IMG/VR virus record: IMGVR_UViG_3300037141_000314
Span: 1 to 64,000 of that record
Direction: 5' to 3' (one strand)
DNA: 64,000 bases
Origin: a virus
This document shows positions 1 to 64,000 of this stretch, in pieces. How positions within the stretch are numbered: position 1 is the stretch's first letter; every line of letters begins with the position of its first letter. Under the pieces are notes generated by a model. It was not told where the DNA came from. It made no database searches and saw only the letters and a list, made by a program, of their open reading frames with translations. The position numbers were made by a program, and so were the translations under genes.

Positions 1-78
1 ACCTGGGAAAAGTGCGAGTGGTACTTGCAGGAACGAGGTGGGAAAATCTACAATAATACTGCGCGCGGTCTAAAGTGA
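1..78 (+). CDS. C-terminal end of an unidentified protein (partial)
   Basis: Only the last 25 codons lie in the window, ending in TGA at 76-78. The frame is open from base 1 and reads TWEKCEWYLQERGG with a normal mix of Trp, Glu, Tyr and Lys, so it looks like a true gene end rather than a chance frame. The family cannot be recognised from this fragment. About 200 bases without a convincing gene follow before the convergent minus-strand gene. Confidence 0.45.
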   Translation, partial: TWEKCEWYLQERGGKIYNNTARGLK

Positions 79-278
79 TCCGGACACGCGTCCCCAAACG
101 GCGTTCTCGCTATGTACATCGCACACACTGAATCGCTCTTGCAAAGTAAATGCAGTGGTGTGGTGTTTTTACGGCGCGCCGGGCGGTGGTCGGATCACAA
201 TGTCCGCGTTTTCAGCAGCGAGCTTACGCTCACTTCTGATAACAAATACATTGTCAAATACTAAAGCATTCGTAGATC

Positions 279-668
279 TCACGCGCCCCTCATTTCAGCC
301 CGTCGCCTCAGGTGCCCGGCCCGGATTTTCTCGCCGATCTGGCGTCTGCGCTCAGGCGACGTTCTCGCCCATCGCGCGCTCGCATGCGCCTTCATCTTCG
401 CGATTCGGCTGGCGGACGCGGTCGCGCGCGCCTCTTCGATGGAAGAGATAGGCGGCTCTCCGCGCGCCTTCCGCTCCAGGTAGCGGCGGGTTGCTTCCCG
501 AATCTGTTGGCGTCGCGCAGGCGACAACGCTACCTTCGGTCGAACCATGCGAACGGCGCGTTTCCATAACCGCGCGTCGTCAGGCAGCGGCTGCGTCCGC
601 AACCCGAAGATTTCGAATGCGCTCTGTGGGTCCAGGCGATTCACCGCTTTTTGTCGTGTTGGAGTCAT
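279..668 (-). CDS. Small basic hypothetical protein with TSPERR-type motif
   Basis: 129-residue, Arg-rich protein of unknown function. I chose the ATG at 668 because it begins MTPTRQKAVNRLDPQSAFEI and follows a purine-rich AGGGGA; further upstream the frame runs through the neighbouring gene. The C-terminal half holds ALSPARRQQIREATRRYLERK and later RTSPERRRQIGEKIRAGH, a helix-forming motif that resembles nuclease-associated modular (NUMOD3-like) repeats and recurs in other small proteins here. Nucleic-acid binding is inferred from composition only. Confidence 0.6.
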   Translation of the reverse strand: MTPTRQKAVNRLDPQSAFEIFGLRTQPLPDDARLWKRAVRMVRPKVALSPARRQQIREATRRYLERKARGEPPISSIEEARATASASRIAKMKAHASARWARTSPERRRQIGEKIRAGHLRRRAEMRGA

Positions 669-693
669 AGGTCCCCTATCACGGGATTGAGTG

Positions 694-718
694 GGGTCTG
701 TGGTGATAGCACAGACCC
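694..718. promoter_or_regulatory. 9-bp perfect hairpin
   Basis: GGGTCTGTG and CACAGACCC form a perfect 9-bp stem around a 7-nt loop, about 25 bases upstream of the start of the minus-strand gene at 668. There is no T tract on either side, so a leader hairpin or operator is likelier than a terminator. Confidence 0.4.
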
Positions 719-829
719 GCGCCTCGTTCGTTGTAAGAACATCAACGCAGCGCCTTGCAAGACGCTTCGCGATACCACCACTATGCGCCCAAACGCGCGC
801 GTGCCGCAAGTACCGTTTCTGTATAGTAC

Positions 830-1081
830 TCACGCGGCCTGCGCCTCCTTCACTTTCTCGACCGCTTCGAGCGCCTTCGCCACCGCCCATGCGACTTTCA
901 TGCGCGCGCGCATGGCAACCCGCGCTTTCTCGCGCGCCGCGGGGTCCTTCCATCGTGCGTTGGCCGCGACGCGGGCGCGCTTGCGCAGCGTCATTTTACG
1001 GGGGGGCTCCTTGTCTGGTTTGGACCCGCGAACGGCTGTCTTTTTCTTGCGTGTCGGGGGCTCCCGCAGTGGGCTAGACAT
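830..1081 (-). CDS. Very basic small Ala/Arg/Lys-rich protein
   Basis: 83-residue protein with a basic N-terminus (RKKKTAVRG) and an Ala/Arg helix-rich body (RARVAANARWKDPAAREKAR). The ANARW...ARE pattern is akin to the AxxARW small proteins common in bacterial genomes and to the protein at 10650-10811. It lies upstream of and in the same orientation as the gene at 279-668. A role in nucleic-acid binding is inferred from charge alone. Confidence 0.55.
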   Translation of the reverse strand: MSSPLREPPTRKKKTAVRGSKPDKEPPRKMTLRKRARVAANARWKDPAAREKARVAMRARMKVAWAVAKALEAVEKVKEAQAA

Positions 1082-1282
1082 ATAGCGGTTATGTTACTCC
1101 AGGCTCCCCCGCGGAATCAAGGGCGGATATTGCGGCTTGTCAACTATTTAGCATCTGTATGCTTGTAAACCGCATGAATAAAGGCGAAAACGTTAGGCAT
1201 TCGCGCTTCCTCGGTACCCCAGTACCCGAAATGACTCGTAGGTCTTGCGCTTCCTCGCGCGCCCGCGATACGTTCGGCGCCT

Positions 1283-1828
1283 ATGCCGATCCGCATCCCG
1301 CACTCTTCCCCCTCGCGCCGCGAGAAAACCTACGCCACGCTGATCCTCCGCGTGTCGCGCAGACTGCCCTGGTTCGAAGGCTGCCACTTTGCTACCGGCG
1401 CGCTCATCGATGAGCGGGAACTGCATCCGACGCCCGATTACCCCACCACGCCGCTGCTCGTTGAATATGCGGGCACCGACGGAACAAAGGCTTGCGATGG
1501 CTCGGGGTGGGGACACAAGCGGCTGAGCAGCATCCACGTCGTGTGGCAGTTCGATGCGGTCCGCAAGGAGTGGAACGAACTGGCGCGCACGCGGAGCTAT
1601 GGCTCCGAGATGTTCCAGAATCTGGCTCCGCTCATCAGGCAACTGATCGCGGCTGAGGCCACTCCGGAGAGCGAACGCACCTCAGCCGCGAAAGCGAGCG
1701 CACGGATTCTGGAGACGCTCGATAGCGAACTGGACCGGCTCGAACATGATGGGCGCAGCCATCTCATGAGCTTTCTGTACGACCAGTTCACCGCGCGCAT
1801 GATCGAACAGGGTGACCAGGACGCCTGA
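1283..1828 (+). CDS. Conserved-looking hypothetical protein
   Basis: 181 residues. The middle reads as a folded domain (REKTYATLILRVSRRLPWF, then HVVWQFDAVRKEWNELARTR) and the C-terminal third is amphipathic helix (QNLAPLIRQLIAAEA ... RILETLDSELDRLEHD). I do not recognise a family. The first ATG in frame was used, although the first dozen residues are Pro/Ser/Arg-rich and the true start may differ. It converges on the minus-strand gene ending at 1833 with a 4-base gap. Confidence 0.6.
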   Translation: MPIRIPHSSPSRREKTYATLILRVSRRLPWFEGCHFATGALIDERELHPTPDYPTTPLLVEYAGTDGTKACDGSGWGHKRLSSIHVVWQFDAVRKEWNELARTRSYGSEMFQNLAPLIRQLIAAEATPESERTSAAKASARILETLDSELDRLEHDGRSHLMSFLYDQFTARMIEQGDQDA

Positions 1829-1832
1829 GCCG

Positions 1833-2063
1833 CTACGCCGTTGCGGCCGTTTTCCTGCCGGTTCCCATGGCCTTGCCGTTGCCGCCGATGCCGGTGCCTT
1901 GTTTCGCCGACGCCTGCTTTGCGGTCGAGCCGGCGCCGGCGCCGCCGGTCTTACGGGAACGCGATTCGGCGGACTTCGCCGCGGGCTTTTTCGTTGCGCC
2001 GCGGGCGGGGGATGCTGCTGCGCGGGCCTTCGCCGGCGCCTTTTTGGGAATTGACATATTCAT
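1833..2063 (-). CDS. Histone H1-like Lys/Ala-rich protein
   Basis: 76 residues (or 74 from the second ATG at 2057) dominated by Lys, Ala, Arg, Ser and Gly, including KKAPAKARAAASPARG and ATKKPAAKSAESRSRK. Such low-complexity basic proteins resemble bacterial H1-like (HctB/AlgP-type) DNA-compacting proteins; no folded domain is visible. Upstream lies an inverted repeat (2090-2104), so expression may be controlled. Because the composition is simple, the protein call is less certain than its length suggests. Confidence 0.5.
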   Translation of the reverse strand: MNMSIPKKAPAKARAAASPARGATKKPAAKSAESRSRKTGGAGAGSTAKQASAKQGTGIGGNGKAMGTGRKTAATA

Positions 2064-2089
2064 AATGTGTCACATTTTTTGCCGTTTGT

Positions 2090-2104
2090 GTGACAAATTG
2101 TCAC
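2090..2104. promoter_or_regulatory. Candidate operator, GTGACAA-A-TTGTCAC
   Basis: A perfect 7-bp inverted repeat around one base lies 27 bases upstream of the H1-like gene. A further TGTCAC half-site at about 2068-2073 suggests a cluster of TGTCAC-type sites in this intergenic stretch. Confidence 0.45.
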
Positions 2105-2180
2105 GCGCCGGGCTCGCTTTGATCGACGCCGCGGCCGCCACGAGCAGCGCACAGCGCTTGGTGGTCGGGGGTTAGCGTGC

Positions 2181-2399
2181 TCACGCGCCCGCCCTCCGCG
2201 CACGCAGGAAGCGATCCGCTTCGGCGTCGGAGACGAGTTCGACCAGCACGAGCGGGGCATCTTCATCTTCAAATTGTTCCGCACAAAACGAACAAATTGG
2301 TCCAACTTCGGACGCTTCTACCCACGCGCAGCGCTCGCCCGTCGCCTCGTCCACGCAGGCGTTCTCGTCGGTGCAACCGCAGACGATGCAGGTAATCAT
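2181..2399 (-). CDS. Small Cys-rich (zinc-binding-like) protein
   Basis: 72 residues starting MITCIVCGCTDENAC, followed by GERCAWVEASEVGPICSFC. The CxxCGCT...AC...CxWV...CxxC spacing suggests a metal-binding small protein, and the same signature occurs in the protein at 55562-55897 (CRVCGCTETFAC ... CGWTPGEEDLCTNC). The start is fixed by a 4-nt overlap (ATGA) with the stop of the upstream gene. It is the last gene of the leftward early operon. Confidence 0.75.
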   Translation of the reverse strand: MITCIVCGCTDENACVDEATGERCAWVEASEVGPICSFCAEQFEDEDAPLVLVELVSDAEADRFLRARRAGA

Positions 2400-2665
2400 T
2401 GGATCAACTCCGCCGCGTTTGCGGCGTTGGGATCGCGCCTGCGAAACGCCTCCATATACGCGAGTTTTGCTGACTGCCTTCTCGTAAGCGCGGGATCGTC
2501 TTCGCCAATACCCCCGTAGCAGAAACACTCACGGCGCTGGTGTGCCACGGAACCCGCGATCATTCTAACCGCGCACTCGCGGTGGATGTTTTGAAGATTG
2601 GGGAGCATTCCTATGTCGAATGTATCGCCGGGCAGAACCGGTTCTTCGCAGTGCACGCAGATCAT
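2396..2665 (-). CDS. Small Cys-containing hypothetical protein
   Basis: 89 residues beginning MICVHCEEPVLPGDTF, a CxxC N-terminus followed by NIHRECAVRMIAGSVAHQRR. A zinc-ribbon-like fold is plausible. Both ends are set by 4-nt ATGA overlaps with neighbours, indicating translational coupling in the early operon. No family recognised. Confidence 0.75.
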   Translation of the reverse strand: MICVHCEEPVLPGDTFDIGMLPNLQNIHRECAVRMIAGSVAHQRRECFCYGGIGEDDPALTRRQSAKLAYMEAFRRRDPNAANAAELIQ

Positions 2666-3228
2666 TCGAATAACCTCCGCTGCTTCGCGCGATCGAGCGC
2701 GCGCCCGCTCAGCACGCGCACGCCGGACATCGGCACGCGCAGAAGCGGCTCCGCCGCGGGCGCCTGCGCGTCCCAGTGATCCATGCAATAGTCGCGGTCA
2801 GGTCCCACGTGACGCCGGCAGCGGAAGCAGCACGGCTTGTCGCACGTGCCCGGGCGCTCTACGCGATAGTACTTCGCAAACGAAACGGTCGGCAGCGTAA
2901 ACCGAATATCGAACGGCGGCTTCTTTAACCCAGAAAACAGTGGCGTCTGATTGATAAGCGTCACCCGGACTTCAGCGCAGACGGCATATTGCCCATCTAT
3001 AACCGTCGCTTCGAGCAGACGCGCTCGCCAGCCCGGGAGGGTGGGCTGCACGAGTATGTCACCCGGGTTAAGTTCCTCGATCTTAAACGCCACGCCCTTC
3101 ACCATCGGCCAGTCGCACAGCGCCTTCGCATCCGGACAATCGCAGAAGGCGCAGTGGCGTTTGCGCGGCGCCGCCATGTTGATGTGGACCATGCTGCCGT
3201 CGGGTAGCTTATGCCAGTGGCAGGGCAT
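2662..3228 (-). CDS. Hypothetical protein with two Cys clusters
   Basis: 188 residues. Cys-rich segments HCAFCDCPDAKALCDWP (about residues 25-41) and CDKPCCFRCRRHVGPDRDYC (about residues 130-150) flank a beta-rich middle (ILVQPTLPGWRARLLEATVI), so it is probably a metal-binding early protein. It starts directly after the stop of the ASCH gene at 3229 and overlaps the next gene by 4 nt. Confidence 0.75.
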   Translation of the reverse strand: MPCHWHKLPDGSMVHINMAAPRKRHCAFCDCPDAKALCDWPMVKGVAFKIEELNPGDILVQPTLPGWRARLLEATVIDGQYAVCAEVRVTLINQTPLFSGLKKPPFDIRFTLPTVSFAKYYRVERPGTCDKPCCFRCRRHVGPDRDYCMDHWDAQAPAAEPLLRVPMSGVRVLSGRALDRAKQRRLFE

Positions 3229-3630
3229 TTACCTGAACTCCCAGTGGATTAGATCGCCGAAGAAAGGAAACTTTGCGCCCCCCCAGAACTCGGCCGCTTG
3301 GATCATGTGCCCGTTGGACTCCCCGGTAATTTCGCGGAATCCGTCACGGTGGAACAGCTGGTCCGCTTCGTCGGGCGAAAGTACGTCGCCATCGATCCAA
3401 ACGATCAGCGGCCGGGAGGCGATCCCGGTCTGCCTGATTTCAATGTCTTCAACCGCTATACACGGAAATCGCCCGAGCAGGCGCATCGACCGCTGCCGTG
3501 GATCGACATAGCAATCGCAACTATCGCCCGGCTCGAATCTGCGGCGCTTACCGCGGCCGCGGATCGTATGCGTCTTCGATCCGTTTTCGACGAATGGCGC
3601 GAACTGCCGCTTGAACCCGAGCAGCATCAC
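3229..3630 (-). CDS. ASCH-domain protein
   Basis: 133 residues. The start MMLLGFKRQFAPFVENGSKT followed by HTIRGRGKRRRFEPGD matches the phage-type ASCH (PUA-like, RNA-binding) pattern of phi-K-x(2)-F-x(4)-x-G-x-K-x-x-T-I-R with a later basic/Gly-Asp loop. Known members are proposed to bind RNA or modified nucleotides; the substrate here is unknown. It overlaps the upstream HNH gene by 4 nt. Confidence 0.75.
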   Translation of the reverse strand: MMLLGFKRQFAPFVENGSKTHTIRGRGKRRRFEPGDSCDCYVDPRQRSMRLLGRFPCIAVEDIEIRQTGIASRPLIVWIDGDVLSPDEADQLFHRDGFREITGESNGHMIQAAEFWGGAKFPFFGDLIHWEFR

Positions 3631-4055
3631 GCAACCCCCGCCAGCAGCGGCCGCGCCGCGTCCTTGCGCGCCGCGCGGGTTGCGCGATGAAACGCCTCAT
3701 CGTAATGAAGGTGGCACCATTGGCAATACGCCTTCAGGTTCTCGTCGCGGTCATCGCCTGGCGTGTGATTAAGGTGCGCGATAGTGAGTACAACGTGGAC
3801 CGTGCGCACGCCATTGCTCGCGAAAAGGCGGAGAGAGATAGGCTTGCCAGTGAGGCACGATATCCACTTCGGATTTCGCCTGTGGGCTGCGCGCCACACC
3901 TGGCCACACGAGCCTGTGCTGAACACCTGGACATCGGAGCCATTGATCTTCAGGCACTGCTCGCAGCGGTGGGCTGCGCGCGTGAGAATGCGCAGGCGCG
4001 TGTTTTCCCACGCTTTGCCGCGGTAGTGATGGCGAAGCTCAGGACGGATCGGCAT
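3627..4055 (-). CDS. HNH endonuclease
   Basis: 142 residues. N-terminal HYRGKAWENTRLRILTRAAH, a CEQC pair, and a C-terminal LTIAHLNHTPGDDRDENLKA followed by YCQWCHLHYD give the Cys pair, His and His/Asn positions of an HNH nuclease. It sits inside the early operon, overlapping the next gene by 4 nt and the previous one by 17 nt. It is unrelated in sequence to the HNH protein at 37027-37740. Confidence 0.85.
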   Translation of the reverse strand: MPIRPELRHHYRGKAWENTRLRILTRAAHRCEQCLKINGSDVQVFSTGSCGQVWRAAHRRNPKWISCLTGKPISLRLFASNGVRTVHVVLTIAHLNHTPGDDRDENLKAYCQWCHLHYDEAFHRATRAARKDAARPLLAGVA

Positions 4056-4278
4056 CTGGATTCATCTTCTTGCCCGTAAACCTGATCACCAACTCGAAGT
4101 TGAAGTTGTCAGTACCCGGGATCCGCTCGAGGTCGTGAGGCACCTGGATTCCCTCCACGTCGGGAAGCAAGCAAAGCCAGCCCATCGATTCCAGATAGTC
4201 TTCAACCGCGCGGAGCATCTTTTCTCCGGGCGTTTTCACCGCCCGCTTGCGGCTCGCGACTGACGGACGCGTCGGCAT
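4039..4278 (-). CDS. Hypothetical early protein
   Basis: 79 residues from MPTRPSVASRKRAVKTPGEK, then LRAVEDYLESMGWLCLLPDVEGI. The start ATG shares one base with the stop of the upstream gene (TGATG). Unknown function; alpha/beta composition typical of a small soluble protein. Confidence 0.65.
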   Translation of the reverse strand: MPTRPSVASRKRAVKTPGEKMLRAVEDYLESMGWLCLLPDVEGIQVPHDLERIPGTDNFNFELVIRFTGKKMNPDADPS

Positions 4279-4784
4279 CACCGCTTCTCCGTTCGGCCGA
4301 GCGCTTCGAACCGCTCGCCCCACGTGCGCGCCGCCTTCGCTTTTTCCGCGACGGATTCGGGCGTCTCCTTAATTTCCACCAGGTCCTTCATGTCCAGCCA
4401 AATGAGGGTTGAGCCTGCGTTGCCGCCATCGTCGGGCGGGTAGAACACGTGGACTGCATCCTTGAGTGCGTCCAGGCCCGTGATCATCGAAAACGTCGTC
4501 GTGAGCGTCTTGGTAAGGCCGTCCTGCAGGTAATCAACGGCTTCGGCGCCGCGCTTGTCTGTGGTGACTATGCCCCAGCTCTTTTCATCAGGATCTTTGT
4601 AGTGCCAACGGAATTTCATCTCTACGGCGCCGGTTGCCCGGTCCTCGACAATGAATGCGCGAAAGAACGCAGGCGCTACGCGATCGCTCAGCAGCTCCGC
4701 AACGCTGTCATCCTGCACGATCATGCAGCGCAGTTTCTCGCGTGCTGCGTCCCATCCGGCGACGAATTCGGGCGTGCTCATCAC
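4278..4784 (-). CDS. Hypothetical early protein
   Basis: 168 residues, starting MMSTPEFVAGWDAAREKLRC, with mixed alpha/beta content (FFRAFIVEDRATGAVEMKFR) and an acidic C-terminal helix. No recognised domain. It overlaps the upstream gene by 4 nt (ATGA) and is coupled to the downstream gene. Confidence 0.7.
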   Translation of the reverse strand: MMSTPEFVAGWDAAREKLRCMIVQDDSVAELLSDRVAPAFFRAFIVEDRATGAVEMKFRWHYKDPDEKSWGIVTTDKRGAEAVDYLQDGLTKTLTTTFSMITGLDALKDAVHVFYPPDDGGNAGSTLIWLDMKDLVEIKETPESVAEKAKAARTWGERFEALGRTEKR

Positions 4785-5065
4785 CCTTCCCCCGCGGCCG
4801 GATCCGCGTCGCCCGAGCGTGCGGCGCGTTCACCGGGCGCGCGCACTTCGCTGCCCAGCAGGAGCCGGAACGCCTCGCGGATGGCGGACCTTATGCCAAG
4901 CTGCCTAATATAAACGCTCTGATACTTATGGCCGGTCCTGTCCTTCACGCGCACCTGGAGTGAATCCAAATGCTCGACGATGTACGCAGCCCGCTTGTGC
5001 AGTGCCTCGGCCGTCATTTCGATTAGATCGTGGTGCGACGCCGGCGCGGTTCCCATGCCGGACAT
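4781..5065 (-). CDS. Hypothetical early protein, first gene of the 2.2-5.1 kb operon
   Basis: 94 residues with a helical core (LIEMTAEALHKRAAYIVEHL ... GIRSAIREAFRLLLGS) and a disordered acidic end. It is preceded by an operator-like inverted repeat at 5091-5106, so it is likely the promoter-proximal gene of the leftward run of overlapping genes down to 2181. Confidence 0.65.
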   Translation of the reverse strand: MSGMGTAPASHHDLIEMTAEALHKRAAYIVEHLDSLQVRVKDRTGHKYQSVYIRQLGIRSAIREAFRLLLGSEVRAPGERAARSGDADPAAGEG

Positions 5066-5090
5066 TGTAGCTCGAAAAGCGGCGGGGGAG

Positions 5091-5106
5091 TTACCGAATT
5101 TGGTAA
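5091..5106. promoter_or_regulatory. Candidate operator TTACC-n6-GGTAA
   Basis: TTACC and GGTAA arms with an AATT core give a near-perfect 16-bp inverted repeat, 25 bases upstream of the ATG at 5065. A promoter could not be defined with confidence, but the position fits control of the leftward operon. Confidence 0.45.
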
Positions 5107-5342
5107 TTCACCGACCCCAGGCCGGATTCGAACTTTTTACGTTTTGACGGTTTTTTGCCGCGTCTTTGGCGTTTTTACGCGGTAATAACCCGGAAACAAT
5201 CAAATACCGCAAATACCGCAAAACGAACAAAGGCCGGGAACCTTTCGGCGCCCGGCCTCCCCTGGTTCGCCAGCGGGCTGCGGCGGATTCTTCACGGAGG
5301 CAAAACGTCCTCCGCTTCTCCGCTCTCGTGTGGTGGTTTTAT

Positions 5343-5510
5343 GTGGTATGTCGCGCTAAAATAACCGTCGAGCGCGCCATCGACGACGCGTTCGAATACC
5401 ACAAGTGTACGCCGGAACAGATCGCCGCCGGCGCGGAGATCCGGAGCGCGCTCGCCGATGCCGTGAAGGCCATCGTCGGGCGTCAGCGATCGGGCGCGGG
5501 TGAAGTCTGA
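5343..5510 (+). CDS. Short hypothetical protein
   Basis: 55 residues if started at the GTG at 5343. The body (AKITVERAIDDAFEYHKCTP ... EIRSALADAVKAIVGR) looks like a real two-helix protein, whereas the upstream part of the frame is low-quality sequence, so the start is uncertain. Divergent from the leftward operon starting at 5065. Confidence 0.45.
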   Translation: MVCRAKITVERAIDDAFEYHKCTPEQIAAGAEIRSALADAVKAIVGRQRSGAGEV

Positions 5511-5566
5511 GAAGTTTCCGCCGATGGGTGTATCGAGAGGCATGCTCAGAGTGTAGCGACACTCGA

Positions 5567-5758
5567 TTAGAATGCTGCGATTCGCTGATCGAGGATCCCC
5601 AGGTACGCCAACATGAAGCCGAGCTGCTGAATCAAACGCGAGCGCTCCTCTGTCGGCAGCGAGTTGAATATCGCGCCCCAAAGGAATACCTTGAGCTTGT
5701 CGCACTTCTCAGCGAGCTGCTCACGCTCGTCTATTACTCGCTGCTGATGGGGAGGCAT
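5567..5758 (-). CDS. Small conserved phage-type helical protein
   Basis: 63 residues: a helix with EREQLAEKCDKLKVFL, then SLPTEERSRLIQQLGFMLA and ending ILDQRIAAF. This pattern (E/K-rich coil, xxLP.eEr.rL..Q...M..Y..iL..RI) is one I recognise from many tailed phages, where it is annotated as hypothetical. It lies nine bases from the divergent + strand gene at 5768. Confidence 0.75.
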   Translation of the reverse strand: MPPHQQRVIDEREQLAEKCDKLKVFLWGAIFNSLPTEERSRLIQQLGFMLAYLGILDQRIAAF

Positions 5759-5767
5759 ACTCCGAGT

Positions 5768-6139
5768 ATGACGCGGTCAATCTGGATGGATCTCCCGGAT
5801 CTCGTCGACCGGATCCCGGCCGCCGGCGACTACGTTGTCACCCGCGGCAAACGCGGATGGGGTTCGGCGTACCTGATCGTTGCGTGGCGGGAAGTTCGGC
5901 GCGTCGGCCGAAAAACGCCGGAGCGTAGATTCGCGCTTACGGTTCAGCCGGGGTACCCGATCGAAGAAGCGCTTCGCTTCCGGCCGTGGGTGCTGGAGTG
6001 GTACGCGAGAACGCCGCGAGCAGGGAAAATTGGCAACGCGCCTGATGACACGGGGTGCTCGCGGGAGCAGACCGGCTTGCCGCGCTCCATATGCCAGCCG
6101 CCGTCGGCATCGAGGCGAAGGCCGCAACGCGCGCAATAG
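5768..6139 (+). CDS. Hypothetical protein
   Basis: 123 residues from the ATG at 5768; the first 80 (DLVDRIPAAGDYVVTRGKRG, then AYLIVAWREVRRVGRK) read as a compact beta-rich domain. The last 40 residues are low-complexity and lie over the C-terminal part of the minus-strand gene 5944-6210, so the true gene ends may have been altered. Confidence 0.5.
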   Translation: MTRSIWMDLPDLVDRIPAAGDYVVTRGKRGWGSAYLIVAWREVRRVGRKTPERRFALTVQPGYPIEEALRFRPWVLEWYARTPRAGKIGNAPDDTGCSREQTGLPRSICQPPSASRRRPQRAQ

Positions 6140-6210
6140 GTCGGCGTCTTCCACGTCCAAACGCCGGTGCGCCGCAGTTCCTCTGGCAGATCTTTAATCC
6201 AGCGAAGCAT
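5944..6210 (-). CDS. Hypothetical zinc-finger-like protein
   Basis: 88 residues: MLRWIKDLPEELRRTGVWTW, then YCARCGLRLDADGGWH and PVCS. The first 55 residues look genuine (CxxC plus a further Cys), while the tail is poor and overlaps the + strand gene 5768-6139 by 196 bases. Either the overlap is real or one gene end is a read-through after a deletion. Confidence 0.5.
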   Translation of the reverse strand: MLRWIKDLPEELRRTGVWTWKTPTYCARCGLRLDADGGWHMERGKPVCSREHPVSSGALPIFPARGVLAYHSSTHGRKRSASSIGYPG

Positions 6211-6322
6211 GCCGCGAGTTTAGCGCCGCCGGCTTTTTCTCGCGCGCGCGTAGGACGTGTACCGTCGTGTCGCACGAGCGCGGGCGAAATCCGGCCGCGC
6301 GCTAATGCATACAAATGAATAA

Positions 6323-6360
6323 GTGTCGCAAAATGCCAATGTTTTGCCACTTTTTAGTGA
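6323..6360. other. Imperfect inverted repeat, possible recombination site
   Basis: AAGTGTCGCAAAA and TTTTGCCACTT flank an 8-nt centre, giving an imperfect dyad of about 32 bp in the otherwise gene-free 6211-6407 stretch, just beyond the 3' end of the serine recombinase gene. Size and symmetry are compatible with a serine-recombinase crossover site; no second copy was found by eye. Confidence 0.25.
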
Positions 6361-6407
6361 ATAGCCGTGCATTAAAGGGTCGTTTGCCGCACGCAAAAAC
6401 GGGTGCT

Positions 6408-7052
6408 TCATTGTCTTGTGTTTCTGGTCGATTTTTTGCCCTTTTTGGGAGACGTTTGTTGCACACCTGAGAGGGCTGAACGGATCGTGGACTGCCCGAC
6501 CCCCAAATCCCGCGCGATTTCGCGCCAGCTCGAACCCGCTTTCCGAAGCCGGCGAGCTCGATCCCTGTCGAATACCTTCCACCGCCTGCCGAGCTGAGCA
6601 CCCTTTGCCCTGGCGATAGCGAGTCCCGCCTTCGTCCGTTCCGAGATTCGCGAACGTTCCTGCTTGGCGATCCAGGCGGCAATTGCAATCATCAATTCGC
6701 CGGCGGGCCCCGTCGTCCGGAAGTGCGCCTCGGTCAGAGATTCGAACTGGACTCCATAGCCGGTCAGTTTCTTGATGTGGAGGAAAGTCTCAGCAACGCC
6801 CTCGCGCGTGAAACGGTCCAGCGCCCAGACGAGGACCATATTGATCTCGCGGCGGCTGGCAGCTTCGAAGAGTTTGTTGAGCGCTGCGCGGTCGGCGTGC
6901 TTGCCGGTCTCGTGATCGATGAACTCGATCACCTTCCAGTTTTGGGACTCCGCATAGCGGCGGAGCTGGGCGAGCTGGTTCTCTGTATCCTGGCCTTTGT
7001 CTTTCGTGGAGACGCGGGCATAGATCGCGGCGGTGATTGTCTGCTGCTGCAC
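6408..7052 (-). CDS. Serine recombinase (resolvase/invertase family)
   Basis: 214 residues. The N-terminal catalytic domain carries YARVSTKDKGQDTENQLAQL with the nucleophile serine at residue 15, followed by VLVWALDRFTREG and the long helix region ISERTKAGLAIARAKG. The C-terminal SSWREIARDLGVGQSTIRSA is the DNA-binding HTH. Length fits small resolvases/invertases such as Gin or Tn3 resolvase rather than large serine integrases. It could resolve multimers, invert a segment or mobilise a cassette. Its start overlaps the end of the upstream gene frame by 124 bases. Confidence 0.9.
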   Translation of the reverse strand: MQQQTITAAIYARVSTKDKGQDTENQLAQLRRYAESQNWKVIEFIDHETGKHADRAALNKLFEAASRREINMVLVWALDRFTREGVAETFLHIKKLTGYGVQFESLTEAHFRTTGPAGELMIAIAAWIAKQERSRISERTKAGLAIARAKGAQLGRRWKVFDRDRARRLRKAGSSWREIARDLGVGQSTIRSALSGVQQTSPKKGKKSTRNTRQ

Positions 7053-7420
7053 TCGCCTTTATCATCTCCCGCGTTGCGCGCAAACGCGAAACAATGAATT
7101 TCCTTGTCGCCGTCTTTGACGATCACAGGACTAAGCCGAAACAGGCCATAGCCAGCGTAGTTACACGGCTTGACCGCCGGATCGAACGCACCCTTCGCGC
7201 CCGTATATCGACCGATGCATTCACATGTTGCCGAACTGGGAATAGAGCCACGGTCCTTGTATTGACGGAAGTCTATGACCGCCGCGACGTTGCCACAGGA
7301 CGGGCACTGGAAGCGCCAGTCATCCATGTTCGGACCGAACAGCCTGCTACCCTCGGCCATCCATTTGTCCTTCGAAACGGGGACGATCGACGACTGCATC
7401 TTGGATCTTTGCTCGCTCAT
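6929..7420 (-). CDS. VVA0879-like protein with an extended C-terminus
   Basis: 163 residues. KDKWMAEGSRLFGPNMDDWR followed by FQCPSCGNVAAVIDF and CECIGRYTG resembles the VVA0879-like family of phage/prophage proteins (a zinc-ribbon CPxCG plus CIGR motif; function unknown). The family-like part ends near FAFARNAGDD, close to where the recombinase gene begins; the remaining 50 or so residues run in another frame over the recombinase gene and look non-native. The start is fixed by a 4-nt overlap with the gene before it in the operon order (stop of 7417-7623). Confidence 0.65.
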   Translation of the reverse strand: MSEQRSKMQSSIVPVSKDKWMAEGSRLFGPNMDDWRFQCPSCGNVAAVIDFRQYKDRGSIPSSATCECIGRYTGAKGAFDPAVKPCNYAGYGLFRLSPVIVKDGDKEIHCFAFARNAGDDKGECSSRQSPPRSMPASPRKTKARIQRTSSPSSAAMRSPKTGR

Positions 7421-7623
7421 GGTTGCGCCTCTCCCGCGTTTCGCTTCTCTTCCGCTTCATAGCGCCTCGCGCCGCAAGCATCATCGTCGCGACAAACGAG
7501 CACCTTCGCGATTTGCGTCTTACGCTTCCCTGGGAAGCCGGCCCATTCGGCGGTGACGCGCCGCTCGACCATCACGCCGTCCGCGAACCCGCGCAGCTCG
7601 CAACCGCAAAGCGCGCACCTCAC
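7417..7623 (-). CDS. Small Cys-rich protein (GTG start)
   Basis: 68 residues from a GTG at 7623 that overlaps the upstream stop as GTGA. Sequence begins with RCALCGCELRGF and has a second pair around VLVCRDDDACGARR, a likely zinc-binding fold. Its own stop overlaps the next ATG by 4 nt. Confidence 0.7.
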   Translation of the reverse strand: MRCALCGCELRGFADGVMVERRVTAEWAGFPGKRKTQIAKVLVCRDDDACGARRYEAEEKRNAGEAQP

Positions 7624-7817
7624 GAGAGCGCCCACATAACACCCACCACGAGCAGCGCAACCAAAACGCCGCCCGCGGCCGCGATGAGAAGCCACGCGAG
7701 CGCCTGGCGGACGTGGCGCGCGACGTCGCGCTGGCGCGTCTCGATCATCTTGCGCACGTCCCGCCGAATGTAGTTATCGGCAGCGCTTTCACGCGGTCGG
7801 CGTTGCATCGCTGGCAA
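7620..7817 (-). CDS. Small single-span membrane protein
   Basis: 65 residues: a charged N-terminal part (RRDVRKMIETRQRDVARHVR) followed by a strong transmembrane segment AWLLIAAAGGVLVALLVVGV near the C-terminus. Coupled by GTGA to the next gene. Function unknown. Confidence 0.7.
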   Translation of the reverse strand: MPAMQRRPRESAADNYIRRDVRKMIETRQRDVARHVRQALAWLLIAAAGGVLVALLVVGVMWALS

Positions 7818-7841
7818 TGAACGCAGGTCACGGTTTTCACA

Positions 7842-8018
7842 TTACCTCTTGACGTTCAGCCGAGGCAACAGGAAAATGCCCGACTCTTTAAGCGGCGCGA
7901 CGCATCCGGTGAACGGCGTCGGCGGAACCGAGATTACCGGAGGCGGGCAGAAGACCGGAGGAAACAGCGGCGGCGGCGGAAAGATTGTGAATAACACGAA
8001 GACGAGCGATTCGAACAT
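7842..8018 (-). CDS. Pro-rich hydrophobic small protein
   Basis: 58 residues, MFESLVFVLFTIFPPPPLFP followed by a Pro/Val-rich stretch and KESGIFLLPRLNVKR. A good ribosome site (AAAGGA, 7 bases before the ATG at 8018) supports it. The hydrophobic N-terminus could be a membrane anchor or signal. No family recognised. Confidence 0.55.
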   Translation of the reverse strand: MFESLVFVLFTIFPPPPLFPPVFCPPPVISVPPTPFTGCVAPLKESGIFLLPRLNVKR

Positions 8019-8080
8019 GATTGATCCTTTGGGTGCGTGCGTTTGAGCGTAAAGCCGGTATATCCCGCCGGCGCGGTGAA

Positions 8081-8106
8081 TTCGTGCTTTCGTGCTTTCG
8101 TGCTTT
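8081..8106. repeat. 8-bp tandem repeat TTCGTGCT x3
   Basis: Three exact units of TTCGTGCT (followed by TTA, the stop of the adjacent minus-strand gene). A related degenerate stretch lies at 29901-29934. It covers the end of the gene at 8105 and the spacer before the gene at 8018. Confidence 0.6.
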
Positions 8107-8278
8107 ACGGCTTCGGTACTGGTTTCGAGATCTCGATCACATCGGCCGGGCCGGCCGTGATCTCGCGCGATTCGATGGTATGTGTCATCTCGTAGCGCTT
8201 CCTGCCTATCGAGAAGATCACCTTCGTGACGCGGATCTCGTCGGCCGGATCCGGGCGCGGGGTTAGGATGCGGCTCAT
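8105..8278 (-). CDS. Small hypothetical protein
   Basis: 57 residues: MSRILTPRPDPADEIRVTKV, then FSIGRKRYEMTHTIESREI. The ATG overlaps the upstream stop by 4 nt. Beta-strand-rich, unknown function. Confidence 0.65.
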   Translation of the reverse strand: MSRILTPRPDPADEIRVTKVIFSIGRKRYEMTHTIESREITAGPADVIEISKPVPKP

Positions 8279-8460
8279 TGAGTCAGCTCCTCTTCTTCCA
8301 GCTGCTCCAGTAAGTCATCCACAGCCGCTTCACGCGTCGCGCCGCGGCCGATCGGCCCGCGCTCTTCGGTGCCGTCGATCCAGGCCGCCCAGTCGAACGA
8401 GCGGACCGGGATCGGCGGAAACGCGAATTCAACGCAGATGCACAGGAATTCAGGTGGCAT
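8275..8460 (-). CDS. Small acidic hypothetical protein
   Basis: 61 residues: MPPEFLCICVEFAFPPIPVR, then SFDWAAWIDG and an acidic C-terminus DLLEQLEEEELTQ. The ATG shares its A with the upstream stop (TGATG); the stop overlaps the next start by 4 nt. Unknown function. Confidence 0.65.
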   Translation of the reverse strand: MPPEFLCICVEFAFPPIPVRSFDWAAWIDGTEERGPIGRGATREAAVDDLLEQLEEEELTQ

Positions 8461-8630
8461 CAGAACCCCCTCGCGATGCCGTAAACAAGCGCAGCACAGC
8501 CGAAGACCATCACCAGATAAAGAACCACGCTGTATTTCGCGTGCCCGGGCTGCGCGGCTTCGAGGTCCGGATGCAGCCCCATCGCATCCCGCCACGTGGC
8601 CGGCACTTCCGGCTCGCGTTGCGTTTTCAT
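8460..8630 (-). CDS. Small single-span membrane protein
   Basis: 56 residues; the C-terminal half is a transmembrane segment (YSVVLYLVMVFGCAALVYGI). Start and stop both overlap neighbouring genes (ATGA, TGATG), placing it firmly in the operon. Confidence 0.65.
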   Translation of the reverse strand: MKTQREPEVPATWRDAMGLHPDLEAAQPGHAKYSVVLYLVMVFGCAALVYGIARGF

Positions 8631-8845
8631 GAGCGCCTCCCGTCAGCGTCTTCCGCAGGCAGTTCGCGTTTTGCGAACTTCGGCGGCGTCGGGATGCCGA
8701 GGCGCGTTTCGATCGTGGCGAGACGCGATTCGTGGGCGCGCCCCAGATACTTGACCTTTGTGCCAATGTCTACGATCTGGCTCGCGACGTCGGCGACCCG
8801 GTCGAGTGTGACCTTATCGATGAGGCGCTGCAGTTTGCCTGTCAT
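8627..8845 (-). CDS. Small helical protein
   Basis: 72 residues, MTGKLQRLIDKVTLDRVADV then ASQIVDIGTKVKYLGR and ESRLATIETRLGIPTPP: probable coiled coil. Bounded by 4-nt overlaps on both sides, directly downstream of the Gp157-like gene. Confidence 0.65.
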   Translation of the reverse strand: MTGKLQRLIDKVTLDRVADVASQIVDIGTKVKYLGRAHESRLATIETRLGIPTPPKFAKRELPAEDADGRRS

Positions 8846-9591
8846 GACCTCACCAGACGAATTGACCGCCCAACCGCAAAACCGGGAATTTGCCGGCCTG
8901 CAGCGATCGCGGTTTTGATTGCGGTCTTGTCTTCGGACCAAGGCGCCGGCTTCGGCTCGCGCACGAACTCGCGGGCCAGCGGACCGGCCACCGAGGTATC
9001 GGGCACCACGCTCGGCGGATTGGGGCGCCGCGCGAGCGTGCTGGTCTCGCCATCGATTTTGTCGAGGTTTGATGCCTCGAGGACCGCGAGAACATAATCC
9101 TCGAGGCGCTCCAGCTGGCGTTCGTCCCGCTGGACCCGTTTGGCCAGCCGATCGCGCTCCGCCTTGTCGGCCGCCAGGCGGTGCTCGAGGCCGGCTATCG
9201 CCGCGGCGGTGGCGTCGACCTTCTTGCGCGTGCCGGCAAGAGCCGAGATCAGCATCGCGCTCAACTCGTCCTTTGCCTCAGGCGTAAGGTCTTCTTCGTC
9301 GAGGTCGCCGATGGTCCGGATAATCGCGTCCGTGCCTTCGATGTGCTCGCGCAGCGTGATCCGCTTCGGCACCACTGTCAGGCCGGAGGCCTCCGGTGTG
9401 GAGGCCTCCGGATTCGGATCGCCAGGCTGCCAGTCAATCGGCGGTGCGATCGCGATGCCGTTGGTTGGCGCATCCTCGGGCCATCCGAAGTTCGCGTCGT
9501 AAGCCGGAGCGAATGAATCGAGTTCCGGCGCCGCGGCGATGATCGAAGCCGCGGTTTGCGCGGCGGGTTTGCGGGAGGCGGCGCTTTTCAT
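8842..9591 (-). CDS. Siphovirus Gp157-like protein
   Basis: 249 residues from the ATG at 9591 (4-nt overlap with the upstream stop). Residues about 75-245 match the Gp157 layout: TLREHIEGTDAIIRTIGDLD, a long central coiled coil (GLEHRLAADKAERDRLAKRV), then NLDKIDGETSTLARRPNPPS and a C-terminal EDKTAIKTAIAAGRQIPGFA. The family occurs in early operons of siphoviruses beside recombination genes; some members were reported to affect phage resistance. The N-terminal 70 residues are disordered. Two copies of the palindrome GGAGGCCTCC lie in the gene. Confidence 0.85.
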   Translation of the reverse strand: MKSAASRKPAAQTAASIIAAAPELDSFAPAYDANFGWPEDAPTNGIAIAPPIDWQPGDPNPEASTPEASGLTVVPKRITLREHIEGTDAIIRTIGDLDEEDLTPEAKDELSAMLISALAGTRKKVDATAAAIAGLEHRLAADKAERDRLAKRVQRDERQLERLEDYVLAVLEASNLDKIDGETSTLARRPNPPSVVPDTSVAGPLAREFVREPKPAPWSEDKTAIKTAIAAGRQIPGFAVGRSIRLVRS

Positions 9592-10181
9592 CGCGCACCG
9601 CCTTTGCCGCACTGGATCCAGCAGGAGATGGCCGTCGCGCGGACGTCCTCGCTGGAGAAGGTGATGCCAAGGCCTTTGCGATTGGCGTAGCTCTGTGCCT
9701 CTTGGATAGCGTCGATCGCCTGCATAAAGCAGCCCATCAGCTGGCTGGTAGCTGCGGGCGTTGGCCCAACGGGAGGCGCTGGCGGCGGAGGAAACGCTAT
9801 TGGCGGAGGCGGCGGAGGCGGCGGCGTGGGCGGGACCGGGGTATGATAGCCGTTGCGTGACGTCGCGCTTTGAGCGGCCGATGTTGTAGTTTGCGCAATG
9901 GCGGGCGGCGCTGCTGGTACGGCGCTGCCTGCCCCAAATGTCCGGACGCGGATGTCGTTCGCGCTGGCCTTGACGATCTCAAATTCCTGCATCGCCTGAA
10001 TGCCAGCCTCGCGGATCCGATCTGCCGCCGATAGCGGCAGGAAGGTGCGCCTGCCGTCGCAAAGCGTGAACATCACCTGATTCGGTGCGTTCGGTATCGT
10101 CGATTCGACGATCTTGCCGGTGGCGTATGTCAGAGAGATGACCTCGGGCACGCCAACCTTGAGTTTCAAAAGTTCGGCCAT
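9588..10181 (-). CDS. Hypothetical early protein with Pro-rich linker
   Basis: 197 residues: an N-terminal beta-rich domain (LLKLKVGVPEVISLTYATGK ... FTLCDGRRTFLPLSAADRI), an Ala/Ser/Thr linker, a poly-Pro segment and a C-terminal helical domain (QLMGCFMQAIDAIQEAQSYA) that ends SSEDVRATAISCWIQ. The N-terminal fold and flexible middle recall single-stranded-DNA-binding proteins, which often neighbour Gp157, but I cannot claim that. Coupled to Gp157 by a 4-nt overlap. Confidence 0.7.
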   Translation of the reverse strand: MAELLKLKVGVPEVISLTYATGKIVESTIPNAPNQVMFTLCDGRRTFLPLSAADRIREAGIQAMQEFEIVKASANDIRVRTFGAGSAVPAAPPAIAQTTTSAAQSATSRNGYHTPVPPTPPPPPPPPIAFPPPPAPPVGPTPAATSQLMGCFMQAIDAIQEAQSYANRKGLGITFSSEDVRATAISCWIQCGKGGAR

Positions 10182-10445
10182 TTATCGCGTCCTCCGTTCC
10201 ATTTCGATAAACGACTCTCCCCGCATCGCGCTGGAGGCCTCCGCGAAGATCTCGCTGATCGCGCAGTTCATGCGGCCGATCATGCGCTGTTCGGCTTCCG
10301 TGGCCGCCGCGAGTTCCGCCTCGATCGCGTCTTCGCTTTTGCTTTTCAGCGGCGCGTAAAGGCCGGGCACGGCCGCCTCCTGCGCGATTTGGCGCTGGCG
10401 CTGGCGGTTTCTGAATTGCGCCCATTCATTTGGTGTGATTCGCAT
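10182..10445 (-). CDS. Hypothetical protein, first gene of the Gp157 operon
   Basis: 87 residues from MRITPNEWAQFRNRQRQRQI; a strong ribosome site (GAAAGGA before the ATG at 10445) fixes the start. Mostly helical with acidic middle (SEDAIEAELAAATEAEQRM). It is the promoter-proximal gene behind the operator-controlled promoter at 10521-10549. Confidence 0.7.
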   Translation of the reverse strand: MRITPNEWAQFRNRQRQRQIAQEAAVPGLYAPLKSKSEDAIEAELAAATEAEQRMIGRMNCAISEIFAEASSAMRGESFIEMERRTR

Positions 10446-10494
10446 CGTTTTTTCCTTTCGCGGGGTTTCCGCGTTTCCGACTTGCATACGTTTC

Positions 10495-10508
10495 TACCTA
10501 CGTGGGTA
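10495..10508. promoter_or_regulatory. Operator O1, TACCTACGTGGGTA
   Basis: First of four 14-bp copies of a palindrome (consensus TACCyACGTGGGTA). It lies about 6-19 bases downstream of the expected start of leftward transcription. Confidence 0.75.
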
Positions 10509-10520
10509 TAGCGTGACTGA

Positions 10521-10549
10521 AGTATTTCATACCTACGTGGGTATGTCAA
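10521..10549 (-). promoter_or_regulatory. Leftward early promoter TTGACA-17-AATACT
   Basis: On the minus strand TTGACA (10549-10544), a 17-nt spacer and AATACT (10526-10521) form a near-ideal housekeeping promoter for the operon starting at 10445. Operator O2 fills almost the whole spacer, so the binding protein must block RNA polymerase. Confidence 0.8.
10530..10543. promoter_or_regulatory. Operator O2, TACCTACGTGGGTA
   Basis: Identical to O1; centre 35 bp from O1; located between the -35 and -10 boxes of the leftward promoter. Confidence 0.8.
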
Positions 10550-10590
10550 CGCTTGTTTTTGCTTCGGCCGAATTATTATTTACCGCGCCG

Positions 10591-10604
10591 TTCCCACGTG
10601 GGTT
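10591..10604. promoter_or_regulatory. Operator O3, TTCCCACGTGGGTT
   Basis: Third palindrome, centre 61 bp from O2, abutting a TATAGT (10604-10609) that could be the -10 box of a rightward promoter for the gene at 10650. Confidence 0.7.
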
Positions 10605-10624
10605 ATAGTGGTGAGGAACGGGCG

Positions 10625-10638
10625 TACCCACGTGGCTA
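10625..10638. promoter_or_regulatory. Operator O4, TACCCACGTGGCTA
   Basis: Fourth palindrome, centre 34 bp from O3, ending 11 bases before the ATG at 10650, so binding would also affect the rightward gene. Confidence 0.7.
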
Positions 10639-10649
10639 AAATACTTGAT

Positions 10650-10811
10650 ATGGCAAAGAAGGAAAAGAAGGAATCGATAGGGGCGCAACTAGTGGCCCTC
10701 CGCTACGCGAAGATGACGCCGGAGGAAAGAAGTGAGGCCGCGCGCAACGCGGTAACGAAGCGCTGGGCAGCAGTGAAGAAGAAGGCGGGGAAGGGCGGGG
10801 GGAAGAAGTGA
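10650..10811 (+). CDS. Small basic TPEERSE-type protein
   Basis: 53 residues: MAKKEKKESIGAQLVALRYA, then KMTPEERSEAARNAVTKRWA and a Lys/Gly tail. TPEERxxxAxxAxxxRW is shared with widespread short bacterial proteins of unknown function and resembles NUMOD3-like motifs. I prefer the ATG at 10650 over 10608 because operator O4 lies between them. Transcribed away from the Gp157 operon behind the same operators; whether it is their ligand is unknown. Confidence 0.6.
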   Translation: MAKKEKKESIGAQLVALRYAKMTPEERSEAARNAVTKRWAAVKKKAGKGGGKK

Positions 10812-10896
10812 CGGTACCGGTACTTTTCGCGTTGCTATCCAGCGGGTGTGGTGTCAATTCTTGGGAGCGCGCAAAGACGCGCGGAGGAAAAAAACG

Positions 10897-11250
10897 ATGA
10901 AACGAATAATTGCACTTGCTCTTTGCCTTCTGATGCCGATTGCTGTTTTCGCCGCCGACGCTCCCGCACGCGAACAGCCTGCAGCGCAGACAAAAACGCA
11001 TCATAAAGTGCTGGCAGCAGTGATGATTGTTAGTGGGGTCGCATTGGCCGGTTTCAGTGCTGTTGCTTTTTCGCGAGGCTGTCCGGCGCAAGAGCGCGCG
11101 CAACAGATCGGTCAGGAAATCGGTCAGATTGTGACTTCTAGTGGCTGTGGCTCGTCGTGGCTGGAACACAACAAGAATGTCATCGGCGGAACGACGGCGG
11201 GAGCCGGAGCGGCCCTGGTCGTGTCCGGCGTCGTGCTGTTGCGGAAGTGA
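10897..11250 (+). CDS. Exported or membrane protein with signal peptide
   Basis: 117 residues; a strong ribosome site (GGAGGAAAA) precedes the ATG at 10897. MKRIIALALCLLMPIAVFAA is a Sec signal peptide; later hydrophobic stretches AAVMIVSGVALAGFSAVAF and AGAGAALVVSGVVLL could span the membrane. Two Cys residues lie between them. Possible superinfection or envelope role; no family recognised. Confidence 0.7.
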   Translation: MKRIIALALCLLMPIAVFAADAPAREQPAAQTKTHHKVLAAVMIVSGVALAGFSAVAFSRGCPAQERAQQIGQEIGQIVTSSGCGSSWLEHNKNVIGGTTAGAGAALVVSGVVLLRK

Positions 11251-11254
11251 TCGA

Positions 11255-11473
11255 ATGACCGATTCCAGTCTTGTAAACGACATGTTTTCGCTCATTGGCT
11301 TTGTCGTGAGCATCATCTTTTTTATCTGGTTCGGGTCGACCTTGAGTTCCATCAACCGCCATCTTGCCAACATTGCTGACCACTCAGAGCGGCAAACGAA
11401 AATGCTGGCAAGTGTCGCAAACGCCGCGCCCGGCCCGCGTGTGACCGTAGTAGCAGATGATCCATTGGATTGA
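11255..11473 (+). CDS. Small membrane protein
   Basis: 72 residues. MFSLIGFVVSIIFFIWFGST forms one transmembrane helix near the N-terminus, followed by an amphipathic helix (INRHLANIADHSERQTKM). Starts four bases after the previous stop, so likely co-expressed. Confidence 0.65.
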   Translation: MTDSSLVNDMFSLIGFVVSIIFFIWFGSTLSSINRHLANIADHSERQTKMLASVANAAPGPRVTVVADDPLD

Positions 11474-11516
11474 AGAAGTCAGGCGACGAACCGAATCGCG
11501 GCGTGAACGGAGGCAC

Positions 11517-11939
11517 ATGAGCGACGAAGCGCGAGTCAACGATCAGCGGAAGCTGAACGCGATATTCCCCGAGATCGCGGAGAAGCTGCTCGCGCACGTC
11601 GAAAGCGATGCGGACCGCCTGCGATCGGCCCTCGGCCTGCGGCACGACGAAATGAGCGCGTCGCGGCAATGGACGAATCTCGTCGTCATGATGCATGGCC
11701 AGAAGAGCGTCCAGATGACCGTCAGCGTCGAAGCGCCGGTGCTGAAGTACTCCTATGTCTTTACGCCGGGCCTGACGGCGACGCCGCGAAAGTGGAGCGG
11801 CTTTATTGATCTGAAGATGAGCGAACAGGGAAACCCTTATCTCGCGACCGAGCGGGAACGGTTCGACGGAATATGGCAGGCGGCAAAGTTCCTGCTCGCG
11901 CCGTTCGCGGATCCGGATTTTGCGCCGCCGGGCGTTTAA
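11517..11939 (+). CDS. Hypothetical protein
   Basis: 140 residues from an ATG with a good ribosome site (CGGAGG). N-terminal helices (NAIFPEIAEKLLAHVESDAD) and a beta-rich C-terminal half (YSYVFTPGLTATPRKWSGFI). Unknown function; member of the short rightward operon 10.9-12.4 kb. Confidence 0.65.
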   Translation: MSDEARVNDQRKLNAIFPEIAEKLLAHVESDADRLRSALGLRHDEMSASRQWTNLVVMMHGQKSVQMTVSVEAPVLKYSYVFTPGLTATPRKWSGFIDLKMSEQGNPYLATERERFDGIWQAAKFLLAPFADPDFAPPGV

Positions 11940-11978
11940 CCTTCCCTTTCCGCCCGCGAAACGCTAAAATGCCAGGGT

Positions 11979-12164
11979 ATGACCGACTGTGTAACGCGAC
12001 CGAAGCCCGAGACGATCCAGCGCACGCCGAACGCGGAATGCTCCGCGTGCAGAGCGATGCGGCAGCACACCGCCGCCGAGTTCGAGAAGTACCATCCGGA
12101 CGCGGGCCACGGCTTCGTGCCGGATCGCGGATGGACGAAGACAGGAATGGAGGGGAATCGCTAA
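11979..12164 (+). CDS. Small hypothetical protein
   Basis: 61 residues with a CSACRAMRQHTAAEFEKYHP segment (CxxC). Its TAA overlaps the next ATG by one base (TAATG), supporting both genes. Confidence 0.6.
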   Translation: MTDCVTRPKPETIQRTPNAECSACRAMRQHTAAEFEKYHPDAGHGFVPDRGWTKTGMEGNR

Positions 12165-12445
12165 TGTGTAGCTCATGCGGTATAAATCCCGTGGTCAGCG
12201 ATTCCGGGCTGTGTATGCATTGCGTCCGTGGCGTTATCGCCAACGCCGCTCCCGCGATCGCGTTACAGGACCGCGCTCTGCTATTCCACTCGTGGGCATC
12301 CTGCCCTGGCCTCATCGTCTCGACCTTCGTCGGCCCGGAGTCGATTTCGCTTACGTGCGCTGAGTGCGGCCGAGAAGTCGGACGCCTCGAGCCCGGGCTC
12401 CTCGACGAGTTTCTCGCGCTTTTGATTCTCGCCGCGGTCTCGTAA
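12164..12445 (+). CDS. Zinc-ribbon-like protein
   Basis: 93 residues with CSSCGINPVVSDSGLCMHC near the start and a third pair in SLTCAECGREVGRLEPG, a double zinc-knuckle layout. Unknown function, last gene of the rightward run and convergent with the tail module. Confidence 0.65.
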   Translation: MCSSCGINPVVSDSGLCMHCVRGVIANAAPAIALQDRALLFHSWASCPGLIVSTFVGPESISLTCAECGREVGRLEPGLLDEFLALLILAAVS

Positions 12446-12453
12446 ACGCAAAA

Positions 12454-12476
12454 CGCCCGCCGGGTTAGGGCGGGCG
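12454..12476. terminator. Terminator of the late leftward transcript
   Basis: CGCCCGCC and GGCGGGCG form a perfect 8-bp stem with a 7-nt loop. On the minus strand it is followed by TTTTGCGTTT, so it suits transcripts leaving the tailspike gene; it could also weakly stop the rightward operon. Confidence 0.75.
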
Positions 12477-12614
12477 CGGGGGGTGGCGGTATCGAACCAC
12501 CTTGAATTAACTGACTAAATCGACTGAATCACTCCAGTACCTGGCTTGCGGCGGGTGCTGGCTCCATTTGCTATTGTAACTCGCCCGGCGAGCGTCGAAG
12601 CGCACAGGGATTCC

Positions 12615-15512
12615 TTAATTCTGGGTGTGCGCATGGCCGGGATCGGTCACGGTACAGGTTATGGATGTGATGATGGTAGCTGTACAGGTCACCGTTATGC
12701 CGGTCGTCGCGCTGTTGGTCGCCAGTGATTCCGTGGCGGGCGTATATCCCAATGCCGTTCGCACGGCCGCTCCGGTGAGCGCTACAGCGGGCGCGGTATT
12801 GGTGATGACGCCGGTAGTCAGGTTGATGGATATTCCCGTACCTGACGTGTAGAAATTGCAGTTAGCCCCCGACGCTGTGACTGTGCCGCCACTGTCCGCG
12901 TAAAGGCAACGGTTTCCCGTTCCTGCAAGATTTGGAGTCTTCAGATACCCACTGAAAATTGTGTTTCCGCTGGTGTCTGTGTTCGTCTGGCAAGATCCGC
13001 CCGTCCAGATGCAAAACGGATGACCTGATTGAGTCCCGACATAGCCGCCAGTACCAGTGGTTACTCCCGTGACAGTCGTTACGGTTCCATCTGAGCAGAA
13101 CGATGAAGGGCTTGACGAAGAAGCCGCCGCGCCGCAATAAGTGGCCCCAGTATGCACAACGCCAATATCATCAGTGCCGCTGATTTGGTAAAAGTTTCCT
13201 ACCGACAGTCCCCCTGTAACGGCGGCAGCATTGTTTGCGTAAGAGGGCAATGCTGAAGATCCAAGACAGGGCGCTCCGGTGCCAGCCAGATCACCCACAT
13301 TATTTGCTGTAATACATTGATTTCCGCTGCCGCCAAAAAACGGGAACTTTGGTTGCCCAGAACCAAACATATGAAACCAGCTCACGCTCGTCGGGCCGTA
13401 GATCCAGTCGAAGTCAATCGAGATGATGCGCTGATTCGCATAAGTCAGGCCAGCCGGATTTGCGGCCTTGATAAATGCGCCCGTTGCGTCTGCGCCCCAG
13501 TTAAATTGGCTCGTAGTCGGCGCGGTCGGATAAGCCACCGTGTAACTGCCATCTGATACCCCTGGCAGGTTGTCGATAGGCACCCATCCCGCTGCCGCCC
13601 CGACGCCTGCCGCTGTGGCAATCCATCCCGTTGAGGTGGCACCTGTTGCGCCGGGGAGTGCGTCTCCTATACGAGCGCCGATGACCCATGTCCCGATTGT
13701 CGGAGGTGCCGGTGCGGGGAGCCACTTTGTACCGGCCGACTGGCATTCGTTCCGATCATGACGGATCTCGCTCGCATCGCCACCGATGAGCGTTGCGTCC
13801 TCGTAACAGGCAAACATGATATTCCCACTGTCATCGCTCATCACGTTATCAAATACGTCGATATCCTGCGATGCCTGAGTGCCCGAACCATCAATCAGCA
13901 GACCCACGTAGGAGACGGTTGCGGCTGTGCCGATATTATGTCCTCGATTATGGGTAGCTGATCCGTGCTTGTCGTTGTCAAGGTGGAAGCCGCCGTTGAA
14001 TGTGGTATCGCAGGTGTTTCCCGACAGTTCAAAGTTGTCCACACTCGTGATGTTCGGGCAGTTGTCCGCGTTGAGTACGGTTGTATTTTTGATAGAGTCG
14101 TAAGTTCCTTTCACCGGGGATGGACCGTTCGACTCAGCCGAAATGAGGATTGAGAAACCAGACACGGTGTCCAGTTTCACGTCATGGACAGAGACATGGG
14201 TGATCGGAAGTTCGATAGTTGGGCCTCCCCCGAGAGTCAGATTTGAGCCGATGAAGGTAATCGACCCCTGCACTCCGGACACGTTACTGATCTGGTTGTC
14301 TCCCACATCGACATGTGAAGCGCCCTCCATGTAGAGATTGTTCTGAACGCCGGGAAGGCCGCACGCGGTCGTACAGCCATAATCCGCTACGCCGTCGAAA
14401 GTATTACCGCTTATCTCGGCGAACGCCTGCCCGGTCTGAACAAAACTAAGATTTGAGTTAGTGAATGCGTTGCCTGTAACCGACACCCCGTCGCAAAAGA
14501 AGTTGACACCAAGTCCGATAGGTGAATGTGCGAACTGGTTTCCGTGAAAGTCAAAACCATGCTGGTATTGCGGTGATGCGGTGCCGCCGAGAGCACAAGC
14601 TACCGAAACATCAAACCACCAGTTATGGTCAAACGAGCTATTAGCCACGGATACATTTGAACTGTTGTTTACCTGAAGTCCGACAATCTGAGCGTGAGAT
14701 ATCGATATCCCGTCCGCGACGATCTTAGTGGCATTCGTGATCGAGATCGCGTCACCTGGCGAAGTAAACCGGCTACCGTTCGTGTTCATATCCACGGAAA
14801 AATCATGAAGCTCAACAATCCCGGTTGTGGTGATGTCGATCATGTCAGACGTGGGCTGCGGGCATGAGGAATGGGGCATGATCTTAGTGCCGCCAGTTCC
14901 GTCGCCATAGATCCGTATATTCGCCGTTCCGGAGTAGCTGACGTTGCAAATCAGGTAAGGGTATGGTGAAGCGGGCAGGTATATGCCTTTCCCTGTCACC
15001 TCCGCGCTCTTGATCGCCGCCGCCATGAAGGCGCTGGCGTTGGTTGCTGATCCGATGGTGCCGAAGTCGCGGAGACTCACCACATCGCGCATTTTGTCTT
15101 GTGCGTTCCGCGTGATTAGCGACCCGACTCCTGCCTGTATGAATGATGACCCTGATAATGATCCGTTCGCCGTCGCGTTAACCGTGCACGACGCATGCAG
15201 CGTGTGGCCTGTTGTAGCCGCAAACTTTACGGAGAGGCCGTCAACGAAGGACTGCGCCGCGCCCGTCATTGCAATTGGCGAAGAGAATGCGCCGTCGTTC
15301 TTGGACCACTCCCAATAGTCGAGCGCCCCCACGGTGGGGAATGTGAACCCGTACTTCGCATTGACCGCAGCAGGTGCGTACGATCCCGAGATGGTCGCAT
15401 CGCTGAGGCCCGCGGACATCACGCACGGCACCGGCAAAGACTGCCCGTTAAAGGTCATCGTTTGCGCGAACGCGGTGAGCGCGCAGAAGAAAAGGGCTAT
15501 TAAGGTTTTCAT
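12615..15512 (-). CDS. Tailspike with right-handed beta-helix (pectate-lyase-like) and signal peptide
   Basis: 965 residues. MKTLIALFFCALTAFAQT is a Sec-type signal. Residues about 135-160 carry the tailspike hallmark VVSLRDFGTIGSATNASAFM (RDFGA...D.T.AF), followed by a long Asn/Val/Ser-rich stack with ISHAQIVGLQVNNSSNVSVA typical of a parallel beta-helix. The Gly/Thr-rich C-terminus (VRTALGYTPATESLATN, ending DPGHAHTQN) looks like a fibre tip or trimerisation segment. Probable role: host surface binding or polysaccharide cleavage. Last gene of the late transcript. The signal peptide is unusual for a virion tailspike. Confidence 0.8.
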   Translation of the reverse strand: MKTLIALFFCALTAFAQTMTFNGQSLPVPCVMSAGLSDATISGSYAPAAVNAKYGFTFPTVGALDYWEWSKNDGAFSSPIAMTGAAQSFVDGLSVKFAATTGHTLHASCTVNATANGSLSGSSFIQAGVGSLITRNAQDKMRDVVSLRDFGTIGSATNASAFMAAAIKSAEVTGKGIYLPASPYPYLICNVSYSGTANIRIYGDGTGGTKIMPHSSCPQPTSDMIDITTTGIVELHDFSVDMNTNGSRFTSPGDAISITNATKIVADGISISHAQIVGLQVNNSSNVSVANSSFDHNWWFDVSVACALGGTASPQYQHGFDFHGNQFAHSPIGLGVNFFCDGVSVTGNAFTNSNLSFVQTGQAFAEISGNTFDGVADYGCTTACGLPGVQNNLYMEGASHVDVGDNQISNVSGVQGSITFIGSNLTLGGGPTIELPITHVSVHDVKLDTVSGFSILISAESNGPSPVKGTYDSIKNTTVLNADNCPNITSVDNFELSGNTCDTTFNGGFHLDNDKHGSATHNRGHNIGTAATVSYVGLLIDGSGTQASQDIDVFDNVMSDDSGNIMFACYEDATLIGGDASEIRHDRNECQSAGTKWLPAPAPPTIGTWVIGARIGDALPGATGATSTGWIATAAGVGAAAGWVPIDNLPGVSDGSYTVAYPTAPTTSQFNWGADATGAFIKAANPAGLTYANQRIISIDFDWIYGPTSVSWFHMFGSGQPKFPFFGGSGNQCITANNVGDLAGTGAPCLGSSALPSYANNAAAVTGGLSVGNFYQISGTDDIGVVHTGATYCGAAASSSSPSSFCSDGTVTTVTGVTTGTGGYVGTQSGHPFCIWTGGSCQTNTDTSGNTIFSGYLKTPNLAGTGNRCLYADSGGTVTASGANCNFYTSGTGISINLTTGVITNTAPAVALTGAAVRTALGYTPATESLATNSATTGITVTCTATIITSITCTVTDPGHAHTQN

Positions 15513-15526
15513 TTAAATTAGCTGGT

Positions 15527-18500
15527 TTAGATGGGTTGGTCGATCAATGCGCCCGTCGGCGTGGTCACGCCCGCCGAGCTGGTGCGGAAGTCTACGTGGC
15601 ACTGAGTGTCAGCGGGTGAAGCTGCGCTGGCGACTGCAAAGGCTATCTTGTAGCTGGGGTCGAAAATAGTGGAATAGCCGCCGGTACCGCCGACAGGATC
15701 TTCCTGCGTGATGAACTGCCATGGCGTTTCGACGCCAGAAGGGGTAGTCGAGTAGTTAATCGGAGGCGCAACGTTGACATATTTGTTGCCATTGGCGTCG
15801 GTAAGGCAATTCGCGGCTGTGAGGATCAGCAGATTGACGGCCTGCGACGCATCGGGCGTCGCTGTGCCAGCGACAACGGGCACGAGGTAGGAGGAGGCGG
15901 GCGCGAACGCGCTGCTCGTAAGCGCCGGCACGAAGACCTCCTGCCACGGCGCAAATCGCACGGGCGAGATATTGCCCTTCGCGTCCTGGGTAACTACCTG
16001 CACCAGAAACGACTGCGATCCCGCGCTCGAAAACGGAACCTGCATCACGCCGAGAATGGCGGCTCCCGACGGCGCGATGCCGTTATTGGTAAACGCCGCG
16101 CACGGGATCGAAAGCGACGGCGCCGATTCGAGGATCGAGAAGACGCTCGTCGAGTCCGGAATCGTGGTCCATGCCTGCGTGATCGTACACGTCGTTGCTG
16201 TGTTCGATGCGATATTGCGCTTCTGGCCAGCACCGGTGCCCGCCATAATCCAGACGACCTTGCCATACTCCGCGTTGACGACCAGGCCGCCGGGCGCGAA
16301 CTGATTCACGAAGGCCGTGTCGCCAATCGTGGTGGCCGACGCAATATTCGCCACTGCACGCATCACGTAGGCGTCGCCGGGATTGCCAGACGTCGACTGC
16401 GTGACCGTCATATTGCCCGACGTGTCGTTCGCCGTGACGTTGTAACTCGCGGGCTGCGCATAACAGAGCCCTGCGAAGGTCTGTGGGCCGACGCCGCCTA
16501 TGGGGATCGGCGTGGCCGAACCGTATGCGGATAGAATGCGGCCTGCCCACTGGTTGACCGTGGGTGATGATGGAAACGAGAGAGTATGGGTCGCGACGGC
16601 AGATGCGCCATCGCCCCAGATGCCCCCGTGCCGGATCGGCGTCACGAGAAGCATCACGTTCGTGTCGACTACATCAGGGCGCCCCGGGCCGTCTGTCGGC
16701 CAGATGATTTCCGCGCCGATCGTGATGGAGGAAGCGACCGGATTATGCGCGAACGAAGGCGCCGGATCCACCAGCCACATGTTCAGCGAGTGCGGGCCAA
16801 AATAAACTTCGTAATTGACAGCGTTCGAATCCCAGACAATATTGGAAACCGTAATGGTGGATCCGCCTGACGCCACGACCGCCTTCACATTCGCCGATGG
16901 CTGCGACTTCGCGCCCGCGGCATCGATGCCGACGAAGGAAACGAGCCACGTGCCGGCCGCGATCGCGCCGCCCGAGCCGACCGTGGCCTGCAGCGGCACG
17001 CGCGGCGCCGAGGTCAGCGCCGACGGAACGTTGACGACAGGAACGGACGCGACGGTGATCTGGCCGTTGGTCGTGTAGAGCCCGATCGTTTCGAGACCCG
17101 GGTAAAGCGCGTCGTTCGTGGGCCACGCGCTGTAGCCGGGTTTCAACGGCCAGGGCGGCCTGTTCGGCGCGGCCGATAGCGGATTCTTTTGATAGGGCGC
17201 CGGATCCTGCCCGTAGAGGTCGGTGTGCCACTGATCGAAGTGCCAGCGGAATGCAAGGTCCCAATGCTCGCCGTCAGTGTTCGGCGTGGCGGAAAGCAGG
17301 CGCGCGAGGACCATCTCGAGCGAAGCCTGCGCGTAGTTGATGCCGCAAATAAAGCCCACGCGGCTCGCGAGATGCGCGGCCTTGACCGTGGTCTTAAACG
17401 ACGGCAATTCCGTGCCGCGGGCGTCGAAGCGCGAATTGCCGTAGAGCGCTTTCGCAAGCTCGACGTTCGAAACGCGCGTGCCCTGGTCGAAATTGTCGAT
17501 ACCCAGCACGGCGAAAGACGCGGCTATTTCCTGATTGCCTGAGGTCGCATAACCGTCCGGATCGATCGTCGTGATCGTGTCCTGCACGAACTGGTTCGCT
17601 CCGTCCTGAAACGGAAACGAAATCGTGTTCGGCGTGTCGTTCAGCGTGCGACCGCCTAGTTTAAACGTGCTCTTTTCTATCGACGCCGGCACGGTCGCGG
17701 ATCCGCCGTCGAACAAGTACGCCAGATAGCCTGGCGTCGTCAGCGATGGGATTAGCGTGATGCTGGTCGCCGGCATCGATGCCACGGCTGTCGAGTAATT
17801 CGAGCCGGGGATCGGCGCGCCCTGCTGGTCGGCCAGTGTCTGCTCGATGAAGCACTGCAGCAGCCCGTTGGCCGGATTGCGCGCCAAAATAAGGCCCGCG
17901 CAGTTGCGAATCGCGAGTACAGCCTTCGCCAAAGTTTGCCGCTGGCCCGTGACCAGAGCCAGCGAGCAGCGGAAGCGCGCGTGCGTGGCCGCGTTGTTAT
18001 TGATGTCGGTATAGCCGATCTGAACCGCGCAGATTTGGGCCGCGGCGTACCAACTGGCGGCGTCGATATCGAGGACCGTGAACGGCCCCCAGCAGGCCAG
18101 CAGATCCATCAGCGCCCAAACCGGATTGGCCGCGACAGCGCCGGTCGAAGCTTCGGTGAAGCCGACATCCCTATCGTTATCGGGGATGTAGAAAATCGAG
18201 CCGCCAGCGCCCGACCCGGCGGCTATTGTGCCAATCAGCGTCACCGTTCCCGGAGGTCCGGTCGTCCAGTTGTACAGTCCATACGAGCCGTTCGGGATCA
18301 GGCTGTTGCCCCGGATGTTGATCGTGTAGGGCGGGTTGCCGGCGATATCAGCGTTCGCTATTCCGGCGGGCAGCGTGATCGTCGTGCCATTCGCCGCGCC
18401 AGTCGACACCGCAGTCGCGATCGGCATCGCGTGCAAGCATTGCGGGAACTGCACGAGGACTCGGACGGCCGGAATTGTTCCCGATCCTGCTAGTTCGCTC

Positions 18501-19864
18501 GGGATTGTGACGATGATCCAACACATTGAGCCATGCGGATCGCCCTGCCCATTGATCACCGCCAGCTGGGTAACGATGCCCTTCCTTCCACCCGATGAAG
18601 TGCTGCCGACGGGCAAACACACCCACGTGAAACTCTGCAGCGGATCGTTATTGAATGGCACTTCAACGCCATTGACGAGAACCTTCAGAACGGTAGCCGG
18701 GCCGTTGGGCGCCACACAAACAATGCATTCAGCAATCAGGTCGTTCGCTCCGCTAAAAGGCTCAAGCACGGTGGCGTCGACCCATTGCGTACCGTAGCCC
18801 TGGCTGTAAAACCCGTTGCCGATTGGCGAATTCGGCGCATTGAAACCGTATTGAGTGCCTGCGCCGGGATTAACATACTGATTGCCCGACCAGCCCTGGG
18901 GAGCAACCCAGGTGTCCCCAGTGAAGTGGCCGGTAGCGCGGTTGCCTGTATCGTTCGCGATATCGCCGTCCTGCCCGCATGGTTTGCCGCCAGAGCCGTA
19001 CGTCGTGGTGGCCGCGTAGTTGCCGAGGCGCGCCATGCAGCCCTGCGTGCGCGTGGCGCGTCCGGATCCGCAGGAGCGCGAATAGTCGCACATCAGGTAG
19101 TAGCCCGAGGCATCCGTAAGAAATGAACCGTCCGGGTTGTCCAGATTAGGAGTCCCGACATTGCCGACGCCGCCTATACTAATGAGATCTGGCGAGTACC
19201 CACAGCCGAAAGACAGCGAGGTCGGATTGGTCAGGCCATCCAACCGCGCAACAGCCGCTGCCGCGGCAGCAACCGCCCGCGTGGCGCCCGTCGCGCCGGG
19301 GAATATATTCCCGCAGCGATTCTGCCGCGCGAAGTTCGGCACGGTCAGTCGCGTCATCGACTGGCGCGCCTGCCCGGTGACCTTGATGATGCCGGCGCCG
19401 AAATCGACGTTCGGCTTATCGAGGATGAACGTCCAGACGTACGCGTTAGTTGAATACGCGCCCGTCGGCGCGTCCCAAAGCACAAACGTGACGGTCAACG
19501 TGCCGCCGCGCCAGCCGAACGCGTTGGCGTGCGTGGTCCAGATGGTAAAATCGCCGTCCGCGATCACGAGCGAGATCGAACCCGGGATGTCATAGCCCTG
19601 CGGGGACTGCGCCTGTATCTGCTCGATTGGGTTGCCCTGAAGGCGCGCTTCGTAGACGTTGCCGTTGTACGTCTGCGTCTTGCCGCCGAGCGCGGGGGTC
19701 GTCGTCAGATATGTGACATCGCTGCCCGAATCCACCAGCAGGGTCGCGGGATTGATCGCCGCGAGCGAGCATAGGATTAAAGGTTTGGGCGTGACGTTGA
19801 GTTGAACAAGGCCTGTTTCTTTGCCTTCTTCAATCGTGTAGGGGATTGTGATGAGGGACGGCAT
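15527..19864 (-). CDS. Central tail / tail-tip protein
   Basis: 1445 residues. The first 450 residues include a Cys-rich segment (FARQNRCGNIFPG ... CDYSRSCGSGRATRTQGC) like that of phage BR0599-type tail proteins; the middle is a large baseplate-like region; the C-terminal 500 residues hold fibronectin-like beta-sandwich stretches (VSFVGIDAAGAKSQPSANVK, NYEVYFGPHSLNMWL). Its place between the distal tail protein and the tailspike matches the central fibre/host-specificity (J-like) protein of siphoviruses. It follows the three-gene + strand insert at 19879-20569. Confidence 0.8.
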   Translation of the reverse strand: MPSLITIPYTIEEGKETGLVQLNVTPKPLILCSLAAINPATLLVDSGSDVTYLTTTPALGGKTQTYNGNVYEARLQGNPIEQIQAQSPQGYDIPGSISLVIADGDFTIWTTHANAFGWRGGTLTVTFVLWDAPTGAYSTNAYVWTFILDKPNVDFGAGIIKVTGQARQSMTRLTVPNFARQNRCGNIFPGATGATRAVAAAAAAVARLDGLTNPTSLSFGCGYSPDLISIGGVGNVGTPNLDNPDGSFLTDASGYYLMCDYSRSCGSGRATRTQGCMARLGNYAATTTYGSGGKPCGQDGDIANDTGNRATGHFTGDTWVAPQGWSGNQYVNPGAGTQYGFNAPNSPIGNGFYSQGYGTQWVDATVLEPFSGANDLIAECIVCVAPNGPATVLKVLVNGVEVPFNNDPLQSFTWVCLPVGSTSSGGRKGIVTQLAVINGQGDPHGSMCWIIVTIPSELAGSGTIPAVRVLVQFPQCLHAMPIATAVSTGAANGTTITLPAGIANADIAGNPPYTINIRGNSLIPNGSYGLYNWTTGPPGTVTLIGTIAAGSGAGGSIFYIPDNDRDVGFTEASTGAVAANPVWALMDLLACWGPFTVLDIDAASWYAAAQICAVQIGYTDINNNAATHARFRCSLALVTGQRQTLAKAVLAIRNCAGLILARNPANGLLQCFIEQTLADQQGAPIPGSNYSTAVASMPATSITLIPSLTTPGYLAYLFDGGSATVPASIEKSTFKLGGRTLNDTPNTISFPFQDGANQFVQDTITTIDPDGYATSGNQEIAASFAVLGIDNFDQGTRVSNVELAKALYGNSRFDARGTELPSFKTTVKAAHLASRVGFICGINYAQASLEMVLARLLSATPNTDGEHWDLAFRWHFDQWHTDLYGQDPAPYQKNPLSAAPNRPPWPLKPGYSAWPTNDALYPGLETIGLYTTNGQITVASVPVVNVPSALTSAPRVPLQATVGSGGAIAAGTWLVSFVGIDAAGAKSQPSANVKAVVASGGSTITVSNIVWDSNAVNYEVYFGPHSLNMWLVDPAPSFAHNPVASSITIGAEIIWPTDGPGRPDVVDTNVMLLVTPIRHGGIWGDGASAVATHTLSFPSSPTVNQWAGRILSAYGSATPIPIGGVGPQTFAGLCYAQPASYNVTANDTSGNMTVTQSTSGNPGDAYVMRAVANIASATTIGDTAFVNQFAPGGLVVNAEYGKVVWIMAGTGAGQKRNIASNTATTCTITQAWTTIPDSTSVFSILESAPSLSIPCAAFTNNGIAPSGAAILGVMQVPFSSAGSQSFLVQVVTQDAKGNISPVRFAPWQEVFVPALTSSAFAPASSYLVPVVAGTATPDASQAVNLLILTAANCLTDANGNKYVNVAPPINYSTTPSGVETPWQFITQEDPVGGTGGYSTIFDPSYKIAFAVASAASPADTQCHVDFRTSSAGVTTPTGALIDQPI

Positions 19865-19878
19865 GCGAACGTTGATCT

Positions 19879-20052
19879 ATGAGAGAGGTGCTTGACCACA
19901 GCCAGATAAGCCTTATCTGGCGAACGATCCTGTCGGTCGGGAAAGATCCGCGCGATCCTTCGGTGTGGGCTGAATATGAAGAAGGCTATAGGCGGATGCA
20001 GAAGGTGCTGCATTTCAGCGAGTGCCAGCCCGCGAGTTCGGTGCCGCAATGA
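19879..20052 (+). CDS. Small hypothetical protein
   Basis: 57 residues: MREVLDHSQISLIWRTILSV, then WAEYEEGYRRMQKVLHF. Divergent from the central tail gene with a 14-base gap. Its stop overlaps the next start (ATGA). First of three + strand genes embedded in the leftward tail cluster. Confidence 0.6.
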   Translation: MREVLDHSQISLIWRTILSVGKDPRDPSVWAEYEEGYRRMQKVLHFSECQPASSVPQ

Positions 20053-20345
20053 TGAACCGCCGCGATTTTCTCGCGCTGGCGGGCGCGGCGGCGATAGCGC
20101 CCGCCGTGGCGAAGGAAATGAGCATCGTCGACTGCGTGGCGGATATGTGCTCGAACGCCGGACTCGTCATCGACAAGGCGAGCTTCGCAAAAGCTAACGC
20201 GATTTGCCTGCAGACTGTTCGGTTTCATCCGAGAGGCTTTTCTACCGTGTGGCCTCCCATCCCGTTTGACATCGTGACAACAGCCACCGAAGCGGACGCG
20301 CTGGCAATGGGCTATTTAAACTTCGTCCTCGGAGCGCCGCAATGA
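20049..20345 (+). CDS. Small exported protein with twin-arginine-type signal, copy 1
   Basis: 98 residues. MMNRRDFLALAGAAAIAPAV is a twin-arginine (RRDFL) export signal. The mature part (SIVDCVADMCSNAGLVIDKA ... FAKANAICLQTV) has no recognised family. It is clearly paralogous to the next gene, sharing the signal and the pattern V-x2-vlxDM-x2-NAG-x2-IDxASF. Linked to both neighbours by ATGA. Confidence 0.65.
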   Translation: MMNRRDFLALAGAAAIAPAVAKEMSIVDCVADMCSNAGLVIDKASFAKANAICLQTVRFHPRGFSTVWPPIPFDIVTTATEADALAMGYLNFVLGAPQ

Positions 20346-20569
20346 ACCGCCGCGATTTTCTCGCGCTGGCGGCGATAGCGCCCGCGCTGCCCATCAAGAC
20401 GCCAAACGATGTGGTCTCGATTCTTCGCGACATGCTGCTTAACGCGGGAGATACAATCGACGAAGCGTCTTTTGCGGCGGCATCCGAAGTATGCGATCAG
20501 GCCGTGGCCTTCCCTCCTCATGATGCGGAAGCGGAGCAGTGGGCGATGATCTGTTCGGGGTGCCGCTAG
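20342..20569 (+). CDS. Small exported protein with twin-arginine-type signal, copy 2
   Basis: 75 residues: MNRRDFLALAAIAPALPIKT, then VVSILRDMLLNAGDTIDEAS. Tandem duplicate of the previous gene; about 50 bp around the start codon are nearly identical in DNA. The stop codon CTAG is shared head-on with the stop of the distal tail gene on the other strand. Confidence 0.65.
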   Translation: MNRRDFLALAAIAPALPIKTPNDVVSILRDMLLNAGDTIDEASFAAASEVCDQAVAFPPHDAEAEQWAMICSGCR

Positions 20570-21543
20570 TTCGTCGCCTCGAGCATAATCTTCAAGCTCG
20601 AATCGTTCACCCCGCGATACGTAACAACCAAATCGTCCACCGCCCAGTGCGTATTGAGATACACGCAAAAGAGCGGCGCGATGATGAGGTGCGCCGCCGC
20701 CGTCGTGCCGTTATACGCGCGCGTCGCCGTCAGTGTCGCGCCACCCCACACCGCCGTCACGTGGAACTGCTCCGCATCGATCTCGAACGCCTGGCCAACG
20801 GCCAGCGCGGGATCCGTCGCGAACGGGATCGCGGTCACGCTCGAATTGATCGCGGCCGATAATACCGATCCGGACGCTTCATCCTTAAAAAGAAAGCTAT
20901 ATGCGCGGCCCCAGTTGGCAATGAAGTGCGCGACCAGCGTAACGAGGTCCGCGTCGCTCACGAGCTGCATGTCGAATTCCCAGGACATCAGGCCGTCTTT
21001 GGGATAGCCGCTCAGGCCGCCGCCGAATTCCGCGAGCGTGTAAATCGGCCCCGCTTCGACCTTCTGTGCGACGGTCTGGAACCGCTTCTTCTGGACATAC
21101 GGCAAGATGCCGATCGTGCCGTTGGCCAGCGTGGGGAACGCCAGGCCGGGCGTGCCGGGCGAAAGGCTCTGCGTGATCGACTGCGTGAGGCGCATCGGAC
21201 CGGCGTATTGCGTCGTCTTCGATTCGGTCGCGGCCCATTCGTCCGCGTCCATGCCGAAATTAAAGAACGTAGCGAGGGAGCCGCCGAACGGCAGGCTGAT
21301 TTCGAGGTTCTGCTCGAAGCGGCCCGCGGCGCCCGTGAACGCGGCCTTGACCGTGTTCTTCTGCGCCTGCGTCATCTGCGCGTACGGAATCGCTATCTTG
21401 ACCAGACCGCCCGGCTGCCGGATCCAGCGCTGCTGCGCGCCGTTCTGCCACTCGCCGATGCCGGTTAGGAAGCTGTAGGTCAGCTCGAACGGGTAGTTCG
21501 CGGCGGACGCGCCATGGATGACGGGAAGGGGAGTCGATGACAT
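20566..21543 (-). CDS. Distal tail protein (DUF2460/TIGR02217-like)
   Basis: 325 residues. The N-terminal SAANYPFELTYSFLTGIGEW and QRWIRQPGGLVKIAIPYAQM, and a C-terminal half with AYSFLFKDEASGSVL and a turn-rich end, fit the tail protein found after the tape measure in siphoviruses. It starts three bases after the tape-measure stop. Function inferred mainly from order. Confidence 0.65.
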   Translation of the reverse strand: MSSTPLPVIHGASAANYPFELTYSFLTGIGEWQNGAQQRWIRQPGGLVKIAIPYAQMTQAQKNTVKAAFTGAAGRFEQNLEISLPFGGSLATFFNFGMDADEWAATESKTTQYAGPMRLTQSITQSLSPGTPGLAFPTLANGTIGILPYVQKKRFQTVAQKVEAGPIYTLAEFGGGLSGYPKDGLMSWEFDMQLVSDADLVTLVAHFIANWGRAYSFLFKDEASGSVLSAAINSSVTAIPFATDPALAVGQAFEIDAEQFHVTAVWGGATLTATRAYNGTTAAAHLIIAPLFCVYLNTHWAVDDLVVTYRGVNDSSLKIMLEATN

Positions 21544-21546
21544 GGC

Positions 21547-24500
21547 TTAACCGTTCGCAGCCCGCTGAACTTCCGTCGCGAGCGCGCCGTGCATGTTCTG
21601 CAAATTCTTCGCCGCCGCGTTTCCGACAGCGACGTGAGCTTTATCGATCGCTTCCGCGAAAGTTTGCGTGTCTATCGCCTGAATAGCACCGGCGGCGTAG
21701 TTGTGGTTTACGATGGTCGCGGCGGGCGCCGCGGTCGTCGGATTGAACTGGCTGGTCTGGCCGCCCGGCACGTTGTAATACGTCGGCGGCGGACCGAACA
21801 GCCCGTGCGTCTGTTCCCAGACGAAGCCCTGGCGTACGGTCGGCACCGCGGAGAAATCGGACGTGCGGATATTTCCGCGCGCGTCGAAGTCCGTGAAGTT
21901 GCCGTTTGACGACTGCGTGACATTGAGAGCCTGCGGCGCGATGTACTGGTTGGCCGAGAGTTCCTGATTGATCTGATTGGCGCGCTGCGTGGGCCCGTTG
22001 CCGAACAGGCTGCCGATCAGCGGCAGAGCGACGGCCGCGATGGATCCGATGATGGGGATCGCGGACAGCAGCGGCGTGGCCGCGCCGAGCAGCTTCGCGA
22101 CGTTTCCGACAACCGCGCCCGCGATGCCGGCAGCGCTGCCGGCCGCCGTCAGATCGCCGCGCGGGCCGCCCTGCGAGAGGCCCGAGATAATGCCCATCGT
22201 GCCCGCGCCGATCGTAGCCGCGAGGCCAACGCCGGATGCGATCTGCTGGCCCGTCGTCGGGGTATAGCCGGGAAGGGACACCGACATGCCGTCCAGTGGA
22301 TTGGCGAGACCGCCGTAAGAGACCGGCAGCGGCGCGACCAGGCCGGGAGTCGGCGCCGTGGAAGTCGGTGCCGAGACGAAGCCGCCGCCGCCGGTTCCTT
22401 CTCCTCCCAGCAGATCGACCGTTACCCCCGGCGTGCCGCTGCCGCCGCCCAAGATATTACTGAGCGCGTCGCCACGCACCACGGAGCTAACGCCGCCGCC
22501 CGCGCCGCTGATCAGCTTCGCGATGCTCGCGAGCGCGGTGCCGGTCTCGACGACAGCGCCACCGCCGCCGCCCGAGGGCGAAAGCGCCTGCGCCCGCAGA
22601 GTCGAAAGCGTGGCGAGGATGCCGGTACCAAGGGGTGCGGCCCCGCTGATCTGGTCGATGATTCCGGGTGGCATGCCATACCCGGCGCCAGACGCAGTGT
22701 AAGGCGACAGCGCCGGCAAGGCCGCAACCGGCTGGGCAAGCGATCCCGCGAGGCTATTGGGCGCCGGCGCCGAACCGACAGAACTGTCGGGCGAGTTGCC
22801 GGTGATGCCGGAATACAGTTGACCGATGGATTTTGTCAGCACGCCCGTCGCCTGCGTGTTGTCGTCGAGCGCCTGCGCGATCGCGAGCGCGGCCGGGCTC
22901 GGGGCGTTGGCCCCGGCGGGGAGCACACTGACAGGCGGGCCGCCGCCCTCCGCAAAAGCGAGGATGCCTGACGCCAGAAGCCGCTTCGTGTCGGCTGCGG
23001 TCAGGATCGTGCCCGGCGTGGTGGGCACGAACAATTCCGGGCCCTCCTCGCCCACAAGCGATGGCACGCCGACAGGCGGACCGCCGCCCCGCGCGTACGC
23101 GAGGATGCCGGGCAGCTTCGCCGGTGCCGTGGCTGCTGCCGGCGAGGCGACGGGCGCCGAGCCTCCCGTCATCGCGCGAAAGATCTGCGCGAGCCAGTCC
23201 GCCGTCTTGCCCGTGTTGGCGGCAGTAGCGGCTTGTGTGGCGTCGGAGGCGCCAGGGACGGCCCTGTTCGCAGGGTCAAATATCGTGTCTTTCGTGAACG
23301 GCCGGAAGCTCGCCGGCACGGCGCCCGCGAGAGTCTCGCCCGCGGTTTTCAAAATCGGCGCCGTCGCGTTCGCGAATAGCTTCGCGCCCTGGCCGAGCGC
23401 TTCTTTACGCAGCAGCAGCGTGAGCGCGTGGCCCGCGCCCAGCTGGCGGTTGATCAGAGCGTCGAAGATGCTCTCGGAATCGCGCTTGTACTTTTCGAGA
23501 TCCTTTTCGCGGATCTCCGCGATCTTGAGCTCGATATCGATACGCTCATCGCCGAGTTCGCGTTCGTAGCCGCGCTGATTGGCGATTTCCTGCGCGCGCA
23601 GCTGCGCCAGCTGGGTATCAACTTCCTTTTCACTGCCCGGGTTCGCCTTGAGAATGCCCTGCTGCTCGGCGCGCTCGGCCTCGATATCGCGCTGCTTTTC
23701 GTCGCGATCGATCTGCGCGATCTGGCGGCGCAGGTCTATCTGTTTGCGTAAAGTATCGAGATCGTTGCCCTTGCCGTCCTGCGCTGCGATCAGCGCGGAG
23801 CGGCGCTGCAGCGAGGCTTTATTGTCCTCGATGTCGGCCTTGGTTGATGCTTCTGTAACGGTGCGCAGATTGCGCGCGTGGCTGGCCTCGTCCTCGAATC
23901 GTTTCTTGCCCAGTGCAATAAGTTCGAGCTCGCGCTGTTTCTGTGCATCGTAAAGAGCCAGCGCCGCGGCGCCGGTGGCTTTGATCTGCGCCTCAGTAAT
24001 GCCGCGGTTGTCGGCTTCGAGTTGCTTCGTGTCGGGCTTAATGGCCTGCCGCTCGTCACGCTGCTGACGCAGTTCGACGACCTGACGCGCCGCGTCTTCG
24101 AATTGCTGCCGCTGCGACGCCAGCCGTTCCTGATACGCAGCTTCGATGCCCGCTTCGTCCTGTCCGGAGCTTTTACCGCGCGCCAGATCGATCTCTGCGC
24201 CGCCCGCACCCTGCGCCTTATCGAGCGCCTTTTGCTGGTCGATAACGGTACCGGCTACCGCGCGATCATTCTGCGCCCGGGAAATGGCGAGGCCCTGATT
24301 GTACTTGTCCTTCTCGATCGCCGTGTCCTGATCGATCTGCGCCAGGTTGGCTGGCGTCAGCTTCTCGTTAGGCTTTGCCCCGGGATGTTCCTTCCGGTAG
24401 AGTGCATCTTCCTCGCGCAGTTTAGCGATCAGCGCATCGTGCTTTGCATTGATCGCGTCGAGCCCGGTGAGCTCGCCTTCCTGCAGGCGTGCGCGTTCGC

Positions 24501-26112
24501 TACGAAGCGCGATCGCTTCTTCGTCTCCGCGGTTGGCTTCCTTCTTGCCATCCGCGACGGCCTTGATGGCCGCTTCGAGGCGCGTGACTTCGGCGGTTTG
24601 TTTGTTGTACTCCGCGGTTTCGGTGGCGCGCGTCTTTTTGTCGATGCTATCGCCGCGCAGATCGGGGCGCAGTTTATCTGCGGCGGCTTTGGCCGTCTTA
24701 AGCTGCTCGTCGAGTGATTCTTTAGTTTTATCGTCGCTCGCGCGGAAGGCAGCGCCGCTGGTTTTCAGGGCGTCCTCACCTAACTTCCGCATCTGGTCGA
24801 GAGAGCCCTGAATATCTCTGTCGATCAGCGGCTTGACGTTGCGCGCAATACCCTGCGCTCTGGCCGCGACATTTCCGGGCTCATTGCTATTGCCGTTGAG
24901 CAGCCCCTGCATGTCCGCGTCGTCGCGGGCTTCATGGCCATCGGGAATAAGCTTGGCCAGAACCCGTATTGTGATCGGAGCGATTTCCGTCGCCAGACTT
25001 TTTTTGAATAGCGTCCAGCTTTCGTCCAGTTTTTTAACGGCGCGATCCGCGTCCAGTAATTCCTTAGAGCCGGCGGCATCCTCGCCAACATGAAGCGATG
25101 CGGCGATGCGCTGCAGCTCCGCGTAATCGGCGATGAGCGGCTGGATTGCCTTCCCGCCGCGGCCGAGTACTTCGTTCGCGAGCGCGAATCGTGTCGCCTG
25201 ATCTGGAATACGTGAAAGCTTATCCAGCAATTCAAGAACAATTGGTCCGGTCTCTTTAAATTCGCCCTGCAGGCCGACCGTCTCGATGCCCAGCTTATGA
25301 AGCGCATCGGACGCCTTTTTACCTGTAGTCGCGGGATTTTCGAGCGCCTCGCCTAAAAGCCGTCCCGATTGCTCCAGCGCGTTAATACTGATGCCGGTAA
25401 GTCGCGCTTGCGATTGGAGCTTTTCGGCCTGTAAGAGCGTAACGCCGATTCGATCCGCGAAGTTGGAGGTCTCACGCTCAGCGGCAGCGAACTCGGCGAC
25501 GAGATCGTAGCTCATCTTAGCGGCGGCCACGCCGATTGCCAGGATGCCAACAGTGGCGAGGCCGGCCGGCGTTACAATTCCTCCCAGACCTCCGGACAGC
25601 GCCCCGGCGCCACGCGTCAGGCTTGCGAGTTGCCCTGTGACGATTCCCGACCCACTCGCCAGCTGCAGCAGCCCGGACGCGCCGCGATTCGCTGCCGCTT
25701 CGCCGTCTTTCGCTGCCTTCGCCGCCTTCGCTGCCGCGTCCGCCTGTTCTTTCAGCGCATCGGTGATCTTTTTGACATCGCGCGCGTGGTTCTCGTTGTA
25801 CGCGAGTTCCATCATGCGGCCGAGCTTCTGCGTCTCGTCTGCCGCCTTCGATGCTTCTTTCCCGAGGTTCTGTGCTTCCTTCGCTATCTTTGCGACGCCT
25901 TCGAAGCCGCCGCTCGTTGTAGACGCGATGCTTTTCAGCGCCTGCGCGAGCGAATCGCCAGCGGCGATGCTGCCGCGCAGCGCGAACTCGAAAACCTTCA
26001 GCTCGCCGGCCGAGGCCTTGGTGTTCGTCGCGAGGCGCTGAATCAGCCCGTCGACCGAAGCGAGGGCTTCGGCGCCGGTTTGTTTCAAATCGAATCTGAG
26101 CTCGTAAGCCAT
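21547..26112 (-). CDS. Tape measure protein
   Basis: 1521 residues. Long helical/coiled-coil N-terminal two thirds (for example QRLATNTKASAGELKVFEFA, KAADETQKLGRMMELAYNEN, DALKEQADAAAKAAKAAKDG), hydrophobic Gly/Ala stretches near residues 170-210 and 1390-1420 (VGNVAKLLGAATPLLSAIPI), and a Gly/Pro-rich end. Two AYARGGGPPVGVPSLVGEEG-type repeats near residues 1000-1060 are common in tape measures. At roughly 0.15 nm per residue the tail would be about 230 nm. Position after the tail tube and chaperone genes agrees. Confidence 0.95.
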   Translation of the reverse strand: MAYELRFDLKQTGAEALASVDGLIQRLATNTKASAGELKVFEFALRGSIAAGDSLAQALKSIASTTSGGFEGVAKIAKEAQNLGKEASKAADETQKLGRMMELAYNENHARDVKKITDALKEQADAAAKAAKAAKDGEAAANRGASGLLQLASGSGIVTGQLASLTRGAGALSGGLGGIVTPAGLATVGILAIGVAAAKMSYDLVAEFAAAERETSNFADRIGVTLLQAEKLQSQARLTGISINALEQSGRLLGEALENPATTGKKASDALHKLGIETVGLQGEFKETGPIVLELLDKLSRIPDQATRFALANEVLGRGGKAIQPLIADYAELQRIAASLHVGEDAAGSKELLDADRAVKKLDESWTLFKKSLATEIAPITIRVLAKLIPDGHEARDDADMQGLLNGNSNEPGNVAARAQGIARNVKPLIDRDIQGSLDQMRKLGEDALKTSGAAFRASDDKTKESLDEQLKTAKAAADKLRPDLRGDSIDKKTRATETAEYNKQTAEVTRLEAAIKAVADGKKEANRGDEEAIALRSERARLQEGELTGLDAINAKHDALIAKLREEDALYRKEHPGAKPNEKLTPANLAQIDQDTAIEKDKYNQGLAISRAQNDRAVAGTVIDQQKALDKAQGAGGAEIDLARGKSSGQDEAGIEAAYQERLASQRQQFEDAARQVVELRQQRDERQAIKPDTKQLEADNRGITEAQIKATGAAALALYDAQKQRELELIALGKKRFEDEASHARNLRTVTEASTKADIEDNKASLQRRSALIAAQDGKGNDLDTLRKQIDLRRQIAQIDRDEKQRDIEAERAEQQGILKANPGSEKEVDTQLAQLRAQEIANQRGYERELGDERIDIELKIAEIREKDLEKYKRDSESIFDALINRQLGAGHALTLLLRKEALGQGAKLFANATAPILKTAGETLAGAVPASFRPFTKDTIFDPANRAVPGASDATQAATAANTGKTADWLAQIFRAMTGGSAPVASPAAATAPAKLPGILAYARGGGPPVGVPSLVGEEGPELFVPTTPGTILTAADTKRLLASGILAFAEGGGPPVSVLPAGANAPSPAALAIAQALDDNTQATGVLTKSIGQLYSGITGNSPDSSVGSAPAPNSLAGSLAQPVAALPALSPYTASGAGYGMPPGIIDQISGAAPLGTGILATLSTLRAQALSPSGGGGGAVVETGTALASIAKLISGAGGGVSSVVRGDALSNILGGGSGTPGVTVDLLGGEGTGGGGFVSAPTSTAPTPGLVAPLPVSYGGLANPLDGMSVSLPGYTPTTGQQIASGVGLAATIGAGTMGIISGLSQGGPRGDLTAAGSAAGIAGAVVGNVAKLLGAATPLLSAIPIIGSIAAVALPLIGSLFGNGPTQRANQINQELSANQYIAPQALNVTQSSNGNFTDFDARGNIRTSDFSAVPTVRQGFVWEQTHGLFGPPPTYYNVPGGQTSQFNPTTAAPAATIVNHNYAAGAIQAIDTQTFAEAIDKAHVAVGNAAAKNLQNMHGALATEVQRAANG

Positions 26113-26574
26113 CTAAGTTTGGGAGGTTTGAAATCTGTGGATTGCAAGACTTTGCGCGTTCTCGTCGCGCGCTTTGGCGCTCTTCAGCACGCCGATTGCG
26201 TCGTATAGCGCACCGGGCCAACTGGACGCGGTGCCGAGCGGCGACTCGCCCACTGCGTCCATCTGGGCGAAGATCTGCACTAATTCGGCCGCGCGCGGGT
26301 CGCGGAGTAAAACGCTCTTGGGACATTCGGCCGAGCGGATCTCATCAAGCTCCACGCGCACCGTTTTCAAGCCCTTGCCCGTGTCGAGCTGGAGCGGGTA
26401 GCCAGCAGAAAACCACTCGCGCGGCGCGGCCCCGTAGCGATACCAGAAACTGATGCGCTTGAGAAACACGACCTTATCCGGCTCGACGTCCTCCGGATGC
26501 CGCGCTATACAGCGGCGGGCAAGATACTCTCGTCGCTCTTCACATCGGGCGCAGTCGAACTCGTCTCGATGCAT
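26113..26574 (-). CDS. Tail assembly chaperone-like protein, second frame
   Basis: 153 residues with N-terminal FDCARCEERREYLARRC (Cys pair) and ISFWYRYGAAPREWFSAGYP. It overlaps the upstream gene by 70 nt in the -1 frame and ends one base before the tape measure start, the arrangement of G/GT-type chaperone genes. It has its own GGAGGA directly before the ATG at 26574, and I see no classical slippery heptamer, so re-initiation is as likely as frameshifting. Confidence 0.65.
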   Translation of the reverse strand: MHRDEFDCARCEERREYLARRCIARHPEDVEPDKVVFLKRISFWYRYGAAPREWFSAGYPLQLDTGKGLKTVRVELDEIRSAECPKSVLLRDPRAAELVQIFAQMDAVGESPLGTASSWPGALYDAIGVLKSAKARDENAQSLAIHRFQTSQT

Positions 26575-27095
26575 TCCTCCTGCGCGCCGGAAGTGGAATG
26601 CGATGGTAAATTTCGCGCCGCCTCGGCCGGGAGGTAGCCGTTTCCGTTGATTGCCTTAACGACTTCGTCAAAGAGATCATCCGGCCCGTAGTCGTTAAGC
26701 AGATCAGCCGTCGCGGGCTTGCCTTCGTATGTGAGCGCTTCCGTGCCGCCAAACGATTTCAGCGCCGCCCTCACGAACGCGGGGTGTATCTGCGAACGCA
26801 CCAGCGCTTGCGCCTCGTCTATGACGGCCAGCCTCTCGCACCCGATCGCGACGGCTTCGGTGCTCATCTCAGTTTCGATCGGCGCGCCCGCCGCGTCTTT
26901 GGGGCACGGTATCAATGCGGCCTTCAGCTTGTCTTCCAGTATTTCGCGGCGAATCGCAAGCTCGCGCTGTCGCGCGCGCGCGGCGGAGACGGAAAGCTCT
27001 ACCTCCGCGCGGCGCTTCGGGCCCATGCGGCGCAGGGTTACGATAACTCCCGGGAAGGCGGTCGATTCAAGTGTGTAAGTACTTTTGAAATCCAT
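26505..27095 (-). CDS. Tail assembly chaperone-like protein, first frame
   Basis: 196 residues from MDFKSTYTLESTAFPGVIVT. N-terminal beta strands with LRRMGPKRRAEVELSVSAAR, then long helices (RQRELAIRREILEDKLKAAL). Position between tail tube and tape measure and the -1 overlap with the next frame support the chaperone role. The ATG at 27095 is used because the frame upstream only reads through hairpins and a dispersed repeat. ACATTTATGGAT at its start is also found at the start of 37938-38336. Confidence 0.7.
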   Translation of the reverse strand: MDFKSTYTLESTAFPGVIVTLRRMGPKRRAEVELSVSAARARQRELAIRREILEDKLKAALIPCPKDAAGAPIETEMSTEAVAIGCERLAVIDEAQALVRSQIHPAFVRAALKSFGGTEALTYEGKPATADLLNDYGPDDLFDEVVKAINGNGYLPAEAARNLPSHSTSGAQEECIETSSTAPDVKSDESILPAAV

Positions 27096-27131
27096 AAATG
27101 TGGTGGTACACTTTCGAAAGAAAAGCCGCAA

Positions 27132-27153
27132 CGCGGAGAGATTCGCCTCCGCG
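27132..27153. terminator. Hairpin, companion of the terminator at 27167
   Basis: CGCGGAG and CTCCGCG pair around the loop AGATTCGC, nearly the same loop as the following hairpin (TGATTCGC), so the pair looks duplicated. No T tract adjoins it. Confidence 0.5.
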
Positions 27154-27166
27154 CCCGGCCCTGTGA

Positions 27167-27198
27167 AAAAGGCCGGAGTGATTCGCCTCCGGCCTTTT
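27167..27198. terminator. Bidirectional intrinsic terminator between tail tube and chaperone genes
   Basis: AAAAGGCCGGAG and CTCCGGCCTTTT form a perfect 12-bp stem with an 8-nt loop. T-rich tracts follow on both strands (GTTTTT on +, TTTTTCAC on -). It lies inside the late transcript, where it should reduce downstream expression unless antitermination acts. Confidence 0.85.
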
Positions 27199-27225
27199 GT
27201 TTTTGACGTTTTCTTATTTCGGCGA

Positions 27226-27320
27226 ATGTCTCGCAAAGGCCGCCAAGGCAGACGCAAAACAAAACCCAGCCCATTTTTGGAGGCGTCTTTGCGCGGACTT
27301 TGCGTCTTTGCGAGAAACAT
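27226..27320. repeat. Dispersed palindromic repeat, copy A
   Basis: About 95 bp with imperfect inverted ends: left arm TCTCGCAAAGGCC...GACGCAAAA, right arm CTTTGCGTCTTTGCGAGA. Related copies lie at 35291-35403 and 49901-49988. The CGCAAAGACGCAAAG core resembles the abundant repeat that yields SRKDAK-type peptides in acidobacterial and other genomes. Confidence 0.75.
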
Positions 27321-27338
27321 CGTGCGCGCGATTCGCGC

Positions 27339-28397
27339 CTAGGTCAACACGACATTTAATTCGTTCGTGAGAGCCGAGGTGGTCGCGCTCCCGGCCGATT
27401 CCCCGAACTTGATGTTCAGCGCGGCACCCGCTTCTTCCCACGACATATTGCCAATCTGCACATTGGTCAGGTTGACCGTGACGATCGATCCCGCCACGTT
27501 GCCGAACTGGAACGCCAAAACCTGCGGCGCTTTCGTGAGTGACGCCGCCTTCAGTGAATTCAGAAGCGTCGAGTCGGAATCGATGCAGGTGATGCTCGAG
27601 ATGCCGATCTCGCGCAGGCCGCCAACGAAGCCGATCACATACTGATCGTCGAGCGCATCGGCGATCGCCTCGACGCCCATCGCCATCGAGATTTCAACCG
27701 TGCCGCGGACCTCGGCCATGGGCGAGCCGCCGATCGAGAAACCCGCGCCCGAGCCGAAGCCGGGGATCACATTGCCGTTGGTGGATACCGTGGGCTCGGC
27801 CGGGAACGTGGTCAGGCCGCCGCCGAGCGGAGCATCCGGACCGCCCACATAGCTCGGAAAGTTGACGGAATCGGCCACACCCACCGAGGTGCCGGAGATC
27901 TCCATATCGAAGAAATTCCCGCCGCCCATGAACTTGACGCTCTGCGGAATCGCGCCGAGGACATAGCGGTTCGTCGGGCTCGAGGCGCCCGGCGTTTTGT
28001 TGTAGTCGTAGAAACCGAGGAACTTCAGCGTGTCGATGAGGTTATACGTCACGCTGGTCGAGGCGACGACGGTGCCGGTAGCGCCAAAGATGGATTCGAG
28101 GATCGTGTCGTCATCGGGACGCACACCAGCCGAGCCAGACGGGAAGAACGGCTTGTTCAGCGTCCACGAGCCGCCCTGGCGGCCGCGCAGGCCCTGCAGG
28201 CGCGAACGGTTGCCGGTTTTGTATGTCGGCGAGTTGACGGGGTTGGTGGAGGACGGTCCGAATGTATTGAAGCGGACGTTGCTCGTGCCGGTATTGGTCC
28301 AGACGCCGGAAGCATTCTGAATCGTGCGCGGGCCGGTGATGATCTGCGCGTATAGTGTTCTATCCCGCGAGGAAGATGGAGTAAATGTATAGGACAT
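27339..28397 (-). CDS. Major tail (tube) protein
   Basis: 352 residues, Gly/Ser/Thr-rich beta protein (QIITGPRTIQNASGVWTNTG ... TLKFLGFYDYNKTPGASSPT). Position between the completion proteins and the chaperone/tape measure genes identifies it as the tail tube subunit. The C-terminal half (SITCIDSDSTLLNSLKAASL) is larger than in minimal tube proteins and may include an extra immunoglobulin-like domain. Followed by a terminator and a dispersed repeat. Confidence 0.75.
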   Translation of the reverse strand: MSYTFTPSSSRDRTLYAQIITGPRTIQNASGVWTNTGTSNVRFNTFGPSSTNPVNSPTYKTGNRSRLQGLRGRQGGSWTLNKPFFPSGSAGVRPDDDTILESIFGATGTVVASTSVTYNLIDTLKFLGFYDYNKTPGASSPTNRYVLGAIPQSVKFMGGGNFFDMEISGTSVGVADSVNFPSYVGGPDAPLGGGLTTFPAEPTVSTNGNVIPGFGSGAGFSIGGSPMAEVRGTVEISMAMGVEAIADALDDQYVIGFVGGLREIGISSITCIDSDSTLLNSLKAASLTKAPQVLAFQFGNVAGSIVTVNLTNVQIGNMSWEEAGAALNIKFGESAGSATTSALTNELNVVLT

Positions 28398-28469
28398 AGT
28401 GTGTTGTTTTCCTTTGTGGTTTTCGCGGGGAGCGCCTCGCGTCGTGAGTCAGCGTGCCAGAGTGAAGCT

Positions 28470-28781
28470 ATGGCAGTGTTCAGATTCCTGGGAACGACGG
28501 CGACCTACGCGGGCGTCGCGTATTCGATCTACGGGCAGCAGGTTGAGATGGAAGAGGCGAAAGCGAACGCGCTGATCGCGGCGTCCCCGCCCGCGCTATT
28601 GATCCCTGAAGCACTGTGGGAGAAATGGTTTCCAGTCGACGATCCCGAGACGGCGCCGCTGCTCGCCAAATGGTCTAACGCCGACCTTCACTACAAGGCG
28701 CCCGAGTTTTTCCGCGACAAGGCAAAAGGCGTGCGCACGGACTGGCACGACAACTGGCAAATACTGCTTAAGGCCGCTTAG
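28470..28781 (+). CDS. Hypothetical + strand protein within the tail cluster
   Basis: 103 residues: MAVFRFLGTTATYAGVAYSI, then EALWEKWFPVDDPETAPLLA and an aromatic C-terminus (DWHDNWQILLKAA). It faces the surrounding late genes, so it needs its own promoter or expression on the opposite transcript. Moron-like; unknown function. Confidence 0.6.
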   Translation: MAVFRFLGTTATYAGVAYSIYGQQVEMEEAKANALIAASPPALLIPEALWEKWFPVDDPETAPLLAKWSNADLHYKAPEFFRDKAKGVRTDWHDNWQILLKAA

Positions 28782-28796
28782 CTCCCGGGGCTTCGA

Positions 28797-29330
28797 TCAA
28801 CTGATATAGGCTTCGAACTGCGCGGTAAAGCGCACCGGCACGATCCAGTTCTCGCCGTCCAACACGCATTTCTGGCGCGCGGCGGAAATCTCCAGACCAT
28901 ACAGTTTGCCCGAGCCCGCGAAATTCGCCTGCAGGCTGAGGTTATTCATGGTCGCGATCACGGCGCCCTCGCCCGCGTCCGCATACGGCTCGAAATTGCT
29001 CACCGCTTCGCCGGGCACGCTGAGATACAGATCCAGAATGATCGAAACGTTTCCAGACCACGTGGCGTTAAAAAGCTTCTGCGTTCCGCCCGCCTTGAAC
29101 GGCGCAGCCGTCCCGCCATACACGCAGAGCAGATTCGGCATCGCCGTGCCGGACAGCTCGGTATCGCTGTAACCCACGTTCGCCTGGAAGACGTTCAGAG
29201 ATCCCGCCGCGAAATCGAACGCGACAATCGGCACGCTGAACGCGGCGCACGACGTCGCCAGATTCGTGTTGAGGCTCGCTGAAAGCTGCGCCATCACGGC
29301 GGCGCGGATCAGCGCAATCGGTGAGCTCAC
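28797..29330 (-). CDS. Tail completion/terminator-like protein
   Basis: 177 residues. MSSPIALIRAAVMAQLSASL resembles the N-terminal helix of phage minor tail/terminator proteins; a beta-rich remainder follows (FNATWSGNVSIILDLYLSVP). Order (after the gpG-like gene, before the tail tube) supports it. 4-nt overlap with the upstream gene. Confidence 0.65.
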   Translation of the reverse strand: MSSPIALIRAAVMAQLSASLNTNLATSCAAFSVPIVAFDFAAGSLNVFQANVGYSDTELSGTAMPNLLCVYGGTAAPFKAGGTQKLFNATWSGNVSIILDLYLSVPGEAVSNFEPYADAGEGAVIATMNNLSLQANFAGSGKLYGLEISAARQKCVLDGENWIVPVRFTAQFEAYIS

Positions 29331-29893
29331 GCTGCGCGGCCTTGCATGCGCATTTCACTCCGCGTGCCCATGTCGTTTTCCATTTCGTGTCGATCCTCGT
29401 CGGTAGCGTCGAAAAAATGCCGGCGCGGCATCGCGAACGTTGCGGCGCCGTTTTTCTTCGCTTTGCCCTTGCCCTTGCCCGTACCCTGGCGGCTGCGGAT
29501 GGTCGCGCCTTCGTTGTGGACCTCGGCCAGCAGCGCGGCGCGTTCGTCGTAGAACCCGAGACTGCCGTTGAGCGCCTGCGTGTTCGAATCGCCGTCATCG
29601 GTCAGCGATCCGGAGGTGGCCACAATCGCCTGCAGCATGTTTGGCGCATTGCGCCCGCGCAGATCGACGCCGCTTCGGCCGTACGCTGACTTCTTCTTCG
29701 CATAGCCCGGCGAATACGCCGCAAACGATGCGCCGTCCGCGTCGACGCCGGCCGCGGTCCGCTTCAGGATGCGGGTGCGCTGCCGCTGCAGCGCATAGAG
29801 CAAATCGCCCTCGGTTGGCAGCGCCGCGGTTACGAGCGCGTGCGCGTGGGTAACGGGATCGGCGCCCGCGGTCGCGGTGAAGGTTACGGTCAT
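29327..29893 (-). CDS. Head-tail/tail completion protein (gpG or HK97 gp10-like)
   Basis: 188 residues. LLYALQRQRTRILKRTAAGV plus YSPGYAKKKSAYGRSGVDLR and a Lys/Gly-rich loop match the virion morphogenesis proteins of the Mu gpG type. The start at 29893 overlaps the upstream stop by 4 nt. Confidence 0.7.
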   Translation of the reverse strand: MTVTFTATAGADPVTHAHALVTAALPTEGDLLYALQRQRTRILKRTAAGVDADGASFAAYSPGYAKKKSAYGRSGVDLRGRNAPNMLQAIVATSGSLTDDGDSNTQALNGSLGFYDERAALLAEVHNEGATIRSRQGTGKGKGKAKKNGAATFAMPRRHFFDATDEDRHEMENDMGTRSEMRMQGRAA

Positions 29894-30189
29894 TCTGGCT
29901 TTACGTCTTTCGTGCTTTCTGGCTTTCGTGCTTTCTTCACCCGCGGCTTGGGAAAGGCGCGCGCCAGCGTGGTGCGCTTTATTTCCACGATGTTGACCTT
30001 CGGGACGGTTAGCCACATCCGCACATTTGTTGCCGCGTCCTGACACTCCGTTCCGATGACGATAGAATCCGGCGTCTCCTTAATCAGAAAGCCGATCTCG
30101 TGCAACTCCGCGAGGCCGCCAAGCTCAGTGATCGCGTGTTCGTTCATGCTGTGTATTGCGTCGCGCCACTTGAGGTAGATTATTGTCAT
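29890..30189 (-). CDS. Hypothetical virion-cluster protein
   Basis: 99 residues from MTIIYLKWRDAIHSMNEHAI; beta-rich middle (IGFLIKETPDSIVIGTECQD) and a basic disordered tail. Both ends overlap neighbours by 4 nt. Related to small proteins seen next to tail completion genes; no firm function. Confidence 0.6.
   Translation of the reverse strand: MTIIYLKWRDAIHSMNEHAITELGGLAELHEIGFLIKETPDSIVIGTECQDAATNVRMWLTVPKVNIVEIKRTTLARAFPKPRVKKARKPESTKDVKPE
29901..29934. repeat. Degenerate CTTTCGTG short tandem repeat
   Basis: CTTTCGTGCTTTCTGGCTTT followed by CGTGCTTTC, encoding the Lys/Arg-rich tail of the gene 29890-30189. Same unit as the repeat at 8081-8106. Confidence 0.5.
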
Positions 30190-30458
30190 TTCCCGAACCA
30201 CCAGAGCGAGACGTAAATGCCCGTTACCGTGCCCGCGACGCCGCCGAGCGTGTAACCAATCCAAGGGATCAGCGTCGTATCGTCCATCTTCGCGATCTTG
30301 CGCAGCACGAAGAAACTCAGCGTACCGAGCGTCGTGTCCGTCAGGATCGCGGCGGCCACGTTGGCCTGCGCCACCGCGCGCCACGATAGCGTGCAAATCG
30401 ACCAGCTTAGGAACTGCATCGCGGCGAGCTTGAGCGCGTTTTTCAGTGCAACGTTCAC
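30186..30458 (-). CDS. Small two-span membrane protein
   Basis: 90 residues with hydrophobic helices at about 10-30 (LKLAAMQFLSWSICTLSWRA) and 62-85 (LIPWIGYTLGGVAGTVTGIY) and a conserved-looking middle (DTTLGTLSFFVLRKIAK). I have seen similar proteins in other phages; a holin or inhibitor role is possible but not shown. Overlaps both neighbours by 4 nt. Confidence 0.65.
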   Translation of the reverse strand: MNVALKNALKLAAMQFLSWSICTLSWRAVAQANVAAAILTDTTLGTLSFFVLRKIAKMDDTTLIPWIGYTLGGVAGTVTGIYVSLWWFGK

Positions 30459-31276
30459 AGGGCGACCATGAGCTGGTGTCTACAATTCCAACCGCCGCAA
30501 AATATAAAAACAGGGCCGGGCTGATTCGGCCCCGCGTTCATCGCATCGATCTCGGCGCGCGTATACGTCCTCTTGGCTTCCATCAGGCGCCTGCAGAAAG
30601 GACGATCCAGAGAATCGAGAGGCCCCTCATACTCGTACCGGATTGTCATCTCAGGCAGGTCCTTCTCGATTACTTTGAACGCCTGATCGGTGGCAGTCCT
30701 GAAAAATCCTACCTGGCCCGTGTCCGCCAGAGTCTTGGCCTGCGCCGTCGTTTTCCCGAGCGCCTTCGAAAGCGTAGCCGCGAGATCCGCGACCTTCAAT
30801 CCCGCGAAGCCAAACATCGCCTGGCGCTTGGCGCCCGCGGCCACGGCCTGCGCCACGCCTTCGAGCGAATCGACGGTCGAGGCCTGCTGTGCGGCCAGCG
30901 TCTTCTTTTCCTCGGCGCGAATCACGTCGCGTACATCTGGCAGCGGCGTTTTCAGGCTATCCGATATCTTGTCGAGGATCTGATCGAGATACGGCAACTG
31001 CCCGGCGAACTGCCCGGCGTACGCGCGGTTCAGCGCGCTGAACCCGGCGTCTTCCAGCTCCGACATGAACAGATCGTCAACGCTTCGCAGCACGCGGCGG
31101 TTCGAAGCCGTGGCCGCGATCGCGCCTGACTTATCGACCGTCAGGCGGCGCGAAAGCTCCGCAATCGTTCGCGCGGTTGCGGCGGCGACGAGCTCGTCGA
31201 GCCGCGCTTCGTAGGCGGAAACGGACGCCGTTACGTAGCGATCGTGCGCGATGACGATCTCGTGAACGGTGGCCAC
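30455..31276 (-). CDS. MuF-like minor head protein
   Basis: 273 residues. Helical N-terminal half (VSAYEARLDELVAAATARTI) and a C-terminal motif PLDSLDRPFCRRLMEAKRTY with FCGGWNCRHQLMVAL, matching the (R)PFC...GG.NCRH end of phage head morphogenesis proteins of the Mu gpF/SPP1 gp7 class, though it lies among tail genes here. It could serve in head-neck assembly or as an injected effector. Confidence 0.75.
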   Translation of the reverse strand: MATVHEIVIAHDRYVTASVSAYEARLDELVAAATARTIAELSRRLTVDKSGAIAATASNRRVLRSVDDLFMSELEDAGFSALNRAYAGQFAGQLPYLDQILDKISDSLKTPLPDVRDVIRAEEKKTLAAQQASTVDSLEGVAQAVAAGAKRQAMFGFAGLKVADLAATLSKALGKTTAQAKTLADTGQVGFFRTATDQAFKVIEKDLPEMTIRYEYEGPLDSLDRPFCRRLMEAKRTYTRAEIDAMNAGPNQPGPVFIFCGGWNCRHQLMVAL

Positions 31277-31280
31277 GCTA

Positions 31281-32498
31281 TTATTCCGCCGCCACCAAAT
31301 ACCAGCTGGTCACCGTTACCGATCCGTCTCCAGACTGCACAGTGAGATTGGCAGCAAGCGTTGTGTCTCCAGTGGCCGCACTTGTGATGTCAAGCTGTAG
31401 AGTTCCGTCTCCAGTTCCGGTGCTGACCGATGTAGCACACGTCTGAGGACTGGCATAGCTGTCGCCACCCGAGGCAGCAACGGTCTGGACAACTCCCGCA
31501 AGAGAGGTTAATACTACGTATGAGGCATTGCCATGTCCGCAGCCGTTTATTACCCCAGTGTCGCCATTGGAATAGCCGGTTCCTGGAAATCCAACGTTCG
31601 GAACTGCCGCCAGAACGTTTCCTAAGACATTGAGGGCTTGTGAACCGGGAGTGTTGCCCAAGCCAGGGGTGGTTATTGTCAATCCGGTCACGCCACCGCC
31701 GCCTGAAACAGACGAGACGGTAAGCAATGCTGTTCCGTCCGCACCTACCTCTTCGCCGACCGCATATCCTGACCCCGGCGTTGTGATGGACACGACTGAA
31801 GCAACCGGGCCAGCATTGAGGGTTTCTCCGGAGTAGAGTTGGGCCACCACCGGGATATTTGCATAAGCGGATGGAATTACGCCGCCGACGTTCGAGTAAG
31901 CGGCGCTCAGCCCCGAATAATAGAAAGCGGCATCCGTGTGGGGTGTCGCCGGCAGTCCAAATCCAAGCGCAAAAATAGCATTGAACGACGCGATAGTTCC
32001 GAACGCATTGGACCTATTACCCCACCATAAGGCCGGTCCTCCGTAGGTGGTATTGGTCTCGAGATACGGATAAGCCGCCCACGTATGTTTCCAGCGAACT
32101 GCCAGCGGAAAAATCACCGTGCCGGCGCCTTGCGCAGGAATCAGCACAAATGGCGTGGAATCGAGCGCAAGGATATCAGATTGTGCAAGGGTAACCGTAG
32201 CGCAGTGAAGACCGCTGGGGAGTGATCCAATAGATTGTGAGCATGGATCGGCTCCACCGCCTCCATCCGAAACCCAGTTATTCGTCGCGCCGCACACATA
32301 CGTATTCGCGCCCGCCGTTCCGGGCGAGTAAATCATCATCTCGCCGTACACGCACGCGCCCGGAAAGTACGTGCGAACCGGATACGGCAGCACGCGCGCC
32401 GCCGTCGAATTATCGACGGTTTGCTGCGCAAACAGCGCGGCGGCGGCGAAAAGCGCGAGCGCGGCGAGCGCTGCGAAACGGCGGAGTGAGGTTTTCAT
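31281..32498 (-). CDS. Secreted-type repeat protein, possible tail fibre
   Basis: 405 residues. MKTSLRRFAALAALALFAAA begins a clear Sec signal ending near LFAQQ. The C-terminal half has ITTPGSGYAVGEEVGADGTA and GLTITTPGLGNTP repeats of the GsGYt type found in phage fibre and secreted beta proteins. Probable receptor-binding or decoration role by context. The signal peptide is odd for a virion component. Confidence 0.65.
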   Translation of the reverse strand: MKTSLRRFAALAALALFAAAALFAQQTVDNSTAARVLPYPVRTYFPGACVYGEMMIYSPGTAGANTYVCGATNNWVSDGGGGADPCSQSIGSLPSGLHCATVTLAQSDILALDSTPFVLIPAQGAGTVIFPLAVRWKHTWAAYPYLETNTTYGGPALWWGNRSNAFGTIASFNAIFALGFGLPATPHTDAAFYYSGLSAAYSNVGGVIPSAYANIPVVAQLYSGETLNAGPVASVVSITTPGSGYAVGEEVGADGTALLTVSSVSGGGGVTGLTITTPGLGNTPGSQALNVLGNVLAAVPNVGFPGTGYSNGDTGVINGCGHGNASYVVLTSLAGVVQTVAASGGDSYASPQTCATSVSTGTGDGTLQLDITSAATGDTTLAANLTVQSGDGSVTVTSWYLVAAE

Positions 32499-32562
32499 TA
32501 TTGTCCTGTCTTTAAGGCGCGTGTCGTTTCCATTTGCGGATCGGAGTCGTGGCGGCCTGATG

Positions 32563-35412
32563 TTAGTGCGCCCATGGAATACCCCAGGTAACCGCGTCCG
32601 AAGCGGTGAAGTTAGCGGCCAGGCCAGTTGTCCGGCTGTATCCGGTAAGCGCAAGGCCGGTCGTGCTGAGAACTGTCGACATCACAGCAGGGCCGGTACA
32701 TGTCGCCGTCCCGTTCGACACGGTAGCGCCCGTTGGTGCTGTGACAAAGGAGTTCCCCGCCGCCGTGATGACGATGGCTGCCCCGCCAGCGATGGCGTTG
32801 GTTCCGGTTAGTGCTACCGTGGCAGTCGCGCTGCTTCCGCCACCTCCCGTAATCGTGAGCGTGCAGGTTTGCGTAGCCGTTCCCGTCGCCGTGATTCCGC
32901 TGGTATAGGTGCCTGAACCGACGCCGGCATACGGGGCGGTCGTACAGACAGCCACAATGGTCGCCGCGTTGGTCTGATCTGTGGCATCACAGTTGAACAT
33001 GCCATAAGGAAACGCTGTTCCGAATGTCAGAACAACTGAGCCGGTACCTACAGAAGTTCCCACCAGCACTGTGCCAGATTGATCCGCGCCCGCAATTGCC
33101 GATGCCGTTCCGCCGCCGCCCGCGGCAATCGTTGGCGCGGTGCCCGATGCGACAGAATGACGCAGTTTTAGGTCGCGGTAGTTGGCGAGCGTGGTACCTT
33201 GCGTGGATTGAGTGATTCCGAGAACGCCAGCGGAGTCACGTTGCAGACCGGTATCGACAGCAGACCCCGAGCCGGTTCCAAACTGAAGCTGCATAGTTGA
33301 CCCAAGCTGAAGGCCGTTGCCGAAATTGTATGCAAACATATTGTTGCCGCCCGCGATGATCGTCAGGGCCGGTAGTTGGACCGTGAACTGGCCCAACTGT
33401 ATGTATGAGGTGCCGTTTATTTTCAGGTCGATCAGGTACCCACTAAAGCCACTGCACGCATTCACCCCCAGTCCTGTGCCCGACGTGTTCCAGCCGGTCG
33501 AAGTAGTTGTGCCTGAATTACACTCAATCAGCCCTTGCGGTTTGGTCGTCGTCGCGGAACCGCCAGAGTACCAGGTCCCGCCGAGGCGAAACGGCGGCGC
33601 GGATGCAGCCCCGTTCAACGTCGAGAGCAATTGTACCGGCGTCGTTAAACTCGTTCCCGGCACATCAGCGATGTCCGTCGATATCGACGGCACGCCCGAC
33701 GGGCTCGTCGCGAGAAAGCCGCTGTTAGCCGTCGCGATACAGCCCGGCGTCGACGTCGCGGAGTTGAAAAAGATATCGTTCGCGGTCGTACAGGGAATGG
33801 CCAATGCCCCGAGATTGCTCCGTGCGGTCGCTGCCGATGCAACGTCGCTCAGGTTATTGGCAGATTGAAGAAAGTATGAGCTGGCCTGGAGCGCCGCGCT
33901 ACCTAAGCCCAGATTCGTTCGTGCTGTCGCGGCGCTCGCGAGGTCAGATAAATTGCTCGCCCTCTGCAGACTTGCCGCAATGGCAGCCGCCTGCGCTGCT
34001 GCTGCCGCACCCGCCGTATCGCTCGCTGCAATAGCCGCAGCTTGGGCAGCCGAGGCCGCTCCCGCCGCATCGAATGCGCTGGTGGCCTGAGTGGCCGCAG
34101 TGCCGAGACCAAGATTCGTTCGTGCTGTCGCGGCGCTGGCGAGGTCGGACAAGTTACTGGCCCTCTGCAGGCTTGCCGCAATGGCAGCCGCCTGCGCTGC
34201 TGCTGCCGCACCCGCCGTATCGCTCGCTGCAATAGCCGCAGCCTGTGCAGCCGAGGCCGCTCCCGCCGCATCGAATGCGCTGGTGGCCTGAGTGGCCGCA
34301 GTGCCAAGGCCCAGATTCGTTCGTGCTGTGGCTGCGCTGGCGAGATCGCTGAGGTTGTTAGCAGACTGGAGAAAGTATGAGCTGGCTTGAAGCGCCGCAC
34401 TGCCCAGGCCCAGATTCGTTCGCGAGGTGGATGCGCTCGAAACATCGCTCAGATTGTTGGACGCCAGCAGAAACGTGGGTACGCCTGTCAGTTTCGACCA
34501 GGCAAGGCTTGTGATCCATGACGGGTTAGCGTACGATCCGGTTTGGTCCGCGCAATTCGTCACAGCCGCGCAATTCAGCGTCTGCCACGATTTATCGCCT
34601 CGCCAGTATTGGCTTGTCGTTCCCGCTGTGATGGCGGGTTCGTAGGACGGAACGCCAGTCAGCTTAGACCACGCCAGCGACGCGAGCCATGAAGGATTGG
34701 CATACGTGCCGCCGCTCTGCAGCACGTTGGCCGGCACGATACCCGAGTCGGCGCCGTTGCCCGCGCCGTCCCCTTCGATTAGATCGGTGGTTGCAGGGAT
34801 CGTTGCACCGCCGCCCGCGCCTGTTTTCGGCAGCCACGCTCCTGCGGATGCGCTCCATTCGGGCGTTTGACCATCGATCGCGCCGCTTTTCGAAATTTGT
34901 GCGAGCGCGATGATTGTGGCTGGCGTGACAGCAGTGTCACCCTCGACGTATTGCACCGTGTACGGGCCGCCTCCCGGAACGGTCCACGTGCGCGTGTAGG
35001 TATCGGTACCCCCCATCGGGGCCGGGAGGCGGACTGTATACGTCGCGGTATACGTCGCGGGCGTTAAGCATGCAGAGAACGTGCCAGCCGACGTCGTAAT
35101 GCGCGCAGCGCTCTGCGTCGGCCCGGTCGCGGGCGTATAAGCAAGAGTGATATCGATAACACTGCCGTTCAGCAGGAGCATGGGAACAGCAGCGCCGATC
35201 TGGTAAACCGGGCCCGTGATCGTGGTACATGCAGGCTGCGCGAGCGCGCCCGCGCAAGCGACAAGCATGAAAGCAATGAGCGCGGCCGAGTTTCTCGCAA
35301 TGGGCGCAAAGGTCGACGCAAAGGCACTCCCGCTATGGCTGCAGACTCGCCGGAGCCCTCTGGAGGGTTGGCTTTGCGGTAAACTTTGCGTCTTTGCGAG
35401 AAAGTTATGCAC
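32563..35412 (-). CDS. Tail fibre with NLSDLAS-type repeats and signal peptide
   Basis: Up to 949 residues. The middle carries repeats of NLSDLASAATARTNLGLG followed by AAQAAAIAASDTAGAAAAA, typical of phage tail fibre shafts, including two near-identical 201-bp units. A signal-like stretch (ALIAFMLVACAGALAQP) lies at about residues 45-60. The preceding 40 residues are encoded by dispersed repeat copy B, so the native start was probably altered: the only usable starts are GTG at 35412 (8-nt overlap with the upstream stop) or the internal ATG just before LVACAGALAQ. Confidence 0.75.
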   Translation of the reverse strand: MHNFLAKTQSLPQSQPSRGLRRVCSHSGSAFASTFAPIARNSAALIAFMLVACAGALAQPACTTITGPVYQIGAAVPMLLLNGSVIDITLAYTPATGPTQSAARITTSAGTFSACLTPATYTATYTVRLPAPMGGTDTYTRTWTVPGGGPYTVQYVEGDTAVTPATIIALAQISKSGAIDGQTPEWSASAGAWLPKTGAGGGATIPATTDLIEGDGAGNGADSGIVPANVLQSGGTYANPSWLASLAWSKLTGVPSYEPAITAGTTSQYWRGDKSWQTLNCAAVTNCADQTGSYANPSWITSLAWSKLTGVPTFLLASNNLSDVSSASTSRTNLGLGSAALQASSYFLQSANNLSDLASAATARTNLGLGTAATQATSAFDAAGAASAAQAAAIAASDTAGAAAAAQAAAIAASLQRASNLSDLASAATARTNLGLGTAATQATSAFDAAGAASAAQAAAIAASDTAGAAAAAQAAAIAASLQRASNLSDLASAATARTNLGLGSAALQASSYFLQSANNLSDVASAATARSNLGALAIPCTTANDIFFNSATSTPGCIATANSGFLATSPSGVPSISTDIADVPGTSLTTPVQLLSTLNGAASAPPFRLGGTWYSGGSATTTKPQGLIECNSGTTTSTGWNTSGTGLGVNACSGFSGYLIDLKINGTSYIQLGQFTVQLPALTIIAGGNNMFAYNFGNGLQLGSTMQLQFGTGSGSAVDTGLQRDSAGVLGITQSTQGTTLANYRDLKLRHSVASGTAPTIAAGGGGTASAIAGADQSGTVLVGTSVGTGSVVLTFGTAFPYGMFNCDATDQTNAATIVAVCTTAPYAGVGSGTYTSGITATGTATQTCTLTITGGGGSSATATVALTGTNAIAGGAAIVITAAGNSFVTAPTGATVSNGTATCTGPAVMSTVLSTTGLALTGYSRTTGLAANFTASDAVTWGIPWAH
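33911..34312. repeat. Tandem 201-bp repeat, two copies
   Basis: AGATTCGTTCGTGCTGT recurs at 33911, 34112 and 34313, spacing 201 bp each; the two full units differ at only a few positions, indicating recent duplication of a 67-residue shaft module. A diverged short unit follows at 34412. Confidence 0.85.
35291..35403. repeat. Dispersed palindromic repeat, copy B
   Basis: Left arm TTTCTCGCAATGGGCGCAAA, right arm ACTTTGCGTCTTTGCGAGAA; about 113 bp. It encodes the N-terminal extension of the tail fibre and ends next to the stop of the upstream structural gene. Confidence 0.75.
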
Positions 35413-36376
35413 GATTCAGCGTCCTCTGGAAAAACAGATTCCGATCCGCGAACTGCCCGCTTCCGAGCGCCGCGCCCGTTGTCGAAGGCGCGCCCGCGAA
35501 CGTGTAAGTCTGCGTTGCGATGGCGATCGGCGAGACGTTTTGCAGCGTCAGCACGCCGCCGGTGACTGTGGCGTAAACGTTCCAGCCGCTTGCGTTCAGC
35601 GGAACGACCTGCCCATCCGCGATGCCGACCTGATCGGGCGCGCCGTTGGGCGGGTTCAGCCCGGCGATGGAAACCGACAGATAATGCGAGGCGGCGAGCG
35701 CATAAGTAACAACCGCGCTCGGCCCGCTTTCGCCGTTGCCCTTGACTAGCGGCGTGATGTACTGCGATTGATCCACGTACGCGATCGCGACATCGTAAGC
35801 CGCCGCGCCACCGGCGCCTCCGGAGACCCCCGTGACGTTCGCCGCGCCCCACGTGCCCGCGTTGACGGCGTGCAGAGCACCCGGGCATTCGAGCGGCCGG
35901 AATACGATAGGCAGCCCGTTGGCGCGCAACGTGCCCCACGCGGTCGCTGCGGCCGCCGTATAGCGGACGAACTTCTCATCGTAACGGTCTTTGATTTTGC
36001 GATTCGCCGCAGCGCGATAGAAATTGCGCAGCGCGAGATAAGAGAGCCACGTCTGGACAGACGAGACATCGTTGGCATAAGCCGAACTGACAACGATCTG
36101 CGACGGTTTAACGCGCGGGATCGAAGCGGCCGTGTAGCTCGCGCTCAGGACGGCCCACGAGCCGCCCCCGGCGAGAGAGGACGCGCCATACCAGGTGTTA
36201 TAAAGCTGCTGCGCGCGCAGTAGCTCGTTTTTCGCTTCCGCCCACGCCTGCCGGATGACGCCGCCCGCGCCGTCGACGGTAATCGATTCGGCGGTGGCGA
36301 CCTTGGGCACCTCGCTATCGATCTGCGCGAGATCGGCGGACGAGGAAATAATATCGGAGTCGGAGAATAGAGCCAT
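35405..36376 (-). CDS. Structural protein, probable neck or minor capsid component
   Basis: 323 residues: helical N-terminus (AEAKNELLRAQQLYNTWYGA), LSYLALRNFYRAAANRKIKD in the middle and a beta-rich Ig-like C-terminal part (VSIAGLNPPNGAPDQVGIAD). Lies between the head genes and tail fibre. No family recognised; virion role inferred from position. Confidence 0.55.
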   Translation of the reverse strand: MALFSDSDIISSSADLAQIDSEVPKVATAESITVDGAGGVIRQAWAEAKNELLRAQQLYNTWYGASSLAGGGSWAVLSASYTAASIPRVKPSQIVVSSAYANDVSSVQTWLSYLALRNFYRAAANRKIKDRYDEKFVRYTAAAATAWGTLRANGLPIVFRPLECPGALHAVNAGTWGAANVTGVSGGAGGAAAYDVAIAYVDQSQYITPLVKGNGESGPSAVVTYALAASHYLSVSIAGLNPPNGAPDQVGIADGQVVPLNASGWNVYATVTGGVLTLQNVSPIAIATQTYTFAGAPSTTGAALGSGQFADRNLFFQRTLNRA

Positions 36377-36385
36377 GGTGAGTCA

Positions 36386-36622
36386 ATGCCGTTAAAGCAG
36401 GGCGATACCGTCACGTGCATCACGTGCGGAAGGTCCTATATCCTCCAACCGATGGACGATTATTTCAACGCGACGAACAGCCAGGACGGGCAATGCGAAG
36501 CGTGCCTCGTTAAGTCTCTCGGATGCAGCGAAGTTATCGTGCTGAATCCGGGGAGAGGCGAGGAGTTGCAGCAAGCGTTCGAAAGATCGGCGAGCGCCCC
36601 GGCGGATAAGCCGAAGCGCTGA
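36386..36622 (+). CDS. Small zinc-finger-like protein on the opposite strand
   Basis: 78 residues: GDTVTCITCGRSYILQ and GQCEACLVKSLG give two CxxC pairs about 27 residues apart, a probable zinc ribbon. Divergent from the structural gene at 36376 with a 9-base gap. Moron-like position in the late cluster. Confidence 0.65.
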   Translation: MPLKQGDTVTCITCGRSYILQPMDDYFNATNSQDGQCEACLVKSLGCSEVIVLNPGRGEELQQAFERSASAPADKPKR

Positions 36623-36637
36623 GCGCCGAATCGGGTC

Positions 36638-37009
36638 TTATTGCTCGAGCCACGCCTGCACGAGCGCCGTCGGAGATCCCGTGACCACCTGCGCATTGAC
36701 GCGCAGCTTGGTATTGGTCGCGCCAAAACGGCAGGCCGGAATCTGATAGTCGCGAACCGACTGCGTCGCACCCTCGGGTTCGGCAACGCCCGCGAAAGTC
36801 ACGGACCAGGGCTGAAGCGCATCGGAGAACGCGGACGCGTTGGCCGTGTCTTCGAGCGCGATCTGGATGTTCTGCGCGCTGGTCAGCCCGCGAACGCGGA
36901 TCTTAACCGTGTAGGCGCCCGTCAGCGCGGAGGTGTCGAGCGATCCGGTGATGGCGCCAGTGGTGGTTACGGACTGCTCGCCCGTTGAAATGGCACTGAT
37001 CTTAGACAT
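36638..37009 (-). CDS. Structural protein (decoration or minor tail)
   Basis: 123 residues, all-beta (SVTTTGAITGSLDTSALTGA ... YTVKIRVRGLTSAQNIQIAL). Compact Ig-like size and position between coat and tail genes fit a decoration or minor structural protein. Just upstream on the same strand sits the HNH/RHH insertion. Confidence 0.55.
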   Translation of the reverse strand: MSKISAISTGEQSVTTTGAITGSLDTSALTGAYTVKIRVRGLTSAQNIQIALEDTANASAFSDALQPWSVTFAGVAEPEGATQSVRDYQIPACRFGATNTKLRVNAQVVTGSPTALVQAWLEQ

Positions 37010-37026
37010 GTGTTTTTTCCTTTTTC

Positions 37027-37740
37027 CTATGTGAGATGTTCCGCAATGCGGAAGTTGAAAATACGTTTGATGTGATTCAGAAATTCAGGAACTGAGAGAT
37101 TATGCTTGGCTATATTGCAAACCTTACAGCAAGGAACCGAATTGATCTTCGTGTAACCGAGCGAACTATCCAAACGGTCAATTCCGCTGTACTTTCCGCT
37201 TTCATATCTGCCGCCGTTGTGATAGTTGGACGGAGGCAGATCACAATAGATGCAGTTCGATTCAAAGAGCACGATGGCATCGTCGATGGTGAGCGAGAAC
37301 TCCCGGGCATTCCGTTTCGCGCGGGACTTCGCGGCGACAAACGCTTTGGAATAAAAATGCGGATTCGGGCACGGCTTAGACGGCGGAGGCGGCGACTTGA
37401 AACAACCGCACGACCTGACAACGCGCCGGGCATCTACCAGGTCCTCATAGGATCTGGCGCATATCGTCCCACAGGTACATCTGCACTCGAACCACCGTTT
37501 ACCGTGGCGCTTTCCTTCCGGGCGCTCAATACGACGGAGAACCGTCAGGCGAGACAACGTTAGGCCAGTGATGTCTCCTCCCGGCGGAAGGGTTATTTTA
37601 TTTGTCGAATAGCGCTCCCTCAAAAGCCGGTTTGAGCAGTCCTTGCATCTCCGGAGTACGCCAAGCCGTCCGTTCGGACTCTTATGAAAGCGATCCAGTG
37701 TTCTGTTCCGATTACAGTCAGAGCAACGCTTGCGTGGCAT
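37027..37740 (-). CDS. HNH homing-type endonuclease with N-terminal zinc finger
   Basis: 237 residues. N-terminal zinc knuckle RKRCSDCNRNRTLDRF ... RRCKDC; a second Cys cluster RCTCGTICARS; and a C-terminal HNH core CIYCDLPPSNY, GIDRLDSSLGYTKINSVPCC, KVCNIAKHN. This is the layout of phage-borne HNH endonucleases. The ATG at 37740 directly abuts the 29-bp palindrome; the facing gene encodes an RHH protein. Inserted between two structural genes, so probably a selfish element. Confidence 0.9.
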   Translation of the reverse strand: MPRKRCSDCNRNRTLDRFHKSPNGRLGVLRRCKDCSNRLLRERYSTNKITLPPGGDITGLTLSRLTVLRRIERPEGKRHGKRWFECRCTCGTICARSYEDLVDARRVVRSCGCFKSPPPPSKPCPNPHFYSKAFVAAKSRAKRNAREFSLTIDDAIVLFESNCIYCDLPPSNYHNGGRYESGKYSGIDRLDSSLGYTKINSVPCCKVCNIAKHNLSVPEFLNHIKRIFNFRIAEHLT

Positions 37741-37769
37741 ATTAACCAGTATAGGTTATACTGGTTAAT
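37741..37769. promoter_or_regulatory. 29-bp perfect palindrome between two divergent start codons
   Basis: ATTAACCAGTATA and its exact complement TATACTGGTTAAT flank GGT. The whole intergenic region is this palindrome: the HNH ATG ends at 37740 on one side, the RHH ATG begins at 37770 on the other. Each strand has TATACT with 7 bases before the ATG, suggesting back-to-back leaderless promoters blocked by a symmetric repressor. Confidence 0.9.
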
Positions 37770-37928
37770 ATGCCTAGCAAAAAGCAGTTACTTTCGTTCG
37801 TTATCGACGCCCCACTACTGGAACGTGTCGATGACTTCTGGCACAAATACAAATTTCAGAGCAGGGCCGAGGCGATTCGCTGGCTGATGGAAAATGCCCT
37901 CGACAAAAAGCTCGCTCCCGGCAAGTGA
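37770..37928 (+). CDS. Ribbon-helix-helix-like small DNA-binding protein
   Basis: 52 residues: SKKQLLSFVIDAPLLERVDD (beta strand plus helix A), then SRAEAIRWLMENALDKK (helix B), the CopG/Arc layout in which strands from two subunits read DNA. Starts at the edge of the palindrome it very likely binds, so it probably represses itself and the HNH endonuclease. Confidence 0.75.
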   Translation: MPSKKQLLSFVIDAPLLERVDDFWHKYKFQSRAEAIRWLMENALDKKLAPGK

Positions 37929-37937
37929 GGCAGCTAA

Positions 37938-38336
37938 CTACGCGCCGTCGGAGTGGTCTTTGGCTGCCTTAGCCGGCTTCGCCGGCTTCGCGTCCCGATC
38001 CGCCAGCGCCACCGCGAGCGCGCGCTGCAGCTGATCGTCGGAGACCGCCGTTTCGAGGCGCACGGTCTGTTTCTTTTCGAGTTCCGTTCTGTTGATGGCG
38101 TCGGTGCGCGCCTTCAGATCGGAGTGGTATGTCGCAATCTCCGTATCGGTCGCCAGACGCGCGTCGCCCTGCACAATCCACCGCGCGGCGTAACCGCGGG
38201 GCGCGGCGCTAATCTTGCCGGCAGTCGAGCCCGAGACCTCGTTTTCGCGAGAGACGATATACACGGGTTCGGTCGGGTCGCCCGGGAATGATGCTTCCAT
38301 TGCCTTGGCGCCGGTCCAGTACTTTTTTAGATCCAT
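37938..38336 (-). CDS. Head-cluster hypothetical protein
   Basis: 132 residues: MDLKKYWTGAKAMEASFPGD, beta-rich centre (PVYIVSRENEVSGSTAGKIS), helical C-terminus ending in Lys/Ala-rich tail. Directly downstream of the coat gene; possibly a head-closure or decoration accessory. No family recognised. Confidence 0.6.
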   Translation of the reverse strand: MDLKKYWTGAKAMEASFPGDPTEPVYIVSRENEVSGSTAGKISAAPRGYAARWIVQGDARLATDTEIATYHSDLKARTDAINRTELEKKQTVRLETAVSDDQLQRALAVALADRDAKPAKPAKAAKDHSDGA

Positions 38337-38363
38337 AAATGTGTTTGGGCCTCTTGGCTTTCG

Positions 38364-38388
38364 GCGGGCCGGATGCTTTCCAGCCCGC
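38364..38388. promoter_or_regulatory. 10-bp hairpin after the coat gene
   Basis: GCGGGCTGGA and TCCGGCCCGC (minus strand) pair over 10 bp with a 5-nt loop, one wobble. No T tract, so it may protect the upstream coat mRNA or attenuate rather than terminate. Confidence 0.5.
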
Positions 38389-38405
38389 TCGAAGTGCCGG
38401 GTGAA

Positions 38406-39317
38406 CTAGGTGCTCTGGACGTCGACGGCGAAGTTCTGCCGCAACGGCGCGCAGCCGTACAGGCAATCGACAGTGAACTGCTGTGCCAGCGTGTTGGGCT
38501 GGTAGCTCATCGTGACGCGCATGCCGAAGTTGCCCATCTCGGCATACTCGGCGATCGCGCCGGTACCGGGAAGCGGCATCGGGAGGCGGCGAACCACCAA
38601 ACCGATCGCATCGCGGACGAAAGCGAGGTTGTGATAGAGCGTCGAAACTTTCGTGATGTACTGGCTGCGGAAAATGTCAAAGCTCGTGCCGCGCAGGACC
38701 ATGCCCTCGGCAATCGGGCTGGGCTGGCCGTTGATCACGTAGCCGGCCGTCTGCAGCTCGGTGTAACGCGGGATCTGGCGCAGCGCCGTATATGGGTTGT
38801 CGCCCACGATCAGGATCTTGCGCTGTCCGCCGGGGATCTTGGCGTTGAACAGAGCCTGTTCGGCGGCGTTCAGAACGGCTTCGGTGATGGCCGCGGATCC
38901 ACCCACTGCGACGTTGGCCGTGTAGAGCGAATACATGGCGAGCAGATCGGTTTCGATCTTTTCCGCGAGCGCGATCACTGCCGGCTGCATGAACACTTTC
39001 AGCAGATCCGGCGTGGCCAGAATCTTGGTGACGTCGGGAATCTGGAAAGTCGCTTCGCAGTGCGTGTTCAGCACGATCTGCGCGTTGCCGAGCGATGGGT
39101 TCTGTGTGGTGACGGTGCCGGCTTCCGCGATGTTATTCGCGGTGAGCTTCGGCGAGATCGGCACATTGACCGTATCGCCGGCGTTGGCGAGCGTGGGTTC
39201 GAAGTCGCGGTTGACCAGGTTGCCCATGAGAAGATTACCGACCAGCGCCGGGAGGGCGTCGGCGGCGACGAGTTTGACGATGGCTTGCGCCACATTTTGG
39301 GACGTAATTGCTGGCAT
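38406..39317 (-). CDS. Major coat protein (P22 coat-like)
   Basis: 303 residues. ALVGNLLMGNLVNRDFEPTL, GDTVNVPISPKLTANNIAEA and HCEATFQIPDVTKILATPDL match the N-terminal pattern of the P22 gp5-like branch of HK97-fold coat proteins, and the order scaffold, coat, head-tail genes fits. An AAAAGGAG ribosome site precedes the ATG. Forms the icosahedral shell. Confidence 0.85.
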   Translation of the reverse strand: MPAITSQNVAQAIVKLVAADALPALVGNLLMGNLVNRDFEPTLANAGDTVNVPISPKLTANNIAEAGTVTTQNPSLGNAQIVLNTHCEATFQIPDVTKILATPDLLKVFMQPAVIALAEKIETDLLAMYSLYTANVAVGGSAAITEAVLNAAEQALFNAKIPGGQRKILIVGDNPYTALRQIPRYTELQTAGYVINGQPSPIAEGMVLRGTSFDIFRSQYITKVSTLYHNLAFVRDAIGLVVRRLPMPLPGTGAIAEYAEMGNFGMRVTMSYQPNTLAQQFTVDCLYGCAPLRQNFAVDVQST

Positions 39318-39417
39318 GTTGATTCAGGCTCCTTTTTGCCTTGTTGTGCTGCTGTGAGACACGCCTGGCTTAGGAGCCATTGGCAGTGTTGGGTTGACTT
39401 AAAATCGGGGAACTAAC

Positions 39418-40152
39418 TTAGAGGCCCTTGGCGGCCTCAGCGGCTGCTCTTCGCACGCTTTCCCATGCGGCGTCGCGCACCTTCGGATCCATGCCGGTTT
39501 TGATATCTTCCATCTGGACCTGGCGGCCTCCCGCCATACCGTTCGGCCGCGCGCCGGACGAATCGACCTGCTTGGGCGCGAGGAGGTGAGTCTTCGTCGC
39601 CATGACGGTTTTGATGTAATCCTTCACCGGGACGAAATCGCCGCCGTAAAGCTCGCCGTCTTCGCCGCGCTTGACGTCCTCGCGCAATGCGCGGAATGCA
39701 TCTTCGCGGGCATTTGCCGTGTTGCCGGTGCTGTCGGGCGCGAAGGCGAAATCGCCCAGCGCCGCGCGAATGGCGGAGTGGCGTTCTTTTTCTTCCGCCT
39801 GCGCGTTGGTCCTTTTGGTTGCCTCGCGCTCGGCGGTGCGCTCTTCTTCCATCACTCTCATGCGCGTTTCCATCGCCTTGTTGGAACGCTCCAACCCGGC
39901 GAGCATCGGGTCGCGTGGCTTATTGGGATCAACGGGGGGATCGACGGGCGGATCGACGGGCGGATCGACGACTTTCGTATGCTTCGCCATCTCCGCTTTG
40001 AACGCCTTCGTCGTGGCGGCGTTTGCCGCCGTGATGGCTTTCGTTACCTCGGCCATCAGCGACGTTTGAAACGCGACAGCATCGAACGCGCCGCCGCCGG
40101 CGGCGGGATCGGCTTCTTCGAAAAGCGGGGACTGCAATCCAAAATGTTTCAT
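39418..40152 (-). CDS. Scaffold-like protein
   Basis: 244 residues from MKHFGLQSPLFEEADPAAGG (ribosome site AAAGGA). Long charged helices (NKAMETRMRVMEEERTAERE) and a short linker of PPVD repeats, no catalytic motif. Lies between portal and coat genes, the usual scaffold position. No protease motif was seen. Confidence 0.7.
   Translation of the reverse strand: MKHFGLQSPLFEEADPAAGGGAFDAVAFQTSLMAEVTKAITAANAATTKAFKAEMAKHTKVVDPPVDPPVDPPVDPNKPRDPMLAGLERSNKAMETRMRVMEEERTAEREATKRTNAQAEEKERHSAIRAALGDFAFAPDSTGNTANAREDAFRALREDVKRGEDGELYGGDFVPVKDYIKTVMATKTHLLAPKQVDSSGARPNGMAGGRQVQMEDIKTGMDPKVRDAAWESVRRAAAEAAKGL
39938..39971. repeat. 12-bp tandem repeat (GGATCGACGGGC) about 3 copies
   Basis: Encodes the PVDPPVDPPVDP linker of the scaffold-like protein; in-frame so copy-number change is tolerated. 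Confidence 0.7.
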
Positions 40153-40165
40153 TTTTCCTTTTGTC

Positions 40166-41710
40166 TTAAGCGTTCGTATAGCCAGCGAGCGACGTCGCAA
40201 ACAACCCCTGCTGCGTTACTTCCGCAGCCGCGGCCAGTTCCGCGAGCGTCGGCGCCGCGTCGATCTCGTTATCGATGGCCGCATAAACGGCCGGGTTCGC
40301 GTCCTGCAGCCCGATGCGCGCGAGCTTCTTTTGGGTTTCCTTAACGAACGTGTCGGACGGGATGTTCTCCGCCAGGATGGCGCTGAGGAATTCCACGTCT
40401 TCGGCTCCGCCCTTGTCGGCGAAATCAAAGCCGCGAATATCGGCCGCGATATCGGCGTACCCGCGGATCGTGAGCACGTCATCGAGAACGCCCTGCATGT
40501 CGGTGCGCAAATTGTCGCCGAAGCCTTCCTGCGCGTCCTTCGAAGGCGACTTATCCTGCTCTTTCGAGATTCCCGACTGCGCCGCCGGCGTGGCCCGCCC
40601 GCTTCGCGCCTGATCGATCAGGTAGCAGGAGCGGTAAACGTCCTCGCGCAGCTCGTGTAAACGCTCGCGATGCGTTTGCATCGCCTTGCCTTCAGGCTCC
40701 AGCCATTCGGCGCGCGTTTCCTTATCGGGGAAGTGCAGCCACGAAACCTCGCTCATCGTCGGCGTGTCGTCGTACGGTCCGAAGATCGCCAGCATGGCGA
40801 GCGCGGACTGGAAGATCTGCCAGTCGAGCGCGTTTTCCATATTCAGGTGCTTCAGCAGCGGCAGCATCACGCGATTGCCGAACCACATACCCTCGGGCGC
40901 ATCGCAGCGCCGCAAGGGCACGCGGTTCTGATCGCTCAGCGCGTGGCGCCGCGGGTAGCCCTCGACGAGCGAGGCGTCTTTCTCTTTCGCGGCCGCGGCC
41001 GGCCCGGCTTCGTAAAAGACCTCATAGGCGGCGACCTGATCGGGCGTGTAGATGTACCAGCAAACGCGCACCTGCGTTTCGCCAAGGAGCACGGCTTCGA
41101 AGGTCTGCACCTTGAGAACGGCCCAGATTATATTGCCGTAATCGTCCGTTTTCCAGTTGAGGACGCACGTCGGATCGTAAGTCAAGATGACCGGATCGAG
41201 AGCGCCCGCGGCTTCCTGCTGCGCCAGCGATTCGTACTGCGCGCCCGCGGAGTCGGGCAGATCGATCAACAGCCACGAAGCGCCGAACACGATCTCGTGC
41301 GCCAGCACCTGGCGCCACTTGTCCGCGTACGCGCCGCCGTGGTGATCGCAGTCGAGCTCCCATTGCGCAATCCAAGCGGCCGTCTCGGCCGGCACCGCGT
41401 CCTGCGCCGCTTTGATATCCGCGATCGCGCTGACGCGGGTGAGAATATCCGGCTCGCGCGCGAACATCGAAGAAACGTACCAGCCCGCGATGTTGCCGAG
41501 CAGGTTTGAATAATTGAAGTTTTCCTGACGCGAAGCGAAGACGTCGGCGTGCTCTTTGACCTTCCGCACGAGAACTTCGCCGCAGTTCTCCTTCAGAAGA
41601 GTGCCTCCCGCATAAAGCAGGCCGAGCTTGCGCCAGGCCCCTTTATAGAGGGAGTACTCCGGATGCTCGGCATCGAGAGTCTTGATCGGAACTGTGGCTG
41701 GAAAGTCCAT
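40166..41710 (-). CDS. Portal protein (DUF4055-like)
   Basis: 514 residues. TLDAEHPEYSLYKGAWRKLG and LLGNIAGWYVSSMFARE, then GASWLLIDLPDS and LDAEH-type context, fit the DUF4055 portal group. Located between terminase and scaffold as expected; forms the dodecameric DNA channel and docks the terminase. ATG shares one base with the upstream stop. Confidence 0.85.
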   Translation of the reverse strand: MDFPATVPIKTLDAEHPEYSLYKGAWRKLGLLYAGGTLLKENCGEVLVRKVKEHADVFASRQENFNYSNLLGNIAGWYVSSMFAREPDILTRVSAIADIKAAQDAVPAETAAWIAQWELDCDHHGGAYADKWRQVLAHEIVFGASWLLIDLPDSAGAQYESLAQQEAAGALDPVILTYDPTCVLNWKTDDYGNIIWAVLKVQTFEAVLLGETQVRVCWYIYTPDQVAAYEVFYEAGPAAAAKEKDASLVEGYPRRHALSDQNRVPLRRCDAPEGMWFGNRVMLPLLKHLNMENALDWQIFQSALAMLAIFGPYDDTPTMSEVSWLHFPDKETRAEWLEPEGKAMQTHRERLHELREDVYRSCYLIDQARSGRATPAAQSGISKEQDKSPSKDAQEGFGDNLRTDMQGVLDDVLTIRGYADIAADIRGFDFADKGGAEDVEFLSAILAENIPSDTFVKETQKKLARIGLQDANPAVYAAIDNEIDAAPTLAELAAAAEVTQQGLFATSLAGYTNA

Positions 41711-42030
41711 CAGATCTGGAGAAGCGAAACCAGCAGCCCTTCGCCGTTAACCGCGACATCGACCCAGTAGTCCGCCGCGTTGAGCAGGTTCCCACCGGGC
41801 GATTTGAGCACCAGCACGTCTGCGAGTCCGGTCGTTGAAGGCTTCAGAAACGTCTTCACGACGCCGACGAGCGTCGAGGCGACCAGCGTCGAGGTGCCGA
41901 AATGCGCCACGCCGGTTGACGCCGCGATCTGCGACACGATAATCGCGTGGCAGAACGTCGGCGCAGACGTGACCTGCACTATCGTTCCGGCGGTGGCAAC
42001 GGCGATCTTGCCGAGAGGAATGGTGATCAT
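41710..42030 (-). CDS. Small structural-cluster protein
   Basis: 106 residues, beta-rich and hydrophobic (AIIVSQIAASTGVAHFGTST, DYWVDVAVNGEGLLVSLLQI). Possibly a decoration or portal-associated subunit. Linked to the neighbouring genes by 4-nt and 1-nt overlaps. Confidence 0.6.
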   Translation of the reverse strand: MITIPLGKIAVATAGTIVQVTSAPTFCHAIIVSQIAASTGVAHFGTSTLVASTLVGVVKTFLKPSTTGLADVLVLKSPGGNLLNAADYWVDVAVNGEGLLVSLLQI

Positions 42031-42281
42031 TTGGCGTCAACCGCCTTGGCCGGCGCTGCGCCAAGCGATGCACCAACAGACGAAATCAGCGACGCGAGCG
42101 GCGTGGGTTCGGCTGCCTTCACCACGACGGGCGCGGGCGCCTTCGCTGCGGGCGCATCCGGCGCAAGCTCGACTTTGAGCTTCGCGAACAGCGCCGCCGC
42201 TTTCGCGTGCGTGGCCGGATCGATAGCGCGCTTTTTCGCTTCGTCGAGCAGGAACAGGAGAGCTTCTTGGGCTGGATGCAT
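42027..42281 (-). CDS. Small Ala/Pro-rich protein
   Basis: 84 residues: a helical start MHPAQEALLFLLDEAKKRAI then Ala/Pro/Lys low complexity. Lies in the terminase-portal operon, coupled by ATGA to the next gene. Unknown. Confidence 0.55.
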   Translation of the reverse strand: MHPAQEALLFLLDEAKKRAIDPATHAKAAALFAKLKVELAPDAPAAKAPAPVVVKAAEPTPLASLISSVGASLGAAPAKAVDAK

Positions 42282-42292
42282 ATTGTTTTCCT

Positions 42293-42475
42293 TTATGTGG
42301 GCGGGCGCCGTCTTTCTTCTCCGGACGGCGCGAATCCGAAGCGGCCTTTGCTGGTTAAAGGTCGGGCGCTGATGCGACTGAACCAGAGCGATAGCCCGAA
42401 GTCTCCGTCCTCGGCGTCATACCAGAACAGATATCCGCGAATATTCAGGCGGTAGATCGTGATGTCGAATTTCAC
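42293..42475 (-). CDS. Small hypothetical protein after terminase
   Basis: 60 residues: MKFDITIYRLNIRGYLFWYD then DGDFGLSLWFSRISARPL. Its ATG immediately follows the terminase stop. Unknown function. Confidence 0.5.
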   Translation of the reverse strand: MKFDITIYRLNIRGYLFWYDAEDGDFGLSLWFSRISARPLTSKGRFGFAPSGEERRRPPT

Positions 42476-43831
42476 TTAGAACAGAACGTTCGATTGCGGG
42501 CCGCCGCGCTGCTGGACCGGGAACTCGCGATGAATCAAATACCCGAGCGCGTCCGATACGTGCGTGCGCCGCGGATCGCGCTTATCGACCGACGCCGTCA
42601 AATTGCCCGAAGCGTCCGGCTTCCACGCCACCTGCTCGAAATCGCGGATCAGCTCTTTGCACTTCGGATCCACGAAAAGCCGCGCCTCGCCGAGCGAGTT
42701 GCACAGCATCGAGTTCACCGCGGTGACGCGATCCTTAACCGGCGGATCCGCCGACGGAACCTTGAAATTGAAGACGAAGCGCGAATCGTGGCGGAAGTAC
42801 TCCCGCACCAATTCCCAGTCCGAAGCGCCCGCATGCGTCCGGGCATTGCCGGCCGCATCGCCGTACACGTTCACGCGGACCTGGCCGCGGTGCTCTGCGT
42901 ACACGCCGGCGCGCTTCGCAAACTCGGCGCAGGCCTCGCGGATGTTCGAATCCGGCAGGCAGATCTCGCTGAGTACCCGGACCGTGGCGCAGCGCCTGCC
43001 CATCAGCGCTTCCGCCCGCGTGCCCGATTCCTCGATCTGCGCGATCACAGAGCACATCGGATCCACGTTGAAATCGAGAGCCCAGCAAAGCTGGTTCACG
43101 TTCAGGAAGCCTTGCGGCGCGATGTTCAGCTCGCGATCGAAGGCGTAATAAATGGCGCCCGTCGCCATGTTCTCGAAGCTGCCCTGATACTCTTGGCGGA
43201 AAGTCTTCTCGTCGAGATCGGAAGCGGAGGATTCGATTTCCTCGCGCGTAACGTTGCCGCCGTCTTCGGTGGTGAACTGAAACGCCGCCCAGTCGGGCTT
43301 TTCGCGCGCCGCCTGCCAGAGGTCGTAGAAGTTGTTTCTGCCCTTCGGCGTGCCGATGAAGAGCGCCTTCCCCATGCGGTCGGAAAGCATCGGGCGGATG
43401 ACCTCGGTCCATGCCTCCCGGTGCATGTCGGCGAATTCGTCCATTACCGCGAAGTCGAGGCCTTCGCCGCGCAGATTGTCGTAATTATCGGCGCCGCGCA
43501 GCGCGATGACCGCGCCGCATTTCAGCACTATCGACAAGTCCGTTTCGTTCGGCCGGCTGCGCCAGTACGGCCGCGTCAGTGCCTTCAGCGGCTTCCATGC
43601 CACGCGCTTGGCTTGCTTATACGTCGGCGCCAGATACCAGCAGGCGCGATCATAAACAGGCGTCCTGCTGAAGTCCTTCCTGGTAGCCGCGCGGAGCAGT
43701 TCTTCGCACGCCAGAAACGTCTTACCGAACCGCCGGCCCGCAACCAGAACGCGAAAACGCTTCTGGCTGTTGTAGACATCGGACTGCGGTATCGTCAGAT
43801 GCACGTCCGGCGGCGGAATGCGCTTTCTCAC
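42476..43831 (-). CDS. terL: Terminase large subunit
   Basis: 451 residues. ATPase: Walker A AGRRFGKT (31-38), Walker B FAVMDE (127-132), coupling motif TPKG (161-164). Nuclease: acidic positions in CWALDFNVDPM, VNVYGDAAGNA and RRTHVSDALGYLI near the C-terminus. It cuts and pumps DNA into the prohead through the portal. Length and order after the small subunit are typical. Confidence 0.95.
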   Translation of the reverse strand: MRKRIPPPDVHLTIPQSDVYNSQKRFRVLVAGRRFGKTFLACEELLRAATRKDFSRTPVYDRACWYLAPTYKQAKRVAWKPLKALTRPYWRSRPNETDLSIVLKCGAVIALRGADNYDNLRGEGLDFAVMDEFADMHREAWTEVIRPMLSDRMGKALFIGTPKGRNNFYDLWQAAREKPDWAAFQFTTEDGGNVTREEIESSASDLDEKTFRQEYQGSFENMATGAIYYAFDRELNIAPQGFLNVNQLCWALDFNVDPMCSVIAQIEESGTRAEALMGRRCATVRVLSEICLPDSNIREACAEFAKRAGVYAEHRGQVRVNVYGDAAGNARTHAGASDWELVREYFRHDSRFVFNFKVPSADPPVKDRVTAVNSMLCNSLGEARLFVDPKCKELIRDFEQVAWKPDASGNLTASVDKRDPRRTHVSDALGYLIHREFPVQQRGGPQSNVLF

Positions 43832-43849
43832 GCATGGCAGCGGGCAGGA

Positions 43850-44434
43850 TCATCGCTGCTGTGTAAAGACGTTATGTGCCGGCGGTTCTGAGTCATCTTC
43901 GTTGGGTGCAACAGCCCTGCGGTATTTCGCTGGCAGCCACGCGCTGAGCAGAATCGCGAGCAGCTTCGTGTCGGGCCGCCACACGCCGATCTGCTTTCCG
44001 TCGGGCGTCATCACGATGCGCTCGCTGATCACTTTCGCGTGCTTTTTTGGAAGCTTATCTTTGAACGCTTCCGTGCCGTCCGCGAGCGTGCAGCGGATGC
44101 GTTCGCGGGGCTCATAGCAGTATTTGCCCTTGTAAACTTCGGGCTCGAAAACGCCACGCGCCGCGTACCGCACCGCCCTGTCCTCGAGAAAACCGGCGGC
44201 CTCCGGCACGACTGCCTCGAACTTGAGCTGGTAATCCGGCTCCTCCATCCACCGATAGTGCTGTGAGCGATGAACGCCGACCGCCTTCGCCGCTGCCGTA
44301 ACCGAGCACGTAGCGAAAAACGCGGCAAGAAACGGAGCGCGCAGGTCCAGAAGCGGGCTTTTCCGCGGCGCCTTGCGCTTCGGCGCGGGCGCGGCGGGCG
44401 CCTTCTTCGCTGGCTTTTTGCGGGGGGAAGTCAA
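43850..44434 (-). CDS. terS: Terminase small subunit
   Basis: 194 residues. A Lys/Pro-rich leader, then an HTH-like LAAFFATCSVTAAAKAVGVH followed by SQHYRWMEEPDYQL, the phage terminase small subunit/HTH pattern that recognises packaging DNA. Directly upstream of terL with an 18-base gap. Confidence 0.85.
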   Translation of the reverse strand: MTSPRKKPAKKAPAAPAPKRKAPRKSPLLDLRAPFLAAFFATCSVTAAAKAVGVHRSQHYRWMEEPDYQLKFEAVVPEAAGFLEDRAVRYAARGVFEPEVYKGKYCYEPRERIRCTLADGTEAFKDKLPKKHAKVISERIVMTPDGKQIGVWRPDTKLLAILLSAWLPAKYRRAVAPNEDDSEPPAHNVFTQQR

Positions 44435-44439
44435 GAGAA

Positions 44440-44468
44440 TTGTTCGGGATTGGACACCGAAAGATAAA
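44440..44468 (+). promoter_or_regulatory. Candidate rightward promoter TTGTTC-17-GATAAA
   Basis: A plausible housekeeping promoter for the + strand genes at 44570 and 44806, lying divergent to the terminase small subunit start. Confidence 0.45.
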
Positions 44469-44569
44469 GCTCAGAAATAAGCAGAATTCGCTTTACTGTG
44501 CCCGGCACCAAGAGCGAACATCACATCGGGCGAACGACATCAACCCCAAAAAGGAGCACTGAAAGAATA

Positions 44570-44731
44570 ATGAAAACCAAACGGCTCGCACTAACCGCGG
44601 AACAGCTCAGGATCATCGAGTATGCACTGAACGTCGCCACCAACGGACGTCACTGGACGCATGACGAAGCCAACAGGGTCATGATCCTGACCCGATTAGT
44701 CAAGGGCGCCCGCGGGCTTCTGGAATCGTAA
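44570..44731 (+). CDS. Small hypothetical protein
   Basis: 53 residues: KRLALTAEQLRIIEYALNVA then NRVMILTRLVKGARGLL, a compact helical protein. Chosen ATG lies after GGAG and GAAAGAA. Precedes the DUF3489 gene on the same strand. Confidence 0.6.
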   Translation: MKTKRLALTAEQLRIIEYALNVATNGRHWTHDEANRVMILTRLVKGARGLLES

Positions 44732-44805
44732 GTCAACGCAGGATTCCGCGCCGGAAGGCTTCCGGCAGCCACGAGACGCAGGACCGAATTAAGAGGACAA
44801 CGACA

Positions 44806-45390
44806 ATGAAAGCCTTCACCCTGGACACAGACAACGGCATCACGCTTTACCCGTCAATCAAAGCCGCGGGCGACGCCCGACCGGACGGAGCATCAACATT
44901 CACCTGCGAGGAGGACCTGCTGCAGTCCCTAAGCGGCAGAACAGGCAACGACCAAGTCGAGATCTTTAACTCCTTCACGGGCGTAATCCCGGTCAAGAAG
45001 TTTATGGATCGCAAGACCGCGGCCCGGCGCATCTGGCGCGAATGCGAAAAGATGACGCTCTCGGTCGACCGCGAAACTCCGGTAACGATTCACCTGCAGG
45101 AGCTTGTCGAGCCCGAAGCGCCCGCCGCGAAACCCGCGAAGGCGAAGAACGCGATGGCACCCGCCGGATCCGCACTGAAGAGCCCCCGCGATAGCAGCAA
45201 GACCGCGCAGCTGATCGCGCTCCTGAAAACCGAAGCCGGAATGACGCTCGACGCGATCTGCAGCCGTTTCGGCTGGCAGCCGCACACGACGCGGGCGCTG
45301 ATGAGCGCGGGCGGCGCGATCTTCAAGAAGTACGGCCTCACCGTGATCAGCGAGAAGGTCGGCGAAGCGCGGACCTACCGGATCGCGTAA
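44806..45390 (+). CDS. DUF3489-domain protein
   Basis: 194 residues. The C-terminal domain (about 130-194), SKTAQLIALLKTEAGMTLDA then ICSRFGWQPHTTRALMSAGG and a final GEARTYRIA, is DUF3489, a winged-helix-like domain common in mobile and accessory DNA. The N-terminal 105 residues are another small domain (FTLDTDNGITLYPSIKAAGD) joined by a Pro/Ala linker. Transcribed against the late genes, between terminase and the methyltransferase. Confidence 0.8.
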   Translation: MKAFTLDTDNGITLYPSIKAAGDARPDGASTFTCEEDLLQSLSGRTGNDQVEIFNSFTGVIPVKKFMDRKTAARRIWRECEKMTLSVDRETPVTIHLQELVEPEAPAAKPAKAKNAMAPAGSALKSPRDSSKTAQLIALLKTEAGMTLDAICSRFGWQPHTTRALMSAGGAIFKKYGLTVISEKVGEARTYRIA

Positions 45391-45416
45391 GCTGGAGACT
45401 ACTCTGAGGCTCGAAG

Positions 45417-46754
45417 TTATGCAGCCTTGGGCAGAGACGGCGTCGGCTTCACAGTCGGCGCCGTCTTTGCTTTTGCCGGCGCGGGATTCACGGCTCGCGC
45501 CGTTTTTACTTGTTCGAACGTTTCGCCCGACGCCAGCGTCGCGGTCTTGCCCGTGTATTCCTGCCAGCGCACCACGATCACGTCAACGTACTTCGGATCC
45601 AGCTCCATCAGCAGCGCGCGCCGCTGCGTTTTTTCGCACGCGATCAGCGTGGATCCGCTGCCGCCGAACAGGTCGATAACGATATCGTCGGCCACGCTGG
45701 AGTTTTTCAGCGCGATCTCGATAAGCTCGATCGGCTTCATCGTGGGATGCAGCCGGTTCGCCGCGGGCTTATTCACCTGCCAGAGCGTCGACTGCGATTT
45801 GTTGCCGTACCAGGCGTCTTTCTGGCCGGGCACGTGGCAATAGAAAATCGGCTCGTGTTGAAACTTGTACCGCGCGAAACCCCAGCCGAACGTGTTCTTC
45901 GCCCAGATGATCTGCGTCCGGATCTCGAACCCGGCGCCTTCGATGGCCGCCTGAAACTCGCGCTGGAAGGATGAGCCGTGGCAGACATACAGCGAGGCCT
46001 GCGGCTTGATCGCCTCTTTGTAGCTGGCAAAGACCTTATCGAGGAACGCCGCAAATTCGTCCTGTGTGCGCGCGTCGCCTTCGATCTTCAGCTTGTCTTT
46101 GGTGTAGCCCTCATAGTCCACGTTATACGGAGGGTCGGTGAACACCAGGTCGGCCTTGTCCGCGCCCACGAGCCGCGCCACGGCGTCGGCCGCGGTGGAG
46201 TCGCCGCACAGTACCCGGTGCGTTCCCAAAAGCCACATATCGCCCAGCTGGCTAACTGGTGCCTCCGGCGGATCCGGAACGGCGTCAGGAAGGGTCAACC
46301 CCCCCCCAGCAAACAAAGCACCAATTTCTTGCTCGGTGAAGCCCGTTAGCGCCAGGTCGTATTCGAGCGCCTGCAGCTCGACCATCTCCGCTTCCACCAG
46401 TTCGATATCCCAGGAGCTCTCGTCGGCCGAGCGATTGTCCATCAGCCGGTACGCTTTTACCTGCGCCGGCGTGAGATTCGTCGCCACGTGCACGGGTACT
46501 TCCGTATGGCCCAGCTTGATACCGGCCAGCCGGCGCGTGTGGCCAACGATGATGACACCCTTCGCGTCCACCACGATGGGCTGCCGCCAGCCGAACGCCT
46601 GGATGCTGGCGGCCACGGTGGCCACCGCGCGATCGGAGAGCGTGCGCGCGTTCTTCGGGTACGGGATTACTTTGTCGATGGGCCAGATCTCGACCGTCAT
46701 CGGCTCAGGCGCCTTCGCCGGCGCGGTCGCCGGTACCGCCGTTTTCTTTTTCAA
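45417..46754 (-). CDS. ParB-like domain fused to DNA methyltransferase
   Basis: 445 residues from a TTG at 46754 whose TTGA overlaps the upstream stop. N-terminal ParB-like domain (about 20-110: YPKNARTLSDRAVATVAASI, VVDAKGVIIVGHTRRLAGIK). The C-terminal methylase has DPPYNVDY before DLFGGSGST, the beta-class order of N6-adenine/N4-cytosine enzymes, and FGWGFARYKFQHEPIFY. Known phage ParB-methylases probably mask restriction sites. No partner nuclease is visible. Confidence 0.9.
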   Translation of the reverse strand: MKKKTAVPATAPAKAPEPMTVEIWPIDKVIPYPKNARTLSDRAVATVAASIQAFGWRQPIVVDAKGVIIVGHTRRLAGIKLGHTEVPVHVATNLTPAQVKAYRLMDNRSADESSWDIELVEAEMVELQALEYDLALTGFTEQEIGALFAGGGLTLPDAVPDPPEAPVSQLGDMWLLGTHRVLCGDSTAADAVARLVGADKADLVFTDPPYNVDYEGYTKDKLKIEGDARTQDEFAAFLDKVFASYKEAIKPQASLYVCHGSSFQREFQAAIEGAGFEIRTQIIWAKNTFGWGFARYKFQHEPIFYCHVPGQKDAWYGNKSQSTLWQVNKPAANRLHPTMKPIELIEIALKNSSVADDIVIDLFGGSGSTLIACEKTQRRALLMELDPKYVDVIVVRWQEYTGKTATLASGETFEQVKTARAVNPAPAKAKTAPTVKPTPSLPKAA

Positions 46755-46975
46755 CTGATCTCCGGCATAGCCTGCACAATCAACTGCATCCGCTTTTTCA
46801 GCAGCGTCCGCAGTGCCACGTTTTCGCGCGCCTGCTTGATCGCTTCGGCGTGCCACGCCTGCGCGGTGTCGCGCCAGGACGCGGCGTCTTCGAGCAGCGC
46901 GGCCTTTTCCTCGAGCCAGGCCTTCCAGTCGTGAGGCGCAATACTTAACAGAGGTGGTGCTGTTAAGTTATCCAT
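46751..46975 (-). CDS. Small coiled-coil protein next to endolysin
   Basis: 74 residues: HDWKAWLEEKAALLEDAASW then RENVALRTLLKKRMQLIV. No transmembrane segment, so a classical spanin is unlikely. Overlaps the endolysin gene by 8 nt. Confidence 0.6.
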   Translation of the reverse strand: MDNLTAPPLLSIAPHDWKAWLEEKAALLEDAASWRDTAQAWHAEAIKQARENVALRTLLKKRMQLIVQAMPEIS

Positions 46976-47372
46976 CGAGCGTCGGGTCCCACGCGCACTG
47001 CTGGCCGTTCGCCGCGTAACACCAGCGCGCCTTCACGGCTCGCGTGTCGACGTGGATATACCCATCGTGCTCGCGACAGACGCCGATCCCGCCGTTGGCG
47101 AACGCGGGAACACACAGGGCGACCCTATACATCTCCGCTGGTACCATTCCCTGAATCCTGATATCGGCCGCGATCCCGCGCACGTGTTCCGAGTTGGGTA
47201 CTCCGCCCACCTGAGCGTTGTGGATTGCGCAGCGATACGCGTCGTCGACGGTGACAGGGACACCGGCGATCGCGCGGAGCGCCTCGAGCGAATCCACTAA
47301 CGATGGGAGACAACCGTTAACGCCGCAGTGGTGACAAGCCAGCTCGGCGTCGCTGAAGTGGGCGGAATGCAT
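46968..47372 (-). CDS. Endolysin, peptidase M15 type
   Basis: 134 residues. SEHVRGIAADI (zinc ligands His63 and Asp70) and YIHVDTR (His107, Asp109) are the zinc-site motifs of M15 L-Ala-D-Glu or D-Ala-D-Ala peptidases; the N-terminal HFSDAELACHHCG is typical of the phage branch. Cuts peptidoglycan peptides at lysis. The ATG overlaps the upstream stop (TAATG). Confidence 0.9.
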   Translation of the reverse strand: MHSAHFSDAELACHHCGVNGCLPSLVDSLEALRAIAGVPVTVDDAYRCAIHNAQVGGVPNSEHVRGIAADIRIQGMVPAEMYRVALCVPAFANGGIGVCREHDGYIHVDTRAVKARWCYAANGQQCAWDPTLDG

Positions 47373-47683
47373 TACGCTTTGGCAGCAGGTGCGGCAGTTG
47401 CGGCAACGGCGGGCGCGGTCTTCATCCCCGCAAACGCCTTGATAAGCGAGGCGAACAGATTCACGAGAAGCGCGCAGCTGGCCACGGTGGGATTTGGGGA
47501 GCTTTCAAGGGCACCGCTTCCCACGTCAATACCGACGAGGACCTTGTTGAGCAGAACGGACTGCTTGGTCGCGCCCGGTACCGGCGGCGCGATGGTTTCG
47601 ATCGCCTGCACTCCCGCCATAAGGGCCGGCGCGTATGCGAGCGTGTCTGCGGTGATTTGATTGGTTACTGCAAGTGTGGTCAT
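47372..47683 (-). CDS. Hypothetical protein upstream of endolysin
   Basis: 103 residues: a soluble N-terminus (TNQITADTLAYAPALMAGVQ) and one moderately hydrophobic helix (VASCALLVNLFASLIKAFAG). Position suggests a lysis accessory but it is not a clear holin. Confidence 0.6.
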   Translation of the reverse strand: MTTLAVTNQITADTLAYAPALMAGVQAIETIAPPVPGATKQSVLLNKVLVGIDVGSGALESSPNPTVASCALLVNLFASLIKAFAGMKTAPAVAATAAPAAKA

Positions 47684-47703
47684 AAATTGTTAGGTCAGGT
47701 CGA

Positions 47704-47868
47704 TCAGCGCGCCGGGCATTCCCGAGCCTCGCGGCGTTCTATGCGCGCCGTCTCGTTTGACGGCCAGATCCGGATACATCTTCGGCGCCAATACCATCCA
47801 AGCCAGATCGCGCCGCTTTCCGGATCGATCATTCTTTGAAAGCCGAAGCGAGGACGGAGAGATCTCAT
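47704..47868 (-). CDS. Small basic Trp/Arg-rich protein
   Basis: 54 residues: MRSLRPRFGFQRMIDPESGA then WLGWYWRRRCIRIWPSN. The ATG overlaps the lipase stop by 4 nt, so it is probably translated. Shortly beyond its end another frame repeats the ALIDLT residues that end the lipase, hinting at a duplication. Confidence 0.55.
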   Translation of the reverse strand: MRSLRPRFGFQRMIDPESGAIWLGWYWRRRCIRIWPSNETARIERREARECPAR

Positions 47869-48599
47869 GTAAGATCGATCAGCGCTAGCGAGTCCAGCAT
47901 CTTCGCGATGCCGGGCCTGTACGATGCCGAGAGCGAATGCTCAAAGTGAACATCGAGCGCCTGGCCGACGTTGATGGCGTTGAGCCATCCGTTAAAAACC
48001 GCAGCCATGCCCGCATGGATAAACTCCGGACGCGGCGGAATATGCGTGACGATATCGCGGGTGTTGCTCACACGTACGAGGCAGACGTTCTCGTCGCAAT
48101 GCGCCTTCCACGCCACGTCGCCGACCCGCGGGCTGGCGAAGACGATGCACGTAACGGGCAGCGAGGTCCCGCCGGCGATGCTGGCAGCCACAAGGGTTGC
48201 CGCGGCGGCGCCCAGCGAATGGCCGATGACGCAGAATTCCATGCCGGAGCGCGTGGGCGCGATAGCAGCGCGGATCGATGGCAGTAACAATTCGAGAAGG
48301 CGCTGAAAACCGGCGTGTACTTTAAATCCGCCGACGTCTTCAAGCACCGATTCGAAATCGTCGACCCACTCGTCCGGCGTTTGCGTGCCGCGGATCGCGA
48401 TATAGACCACGTTGCCTGCGGTGGCCACGAAGCCGAAATACGGATTGTCCGGCGAGATCTTCCCGAGGGGGCGGTCAAGTTGAATTGACCGGATCAACGC
48501 ATAGCCTGCCGGCAGCACCGGCGTTTCGGCAACGACGGTGTACGCGGCCTCGGCAAGAGGCAGCGCCACGGAAAGCAGGAAGGCTTTATCGATGATCAT
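47865..48599 (-). CDS. Class 3 lipase-like alpha/beta hydrolase
   Basis: 244 residues from ATG 48599 (ATGA overlap). AIRGTQTPDEWVDDFESVLE and VHAGFQRLLELL lead to the nucleophile elbow GHSLG (Ser128); RDIVTHIPP supplies Asp182 and FEHSLSASY His221: the complete Ser-Asp-His triad of lipase_3. No signal peptide. Near the endolysin, it may attack envelope lipids at lysis, as LysB esterases do in actinophages; that is inference. Confidence 0.85.
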   Translation of the reverse strand: MIIDKAFLLSVALPLAEAAYTVVAETPVLPAGYALIRSIQLDRPLGKISPDNPYFGFVATAGNVVYIAIRGTQTPDEWVDDFESVLEDVGGFKVHAGFQRLLELLLPSIRAAIAPTRSGMEFCVIGHSLGAAAATLVAASIAGGTSLPVTCIVFASPRVGDVAWKAHCDENVCLVRVSNTRDIVTHIPPRPEFIHAGMAAVFNGWLNAINVGQALDVHFEHSLSASYRPGIAKMLDSLALIDLT

Positions 48600-48892
48600 G
48601 ATTCCCAGTCCGGGATTTCGACGGTCTGTCCAGCTAGCGCGTGGTGGCAATCGCTCAGGAACTGGATTCTGCCATCACGCACAAACGAGTGGCACCGGGA
48701 CGCCGGGACGCTGGCGTTGCAAAGTAACGATGGCGCGAACGTCGGCAGATCAAACGATCCGTTCCACGTCCAGTTGATATTGCGTGTACCGCCAACGGTA
48801 AAGCCGTGACCGTACCCGCATCCCGGGCAGTGGAACATGTAGAGCTTTGATCCATCCGGATTTGTCCCGGCCTCGCGTATCTTCGGCTTCAT
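48596..48892 (-). CDS. DUF6527-like protein
   Basis: 98 residues. MFHCPGCGYGHGFTVGG, LPTFAPSLLCNASV and RCHSFVRDGRIQFLSDCHHA then GQTVEIPDWE match the DUF6527 phage family with its Cys/His metal-binding layout. Function unknown. ATGA overlaps both neighbours. Confidence 0.8.
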   Translation of the reverse strand: MKPKIREAGTNPDGSKLYMFHCPGCGYGHGFTVGGTRNINWTWNGSFDLPTFAPSLLCNASVPASRCHSFVRDGRIQFLSDCHHALAGQTVEIPDWES

Positions 48893-49101
48893 GTTCGTTT
48901 CGCGATCTTCTTCGCCGCTTTCGCGCCGATCCGTTTCGCGACTTTCGCAGCTTTCACCGCTGCGGCTGCGGTTTGCCGGATCGACAGCGCGTTGACCGCG
49001 ACGGTGCTAAGTGTGGCGGCGTCGTACCAGCCCCTGCCGATGGCAGGGGCCTCGGTCGCCAGCGCAGCGAGCGCCAGCGAACAGATAAGAAGCCGCCTCA
49101 T
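48889..49101 (-). CDS. Small basic protein with N-terminal signal or anchor
   Basis: 70 residues: MRRLLICSLALAALATEAPA signal-like start and a Lys/Ala-rich end (AVKAAKVAKRIGAKAAKKIA) resembling an amphipathic cationic helix. Could be a membrane-active lysis helper; function not shown. Confidence 0.6.
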   Translation of the reverse strand: MRRLLICSLALAALATEAPAIGRGWYDAATLSTVAVNALSIRQTAAAAVKAAKVAKRIGAKAAKKIAKRT

Positions 49102-49108
49102 GTCGGAG

Positions 49109-49693
49109 TTACTTTTGCGCGAGGTTCAGTGCAGCCGCGATTTCGTCGACAACGATAAGGATGCTTTGGTCCAGCGCCAGAATCTGCGCTTCGATAGCAT
49201 TGGGCGCTGCAACGGAAGTGGGAGCGGTCACAACCGGAGGAGGCGCAGGCAGCACGACAAGCGGCAGCTGGCCGAATATAGACATCGGGTTGACCGTCAC
49301 TGTGGCACCGAGCGCGGTAATCGCGGCGACGTTGACTGGAGTGGGGTACGGCGTCGAGTTCACCGGCGTTTGCGCGAGCGTGGCGGCCTGAACCGCGGCG
49401 GCTGTATAGACGTTCGGGGTTGCGAGCTGGCCCTTCGTCATGACGAAGGTATGCAGGCTGGCGTCCAGATCGTAATACTGATAAATGAAGTCGTCGGTCG
49501 CCTTGTCGGTTGCGCCCAGCGCGCGCGTGAAATTCTGGGCGGGTTTCGTGACGTCGACAGTCGGGCTCGACGTGAGAACCGGAAACTGAAAATACGCAGC
49601 GATGGTGGCTGGCTTAGCCGGTGTAACCGTTTGCGCGAAGGCCGAAATGGCGAAAAGCGCCAATGCGAGAAGGCGTTTCATTTGTTTGGTCAT
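49109..49693 (-). CDS. Secreted-type hypothetical protein
   Basis: 194 residues. MKRLLALALFAISAFAQTVT is a Sec signal peptide (start at 49693, ATGA overlap, or the Met four codons later). The mature part has FQFPVLTSSPTVDVTKPAQN and a helical C-terminus (AIEAQILALDQSILIVVDEI). Unknown; in the operon between LuxR-like and lysis genes. Confidence 0.65.
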   Translation of the reverse strand: MTKQMKRLLALALFAISAFAQTVTPAKPATIAAYFQFPVLTSSPTVDVTKPAQNFTRALGATDKATDDFIYQYYDLDASLHTFVMTKGQLATPNVYTAAAVQAATLAQTPVNSTPYPTPVNVAAITALGATVTVNPMSIFGQLPLVVLPAPPPVVTAPTSVAAPNAIEAQILALDQSILIVVDEIAAALNLAQK

Positions 49694-49869
49694 AAATTTT
49701 TGCGATCACTTACGGACTCGCGGAGCGCAAGCGCTACGACGCTAACCGTCCGCCATGTGTCTCTCATCTCAGGCGGCAGGTTTTCCCACGATGGGTAGAC
49801 ATTTTGCTCGCCCAGCCGCGCTCTCAGCCACGCGCGGAAGAGCTGCTCAGCGTACGCGTCGCTGGTCAC
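49690..49869 (-). CDS. Small hypothetical protein (GTG start)
   Basis: 59 residues from the GTG at 49869, which overlaps the upstream stop as GTGA: TSDAYAEQLFRAWLRARLGE, then PSWENLPPEMRDTWRTV. Helical; a known-looking phage family without function. Confidence 0.6.
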   Translation of the reverse strand: MTSDAYAEQLFRAWLRARLGEQNVYPSWENLPPEMRDTWRTVSVVALALRESVSDRKNL

Positions 49870-50168
49870 GCAGCCGCGGCCATTGCGCGCGAAGTCTCTA
49901 TTTCCCGCAAAGACGCAAAGGTCCGCAAAGCCGGATCCGGCAATGGCTCGGGTTTCTTTGCATCTGCCTTTGCGCCTTGGCGTGAAACCGTGCGCGGGCG
50001 GTAGTTTTCGATGCGCCAGGGGCATTCAATCTGCAGGCGCAGCCATTCGTTAACCTGGCGCAAATCGCGCGCCTCGCGGCAGAGCGCCTCGCGCTGCTCG
50101 TATTCGCGGGCGGCGATCGCCGGGCGGTCGGCATCGTCATGAGGGCCGTCGCTATATTGCCGTGTCAT
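49866..50168 (-). CDS. Hypothetical protein whose C-terminus is made of a dispersed repeat
   Basis: 100 residues. The first 60 (REYEQREALCREARDLRQVN, WLRLQIECPWRIEN) look native; the last 40 (SRQGAKADAKKPEPLPDPAL onward) are encoded by repeat copy C. The repeat kept the frame open and the GTGA coupling to the next gene. Confidence 0.6.
   Translation of the reverse strand: MTRQYSDGPHDDADRPAIAAREYEQREALCREARDLRQVNEWLRLQIECPWRIENYRPRTVSRQGAKADAKKPEPLPDPALRTFASLREIETSRAMAAAA
49901..49988. repeat. Dispersed palindromic repeat, copy C
   Basis: Left arm TTTCCCGCAAAGACGCAAAG, right arm CTTTGCATCTGCCTTTGCGC then TTGGCGTGAAACC; about 88 bp, related to copies A and B. It lies inside a coding sequence. 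Confidence 0.75.
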
Positions 50169-50415
50169 TCGTTGCCCGCAGCCGTTCGATCTCGCTCGCC
50201 ATCGTCGTCACCAGAATCGAGAGCCGTTCGATTTCGCTCGCCATCAGATCGATGCGGTTGTGGATTCCGAGCTTTGCGTAGAGCTTCTGCGCATAAATCT
50301 TGACCGTGCCGTGCGTGAGACCCATCTGGGCGGCGATCTCTTTGCCGATCAGCCGCGTAAACAGCAGCGCCCGCAATTCCACGTGCCAGGGGATGGCGCG
50401 CCGGGGATATCTCAT
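50152..50415 (-). CDS. LuxR-type HTH protein
   Basis: 87 residues. LRALLFTRLIGKEIAAQMGL then THGTVKIYAQKLYAKLGIHN is a GerE/LuxR-type helix-turn-helix; no receiver domain is present. The tail contains MASEIERL twice, a short duplicated coil. ATGA overlap fixes the start. Stand-alone small regulators like this could tune late or host genes. Confidence 0.75.
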   Translation of the reverse strand: MRYPRRAIPWHVELRALLFTRLIGKEIAAQMGLTHGTVKIYAQKLYAKLGIHNRIDLMASEIERLSILVTTMASEIERLRATNDTAI

Positions 50416-50681
50416 TTCGCGGTCGCCCTCACGTCGCTTGCGTACATCGCGTTCGGTCCGACAGGCAGATCTGCGACCCGAACCTGCGGCGCCAACTTTA
50501 GAGCCTCCAGCGCCGCACATTTCCAGGCGCCGCGCACGCCCGGCGACGAGTCTTCGAACGCCAGCGGTTCGAAAAACGGCCCGAAGCGCGAGGCGATGAA
50601 CGCGGTGTAGAGAAATTCCGTGAAGTCGAAAAGCGAGAGGCCTTCGGGCTTCGGAACGGGAATCGGAACGGGAACGGTCAA
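50412..50681 (-). CDS. Hypothetical protein
   Basis: 89 residues: a Pro/Val start (MTVPVPIPVPKPEGL) and a helical middle (FTEFLYTAFIASRFGPFFEP). ATGA overlaps on both sides. No family recognised. Confidence 0.6.
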   Translation of the reverse strand: MTVPVPIPVPKPEGLSLFDFTEFLYTAFIASRFGPFFEPLAFEDSSPGVRGAWKCAALEALKLAPQVRVADLPVGPNAMYASDVRATAK

Positions 50682-51115
50682 GAGCCCACCTGCTCGATGG
50701 TGCCTTCCCAGATGAACTCGCTAAGCGGTCGATGTGTCCCGCAAGAGCAGCAAAATGTCCCGCCGTAGAACTGCGGATCTCTCGCATATGTCTCAGCGAT
50801 CGCGCGATTCATACTGGTGCGCGTGAGGCAGCCTCCGGGAAACGGCTTCACGCCACCGCGAATCGGATATTCAAAGCGGCTGTAGTCAGCCTCCCTGTAA
50901 CGACTATCCATCCCGGAATTGTCATCAACGAGTGGTGGCGCGCCGACATGGATGTACGCCATGCGTACGGGTCGCACGAAGCCTTTCGCGCGCTCTTCTG
51001 CCGTCAGAACGACATATCCCTTTTGCTGGCCGGTCGCGGGGTTGATCTCGCGATGATCCTCTGTGACGGGCGAACCGTCCGTAAGAACGCGCGCGCTTCG
51101 ATCTACTTCGTTCAT
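50678..51115 (-). CDS. Conserved-looking phage hypothetical protein
   Basis: 145 residues. The C-terminal GGCLTRTSMNRAIAETYARD, then FCCSCGTHRPLSEFIWEGT, is a pattern seen in many phages, with a CxC..H zinc-binding look; the N-terminus has TAEERAKGFVRPVRMAYIHV. ATGA overlap with the NusG-like gene. Confidence 0.75.
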   Translation of the reverse strand: MNEVDRSARVLTDGSPVTEDHREINPATGQQKGYVVLTAEERAKGFVRPVRMAYIHVGAPPLVDDNSGMDSRYREADYSRFEYPIRGGVKPFPGGCLTRTSMNRAIAETYARDPQFYGGTFCCSCGTHRPLSEFIWEGTIEQVGS

Positions 51116-51645
51116 GATTTCTTCGCCTTCGGCGCGTCGGCTTTTTTCGCGACGCAGTCTGCGCTTTCGATCTCAACAGGCGTGTCCCTGCCGAAGATCG
51201 GAAGCAATAGCGTGAGAAGCGTGCCGCCTTTGATTCGACTGATCACGGCGGAGCGTCCCGCGAAGTTTCCCTTCGCCACCGTTACCGCCTGGCCCAGAAC
51301 ATATGTCTGCAGCGAGGGGGCAGCGGCGGCGGTTTCGATTACGAGGCGCAAGTCAGCGATCTCGGAATCAGGAATCGAAATAGGAATCTGGTCAGTACTC
51401 AAAATCGTTACAACGCCGCGCGTCCGGCGAATCAGCGGCGCGCTGAGTGGATCAAACCGCGCAAAGATGTATCCCGGGAACAGGGGCCTTGTCGTGACTT
51501 TTTCGCGATCCGACCACTTCACTCGCTCGTCCCACGTCGGCAGAAATTCCTCGACGCCTTCGCCGCGGAGCTGGTCGCGAACGGAAAACTCGAAACGTGA
51601 TCTGGTGACCACACAAAACCAAGCCGGTACCGGTACGGTCAGCAT
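51112..51645 (-). CDS. NusG/RfaH-type transcription antiterminator
   Basis: 177 residues. NGN domain (about 8-105): WFCVVTRSRFEFSVRDQLRG, then LPTWDERVKW and TRPLFPGYIFARFDP. KOW domain (about 117-165): VLGQAVTVAKGNFAGRSAVI. This is the layout of specialised NusG paralogues (RfaH/UpxY/LoaP-like) that ride RNA polymerase and suppress pausing or termination. It is the first gene of the late leftward cluster, coupled by ATGA to the next. The upstream control region appears split by the GIY-YIG insert. Confidence 0.9.
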   Translation of the reverse strand: MLTVPVPAWFCVVTRSRFEFSVRDQLRGEGVEEFLPTWDERVKWSDREKVTTRPLFPGYIFARFDPLSAPLIRRTRGVVTILSTDQIPISIPDSEIADLRLVIETAAAAPSLQTYVLGQAVTVAKGNFAGRSAVISRIKGGTLLTLLLPIFGRDTPVEIESADCVAKKADAPKAKKS

Positions 51646-51692
51646 GCGTTTGAACCTAGTAAATACAGGGGTTTTAGCGCAAACTGGTAAGT

Positions 51693-52544
51693 ATGAAGTG
51701 GGTTATCTATACCCTGAAAAACCCGCGCACAAGTGAGGTCCGGTATGTCGGCTGGACTGTACGAGTTCCAGGCAAACGATTGCGTCATCACATCAACGAA
51801 TCGCTCAAGCTTCAGCAAACTCACAAGCAGCGCTGGATTATGTCGCTTTTGAGCATCGGATTGGAACCTGTCATCGACGTAATCGAATCCGGCTCGGGCC
51901 CGGGCTGGCAAGACGCTGAGATTCGCTGGATCGCGTTCTATCGGGCCACTGGATCGTGTCTCACGAACGCCACTGACGGCGGAGACGGACTTCTGGGATG
52001 CCGCGCGTCTGAGGAGCGCAAATCTCGCATTAGAGCGTTCTGGGCAGCTCTTACCCCGGAAGAACGTAAGGCCCGCGCGAAACACGCGCGCGATGAAAGG
52101 ACGGTGGATTCGTTCGCCGCTATAAGTCGCGCAACAAGCGCGTCTATGGCGCTTATGACTCCCGAACAGCGCAGCGCAAACGGGAAAAAAGGATCCGATG
52201 CCATCCCCTTGGAGAAACGCAGCCAGGCTATGGCTGCCCTGATGGCATCTTTTTCCCCCGAACAAAGAACTGAGAATGCGAGAAAAGCAGGCAAGACATC
52301 GCAGGCGAACCATTCCGCCGAGGAACGTCGCGCGCGTATGGCCCACGCCTACGCGAGTCGATCCCGCGAGGAATGCACTGCAACCGCGCTGCGGAATGCA
52401 GCTCAGATGAACGCCGGGCTCACCTACACCCAGAGAAGCGCGGCTCGCAAAAAAGGCTGGGCGGACACGACTCCTGAGGAGCGCAGCGCAATTATTAAAA
52501 GAGGCCACATAACCCGCGCGGCCAATAAGGCAGCGCAAAAGTGA
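51693..52544 (+). CDS. GIY-YIG homing endonuclease with NUMOD3-like repeats
   Basis: 283 residues. WVIYTLKNPRTSEVRYVGWT is the GIY-YIG start (VIY...YVG), followed by RVPGKRLRHHINES (Arg/His) and a Glu-bearing GWQDAEIRWIAFYRATG. From about residue 110 on there are repeated TPEER(K/S)A-type helices (LTPEERKARAKHARDE, MTPEQRSANGKKG, FSPEQRTENARKAGK) like NUMOD3 DNA-binding repeats. Opposite in strand to its neighbours and lying between promoter P1 and the NusG-like gene: a selfish insertion. Confidence 0.9.
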   Translation: MKWVIYTLKNPRTSEVRYVGWTVRVPGKRLRHHINESLKLQQTHKQRWIMSLLSIGLEPVIDVIESGSGPGWQDAEIRWIAFYRATGSCLTNATDGGDGLLGCRASEERKSRIRAFWAALTPEERKARAKHARDERTVDSFAAISRATSASMALMTPEQRSANGKKGSDAIPLEKRSQAMAALMASFSPEQRTENARKAGKTSQANHSAEERRARMAHAYASRSREECTATALRNAAQMNAGLTYTQRSAARKKGWADTTPEERSAIIKRGHITRAANKAAQK

Positions 52545-52603
52545 TGCCGCTACGCGTGGCTGCCTGGCGGCAGCCGTCTCCTGCGGGGGGCAGGCCTCGG
52601 ACG

Positions 52604-52669
52604 TCAGATGCACAAAGTGCCTTCCAGTCCCAGGCGCAGAGCGCATTTGGAAACTTTACTTAGCGGCAA
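52604..52669 (-). pseudogene. 21-codon leaderless reading frame after promoter P1, probably a truncated gene start
   Basis: A TTG lies exactly 6 nt after the GCCGATAA of P1, as in the other three sites, and opens 21 codons (PLSKVSKCALRLGL...) before a stop. The GIY-YIG gene follows, so this is probably the stub of the gene formerly read from P1. Confidence 0.4.
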
Positions 52670-52675
52670 ACTACC

Positions 52676-52706
52676 TTATCGGCGCGCGCCGGGAAATCGT
52701 GCAAAC
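52676..52706 (-). promoter_or_regulatory. Phage sigma-28-like promoter P1
   Basis: Minus strand: GTTTGCACG (52706-52698), 14-nt spacer, GCCGATAA (52683-52676). Reads toward the NusG-like gene and late cluster, from which it is separated by the GIY-YIG insertion. Confidence 0.75.
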
Positions 52707-52716
52707 CGCGCTTCGG

Positions 52717-53058
52717 CTACCCGCGCGGAGTCCGGTCCATCGAATTCCTGATTTCTCTGATGTCCTGCCGAATTTCGTCCAAACGCTGAGAAAGGGCGAG
52801 GAAATCGCCGCGCGTGACCATATTGCTTTCAACGGCAGCAACGCGGCGGTCAATCTCGTCGGCCTTAGTCGCGAGCGATACCGCAGCCCGCGCGTTAACC
52901 GTGCTCTCCGTTTCGAGGAGCGCCACACGGTGTTCCATCGCCTCCACCTTAGTGATCGTGGCGGAGCCGGACCGCGTGGCGCCGAACAGCGCGCCCAGCG
53001 CCATGCCGGCCATCGAAAGAATGGCAGCGAACAGCGGGGATGAAAAGAACGGTTCCAA
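52717..53058 (-). CDS. Membrane-anchored coiled-coil protein (leaderless TTG start)
   Basis: 113 residues. An N-terminal transmembrane helix (FAAILSMAGMALGALFGA) must begin near the TTG at 53058, so no later start is possible. A long coiled coil follows (EAMEHRVALLETESTVNARA, DEIDRRVAAVESNMV). This resembles phage holin-like or lysis accessory proteins. Its TTG lies 6 nt after the -10 of promoter P2. Confidence 0.7.
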   Translation of the reverse strand: MEPFFSSPLFAAILSMAGMALGALFGATRSGSATITKVEAMEHRVALLETESTVNARAAVSLATKADEIDRRVAAVESNMVTRGDFLALSQRLDEIRQDIREIRNSMDRTPRG

Positions 53059-53064
53059 TAGTGG

Positions 53065-53095
53065 TTATCGGCGCGCGGCGGGAAATCGTGCAAAT
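53065..53095 (-). promoter_or_regulatory. Phage sigma-28-like promoter P2
   Basis: Minus strand ATTTGCACG, 14-nt spacer, GCCGATAA; the spacer is nearly identical to P1. Start codon TTG of the membrane coiled-coil gene 6 nt downstream. Confidence 0.8.
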
Positions 53096-53131
53096 GGCGG
53101 AAACGGGGCGGGTTTATTTTCGCGGATTCGA

Positions 53132-53161
53132 TTGACAATAAACAGCAAACGGAGCTAAGCT
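53132..53161 (+). promoter_or_regulatory. Rightward housekeeping-type promoter TTGACA-18-TAAGCT
   Basis: Lies about 40 bp from the divergent late promoter P2 and 55 bases upstream of the ATG at 53216. Confidence 0.6.
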
Positions 53162-53215
53162 GAAGGAGTACTGAATTAGACCAGCCTGGCAACTCCGGGC
53201 GGAGAACAAAAAACG

Positions 53216-53392
53216 ATGTCAGACACGCAGATGATTATCCTGGTCGCCATGCCGCTCCTTGGCATCGCCAGCAACGTAGCACTTTTCCTTTACATAGCGA
53301 GCCGGGTCGACAAACTGGCGGATAAGGTCGGCACGCTTACCGACCGCGTTACGCGCCTCGAAGAGCACGGCCCGAAGCTGGTGACCGCGTAG
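53216..53392 (+). CDS. Small membrane coiled-coil protein
   Basis: 58 residues: MIILVAMPLLGIASNVALFL membrane helix followed by YIASRVDKLADKVGTLTDRV coil. Ribosome site GGCGGAG before the ATG. Short analogue of the protein on the other strand at 52717-53058. Confidence 0.65.
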   Translation: MSDTQMIILVAMPLLGIASNVALFLYIASRVDKLADKVGTLTDRVTRLEEHGPKLVTA

Positions 53393-53463
53393 GCAAAGGC
53401 AGGGCGCGGCCTTCGCGCCATTTTTTATTCGACCAGCGCGGCATTCCGCGCGGAGGAAAAACG

Positions 53464-53679
53464 ATGACAAATGAGATTGTGGTTTACGCTTACACGGCTA
53501 ACGGGCGTGAGATACGCGAAGTGGAAATCGGCGGGCGTACGCTCTACCGCGTCCAGCCGAAAAACGACAACTACTGGCTCTGGTGCCGTACTGCGCATGC
53601 CGCGCTCCAGGCCTTTTACGCGCCGGGACGGTTTCGTGCCGCGTCGGATCGACTTGCGGCGTGGGTGGCGAAGCAATGA
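53464..53679 (+). CDS. Small hypothetical early protein
   Basis: 71 residues: MTNEIVVYAYTANGREIREV, beta-rich, then WCRTAHAALQAFYAPGRFRA. Excellent ribosome site (GGAGGAAAAA). Unknown. Confidence 0.7.
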   Translation: MTNEIVVYAYTANGREIREVEIGGRTLYRVQPKNDNYWLWCRTAHAALQAFYAPGRFRAASDRLAAWVAKQ

Positions 53680-53747
53680 TGTATATTTTCCGGGGCCGTC
53701 CCCGGACCACATGGAAGCTATGTGCCGTTCTCTTTTGCGACGCGTAG
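53676..53747 (+). CDS. Possible 23-codon minigene
   Basis: ATGATG overlaps the preceding stop by 4 nt and opens 23 codons (MMYIFRGRPRTTWKL...). The frame contains a 7-bp GC-rich hairpin (53689-53706, TCCGGGG/CCCCGGA). Coupling is the only support. Confidence 0.3.
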   Translation: MMYIFRGRPRTTWKLCAVLFCDA

Positions 53748-53835
53748 TCATGCAGTTTTTCCCGACCTTACCGGATCGGGCCTCATGAAAGCTGTTTCAG
53801 TACTTGGCTGCTTAAGTCGCTATTTTGCAACACTT

Positions 53836-53859
53836 CCGGGGATCAGAGATGATCCCCGG
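53836..53859. promoter_or_regulatory. 9-bp hairpin just before a start codon
   Basis: CCGGGGATC and GATCCCCGG pair around a 6-nt loop, ending 14 bases before the ATG at 53874, which has no clear ribosome site. Could control translation or mark an attenuator; no T tract. Confidence 0.5.
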
Positions 53860-53873
53860 CCTCAAAAACTAAT

Positions 53874-54122
53874 ATGAAAATCACCGTTATCATAACGAAG
53901 GATAAGCAGCCGCGATCTTTCAGGTGGGGCATTCGCGCTGGCGTGAACCAACCGAATGAACTGGGATTGTCGCGCGCTGAAGCCAACCCCGGTAAAGCGC
54001 GACGGGCTGCGGAAAGACTCTTCGGACCGCTCGAATGGATCGACGCGTCCGAAGTCGCCGACGAAAGAAATTCCTACGTGATCGAGTGCGCCAGAGTGGA
54101 GGCCTATGCCGCAGCAGACTAA
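53874..54122 (+). CDS. Small hypothetical protein
   Basis: 82 residues: MKITVIITKDKQPRSFRWGI, then ARRAAERLFGPLEWIDASEV. Alpha/beta, unknown; overlaps the next gene by 17 nt. Confidence 0.65.
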   Translation: MKITVIITKDKQPRSFRWGIRAGVNQPNELGLSRAEANPGKARRAAERLFGPLEWIDASEVADERNSYVIECARVEAYAAAD

Positions 54123-54267
54123 ACCCCTATCCGCGATCCGCCGCGCCGCCGCCGCAAAACGGAAAACGTTTGGCGCCGGCAGCGGCCGTCCAGCGATCGC
54201 GGACCGCTGCCCGTGCGGATCGATGACGCGGGCGCGGGCGGAAAAACGCCGGCACGTGTGCGGGTGA
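54106..54267 (+). CDS. Small zinc-knuckle protein
   Basis: 53 residues; the C-terminus RCPCGSMTRARAEKRRHVCG (CxC...HxC) is a pattern seen in small phage proteins. Basic N-terminal half, probably nucleic-acid binding. Confidence 0.7.
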   Translation: MPQQTKPLSAIRRAAAAKRKTFGAGSGRPAIADRCPCGSMTRARAEKRRHVCG

Positions 54268-54299
54268 AACGTCGCGCGAAATCGGAGTAAACTAGGCGC

Positions 54300-54674
54300 A
54301 TGCACGGTCTAGCAAGCATCACCCTCCCCTCTGCCAACTCCCTCGTTCGCGGCGCGCTGACTAATCTCCAGAACACGTCGAACGAAGCGCTCCGCTCGAT
54401 CCCCGACAAGGCGGATCAGCTTATCTACTTTCAGGCCATACAGCAATGGGGCGCGGCGGGCTCGAAAGTGCCTGTCGGCATCACCCTCCCCATAGGCAAT
54501 CTCCCGGTCCGGGGCGCGCTGAATAACATTCAGACGACGTCGACGGAATCGCTTGTCACAATGACCGAGAAGACAGACCAGCTCGTTTACTTCCAGGCCA
54601 TCGAGCATTGGGGAGCGACGAACTGCAAATCGCTCAGCGCGCAGGGCGCGAAGACACACGGCGCGGCGGGCTAA
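54300..54674 (+). CDS. Protein built of two tandem copies of a 60-residue unit
   Basis: 124 residues. Copy 1 ITLPSANSLVRGALTNLQNT ... DQLIYFQAIQQWGA and copy 2 ITLPIGNLPVRGALNNIQTT ... DQLVYFQAIEHWGA align throughout about 60 residues. DNA of the copies has diverged, so selection has kept the protein. No known family; divides the two early segments, convergent with 54696-55058. Confidence 0.65.
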   Translation: MHGLASITLPSANSLVRGALTNLQNTSNEALRSIPDKADQLIYFQAIQQWGAAGSKVPVGITLPIGNLPVRGALNNIQTTSTESLVTMTEKTDQLVYFQAIEHWGATNCKSLSAQGAKTHGAAG

Positions 54675-54695
54675 AGCGCCGGCATCAGTGCGCGG

Positions 54696-55058
54696 TCAAA
54701 CTTGGCTAAATGCCAACCGGGGCAGGCGCGGCGTCGACCAACTCCACGAATTTACGGTGGACTGAGCTTCCCGCATCTTCACCTGGCGCTGAACCTCGGC
54801 GTCGACTTCTTCGGCTTCGCCGTTCGCAATCGCCTGTAGCCCGGCGATCAGCGCGCGGCGTTCGGCCATGCCGCCGAACTCGGCCGACGCGAATCGCGCC
54901 AGTAGCTTTTGGGCTACACGCAGGTTCAGCTTCAGGATGCCGGCCAGCGTCTTGGCGTCGACGACCACGGCGGGGCGGCCGGACGAACCAGACGTAAGGC
55001 GCTTCAGCGCCTCGATTCCGGCGGGAAGTCGTACAATCCATTCAGATTTGCGCGCCAC
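54696..55058 (-). CDS. Hypothetical protein, possible regulator
   Basis: 120 residues: SEWIVRLPAGIEALKRLTSG, then DAKTLAGILKLNLRVAQKLL, helices and a low-quality tail. Divergent from the 55.2-57.4 kb operon across the repeat-rich control region, the usual place for a repressor, but no clear HTH is seen. Confidence 0.6.
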   Translation of the reverse strand: MARKSEWIVRLPAGIEALKRLTSGSSGRPAVVVDAKTLAGILKLNLRVAQKLLARFASAEFGGMAERRALIAGLQAIANGEAEEVDAEVQRQVKMREAQSTVNSWSWSTPRLPRLAFSQV

Positions 55059-55082
55059 GCGGCAACCTCCCTTTATCCTCTA

Positions 55083-55103
55083 CGTTCGTTCGCGAAACGA
55101 ACG
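55083..55103. promoter_or_regulatory. Inverted repeat CGTTCGTT-5-AACGAACG
   Basis: Perfect 8-bp arms around CGCGA, between the divergent genes 54696-55058 and 55222; likely an operator. Confidence 0.6.
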
Positions 55104-55125
55104 AATCGACCGATTGTACCTTGGG

Positions 55126-55174
55126 TTGCAACACCTTGCAAGAGGTTGCAGATATAACTTGCAAGGCACTGCAA
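55126..55174. repeat. Array of five TTGCAA-type hexamers
   Basis: Hexamers start at 55126, 55136, 55146, 55159 and 55169 (TTGCAA, TTGCAA, TTGCAG, TTGCAA, CTGCAA), spacing 10, 10, 13, 10, i.e. mostly one helical turn. The fourth is also the -35 box of the promoter. Three more occur at 55902-55940 inside the HTH gene. Confidence 0.7.
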
Positions 55175-55187
55175 CCCTCGCTATACT
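55159..55187 (+). promoter_or_regulatory. Rightward early promoter TTGCAA-17-TATACT
   Basis: Good -10 and spacing; reads into the operon from 55222. The -35 belongs to the TTGCAA array, so the array protein would act at the promoter. Confidence 0.7.
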
Positions 55188-55221
55188 CGCAGTCGATAAC
55201 CTGCGCGGGATATCGCGGATC

Positions 55222-55347
55222 GTGAACTTCCTGCTTCACGAGGCGCCGATCAAATCGTGGGGATCCGAGGCAGCGGTTCAGGCCTGGATCAATGCCGCCG
55301 CGGAGCGCGAGCGGCTGCTCCGCGAAGCGCCGGCGGTGAACGTATGA
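55222..55347 (+). CDS. Small protein, first gene of the right early operon (GTG start)
   Basis: 41 residues: NFLLHEAPIKSWGSEAAVQA, then AAERERLLREAPAVNV. Its TGA overlaps the next ATG (ATGA). Short but well placed behind the promoter; start could be slightly different. Confidence 0.5.
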   Translation: MNFLLHEAPIKSWGSEAAVQAWINAAAERERLLREAPAVNV

Positions 55348-55574
55348 TCGCCGTGGCGGCAAAGACCGCAACCCCGGTCCACTTCGCGCCCGGCGATCGT
55401 GTGCGTATGTCCGCGACGAACAGCATCTGGAGCCGGCGAAGTGGAACGGTGGTTGCCCGGGTCGTGTCTAACGACACTCTACTTAGAGTGCGCTGGGACG
55501 GCACTAAGCATGAGCGCACGGTCGCGGAGGCGCGGCTGAAGAAAAGCTATCAGGAGGATCCATGCCGGAAGTGA
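55344..55574 (+). CDS. Small SH3-like protein
   Basis: 76 residues: VHFAPGDRVRMSATNSIWSR, GTVVARVVSNDTLLRVRWDG, a beta-barrel pattern like KOW/SH3 domains. Basic C-terminus. Nucleic-acid or protein binding inferred. Overlaps the next gene by 13 nt. Confidence 0.65.
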   Translation: MIAVAAKTATPVHFAPGDRVRMSATNSIWSRRSGTVVARVVSNDTLLRVRWDGTKHERTVAEARLKKSYQEDPCRK

Positions 55575-55897
55575 AGCACAAAATTGAAAAGCGCCCCGAA
55601 CCGAAGCGAGATCTATCGGGCGAGATCCGCTGCCGCGTCTGCGGATGCACCGAGACGTTCGCCTGCAATCCGCCGTGCGGCTGGACGCCAGGCGAAGAAG
55701 ACCTGTGCACGAACTGCGCCGCAACCGTTCAGGTTATGGCCGTGTGGAACGAAGGCGCGCGGCGCGCCAACGTGTCGGCTCTGTTGCGCGAATATCGCCG
55801 GGAAATAAATCTTCCACAGGCCGCTCGAAGCCCGGAATTGAACGGTCTGTTCCGCAGCGAAACGCGCGCGGGAGAAGGGAAGCATGCCCGAGCCTGA
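55562..55897 (+). CDS. Cys-rich zinc-binding-like protein
   Basis: 111 residues with IRCRVCGCTETFACNPPCGW and EEDLCTNCAAT; shares the CxxCGCT..AC..CxW..CxxC signature with 2181-2399. The second half is helical (AVWNEGARRANVSALLREYR). Overlaps the next gene by 14 nt. Confidence 0.7.
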   Translation: MPEVKHKIEKRPEPKRDLSGEIRCRVCGCTETFACNPPCGWTPGEEDLCTNCAATVQVMAVWNEGARRANVSALLREYRREINLPQAARSPELNGLFRSETRAGEGKHARA

Positions 55898-56480
55898 AGC
55901 CTTGCAGCAACCCGCTGCAACCGACAACAACCCATTGCAACCCGACGCCGCGGCGCTCACCAAGCCGGAGGTCTGCGAGCTGCTCGGCAAGTCCGAGCGC
56001 ACCGTGAACACGTACATGAAAAGCCACCGCCTTCCGTCCCGCCTCATCGGCGGCAAGGCGGTCTTCGAACGCGGCAACGTCGAGCGCCTGAAAGCCGATC
56101 TCGAAACGCCGATTGTGCGCGGGGTGCCGATACTGTCCGGAATGGCAGTATCGCCCGCGGTATCAAATGATGCCGGCAACAGACCGGCAATGGACGGGCA
56201 AGATCCTGGCAACGGCGCGCTCGCCGTTATCGATTCCGGAACGATGACGACGTTCGCGCGATTCGCGGATGCGATCGCCGCGGCGGTTCGGCCGGCGGTG
56301 GCGCCTCCTCCACCGCCGGCGCTGCAGCAGTGGAAGACGCTGAAGGAGGCGGCCGAGTATTCAGGATTGCCGCCGCGGTGGCTGGCGAAGCAGGCTAAGG
56401 CGGGTGCGCCGTGGGCGATGAACGTGGGCACTGAGAAAACGCCGGACTGGCGGTTTCGGATCGCGGGAGGTGTGAAGTGA
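55884..56480 (+). CDS. DNA-binding protein with two excisionase-like HTHs
   Basis: 198 residues. First HTH (about 30-75): TKPEVCELLGKSERTVNTYM, then RLIGGKAVFERGNVERL, the MerR/excisionase-type pattern. A second similar HTH near 155-180: WKTLKEAAEYSGLPPRWLAK. Between them a Pro-rich linker. Its own 5' end carries TTGCAG/CTGCAA/TTGCAA repeats like those at the operon promoter, so autoregulation or replication-origin binding is possible. Confidence 0.75.
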   Translation: MPEPEALQQPAATDNNPLQPDAAALTKPEVCELLGKSERTVNTYMKSHRLPSRLIGGKAVFERGNVERLKADLETPIVRGVPILSGMAVSPAVSNDAGNRPAMDGQDPGNGALAVIDSGTMTTFARFADAIAAAVRPAVAPPPPPALQQWKTLKEAAEYSGLPPRWLAKQAKAGAPWAMNVGTEKTPDWRFRIAGGVK

Positions 56481-56746
56481 AGCGAACGCAGCTGCAGCCC
56501 TTTACCGGATGGCTCCCAAAATGGGTCAAGGATTTACTGATGCGCCTCGGCGTCGGCGACTGCCTCATTGAATATTGCAATGAGTGTGGAAGGCTTCAGC
56601 CGCTCGTCTGGTGGTGTCGCGATAACGCTCTTTGGCGCGAGGTAAACGGCGGCTCCGAAGGCGGCGCGCTCTGCCCGGCGTGCTTCAATATGCGCGCCAG
56701 TAAACTCGGCCACTTCATCCGGTGGTATCCGGAGGCCTCCGCATGA
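56477..56746 (+). CDS. Small zinc-finger-like protein
   Basis: 89 residues with EYCNECGRLQPLVWWCRDN and GALCPACFNMRASKLG, two CxxC pairs. ATGA overlaps on both sides. Unknown function. Confidence 0.65.
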   Translation: MKRTQLQPFTGWLPKWVKDLLMRLGVGDCLIEYCNECGRLQPLVWWCRDNALWREVNGGSEGGALCPACFNMRASKLGHFIRWYPEASA

Positions 56747-57168
56747 ACCCCGCGTTCCGGCCGCCGCCCGATTCGACGCGCCGCGAGGCGGAGGCGACGA
56801 TTCGCGACTCTGGTCCGAAGTGCCCGTTTTACGGCGCATCGATTCACTGGGGCAGACTGATCGTCGTCGGGCGAAACGTCAACGAGGCGTATCTACCGAG
56901 CAACCAATGCGCACTGATAACCTCCGCGCACTCACCCTGCTGGATGGAAGTCGGTGAATCGCGGCCGCCCGACTGGGCGGCGTGCCCGCGCAATCCGGAA
57001 TTCGCGGCGCCTGGAATTCTCTGCCAGGTTCCTGTGGGCCAGCTCAGTGTTATAGGTCGAGTAATCATGCAGGCGACGGAGTTGGTACGGTTAACGCGCA
57101 AGCGGGACGCGGCCGAGTTGGAAGGAGAACACGGCCCGCGCGGCCGCTGCGGAGGCGGCATCGAATGA
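56743..57168 (+). CDS. Hypothetical early protein
   Basis: 141 residues starting MNPAFRPPPDSTRREAEATI. Middle reads RLIVVGRNVNEAYLPSNQCA then SAHSPCWMEVGESRPPDWAA with several Cys, suggesting metal binding. The C-terminal 40 residues are helical. ATGA overlaps at both ends. Confidence 0.65.
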   Translation: MNPAFRPPPDSTRREAEATIRDSGPKCPFYGASIHWGRLIVVGRNVNEAYLPSNQCALITSAHSPCWMEVGESRPPDWAACPRNPEFAAPGILCQVPVGQLSVIGRVIMQATELVRLTRKRDAAELEGEHGPRGRCGGGIE

Positions 57169-57392
57169 ACTTCCGCCAGAACCTCGACACGATCAACCGC
57201 CTCCTGAACCATCCCGACATCACGGGAATGGGCGGCTACTCGCTCGGCGTGATCTCGTCGCTCGCGGAGCAGGAAGGCGTCGTCGCGCCCGACGTGCTGC
57301 TTGAGGTCGGGGCGCAATGCCAGACGGTTGAGGCGGCGGTTGCGCTGTATAAGGCCTGGCGGAGGCCTCCATATGTTGCTCGGGAAGTCTGA
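57165..57392 (+). CDS. Small helical protein, end of the right early operon
   Basis: 75 residues: MNFRQNLDTINRLLNHPDIT, then SLGVISSLAEQEGVVAPDVL. Followed by a terminator. Unknown function. Confidence 0.65.
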   Translation: MNFRQNLDTINRLLNHPDITGMGGYSLGVISSLAEQEGVVAPDVLLEVGAQCQTVEAAVALYKAWRRPPYVAREV

Positions 57393-57417
57393 GCGCGGCA
57401 CTCGCCGAAAACGCAGA

Positions 57418-57445
57418 AAGGCCCGCCGGGTATCCAGCGGGCCTT
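57418..57445. terminator. Bidirectional terminator between convergent genes
   Basis: AAGGCCCGC and GCGGGCCTT form a perfect 9-bp stem around a 10-nt loop, between the rightward early operon and the leftward gene ending at 57470. Short T runs only. Confidence 0.7.
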
Positions 57446-57469
57446 CGCGCTTAGCAGATCCGCGGCGCT

Positions 57470-57904
57470 TTACGGGGTGGACGCCACGACCGGAACTACC
57501 GGAATCGGGGCTCCCCCAGGAGGCGGCGGTACCGCGGGCGATGCCGGATTGGACGAGAGGACGCCGGCCGCGCTTGTGTTGTTGGCGGCCAGCGCATTTG
57601 TCGCGTTTTCAAGGGCGGAAAGATCGAGGACCGGGTTTGCCGCCTGCAGAGTAGCGATTTCCGCGTTCATCGTCGCGATGTTGGTGGTGTCGGCCGCCAC
57701 CAGAGTTTCGAGGTTCTGAAGAACCAAAGTGTTGAGGCCCACCGCTGTGGTGAGGGCCGCGACGTCGGTTACAAATTGCGCGTTGGAAGACATAAGCTTT
57801 GCTCCTTGAATGACGAGTTTATTGACTGCCACCAGGACTTCGGCGAGCGTGAGCTGGAGGCCCTCGACCTCTGCGAGCGTTGCGTAATTGACAGTGACAG
57901 TCAT
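57470..57904 (-). CDS. Tail-associated-type helical protein
   Basis: 144 residues from MTVTVNYATLAEVEGLQLTL. Repeating helical pattern (FVTDVAALTTAVGLNTLVLQ, NIATMNAEIATLQAANPV) and a Pro-rich end. Such coiled proteins with Thr/Asn/Ala repeats occur near phage tail genes; role not known. Confidence 0.6.
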   Translation of the reverse strand: MTVTVNYATLAEVEGLQLTLAEVLVAVNKLVIQGAKLMSSNAQFVTDVAALTTAVGLNTLVLQNLETLVAADTTNIATMNAEIATLQAANPVLDLSALENATNALAANNTSAAGVLSSNPASPAVPPPPGGAPIPVVPVVASTP

Positions 57905-57938
57905 CAGCCTCAAGTATGCGGCCAACCGACAATAAGTG

Positions 57939-58625
57939 ATGAAGCTTTTTTTGTTTGTAATATTGGCGGCCGCTTCCGCGTTCGCTCAGACCAAGCCCGC
58001 GGTTCCGGCGCTCCCGAAGCTTTACACCTATTACCTTCTGCCCGGCGCCGGCGCATATGCGTGGCTCTCGGTCGTAGTTGATGCGACGCTGACTCTCTCG
58101 GTTGACTCGACCGGGCAGGCCCACATTGGCGCAGCAAGCCAGCAGGGCACCGCGGGACCAGCTGGCGCAACCGGGCCGCAGGGCCCTCCCGGGCCGGCCG
58201 GACCGGCGGCCTCGGCCGGGCCTCCGGGCGTGCCAGGTCCGTCAGGCGCGACGGGAGCACCCGGAGCTCCGGGTGCACTCGCTATCCAAAGCGGCGGCAA
58301 AGCGATCGGCACCGCGACGACGCTCGATATCGAGCCCGGGATCGGTACGGTGTGCGTTCCGCAGCTCAACCCCGACAATGGCGTGATGACCCTTCAGTGC
58401 TCGTCCGACACCGCGATCATAGCGTTTCGCGTTCCGGCGCCCGTTTATGCTTCCAGCACGCCGGTGGTGCAACATCCCTGTGTGGATCCGGTGACGAGCT
58501 CGCCCTATAGCGCGAGCACGTGGGCCGCAGACGCCTCGTACTTTTATACGTGCGTCCCAAGTACTCCTGCGACCGTGCCGGTTTCGTTCGTCTGGTCGCG
58601 CGCTCCAGTGACTACGGGCTGGTGA
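57939..58625 (+). CDS. Secreted collagen-like protein
   Basis: 228 residues. MKLFLFVILAAASAFAQT is a Sec signal. A Gly-X-Y block (GPAGATGPQGPPGPAGPAAS, GPPGVPGPSGATGAPGAPGA) of about 20 triplets follows an N-terminal beta domain (YTYYLLPGAGAYAWLSVVVD). C-terminal globular part with four Cys. Collagen-like shafts are known in phage fibres; a signal peptide would send it to the envelope instead. Confidence 0.75.
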   Translation: MKLFLFVILAAASAFAQTKPAVPALPKLYTYYLLPGAGAYAWLSVVVDATLTLSVDSTGQAHIGAASQQGTAGPAGATGPQGPPGPAGPAASAGPPGVPGPSGATGAPGAPGALAIQSGGKAIGTATTLDIEPGIGTVCVPQLNPDNGVMTLQCSSDTAIIAFRVPAPVYASSTPVVQHPCVDPVTSSPYSASTWAADASYFYTCVPSTPATVPVSFVWSRAPVTTGW

Positions 58626-61600
58626 CGTAGAGCGGGACGTTCTCACCGGGCATCATCACCGCGCCCGATGCGTCGAGATAGTCCAGCTCCATCAGCACGG
58701 ATCCGGATCGCCTGTCGACCGATACCTCGCATGGTGAAACAGGGCACACCGTGGTCACCGCTTTTCCGGTCGCGGCCGTAATAGTTACCTGCGCCTGCGC
58801 GGCGCCAGTTTCCTCAACAGTGAACGGGATCATCACCGTGGCCGGATCCGGTGGATCCACACCGCCGAGGCGAACCGCCGGCCAGCGCCAGGCCGCGCCC
58901 ATCCCGAAGAAGAAGCCGGGCCACTTTCCGTTTGCCAGGCTGGCGTCTGACAGATTTGTCGGAGCGAGGTTGGTTGCGTCGGACGCTGGATCGGAGTACG
59001 CGCCCGCGGCGTCGAAGGCCGGGTTGCCGAACACGGCACCATACATCTGATCGCCCCACGCCAGGTTGGCCGCGGTCGGGCTGGCGATGTATAGCTCAGA
59101 AATCGCGTTGGCGATCTCGGCGTTTTGCTCGCGGCCGACCGACATGCTGTCCTTGCTCCCTGTGGTGTAATTGCAGCCCGGCGACTTGGCGCTGAATGAG
59201 GCGGAGGACGACGGCGGGTTGACTGGCGAGCACAGCTGATATCCGACGCCGTAGTTAGTGGTGAGGGACGCGATGTCGGTTCCAACATCGTGCAGCCAGT
59301 GAGCAATCCCGCTGCTGAGCTTCTGGTAGAAAGAGGCGACGGCGGCAAGCGCAGGATCGGTGACGCGGGAAAGAAACCCGGTGCCGAGCGCGCGAACTCC
59401 CAAATAGAACGGCTGCACTCCGGTGCCCACGACGTTGCTCAGGTTGCCGACATAGGTGGATCCGGTTGCACCGGGCCACGCGTGATCGAGGGTCAGGGTG
59501 CCGTCGGCGTTCGCTATGCAGTTGAAGCCGTGGCTAAGATTCGCAGTATCGTTATTGTCGGTCCCGAATGTCAGCATATTCGTGCTGCCGTTATTTGTGC
59601 TCGTGCTCATCCAGCTCACCGTGCCCGAGTCATACGGCCACAGGACCGCCAGATTTCCATTCGCCGCCATAAATTGCGAAGCGAACGGAGCGCCGCCCGA
59701 TACGCCGGCCAGCGTCAGCGCGTCAAAGCCGGACGACGGAAACGGCGTGCTGCCGGCCGTCACAGTGATCACTGAACTGCCATGCACGACCGTGGCGAAG
59801 CCCTGCGCGGTTCCGATGCAAGCTGCTGCCGGAAGGCCACCAGGAGCACTCACAGTCGTCGAGCCATTCGTCAGTGTGAGCGGGCCGAAGCCTCCGTTGT
59901 ATCCGAGGCCTCCGCCGCGGCTTCCCGACGGATTGAATAAGTAAGAGTTCGTGAAGCTGTTGTCTGCCGTCTTGCAGGCCGCGTCGTTGGCCGCCATCTG
60001 CACAATGTCTTTTTGCCAGCGCGCCCGCCAGATCGGATCCGGATCATAAGTTCCGGCATAGCCAACCCACTCATAAGCGTATCCGGTGTTGCGCTGGTCG
60101 TACACATTGCAGCCCGAGGTCGCTGTCGTGTTGACGTACTCCTCGCCCTGCTCCGCGTAACTGCGGAGGCTCGCCCAGCTTGGCGCACCGTCCGATCCGA
60201 GGATCGCGGCGAAGAAACTTCCAATCACCGGGCCGCCGGTAACGAGCGGGGCGTAACCGTTGCCGATCGGATTTCCCCACGGCGAGTTGAGGAGGCAGCA
60301 GTCAATCAGGTCTGCGGCGTTTTTCGCCTCGTCCAGACCGGAGCGGAAGTACAAAGAGCGCGCCATGGTGTTCTCTGCATAGAAAAACGTGCCCGCGATC
60401 GCAGCGTTGGCGAAGAAGCCTTCGTTGGCCGCGTTGGCGTCAAAGCTGTACTGGCGGCCGGTCTGCGGCAGCGCGTCGAGCAGGGTAATATCGTGCGCGC
60501 CATTCACGGGATCGATGTAGAGCGTCGTTGGGCTCTCGCATCCCGTCACAAACCAGAACCACTCGCCGATGCCGGCTGTGTCCACGGTAAGGTTCGCACG
60601 AAGATCGATGCGTGCTGCAGCGCCTGGCGAGGCACCCTTCGGGCAAACCGCGGCGTTGGGATCGTTTAAGAAGTCAGTTCCAACGCCCGTGACTTTGAAC
60701 TGACCAACCATCGAACCAGCCGACCACGCTGCGGCTGGCTCAGATCCGGCGCAGATCGCCAGTATGTTTGGAGTCGGGATTGTCTGGGCGCAGATACGGA
60801 CCTCCGTCTCGGCGCCGCCATTGAACAACAGGATTCTTGTCGGCAGGGTGCTGAGGTCGATGCACGCTGCATTTGTCACCACTACGAACATCGACCCGGC
60901 TGGCACATCGGCAGCCAGCCCGTTCGGGCAGGACTTGTCGCCCAGCGGCGTGCCTGTGCCGTCCCACGTATAGCTCACGGTCCCAGCTCCCACCTTTTCC
61001 CACCTGCTCGAATTGCCAAGCCAGCCGGCCGCCTGATACGCGGGCACGCGCAAATCGAGAGCGCGCTTATTAAGCCTGTCCGCAGAGCCCCACGGAATTT
61101 TGCCCCACGTCATCATGTCGCCGTACAGAGCCGTTACATTCGGGTCAGCCGGGATCACGATGCCCTTCGAATCCTGAGCCACCGCGCCAACGTCGACCGC
61201 GGTTGTGGTGCAGGCGCTGGTGTTGTCACACACGGTCAATGCAATCCGGTAGTCGCCGAAGATTACGCCAGTGGGCGCGGGCGTTCCGGACGTCAGTGAA
61301 TCCCAGAAGAGCCGCGACGGGCCCGAGAGTTGTTTCCACGCCCACGTGACCGCGGCCGACGTATCGGACTGGGAGTAGCTGGACGTGCCATCGAGCGGCA
61401 TCGGAAAACCCGCGCGGGCCGTCGTTACATCGGCCCAGCTTCTCCAGTTGCTTTTGATCGAGGCGTAAGGCGCCAGGACAGGCGTCGGCACATAAGTCGG
61501 AATAAATACCCCAGGTGACCCGTAGGCATAGTTGGCAGGGTAGTTGCCGCCGCATGAATCACTCAGGTCGCCCTCGAACTTCCACTCGAACACGCAGCTC

Positions 61601-62157
61601 GCGTCTTGGCTGAAGGTGACCGGCGCGCGGGAATTCATCGGGACCAGAGTCGAGAGTACTCGCATGAAGGCAACGTTCACGACCGGCTCGTTTCCGTAGC
61701 CCATGACGAGGCCGCTTCCGGTGTTGGTCTCCGTCGTGTATGGCACAGAGACCGCGTAGAAGCGGCTGCCGTTGCTCCAGCCCTCATACTCATCGGCCTT
61801 AGCTATGACGTTGTGCTGCGCGCGCACGCTGACGTCTGTCATGCCGTCGACCGGGATGAACGAGCCGAGGCCGTCATCCCACGTGTTACGGAGTGACACC
61901 CCTTCGCCGACGCCGGTCTGGTTAGCAAGATAGGCAACCCACCCAGTGGCACCCTGGTACGTCGGCCAGACCCCGGTGCCTGCTATCAGGTGAGTGTAGC
62001 TGTTCGGCGTCCAGTCGTGAATGCGAAACTCCACGCGGTTGTTGATGGTCAGCCGGATCGCGGTGTTCGAAATCGTCTGTGGTCCGTACTGGATGCTCTG
62101 GCCGGCGAAAGCCGGCAGCGCGAGCGCGGCGAAAAAGCAAGCGAGGGTTTTGTTCAC
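58612..62157 (-). CDS. Large secreted protein of unknown function (leaderless GTG start)
   Basis: 1181 residues. MNKTLACFFAALALPAFAGQ is a Sec signal beginning at the GTG at 62157, 6 nt after the -10 of promoter P3. Segments resemble beta-sandwich domains (SDTSAAVTWAWKQLSGPSRL, a PKD-like pattern) and a helical middle with YEWVGYAGTYDPDPIWRARW followed by a beta-rich end (CEVSVDRRSGSVLMELDYLD). Could be a receptor-binding, hydrolytic or host-modifying protein. Ends overlap the collagen-like gene by 14 bases. Confidence 0.75.
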   Translation of the reverse strand: MNKTLACFFAALALPAFAGQSIQYGPQTISNTAIRLTINNRVEFRIHDWTPNSYTHLIAGTGVWPTYQGATGWVAYLANQTGVGEGVSLRNTWDDGLGSFIPVDGMTDVSVRAQHNVIAKADEYEGWSNGSRFYAVSVPYTTETNTGSGLVMGYGNEPVVNVAFMRVLSTLVPMNSRAPVTFSQDASCVFEWKFEGDLSDSCGGNYPANYAYGSPGVFIPTYVPTPVLAPYASIKSNWRSWADVTTARAGFPMPLDGTSSYSQSDTSAAVTWAWKQLSGPSRLFWDSLTSGTPAPTGVIFGDYRIALTVCDNTSACTTTAVDVGAVAQDSKGIVIPADPNVTALYGDMMTWGKIPWGSADRLNKRALDLRVPAYQAAGWLGNSSRWEKVGAGTVSYTWDGTGTPLGDKSCPNGLAADVPAGSMFVVVTNAACIDLSTLPTRILLFNGGAETEVRICAQTIPTPNILAICAGSEPAAAWSAGSMVGQFKVTGVGTDFLNDPNAAVCPKGASPGAAARIDLRANLTVDTAGIGEWFWFVTGCESPTTLYIDPVNGAHDITLLDALPQTGRQYSFDANAANEGFFANAAIAGTFFYAENTMARSLYFRSGLDEAKNAADLIDCCLLNSPWGNPIGNGYAPLVTGGPVIGSFFAAILGSDGAPSWASLRSYAEQGEEYVNTTATSGCNVYDQRNTGYAYEWVGYAGTYDPDPIWRARWQKDIVQMAANDAACKTADNSFTNSYLFNPSGSRGGGLGYNGGFGPLTLTNGSTTVSAPGGLPAAACIGTAQGFATVVHGSSVITVTAGSTPFPSSGFDALTLAGVSGGAPFASQFMAANGNLAVLWPYDSGTVSWMSTSTNNGSTNMLTFGTDNNDTANLSHGFNCIANADGTLTLDHAWPGATGSTYVGNLSNVVGTGVQPFYLGVRALGTGFLSRVTDPALAAVASFYQKLSSGIAHWLHDVGTDIASLTTNYGVGYQLCSPVNPPSSSASFSAKSPGCNYTTGSKDSMSVGREQNAEIANAISELYIASPTAANLAWGDQMYGAVFGNPAFDAAGAYSDPASDATNLAPTNLSDASLANGKWPGFFFGMGAAWRWPAVRLGGVDPPDPATVMIPFTVEETGAAQAQVTITAATGKAVTTVCPVSPCEVSVDRRSGSVLMELDYLDASGAVMMPGENVPLYVTSP

Positions 62158-62163
62158 GCTTGT

Positions 62164-62194
62164 TAATCGGCGCGCGGGCGGGAAACGTGCAAAC
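62164..62194 (-). promoter_or_regulatory. Phage sigma-28-like promoter P3
   Basis: Minus strand GTTTGCACG, 14-nt spacer, GCCGATTA; GTG start 6 nt downstream. Confidence 0.8.
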
Positions 62195-62283
62195 AGTCAA
62201 GTAGACTTTACTTGCGGTCGGTGCTGGACTCATTAAACCGAGAGATGGTGAATGGGACGGAATCCAGCATCGGCCCGTTTTTC

Positions 62284-62736
62284 CTACGCCGCCTTTTTCG
62301 CCGGCGTTCCGCGTTCGTAGCTCGAAACGCTGCGGGAACCGGTTTGCGCGACCGAGGTGACACTGGCTGCCACGTCGGGGGAGGTATAGAGCGCCAGATC
62401 CTTCAGCGTCGTCTTCGCAAATGTGCCGAAGAGTTTGATTCCTATTTTTTTGATCAGCGCCACGATGTCGACGGTGCTGACGTTGCTGCGCGGTCCGATC
62501 AGCACAGTGAAACGATCACCCGACGCTTCGAAGCCGCGGGTTGCATCGGCATCGTCGTACATACCGCGCGCCCATTCGCGAAGACTCGCCTGGCGGGTCA
62601 GTTTCGATTTAAGCGGCGCGAAAAACTGGTCTAATTCGCCCAGCTCGTCCAGATTCTTTTTGCGATCCGCTTCGAGCGCGGCCGCGGGCGATACGGAAAT
62701 AGGAACTACTTTGCTGGTTTGGGTGGGTTTGGGCAC
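62284..62736 (-). CDS. In-frame second protein from an internal GTG
   Basis: 150 residues from the GTG at 62736 (residue 204 of the sigma frame), 6 nt after promoter P4: PKPTQTSKVVPISVSPAAAL, ANLDELGELDQFF-like helix, then GDRFTVLIGPRSNVSTVDIV and a C-terminal SVAQTGSRSV. I recall related stand-alone phage proteins; function unknown. May be made alone, or as the tail of the sigma factor. Confidence 0.6.
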   Translation of the reverse strand: MPKPTQTSKVVPISVSPAAALEADRKKNLDELGELDQFFAPLKSKLTRQASLREWARGMYDDADATRGFEASGDRFTVLIGPRSNVSTVDIVALIKKIGIKLFGTFAKTTLKDLALYTSPDVAASVTSVAQTGSRSVSSYERGTPAKKAA

Positions 62737-63345
62737 ACTACTATATCGGCGCGGGGTTGCCCGACCGTGCAAACCGAGGTGCCTTTGTATTTCCGTGATC
62801 GCAGCGTCGTGCTCGAAAAACACCATCCGCAGCGACATACAGAGCTCCTCGGCGATCGCCGGCATCGTCATCTCGGCCGAGCCGTAGCGCATGGAGAGAA
62901 TACACCGCCGATCGGCAGTGAGCCATGTGGCGGCCTCCGCAATCCGGCACAGCTGGTCTCGGCGTTCCGCCTGAGCGGCCTGCGTTGGCGCACAGGCGGG
63001 CAGGGGCACGCCGTCGCTCTCGTCCGCGGTACGGAACGGTAGGCACGTATTGGCGGTCCAGTGGCGCCGCCGGACGGATTCGAGCATCGCGCCGCGGATC
63101 CGCGTGTGCGCAAACGTTGAAAACGAGGCGCGGGTAGAGCCCGGGGTGGGGTGCGCCGCCGAGTCATATCGCTTGGCGGCGTGGAGCAGGCCAATCACGC
63201 CTTCCTGCACGAGGTCATCGATAGGGAATGAAGGTGGCAGGCTACGGCTCAGGCTGCGGCTCAGGCTGCGGGCGATATGGCGGACGAGGGGAAGGTGCGC
63301 GTCGACAAGTTCAGCCTGGCGTGATGTGCTGTTTTTCACTGCCAT
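62284..63345 (-). CDS. FliA/WhiG-type RNA polymerase sigma factor with C-terminal extra domain
   Basis: 353 residues. Region 2 (about 12-100): LVDAHLPLVRHIARSLSRSL, PIDDLVQEGVIGLLHAAKRY, FSTFAHTRIRGAMLESVRRR, the sigma-28 signature. Region 4 (about 143-190): LTADRRCILSMRYGSAEMTM then AIAEELCMSLRM. Region 3 is short. After residue 200 an unrelated domain follows in the same frame (next entry). A 12-bp tandem repeat encodes SLSRSLSRSL. Divergent from the repressor gene, 13 bases apart. Probably directs late promoters P1-P4. Confidence 0.85.
   Translation of the reverse strand: MAVKNSTSRQAELVDAHLPLVRHIARSLSRSLSRSLPPSFPIDDLVQEGVIGLLHAAKRYDSAAHPTPGSTRASFSTFAHTRIRGAMLESVRRRHWTANTCLPFRTADESDGVPLPACAPTQAAQAERRDQLCRIAEAATWLTADRRCILSMRYGSAEMTMPAIAEELCMSLRMVFFEHDAAITEIQRHLGLHGRATPRRYSSVPKPTQTSKVVPISVSPAAALEADRKKNLDELGELDQFFAPLKSKLTRQASLREWARGMYDDADATRGFEASGDRFTVLIGPRSNVSTVDIVALIKKIGIKLFGTFAKTTLKDLALYTSPDVAASVTSVAQTGSRSVSSYERGTPAKKAA
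62743..62774 (-). promoter_or_regulatory. Phage sigma-28-like promoter P4, inside the sigma frame
   Basis: Minus strand GTTTGCACG, 15-nt spacer, GCCGATAT; GTG start 6 nt downstream. Confidence 0.7.
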
Positions 63346-63358
63346 ACTGGTGGACGAT

Positions 63359-63673
63359 ATGAGCTTACCGCGAAAAACCCGCCAAACGTCGCTTTGTAGC
63401 CCGGACGCTACAGGAATCCATAGCGTGGCCGCAACGGTTGGGTTGGCGGTGTTGCGCTACCGCGACGCCAACGGCCTCACACAGGCCGCTCTGGCGCGCA
63501 AGTGTAGTATTTCTCGCAGTCGATACAACCAGGTCGAATCGTGCCGCCAAACCGGCATGCACGTGGTCACGCTCATGCGCCTCGCGGACGGCTGCGAAAA
63601 AACGCCGAACGACATGCTCGGCTTCGTTCTCGACCGGCGGCTGATGCCCGGGGTTTGGGACGCGGTTCGGTAG
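63359..63673 (+). CDS. Cro/CI-type HTH regulator
   Basis: 104 residues. VLRYRDANGLTQAALARKCS then SRSRYNQVESCRQTGMHVVT and LMRLADGCEKTPNDML is an XRE-type helix-turn-helix domain filling residues 28-95; no dimerisation or peptidase domain. Starts MSLPRKTRQTSL after GGTGGA. Divergent from the sigma gene with a 13-base gap, so it probably controls it. Confidence 0.85.
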   Translation: MSLPRKTRQTSLCSPDATGIHSVAATVGLAVLRYRDANGLTQAALARKCSISRSRYNQVESCRQTGMHVVTLMRLADGCEKTPNDMLGFVLDRRLMPGVWDAVR

Positions 63674-64000
63674 GGGTTTTCCGCCTGCGGTCGCAGTCGC
63701 CGCGTCCGGATCCGGCGCGGGAAGGGCGCGAACGGGATCACGCCCATTCGAAAGGAAGCTTTTTGCCCGGAGCAGGCGCGGTGCTTGTCCAGGACTTAAA
63801 GAGCCGCGGCGCGGGCTTTGACGCGACGCTTCCGAATGCCTTTTTGGATGCGACCGCGTAGCGGGAGCTCGGGACGACTTATCAAATTCACAAGGCGCGC
63901 GGCGCGCCGCTTCAGAAAGAAGAAGGTCAAAAGCCCTTAAAGGCTTTAAAGTCAAAGGCTAGAAGTAGTAACCGGTGCCATACATGCATGGTAATCCGTA
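63674..64000. other. Stretch without a convincing gene
   Basis: No frame with natural composition and a start could be supported. It holds GGCGCGC-G-GCGCGCC near 63895-63910 and a weak hairpin AAAGCC-6-GGCTTT at 63930-63947. The start of a gene beyond the window edge cannot be excluded. Confidence 0.5.

Follow-up and report, generated by a model that had tools for sequence, protein, structure and literature searches.

Phage-encoded sigma factors with late promoters of their own are well established, T4 gp55 and SPO1 gp28 and gp33-34 being examples. The sigma factor gp47 of phage 7-11 has late promoters of the form GTAAtg-16-aCTA (PMC8948821). In all of these systems, as with gp36 of phiEco32, a phage sigma directs the host polymerase to dedicated late promoters, although the sigma factors and their consensus sequences are unlike the FliA-type protein and the GCCGATAA box described here. 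Promoters are known for only a small number of phage sigmas, and it is difficult to predict what such a factor will recognise; our search of the open-licence literature turned up no FliA-type phage sigma whose promoters have been mapped. The sigma-28 consensus is TAAAGTTT-n11-GCCGATAA, and at the mapped sigma-28 promoter of aer the RNA starts 6 bp past the octamer and changes in the -35 element strongly reduce activity (PMC2859248). Elongation can be controlled by NusG paralogs such as LoaP, which works with a hairpin of the 5' leader RNA called dfn (PMC12691694), and RfaH, which works with the ops leader element (PMC7593976); in phage HK022 the put RNA serves processive antitermination (PMC9378689).

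The locus considered here lies in a 64,000-nt window of the record IMGVR_UViG_3300037141_000314 (67,455 bp), a tailed virus of bacteria (Table 1). An initial annotation of the window had told a single story of a sigma factor and its promoters, overlooking a NusG paralog, a folded leader RNA and a leaderless design. Taken together, these features are probably best explained by a private promoter set read by a FliA-like phage sigma, with leaderless mRNAs and NusG-dependent antitermination. Neither a NusG paralog nor a folded leader nor leaderless late mRNAs figure in the published account of phage 7-11 (PMC8948821), and all three belong to the system proposed here. As phage sigmas with late promoters are already known, it is the combination of sigma, NusG paralog and leader that is new, and it is not a new category.

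Table 1. Coordinates of the features discussed, in positions of the window.
Feature	Position	Strand	Description
Late operon, rest	12615..41710	-	Portal, major capsid, tape measure and tail proteins
Late operon, first part	42476..50787	-	Small genes, class 3 lipase, M15 endolysin, ParB-methyltransferase, small and large terminase
NusG-family antiterminator	51112..51645	-	PF02357, E=4.8e-18; 73% identical to the L015 protein
ORF between leader and NusG gene	51693..52544	+	Missing from L015; GIY-YIG-like N-terminus and NUMOD-like repeats by eye
Folded 5' leader RNA (predicted)	52545..52669	-	About 125 nt; begins at the TTG 7 nt after site 1
Site 1	52676..52706	-	GTTTGCACG-N14-GCCGATAA; heads the main late operon; counterpart in L015 at 854-883
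Holin-like membrane protein, 113 aa	52717..53058	-	Earliest start is the TTG at the 7th nt after site 2
Site 2	53065..53095	-	ATTTGCACG-N14-GCCGATAA; counterpart in L015 at 417-446
Fibre-like large protein, 1181 aa	58612..62157	-	Signal-peptide-like N-terminus; GTG 7th nt after site 3
Site 3	62164..62194	-	GTTTGCACG-N14-GCCGATTA
C-terminal 150 aa of sigma ORF	62284..62736	-	In-frame GTG 7th nt after site 4
Sigma factor ORF, 353 aa	62284..63345	-	Region 2 (aa 13-97) FliA-like; weak region 4 at about aa 134-191
Site 4	62743..62774	-	GTTTGCACG-N15-GCCGATAT; within the sigma ORF, in frame

Distribution and geometry of the probable promoter motif

The initial annotation had listed four near-identical minus-strand sites, and their coordinates, strand and spacers were all confirmed, with a consensus of GTTTGCACG (ATTTGCACG once)-N14/15-GCCGATWW in which GCCGAT is invariant and the full GCCGATAA is present in two of the four (sites 1 and 2). 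A search of all 67,455 bp for exact matches to TTTGCACG-N12..17-GCCGATWW found four on the minus strand and none on the plus strand, and a control with the reversed pattern gave no match in the same record. Taken one at a time, the half-sites are frequent, with 16 and 5 copies in the window, and these counts give an expected joint occurrence by chance of 0.0014 vs. the 4 observed; none of 300 simulated third-order Markov genomes contained the exact pattern. The matrix scan of the full record, suggested earlier as a check, scores the four sites at 34.5, 33.6, 33.4 and 32.7 bits and the next best position at 15.8 bits, a gap that is partly by construction since the matrix was trained on these sites and two from a second phage contig (L015), and with which the exact-pattern counts agree.

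Rather than being equally common inside genes or on the other strand, the sites are confined to the heads of genes or operons and to the minus strand, and they stand before late genes, site 4 inside the sigma ORF being the exception. The earlier reading of the sites as late promoters is supported by their position ahead of the operon of lysis, packaging and structural genes and of the fibre gene, whereas site 4 would drive the 3' portion of the sigma gene, which is not a classical late gene.

A scan of IMG/VR returned 62 contigs with exact motif matches, a number that by our estimate is attributable to chance. Single motif matches in 62 + 29 IMG/VR contigs were rejected as signs of relatedness, being at about chance level and without the start-codon register described below, as were contigs L069-L071 and L100-L102, which are near-identical copies of one coding stretch with chance matches. 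The only relative among the motif-matching contigs is L015, with 6,057 bp and two sites. Its first site (417-446) is followed by TTG GAA, opening a 130-aa protein, as at site 2 of the window, and its second (854-883) by TTG CCG, as at site 1, after which both sequences continue in synteny with a NusG-family protein, lipase, M15 endolysin and terminase. L015 retains both of these sites and the 7-nt register, together with the folded leader, 75% identical in DNA, and the NusG gene, 73% identical in protein. Further contig searches with the NusG alignment and with the long motif returned no relatives. Another contig, G001, found via the lipase, matches from lipase to tail with up to 84% identity; its 27 kb, which exclude the promoter region, contain no strong motif site and no sigma gene. 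For the portal and the large tail protein, distant or no relatives were found among known phages.

With their position ahead of the operon and the fibre gene, their conservation in L015 and the start-codon register, the four sites are very probably promoters, and these same observations support their assignment to late genes. The identification of the downstream box as a sigma-28 -10 element stands, sites 1 and 2 carrying the exact octamer GCCGATAA (PMC2859248). When numbered as in the aer promoter, GCCGATAA occupies -13 to -6, so that TTTGCACG falls at -35 to -28, whereas FliA/sigma-28 promoters have TAAAGTTT at -32 to -25. The sigma-28 -35 element (TAAAGTTT at n11) is absent, with TTTGCACG-n14/15 in its place. 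The suggestion of a changed -35 specificity seems sensible, as GCACG takes up -32 to -28, the very positions of TAAAG in sigma-28 promoters. The sites have sigma-28 geometry and non-sigma-28 -35 bases: they resemble FliA/sigma-28 promoters in the -10 octamer, in the distance to the RNA start and in the location of the -35 element.

The sigma factor and the start-codon register

The ORF that the initial annotation took for a RIRGAM-bearing member of the sigma-28 family is real and has a FliA-type region 2, but it is FliA-like in that region only. The Sigma70_r2 match has E=7.8e-15, the best PDB match is region 2 of FliA (E=2.2e-13, aa 8-99), the NCBIfam FliA subfamily is matched with E=1.2e-19, and region 2 is 45% identical to flagellar FliA over 95 aa. 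The protein passes the broad sigma-70 model TIGR02937 (63.7 vs. a cut-off of 42.9 bits) and does not reach the cut-off of the FliA/WhiG family (TIGR02479, 70.2 vs. 189.6 bits). While FliA has a region 3, comparison with it detected none between regions 2 and 4 of the phage protein, and the region appears to be missing because about 35 aa separate regions 2 and 4 here vs. about 90 in FliA. Region 4 gave weak matches only (aa 134-194), and altered contacts made by this region would explain the changed -35 bases. In E. coli FliA the residues D81, R84 and R91 recognise GCCG, with R91 serving recognition of the upstream GC; they align with E, R and N in the phage sigma. The N opposite R91 and the apparent loss of region 3 both weigh somewhat against recognition of the sites by this protein. 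An AlphaFold model computed without an alignment was poor (mean pLDDT of 42.8) and was set aside. The last 150 aa have no family match and may be either an extra sigma domain or a product in its own right, expressed from site 4. The sigma gene is adjoined at its start by a divergent gene for an XRE-type regulator, and no homologues of the sigma were found in IMG/VR or in phage records.

Each octamer is followed by six nucleotides and then by TTG (sites 1 and 2) or GTG (sites 3 and 4), so the codon begins at the 7th nucleotide. All six sites of the two phages have GTG or TTG in this position, vs. a frequency of 3.7% for such codons. The earlier description of the sites was correct as far as it went, but it missed this register and the in-frame place of site 4. 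The GTG of site 3 is the earliest possible start of the fibre-like protein, while behind the TTG of site 1 there is no long frame, the window frame ending after 21 codons.

Given the start of the aer RNA 6 bp past the octamer, the register at nucleotide 7 would put the start codons at +1 or +2, and therefore the mRNAs from sites 2, 3 and 4 would be leaderless. None of the three starts linked to these sites has a good Shine-Dalgarno sequence, which is not surprising since the promoter occupies that stretch. The transcription starts and leaderless translation at sites 2-4 are predicted from the DNA sequence, and leaderless late genes bound to one promoter class would be unusual. Several other genes of the same phage also have no Shine-Dalgarno sequence.

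Leader RNA, NusG paralog and proposed mechanism

The predicted leader has a common outline in both phages, in which 5' UGCCGC pairs with GCGGCA at the 3' end and encloses a long arm and a short hairpin, and the DNA identity between window and L015 extends over about 125 nt without a shared reading frame. Both leaders fold better than their shuffles (z of -4.2 and -2.8), the two-sequence alignment folds at -37.3 kcal/mol vs. -21.2 +/- 3.6 kcal/mol for 300 column shuffles, none of which was as low, and the two single folds have 26 pairs in common vs. a mean of 1.4 in shuffles. Compensatory changes affect two pairs, and the closing stem of L015 has a pairing probability of about 50%, with a rival register competing. 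From two sequences, this is moderate evidence for a shared fold. The leader matches no Rfam family.

The NusG paralog is the first conserved gene past the leader, and in L015 its start lies about 14 nt beyond it. Its scores are under all three subfamily cut-offs (UpxY 88 vs. 100, RfaH 73 vs. 144.5, and LoaP 40.5 vs. 125 bits). The arrangement resembles LoaP/UpxY/RfaH-type systems in combining a NusG paralog with a long operon whose 5' leader is structured (PMC12691694), but the leader here is larger, has multiple arms and starts at about +1, and the NusG gene is located within its own operon and in a phage. Like HK022 putL, the leader is a folded RNA at the extreme 5' end of a phage transcript with pairing from nucleotide 3, whereas put has about 70 nt in two stem-loops and serves early genes without the help of a dedicated protein (PMC9378689); no likeness was found between HK022 put and the leader here. 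Because NusG paralogs with leader elements (LoaP, RfaH) and the put RNA set the precedent, processive antitermination is the likeliest use of this pair. Downstream, the remainder of the late operon (portal to tail genes) contains no extra copy of the promoter motif.

With this in mind, we propose the following mechanism. The phage sigma, made early or on induction, would bind host core RNA polymerase and read GTTTGCACG as its -35 and GCCGATAA as its -10 element. Three leaderless mRNAs would result, with GTG or TTG at or within 1 nt of the transcription start, for the holin-like protein, the fibre-like protein and the 3' part of the sigma. Site 1 would start a late operon of about 40 kb that carries the NusG paralog and the lysis, packaging, head and tail genes, and whose first product would be the compactly folded leader. 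The NusG paralog, recruited by the leader RNA or by its DNA, would most likely render the polymerase resistant to termination over the operon. Reading of sites 1-4 by the phage sigma is the best explanation that we infer from the sequence, and the initiation part of the mechanism is quite probable; for antitermination via the leader RNA, we judge the chances to be about even. Only tentatively do we suggest the full two-step coupling, in which a FliA-derived sigma lacking region 3 and having its own -35 specificity initiates leaderless late mRNAs and is joined to a NusG paralog that acts over the whole late operon after loading through a folded RNA, itself starting near +1 of a promoter of this class.

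The sigma and the four predicted promoters, together with the two in L015, make a sequence pair suitable for direct testing in vitro. Should the role of NusG and the leader be borne out, the phage would control both initiation and elongation of late transcription with factors of its own and would load its NusG paralog through a new RNA element, joining sigma switching in the style of T4 and SPO1 to RNA-guided antitermination in the style of put and LoaP within one phage.

Alternative explanations

It is also conceivable, though unlikely, that the sites are promoters read by a host sigma (FliA-like or ECF) while the phage sigma acts at different promoters or has some other function. The -10 octamer is indeed a perfect host-type sigma-28 box (PMC2859248), and the direct link between phage sigma and sites is one that we infer, but the TAAA -35 element needed by sigma-28 promoters is absent from all sites, and every copy of the motif accompanies late genes in a phage with a sigma of its own, one of them inside the sigma gene itself. 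Slightly less likely still is a phage activator or repressor binding over weak host sigma-70 promoters (TTGCAC-17-CGATAA or TTGCAC-18-GATAA). TTGCAC and the -10 region are indeed separated as in sigma-70 promoters, five of the six sites (four here and two in L015) keep the spacer TTTCCCGGCGCGC well, beyond what a sigma alone would need, and the gene for the XRE-type regulator adjoins the sigma gene. The hexamers, however, fit sigma-70 poorly, and a consensus scan picked none of the sites, on which grounds we rejected the sigma-70 reading; it would also leave the invariant GCC ahead of GAT unexplained. That the motif is a DNA repeat used in replication, packaging or recombination, and stands before start codons by accident, is very improbable. 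Sites 1 and 2, which lie 389 nt apart, do share a direct repeat of 35 nt, but the copies are at separate loci rather than at one origin, and the constant strand and 7-nt distance to GTG or TTG in two phages led us to reject such a function.

The NusG part of the mechanism faces a stronger competitor, namely that the leader after site 1 is a mere stable 5' UTR or encodes a short leader peptide and that the NusG paralog loads elsewhere, for which the chances seem somewhat short of even. In L015 the TTG frame is open into the NusG gene, and the fold is supported by two sequences. Against this explanation, an indel between the two leaders breaks the frame, the mismatches are not biased toward third positions (11, 12 and 16 by codon position), the window frame stops early, and the pairing shared by the two leaders is above that of shuffles.

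Returning to the operon as proposed, a GerE/phrog_3282 match in the ORF at 50152-50787 was considered as a second sigma and rejected, as L015 conserves a different frame best there. The plus-strand ORF inserted in the window between leader and NusG gene is, from its sequence, probably a homing endonuclease.

An ORF within the late operon head

In the window, the late leader is separated from the NusG gene by an ORF with GIY-YIG-like and NUMOD-like features. This ORF is missing in L015, a related contig syntenic with the late operon head. Judged from its sequence, this ORF is probably a homing endonuclease, whose presence would split the head of the late operon. A terminator-like hairpin lies within it (52523-52503, minus strand).

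A regulator beside the sigma gene

The XRE-type gene is divergent from the sigma gene across a small gap, with a palindrome, GTAGCCCGGACGCTAC, near the start; the sigma may be under repressor control.

Other features of the window

Coordinates and character of the features
Feature	Position	Strand	Remark
Tat-signal-like stretch, ~60 nt, two copies	20337-20391 and 20052-20115	coding on plus	MNRRDFLALAAIAP start
ParB-like domain and DNA methyltransferase fusion	45417-46856	-	inside packaging/lysis stretch
Class 3 lipase gene	47865-48650	-	within lysis stretch
ORF with LuxR/GerE helix-turn-helix match	50152-50787	-	E=1.5e-7
GIY-YIG-like/NUMOD-like ORF	51693-52544	+	GIY-YIG-like start, NUMOD-like repeats
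Collagen-like Gly-X-Y protein	57936-58625	+	signal-peptide-like start
XRE-type regulator gene	63346-63673	divergent from sigma gene	short intergenic gap

The lipase is kept across the three related contigs (70-84%). In the region of the ORF with the LuxR/GerE match, the best-conserved frame in L015 is, despite that match, a different one. A stretch in the related 27-kb contig G001 matches the two repeat copies at 97% and 84%. The collagen-like protein is encoded beside the gene for the fibre-like protein, but on the other strand.
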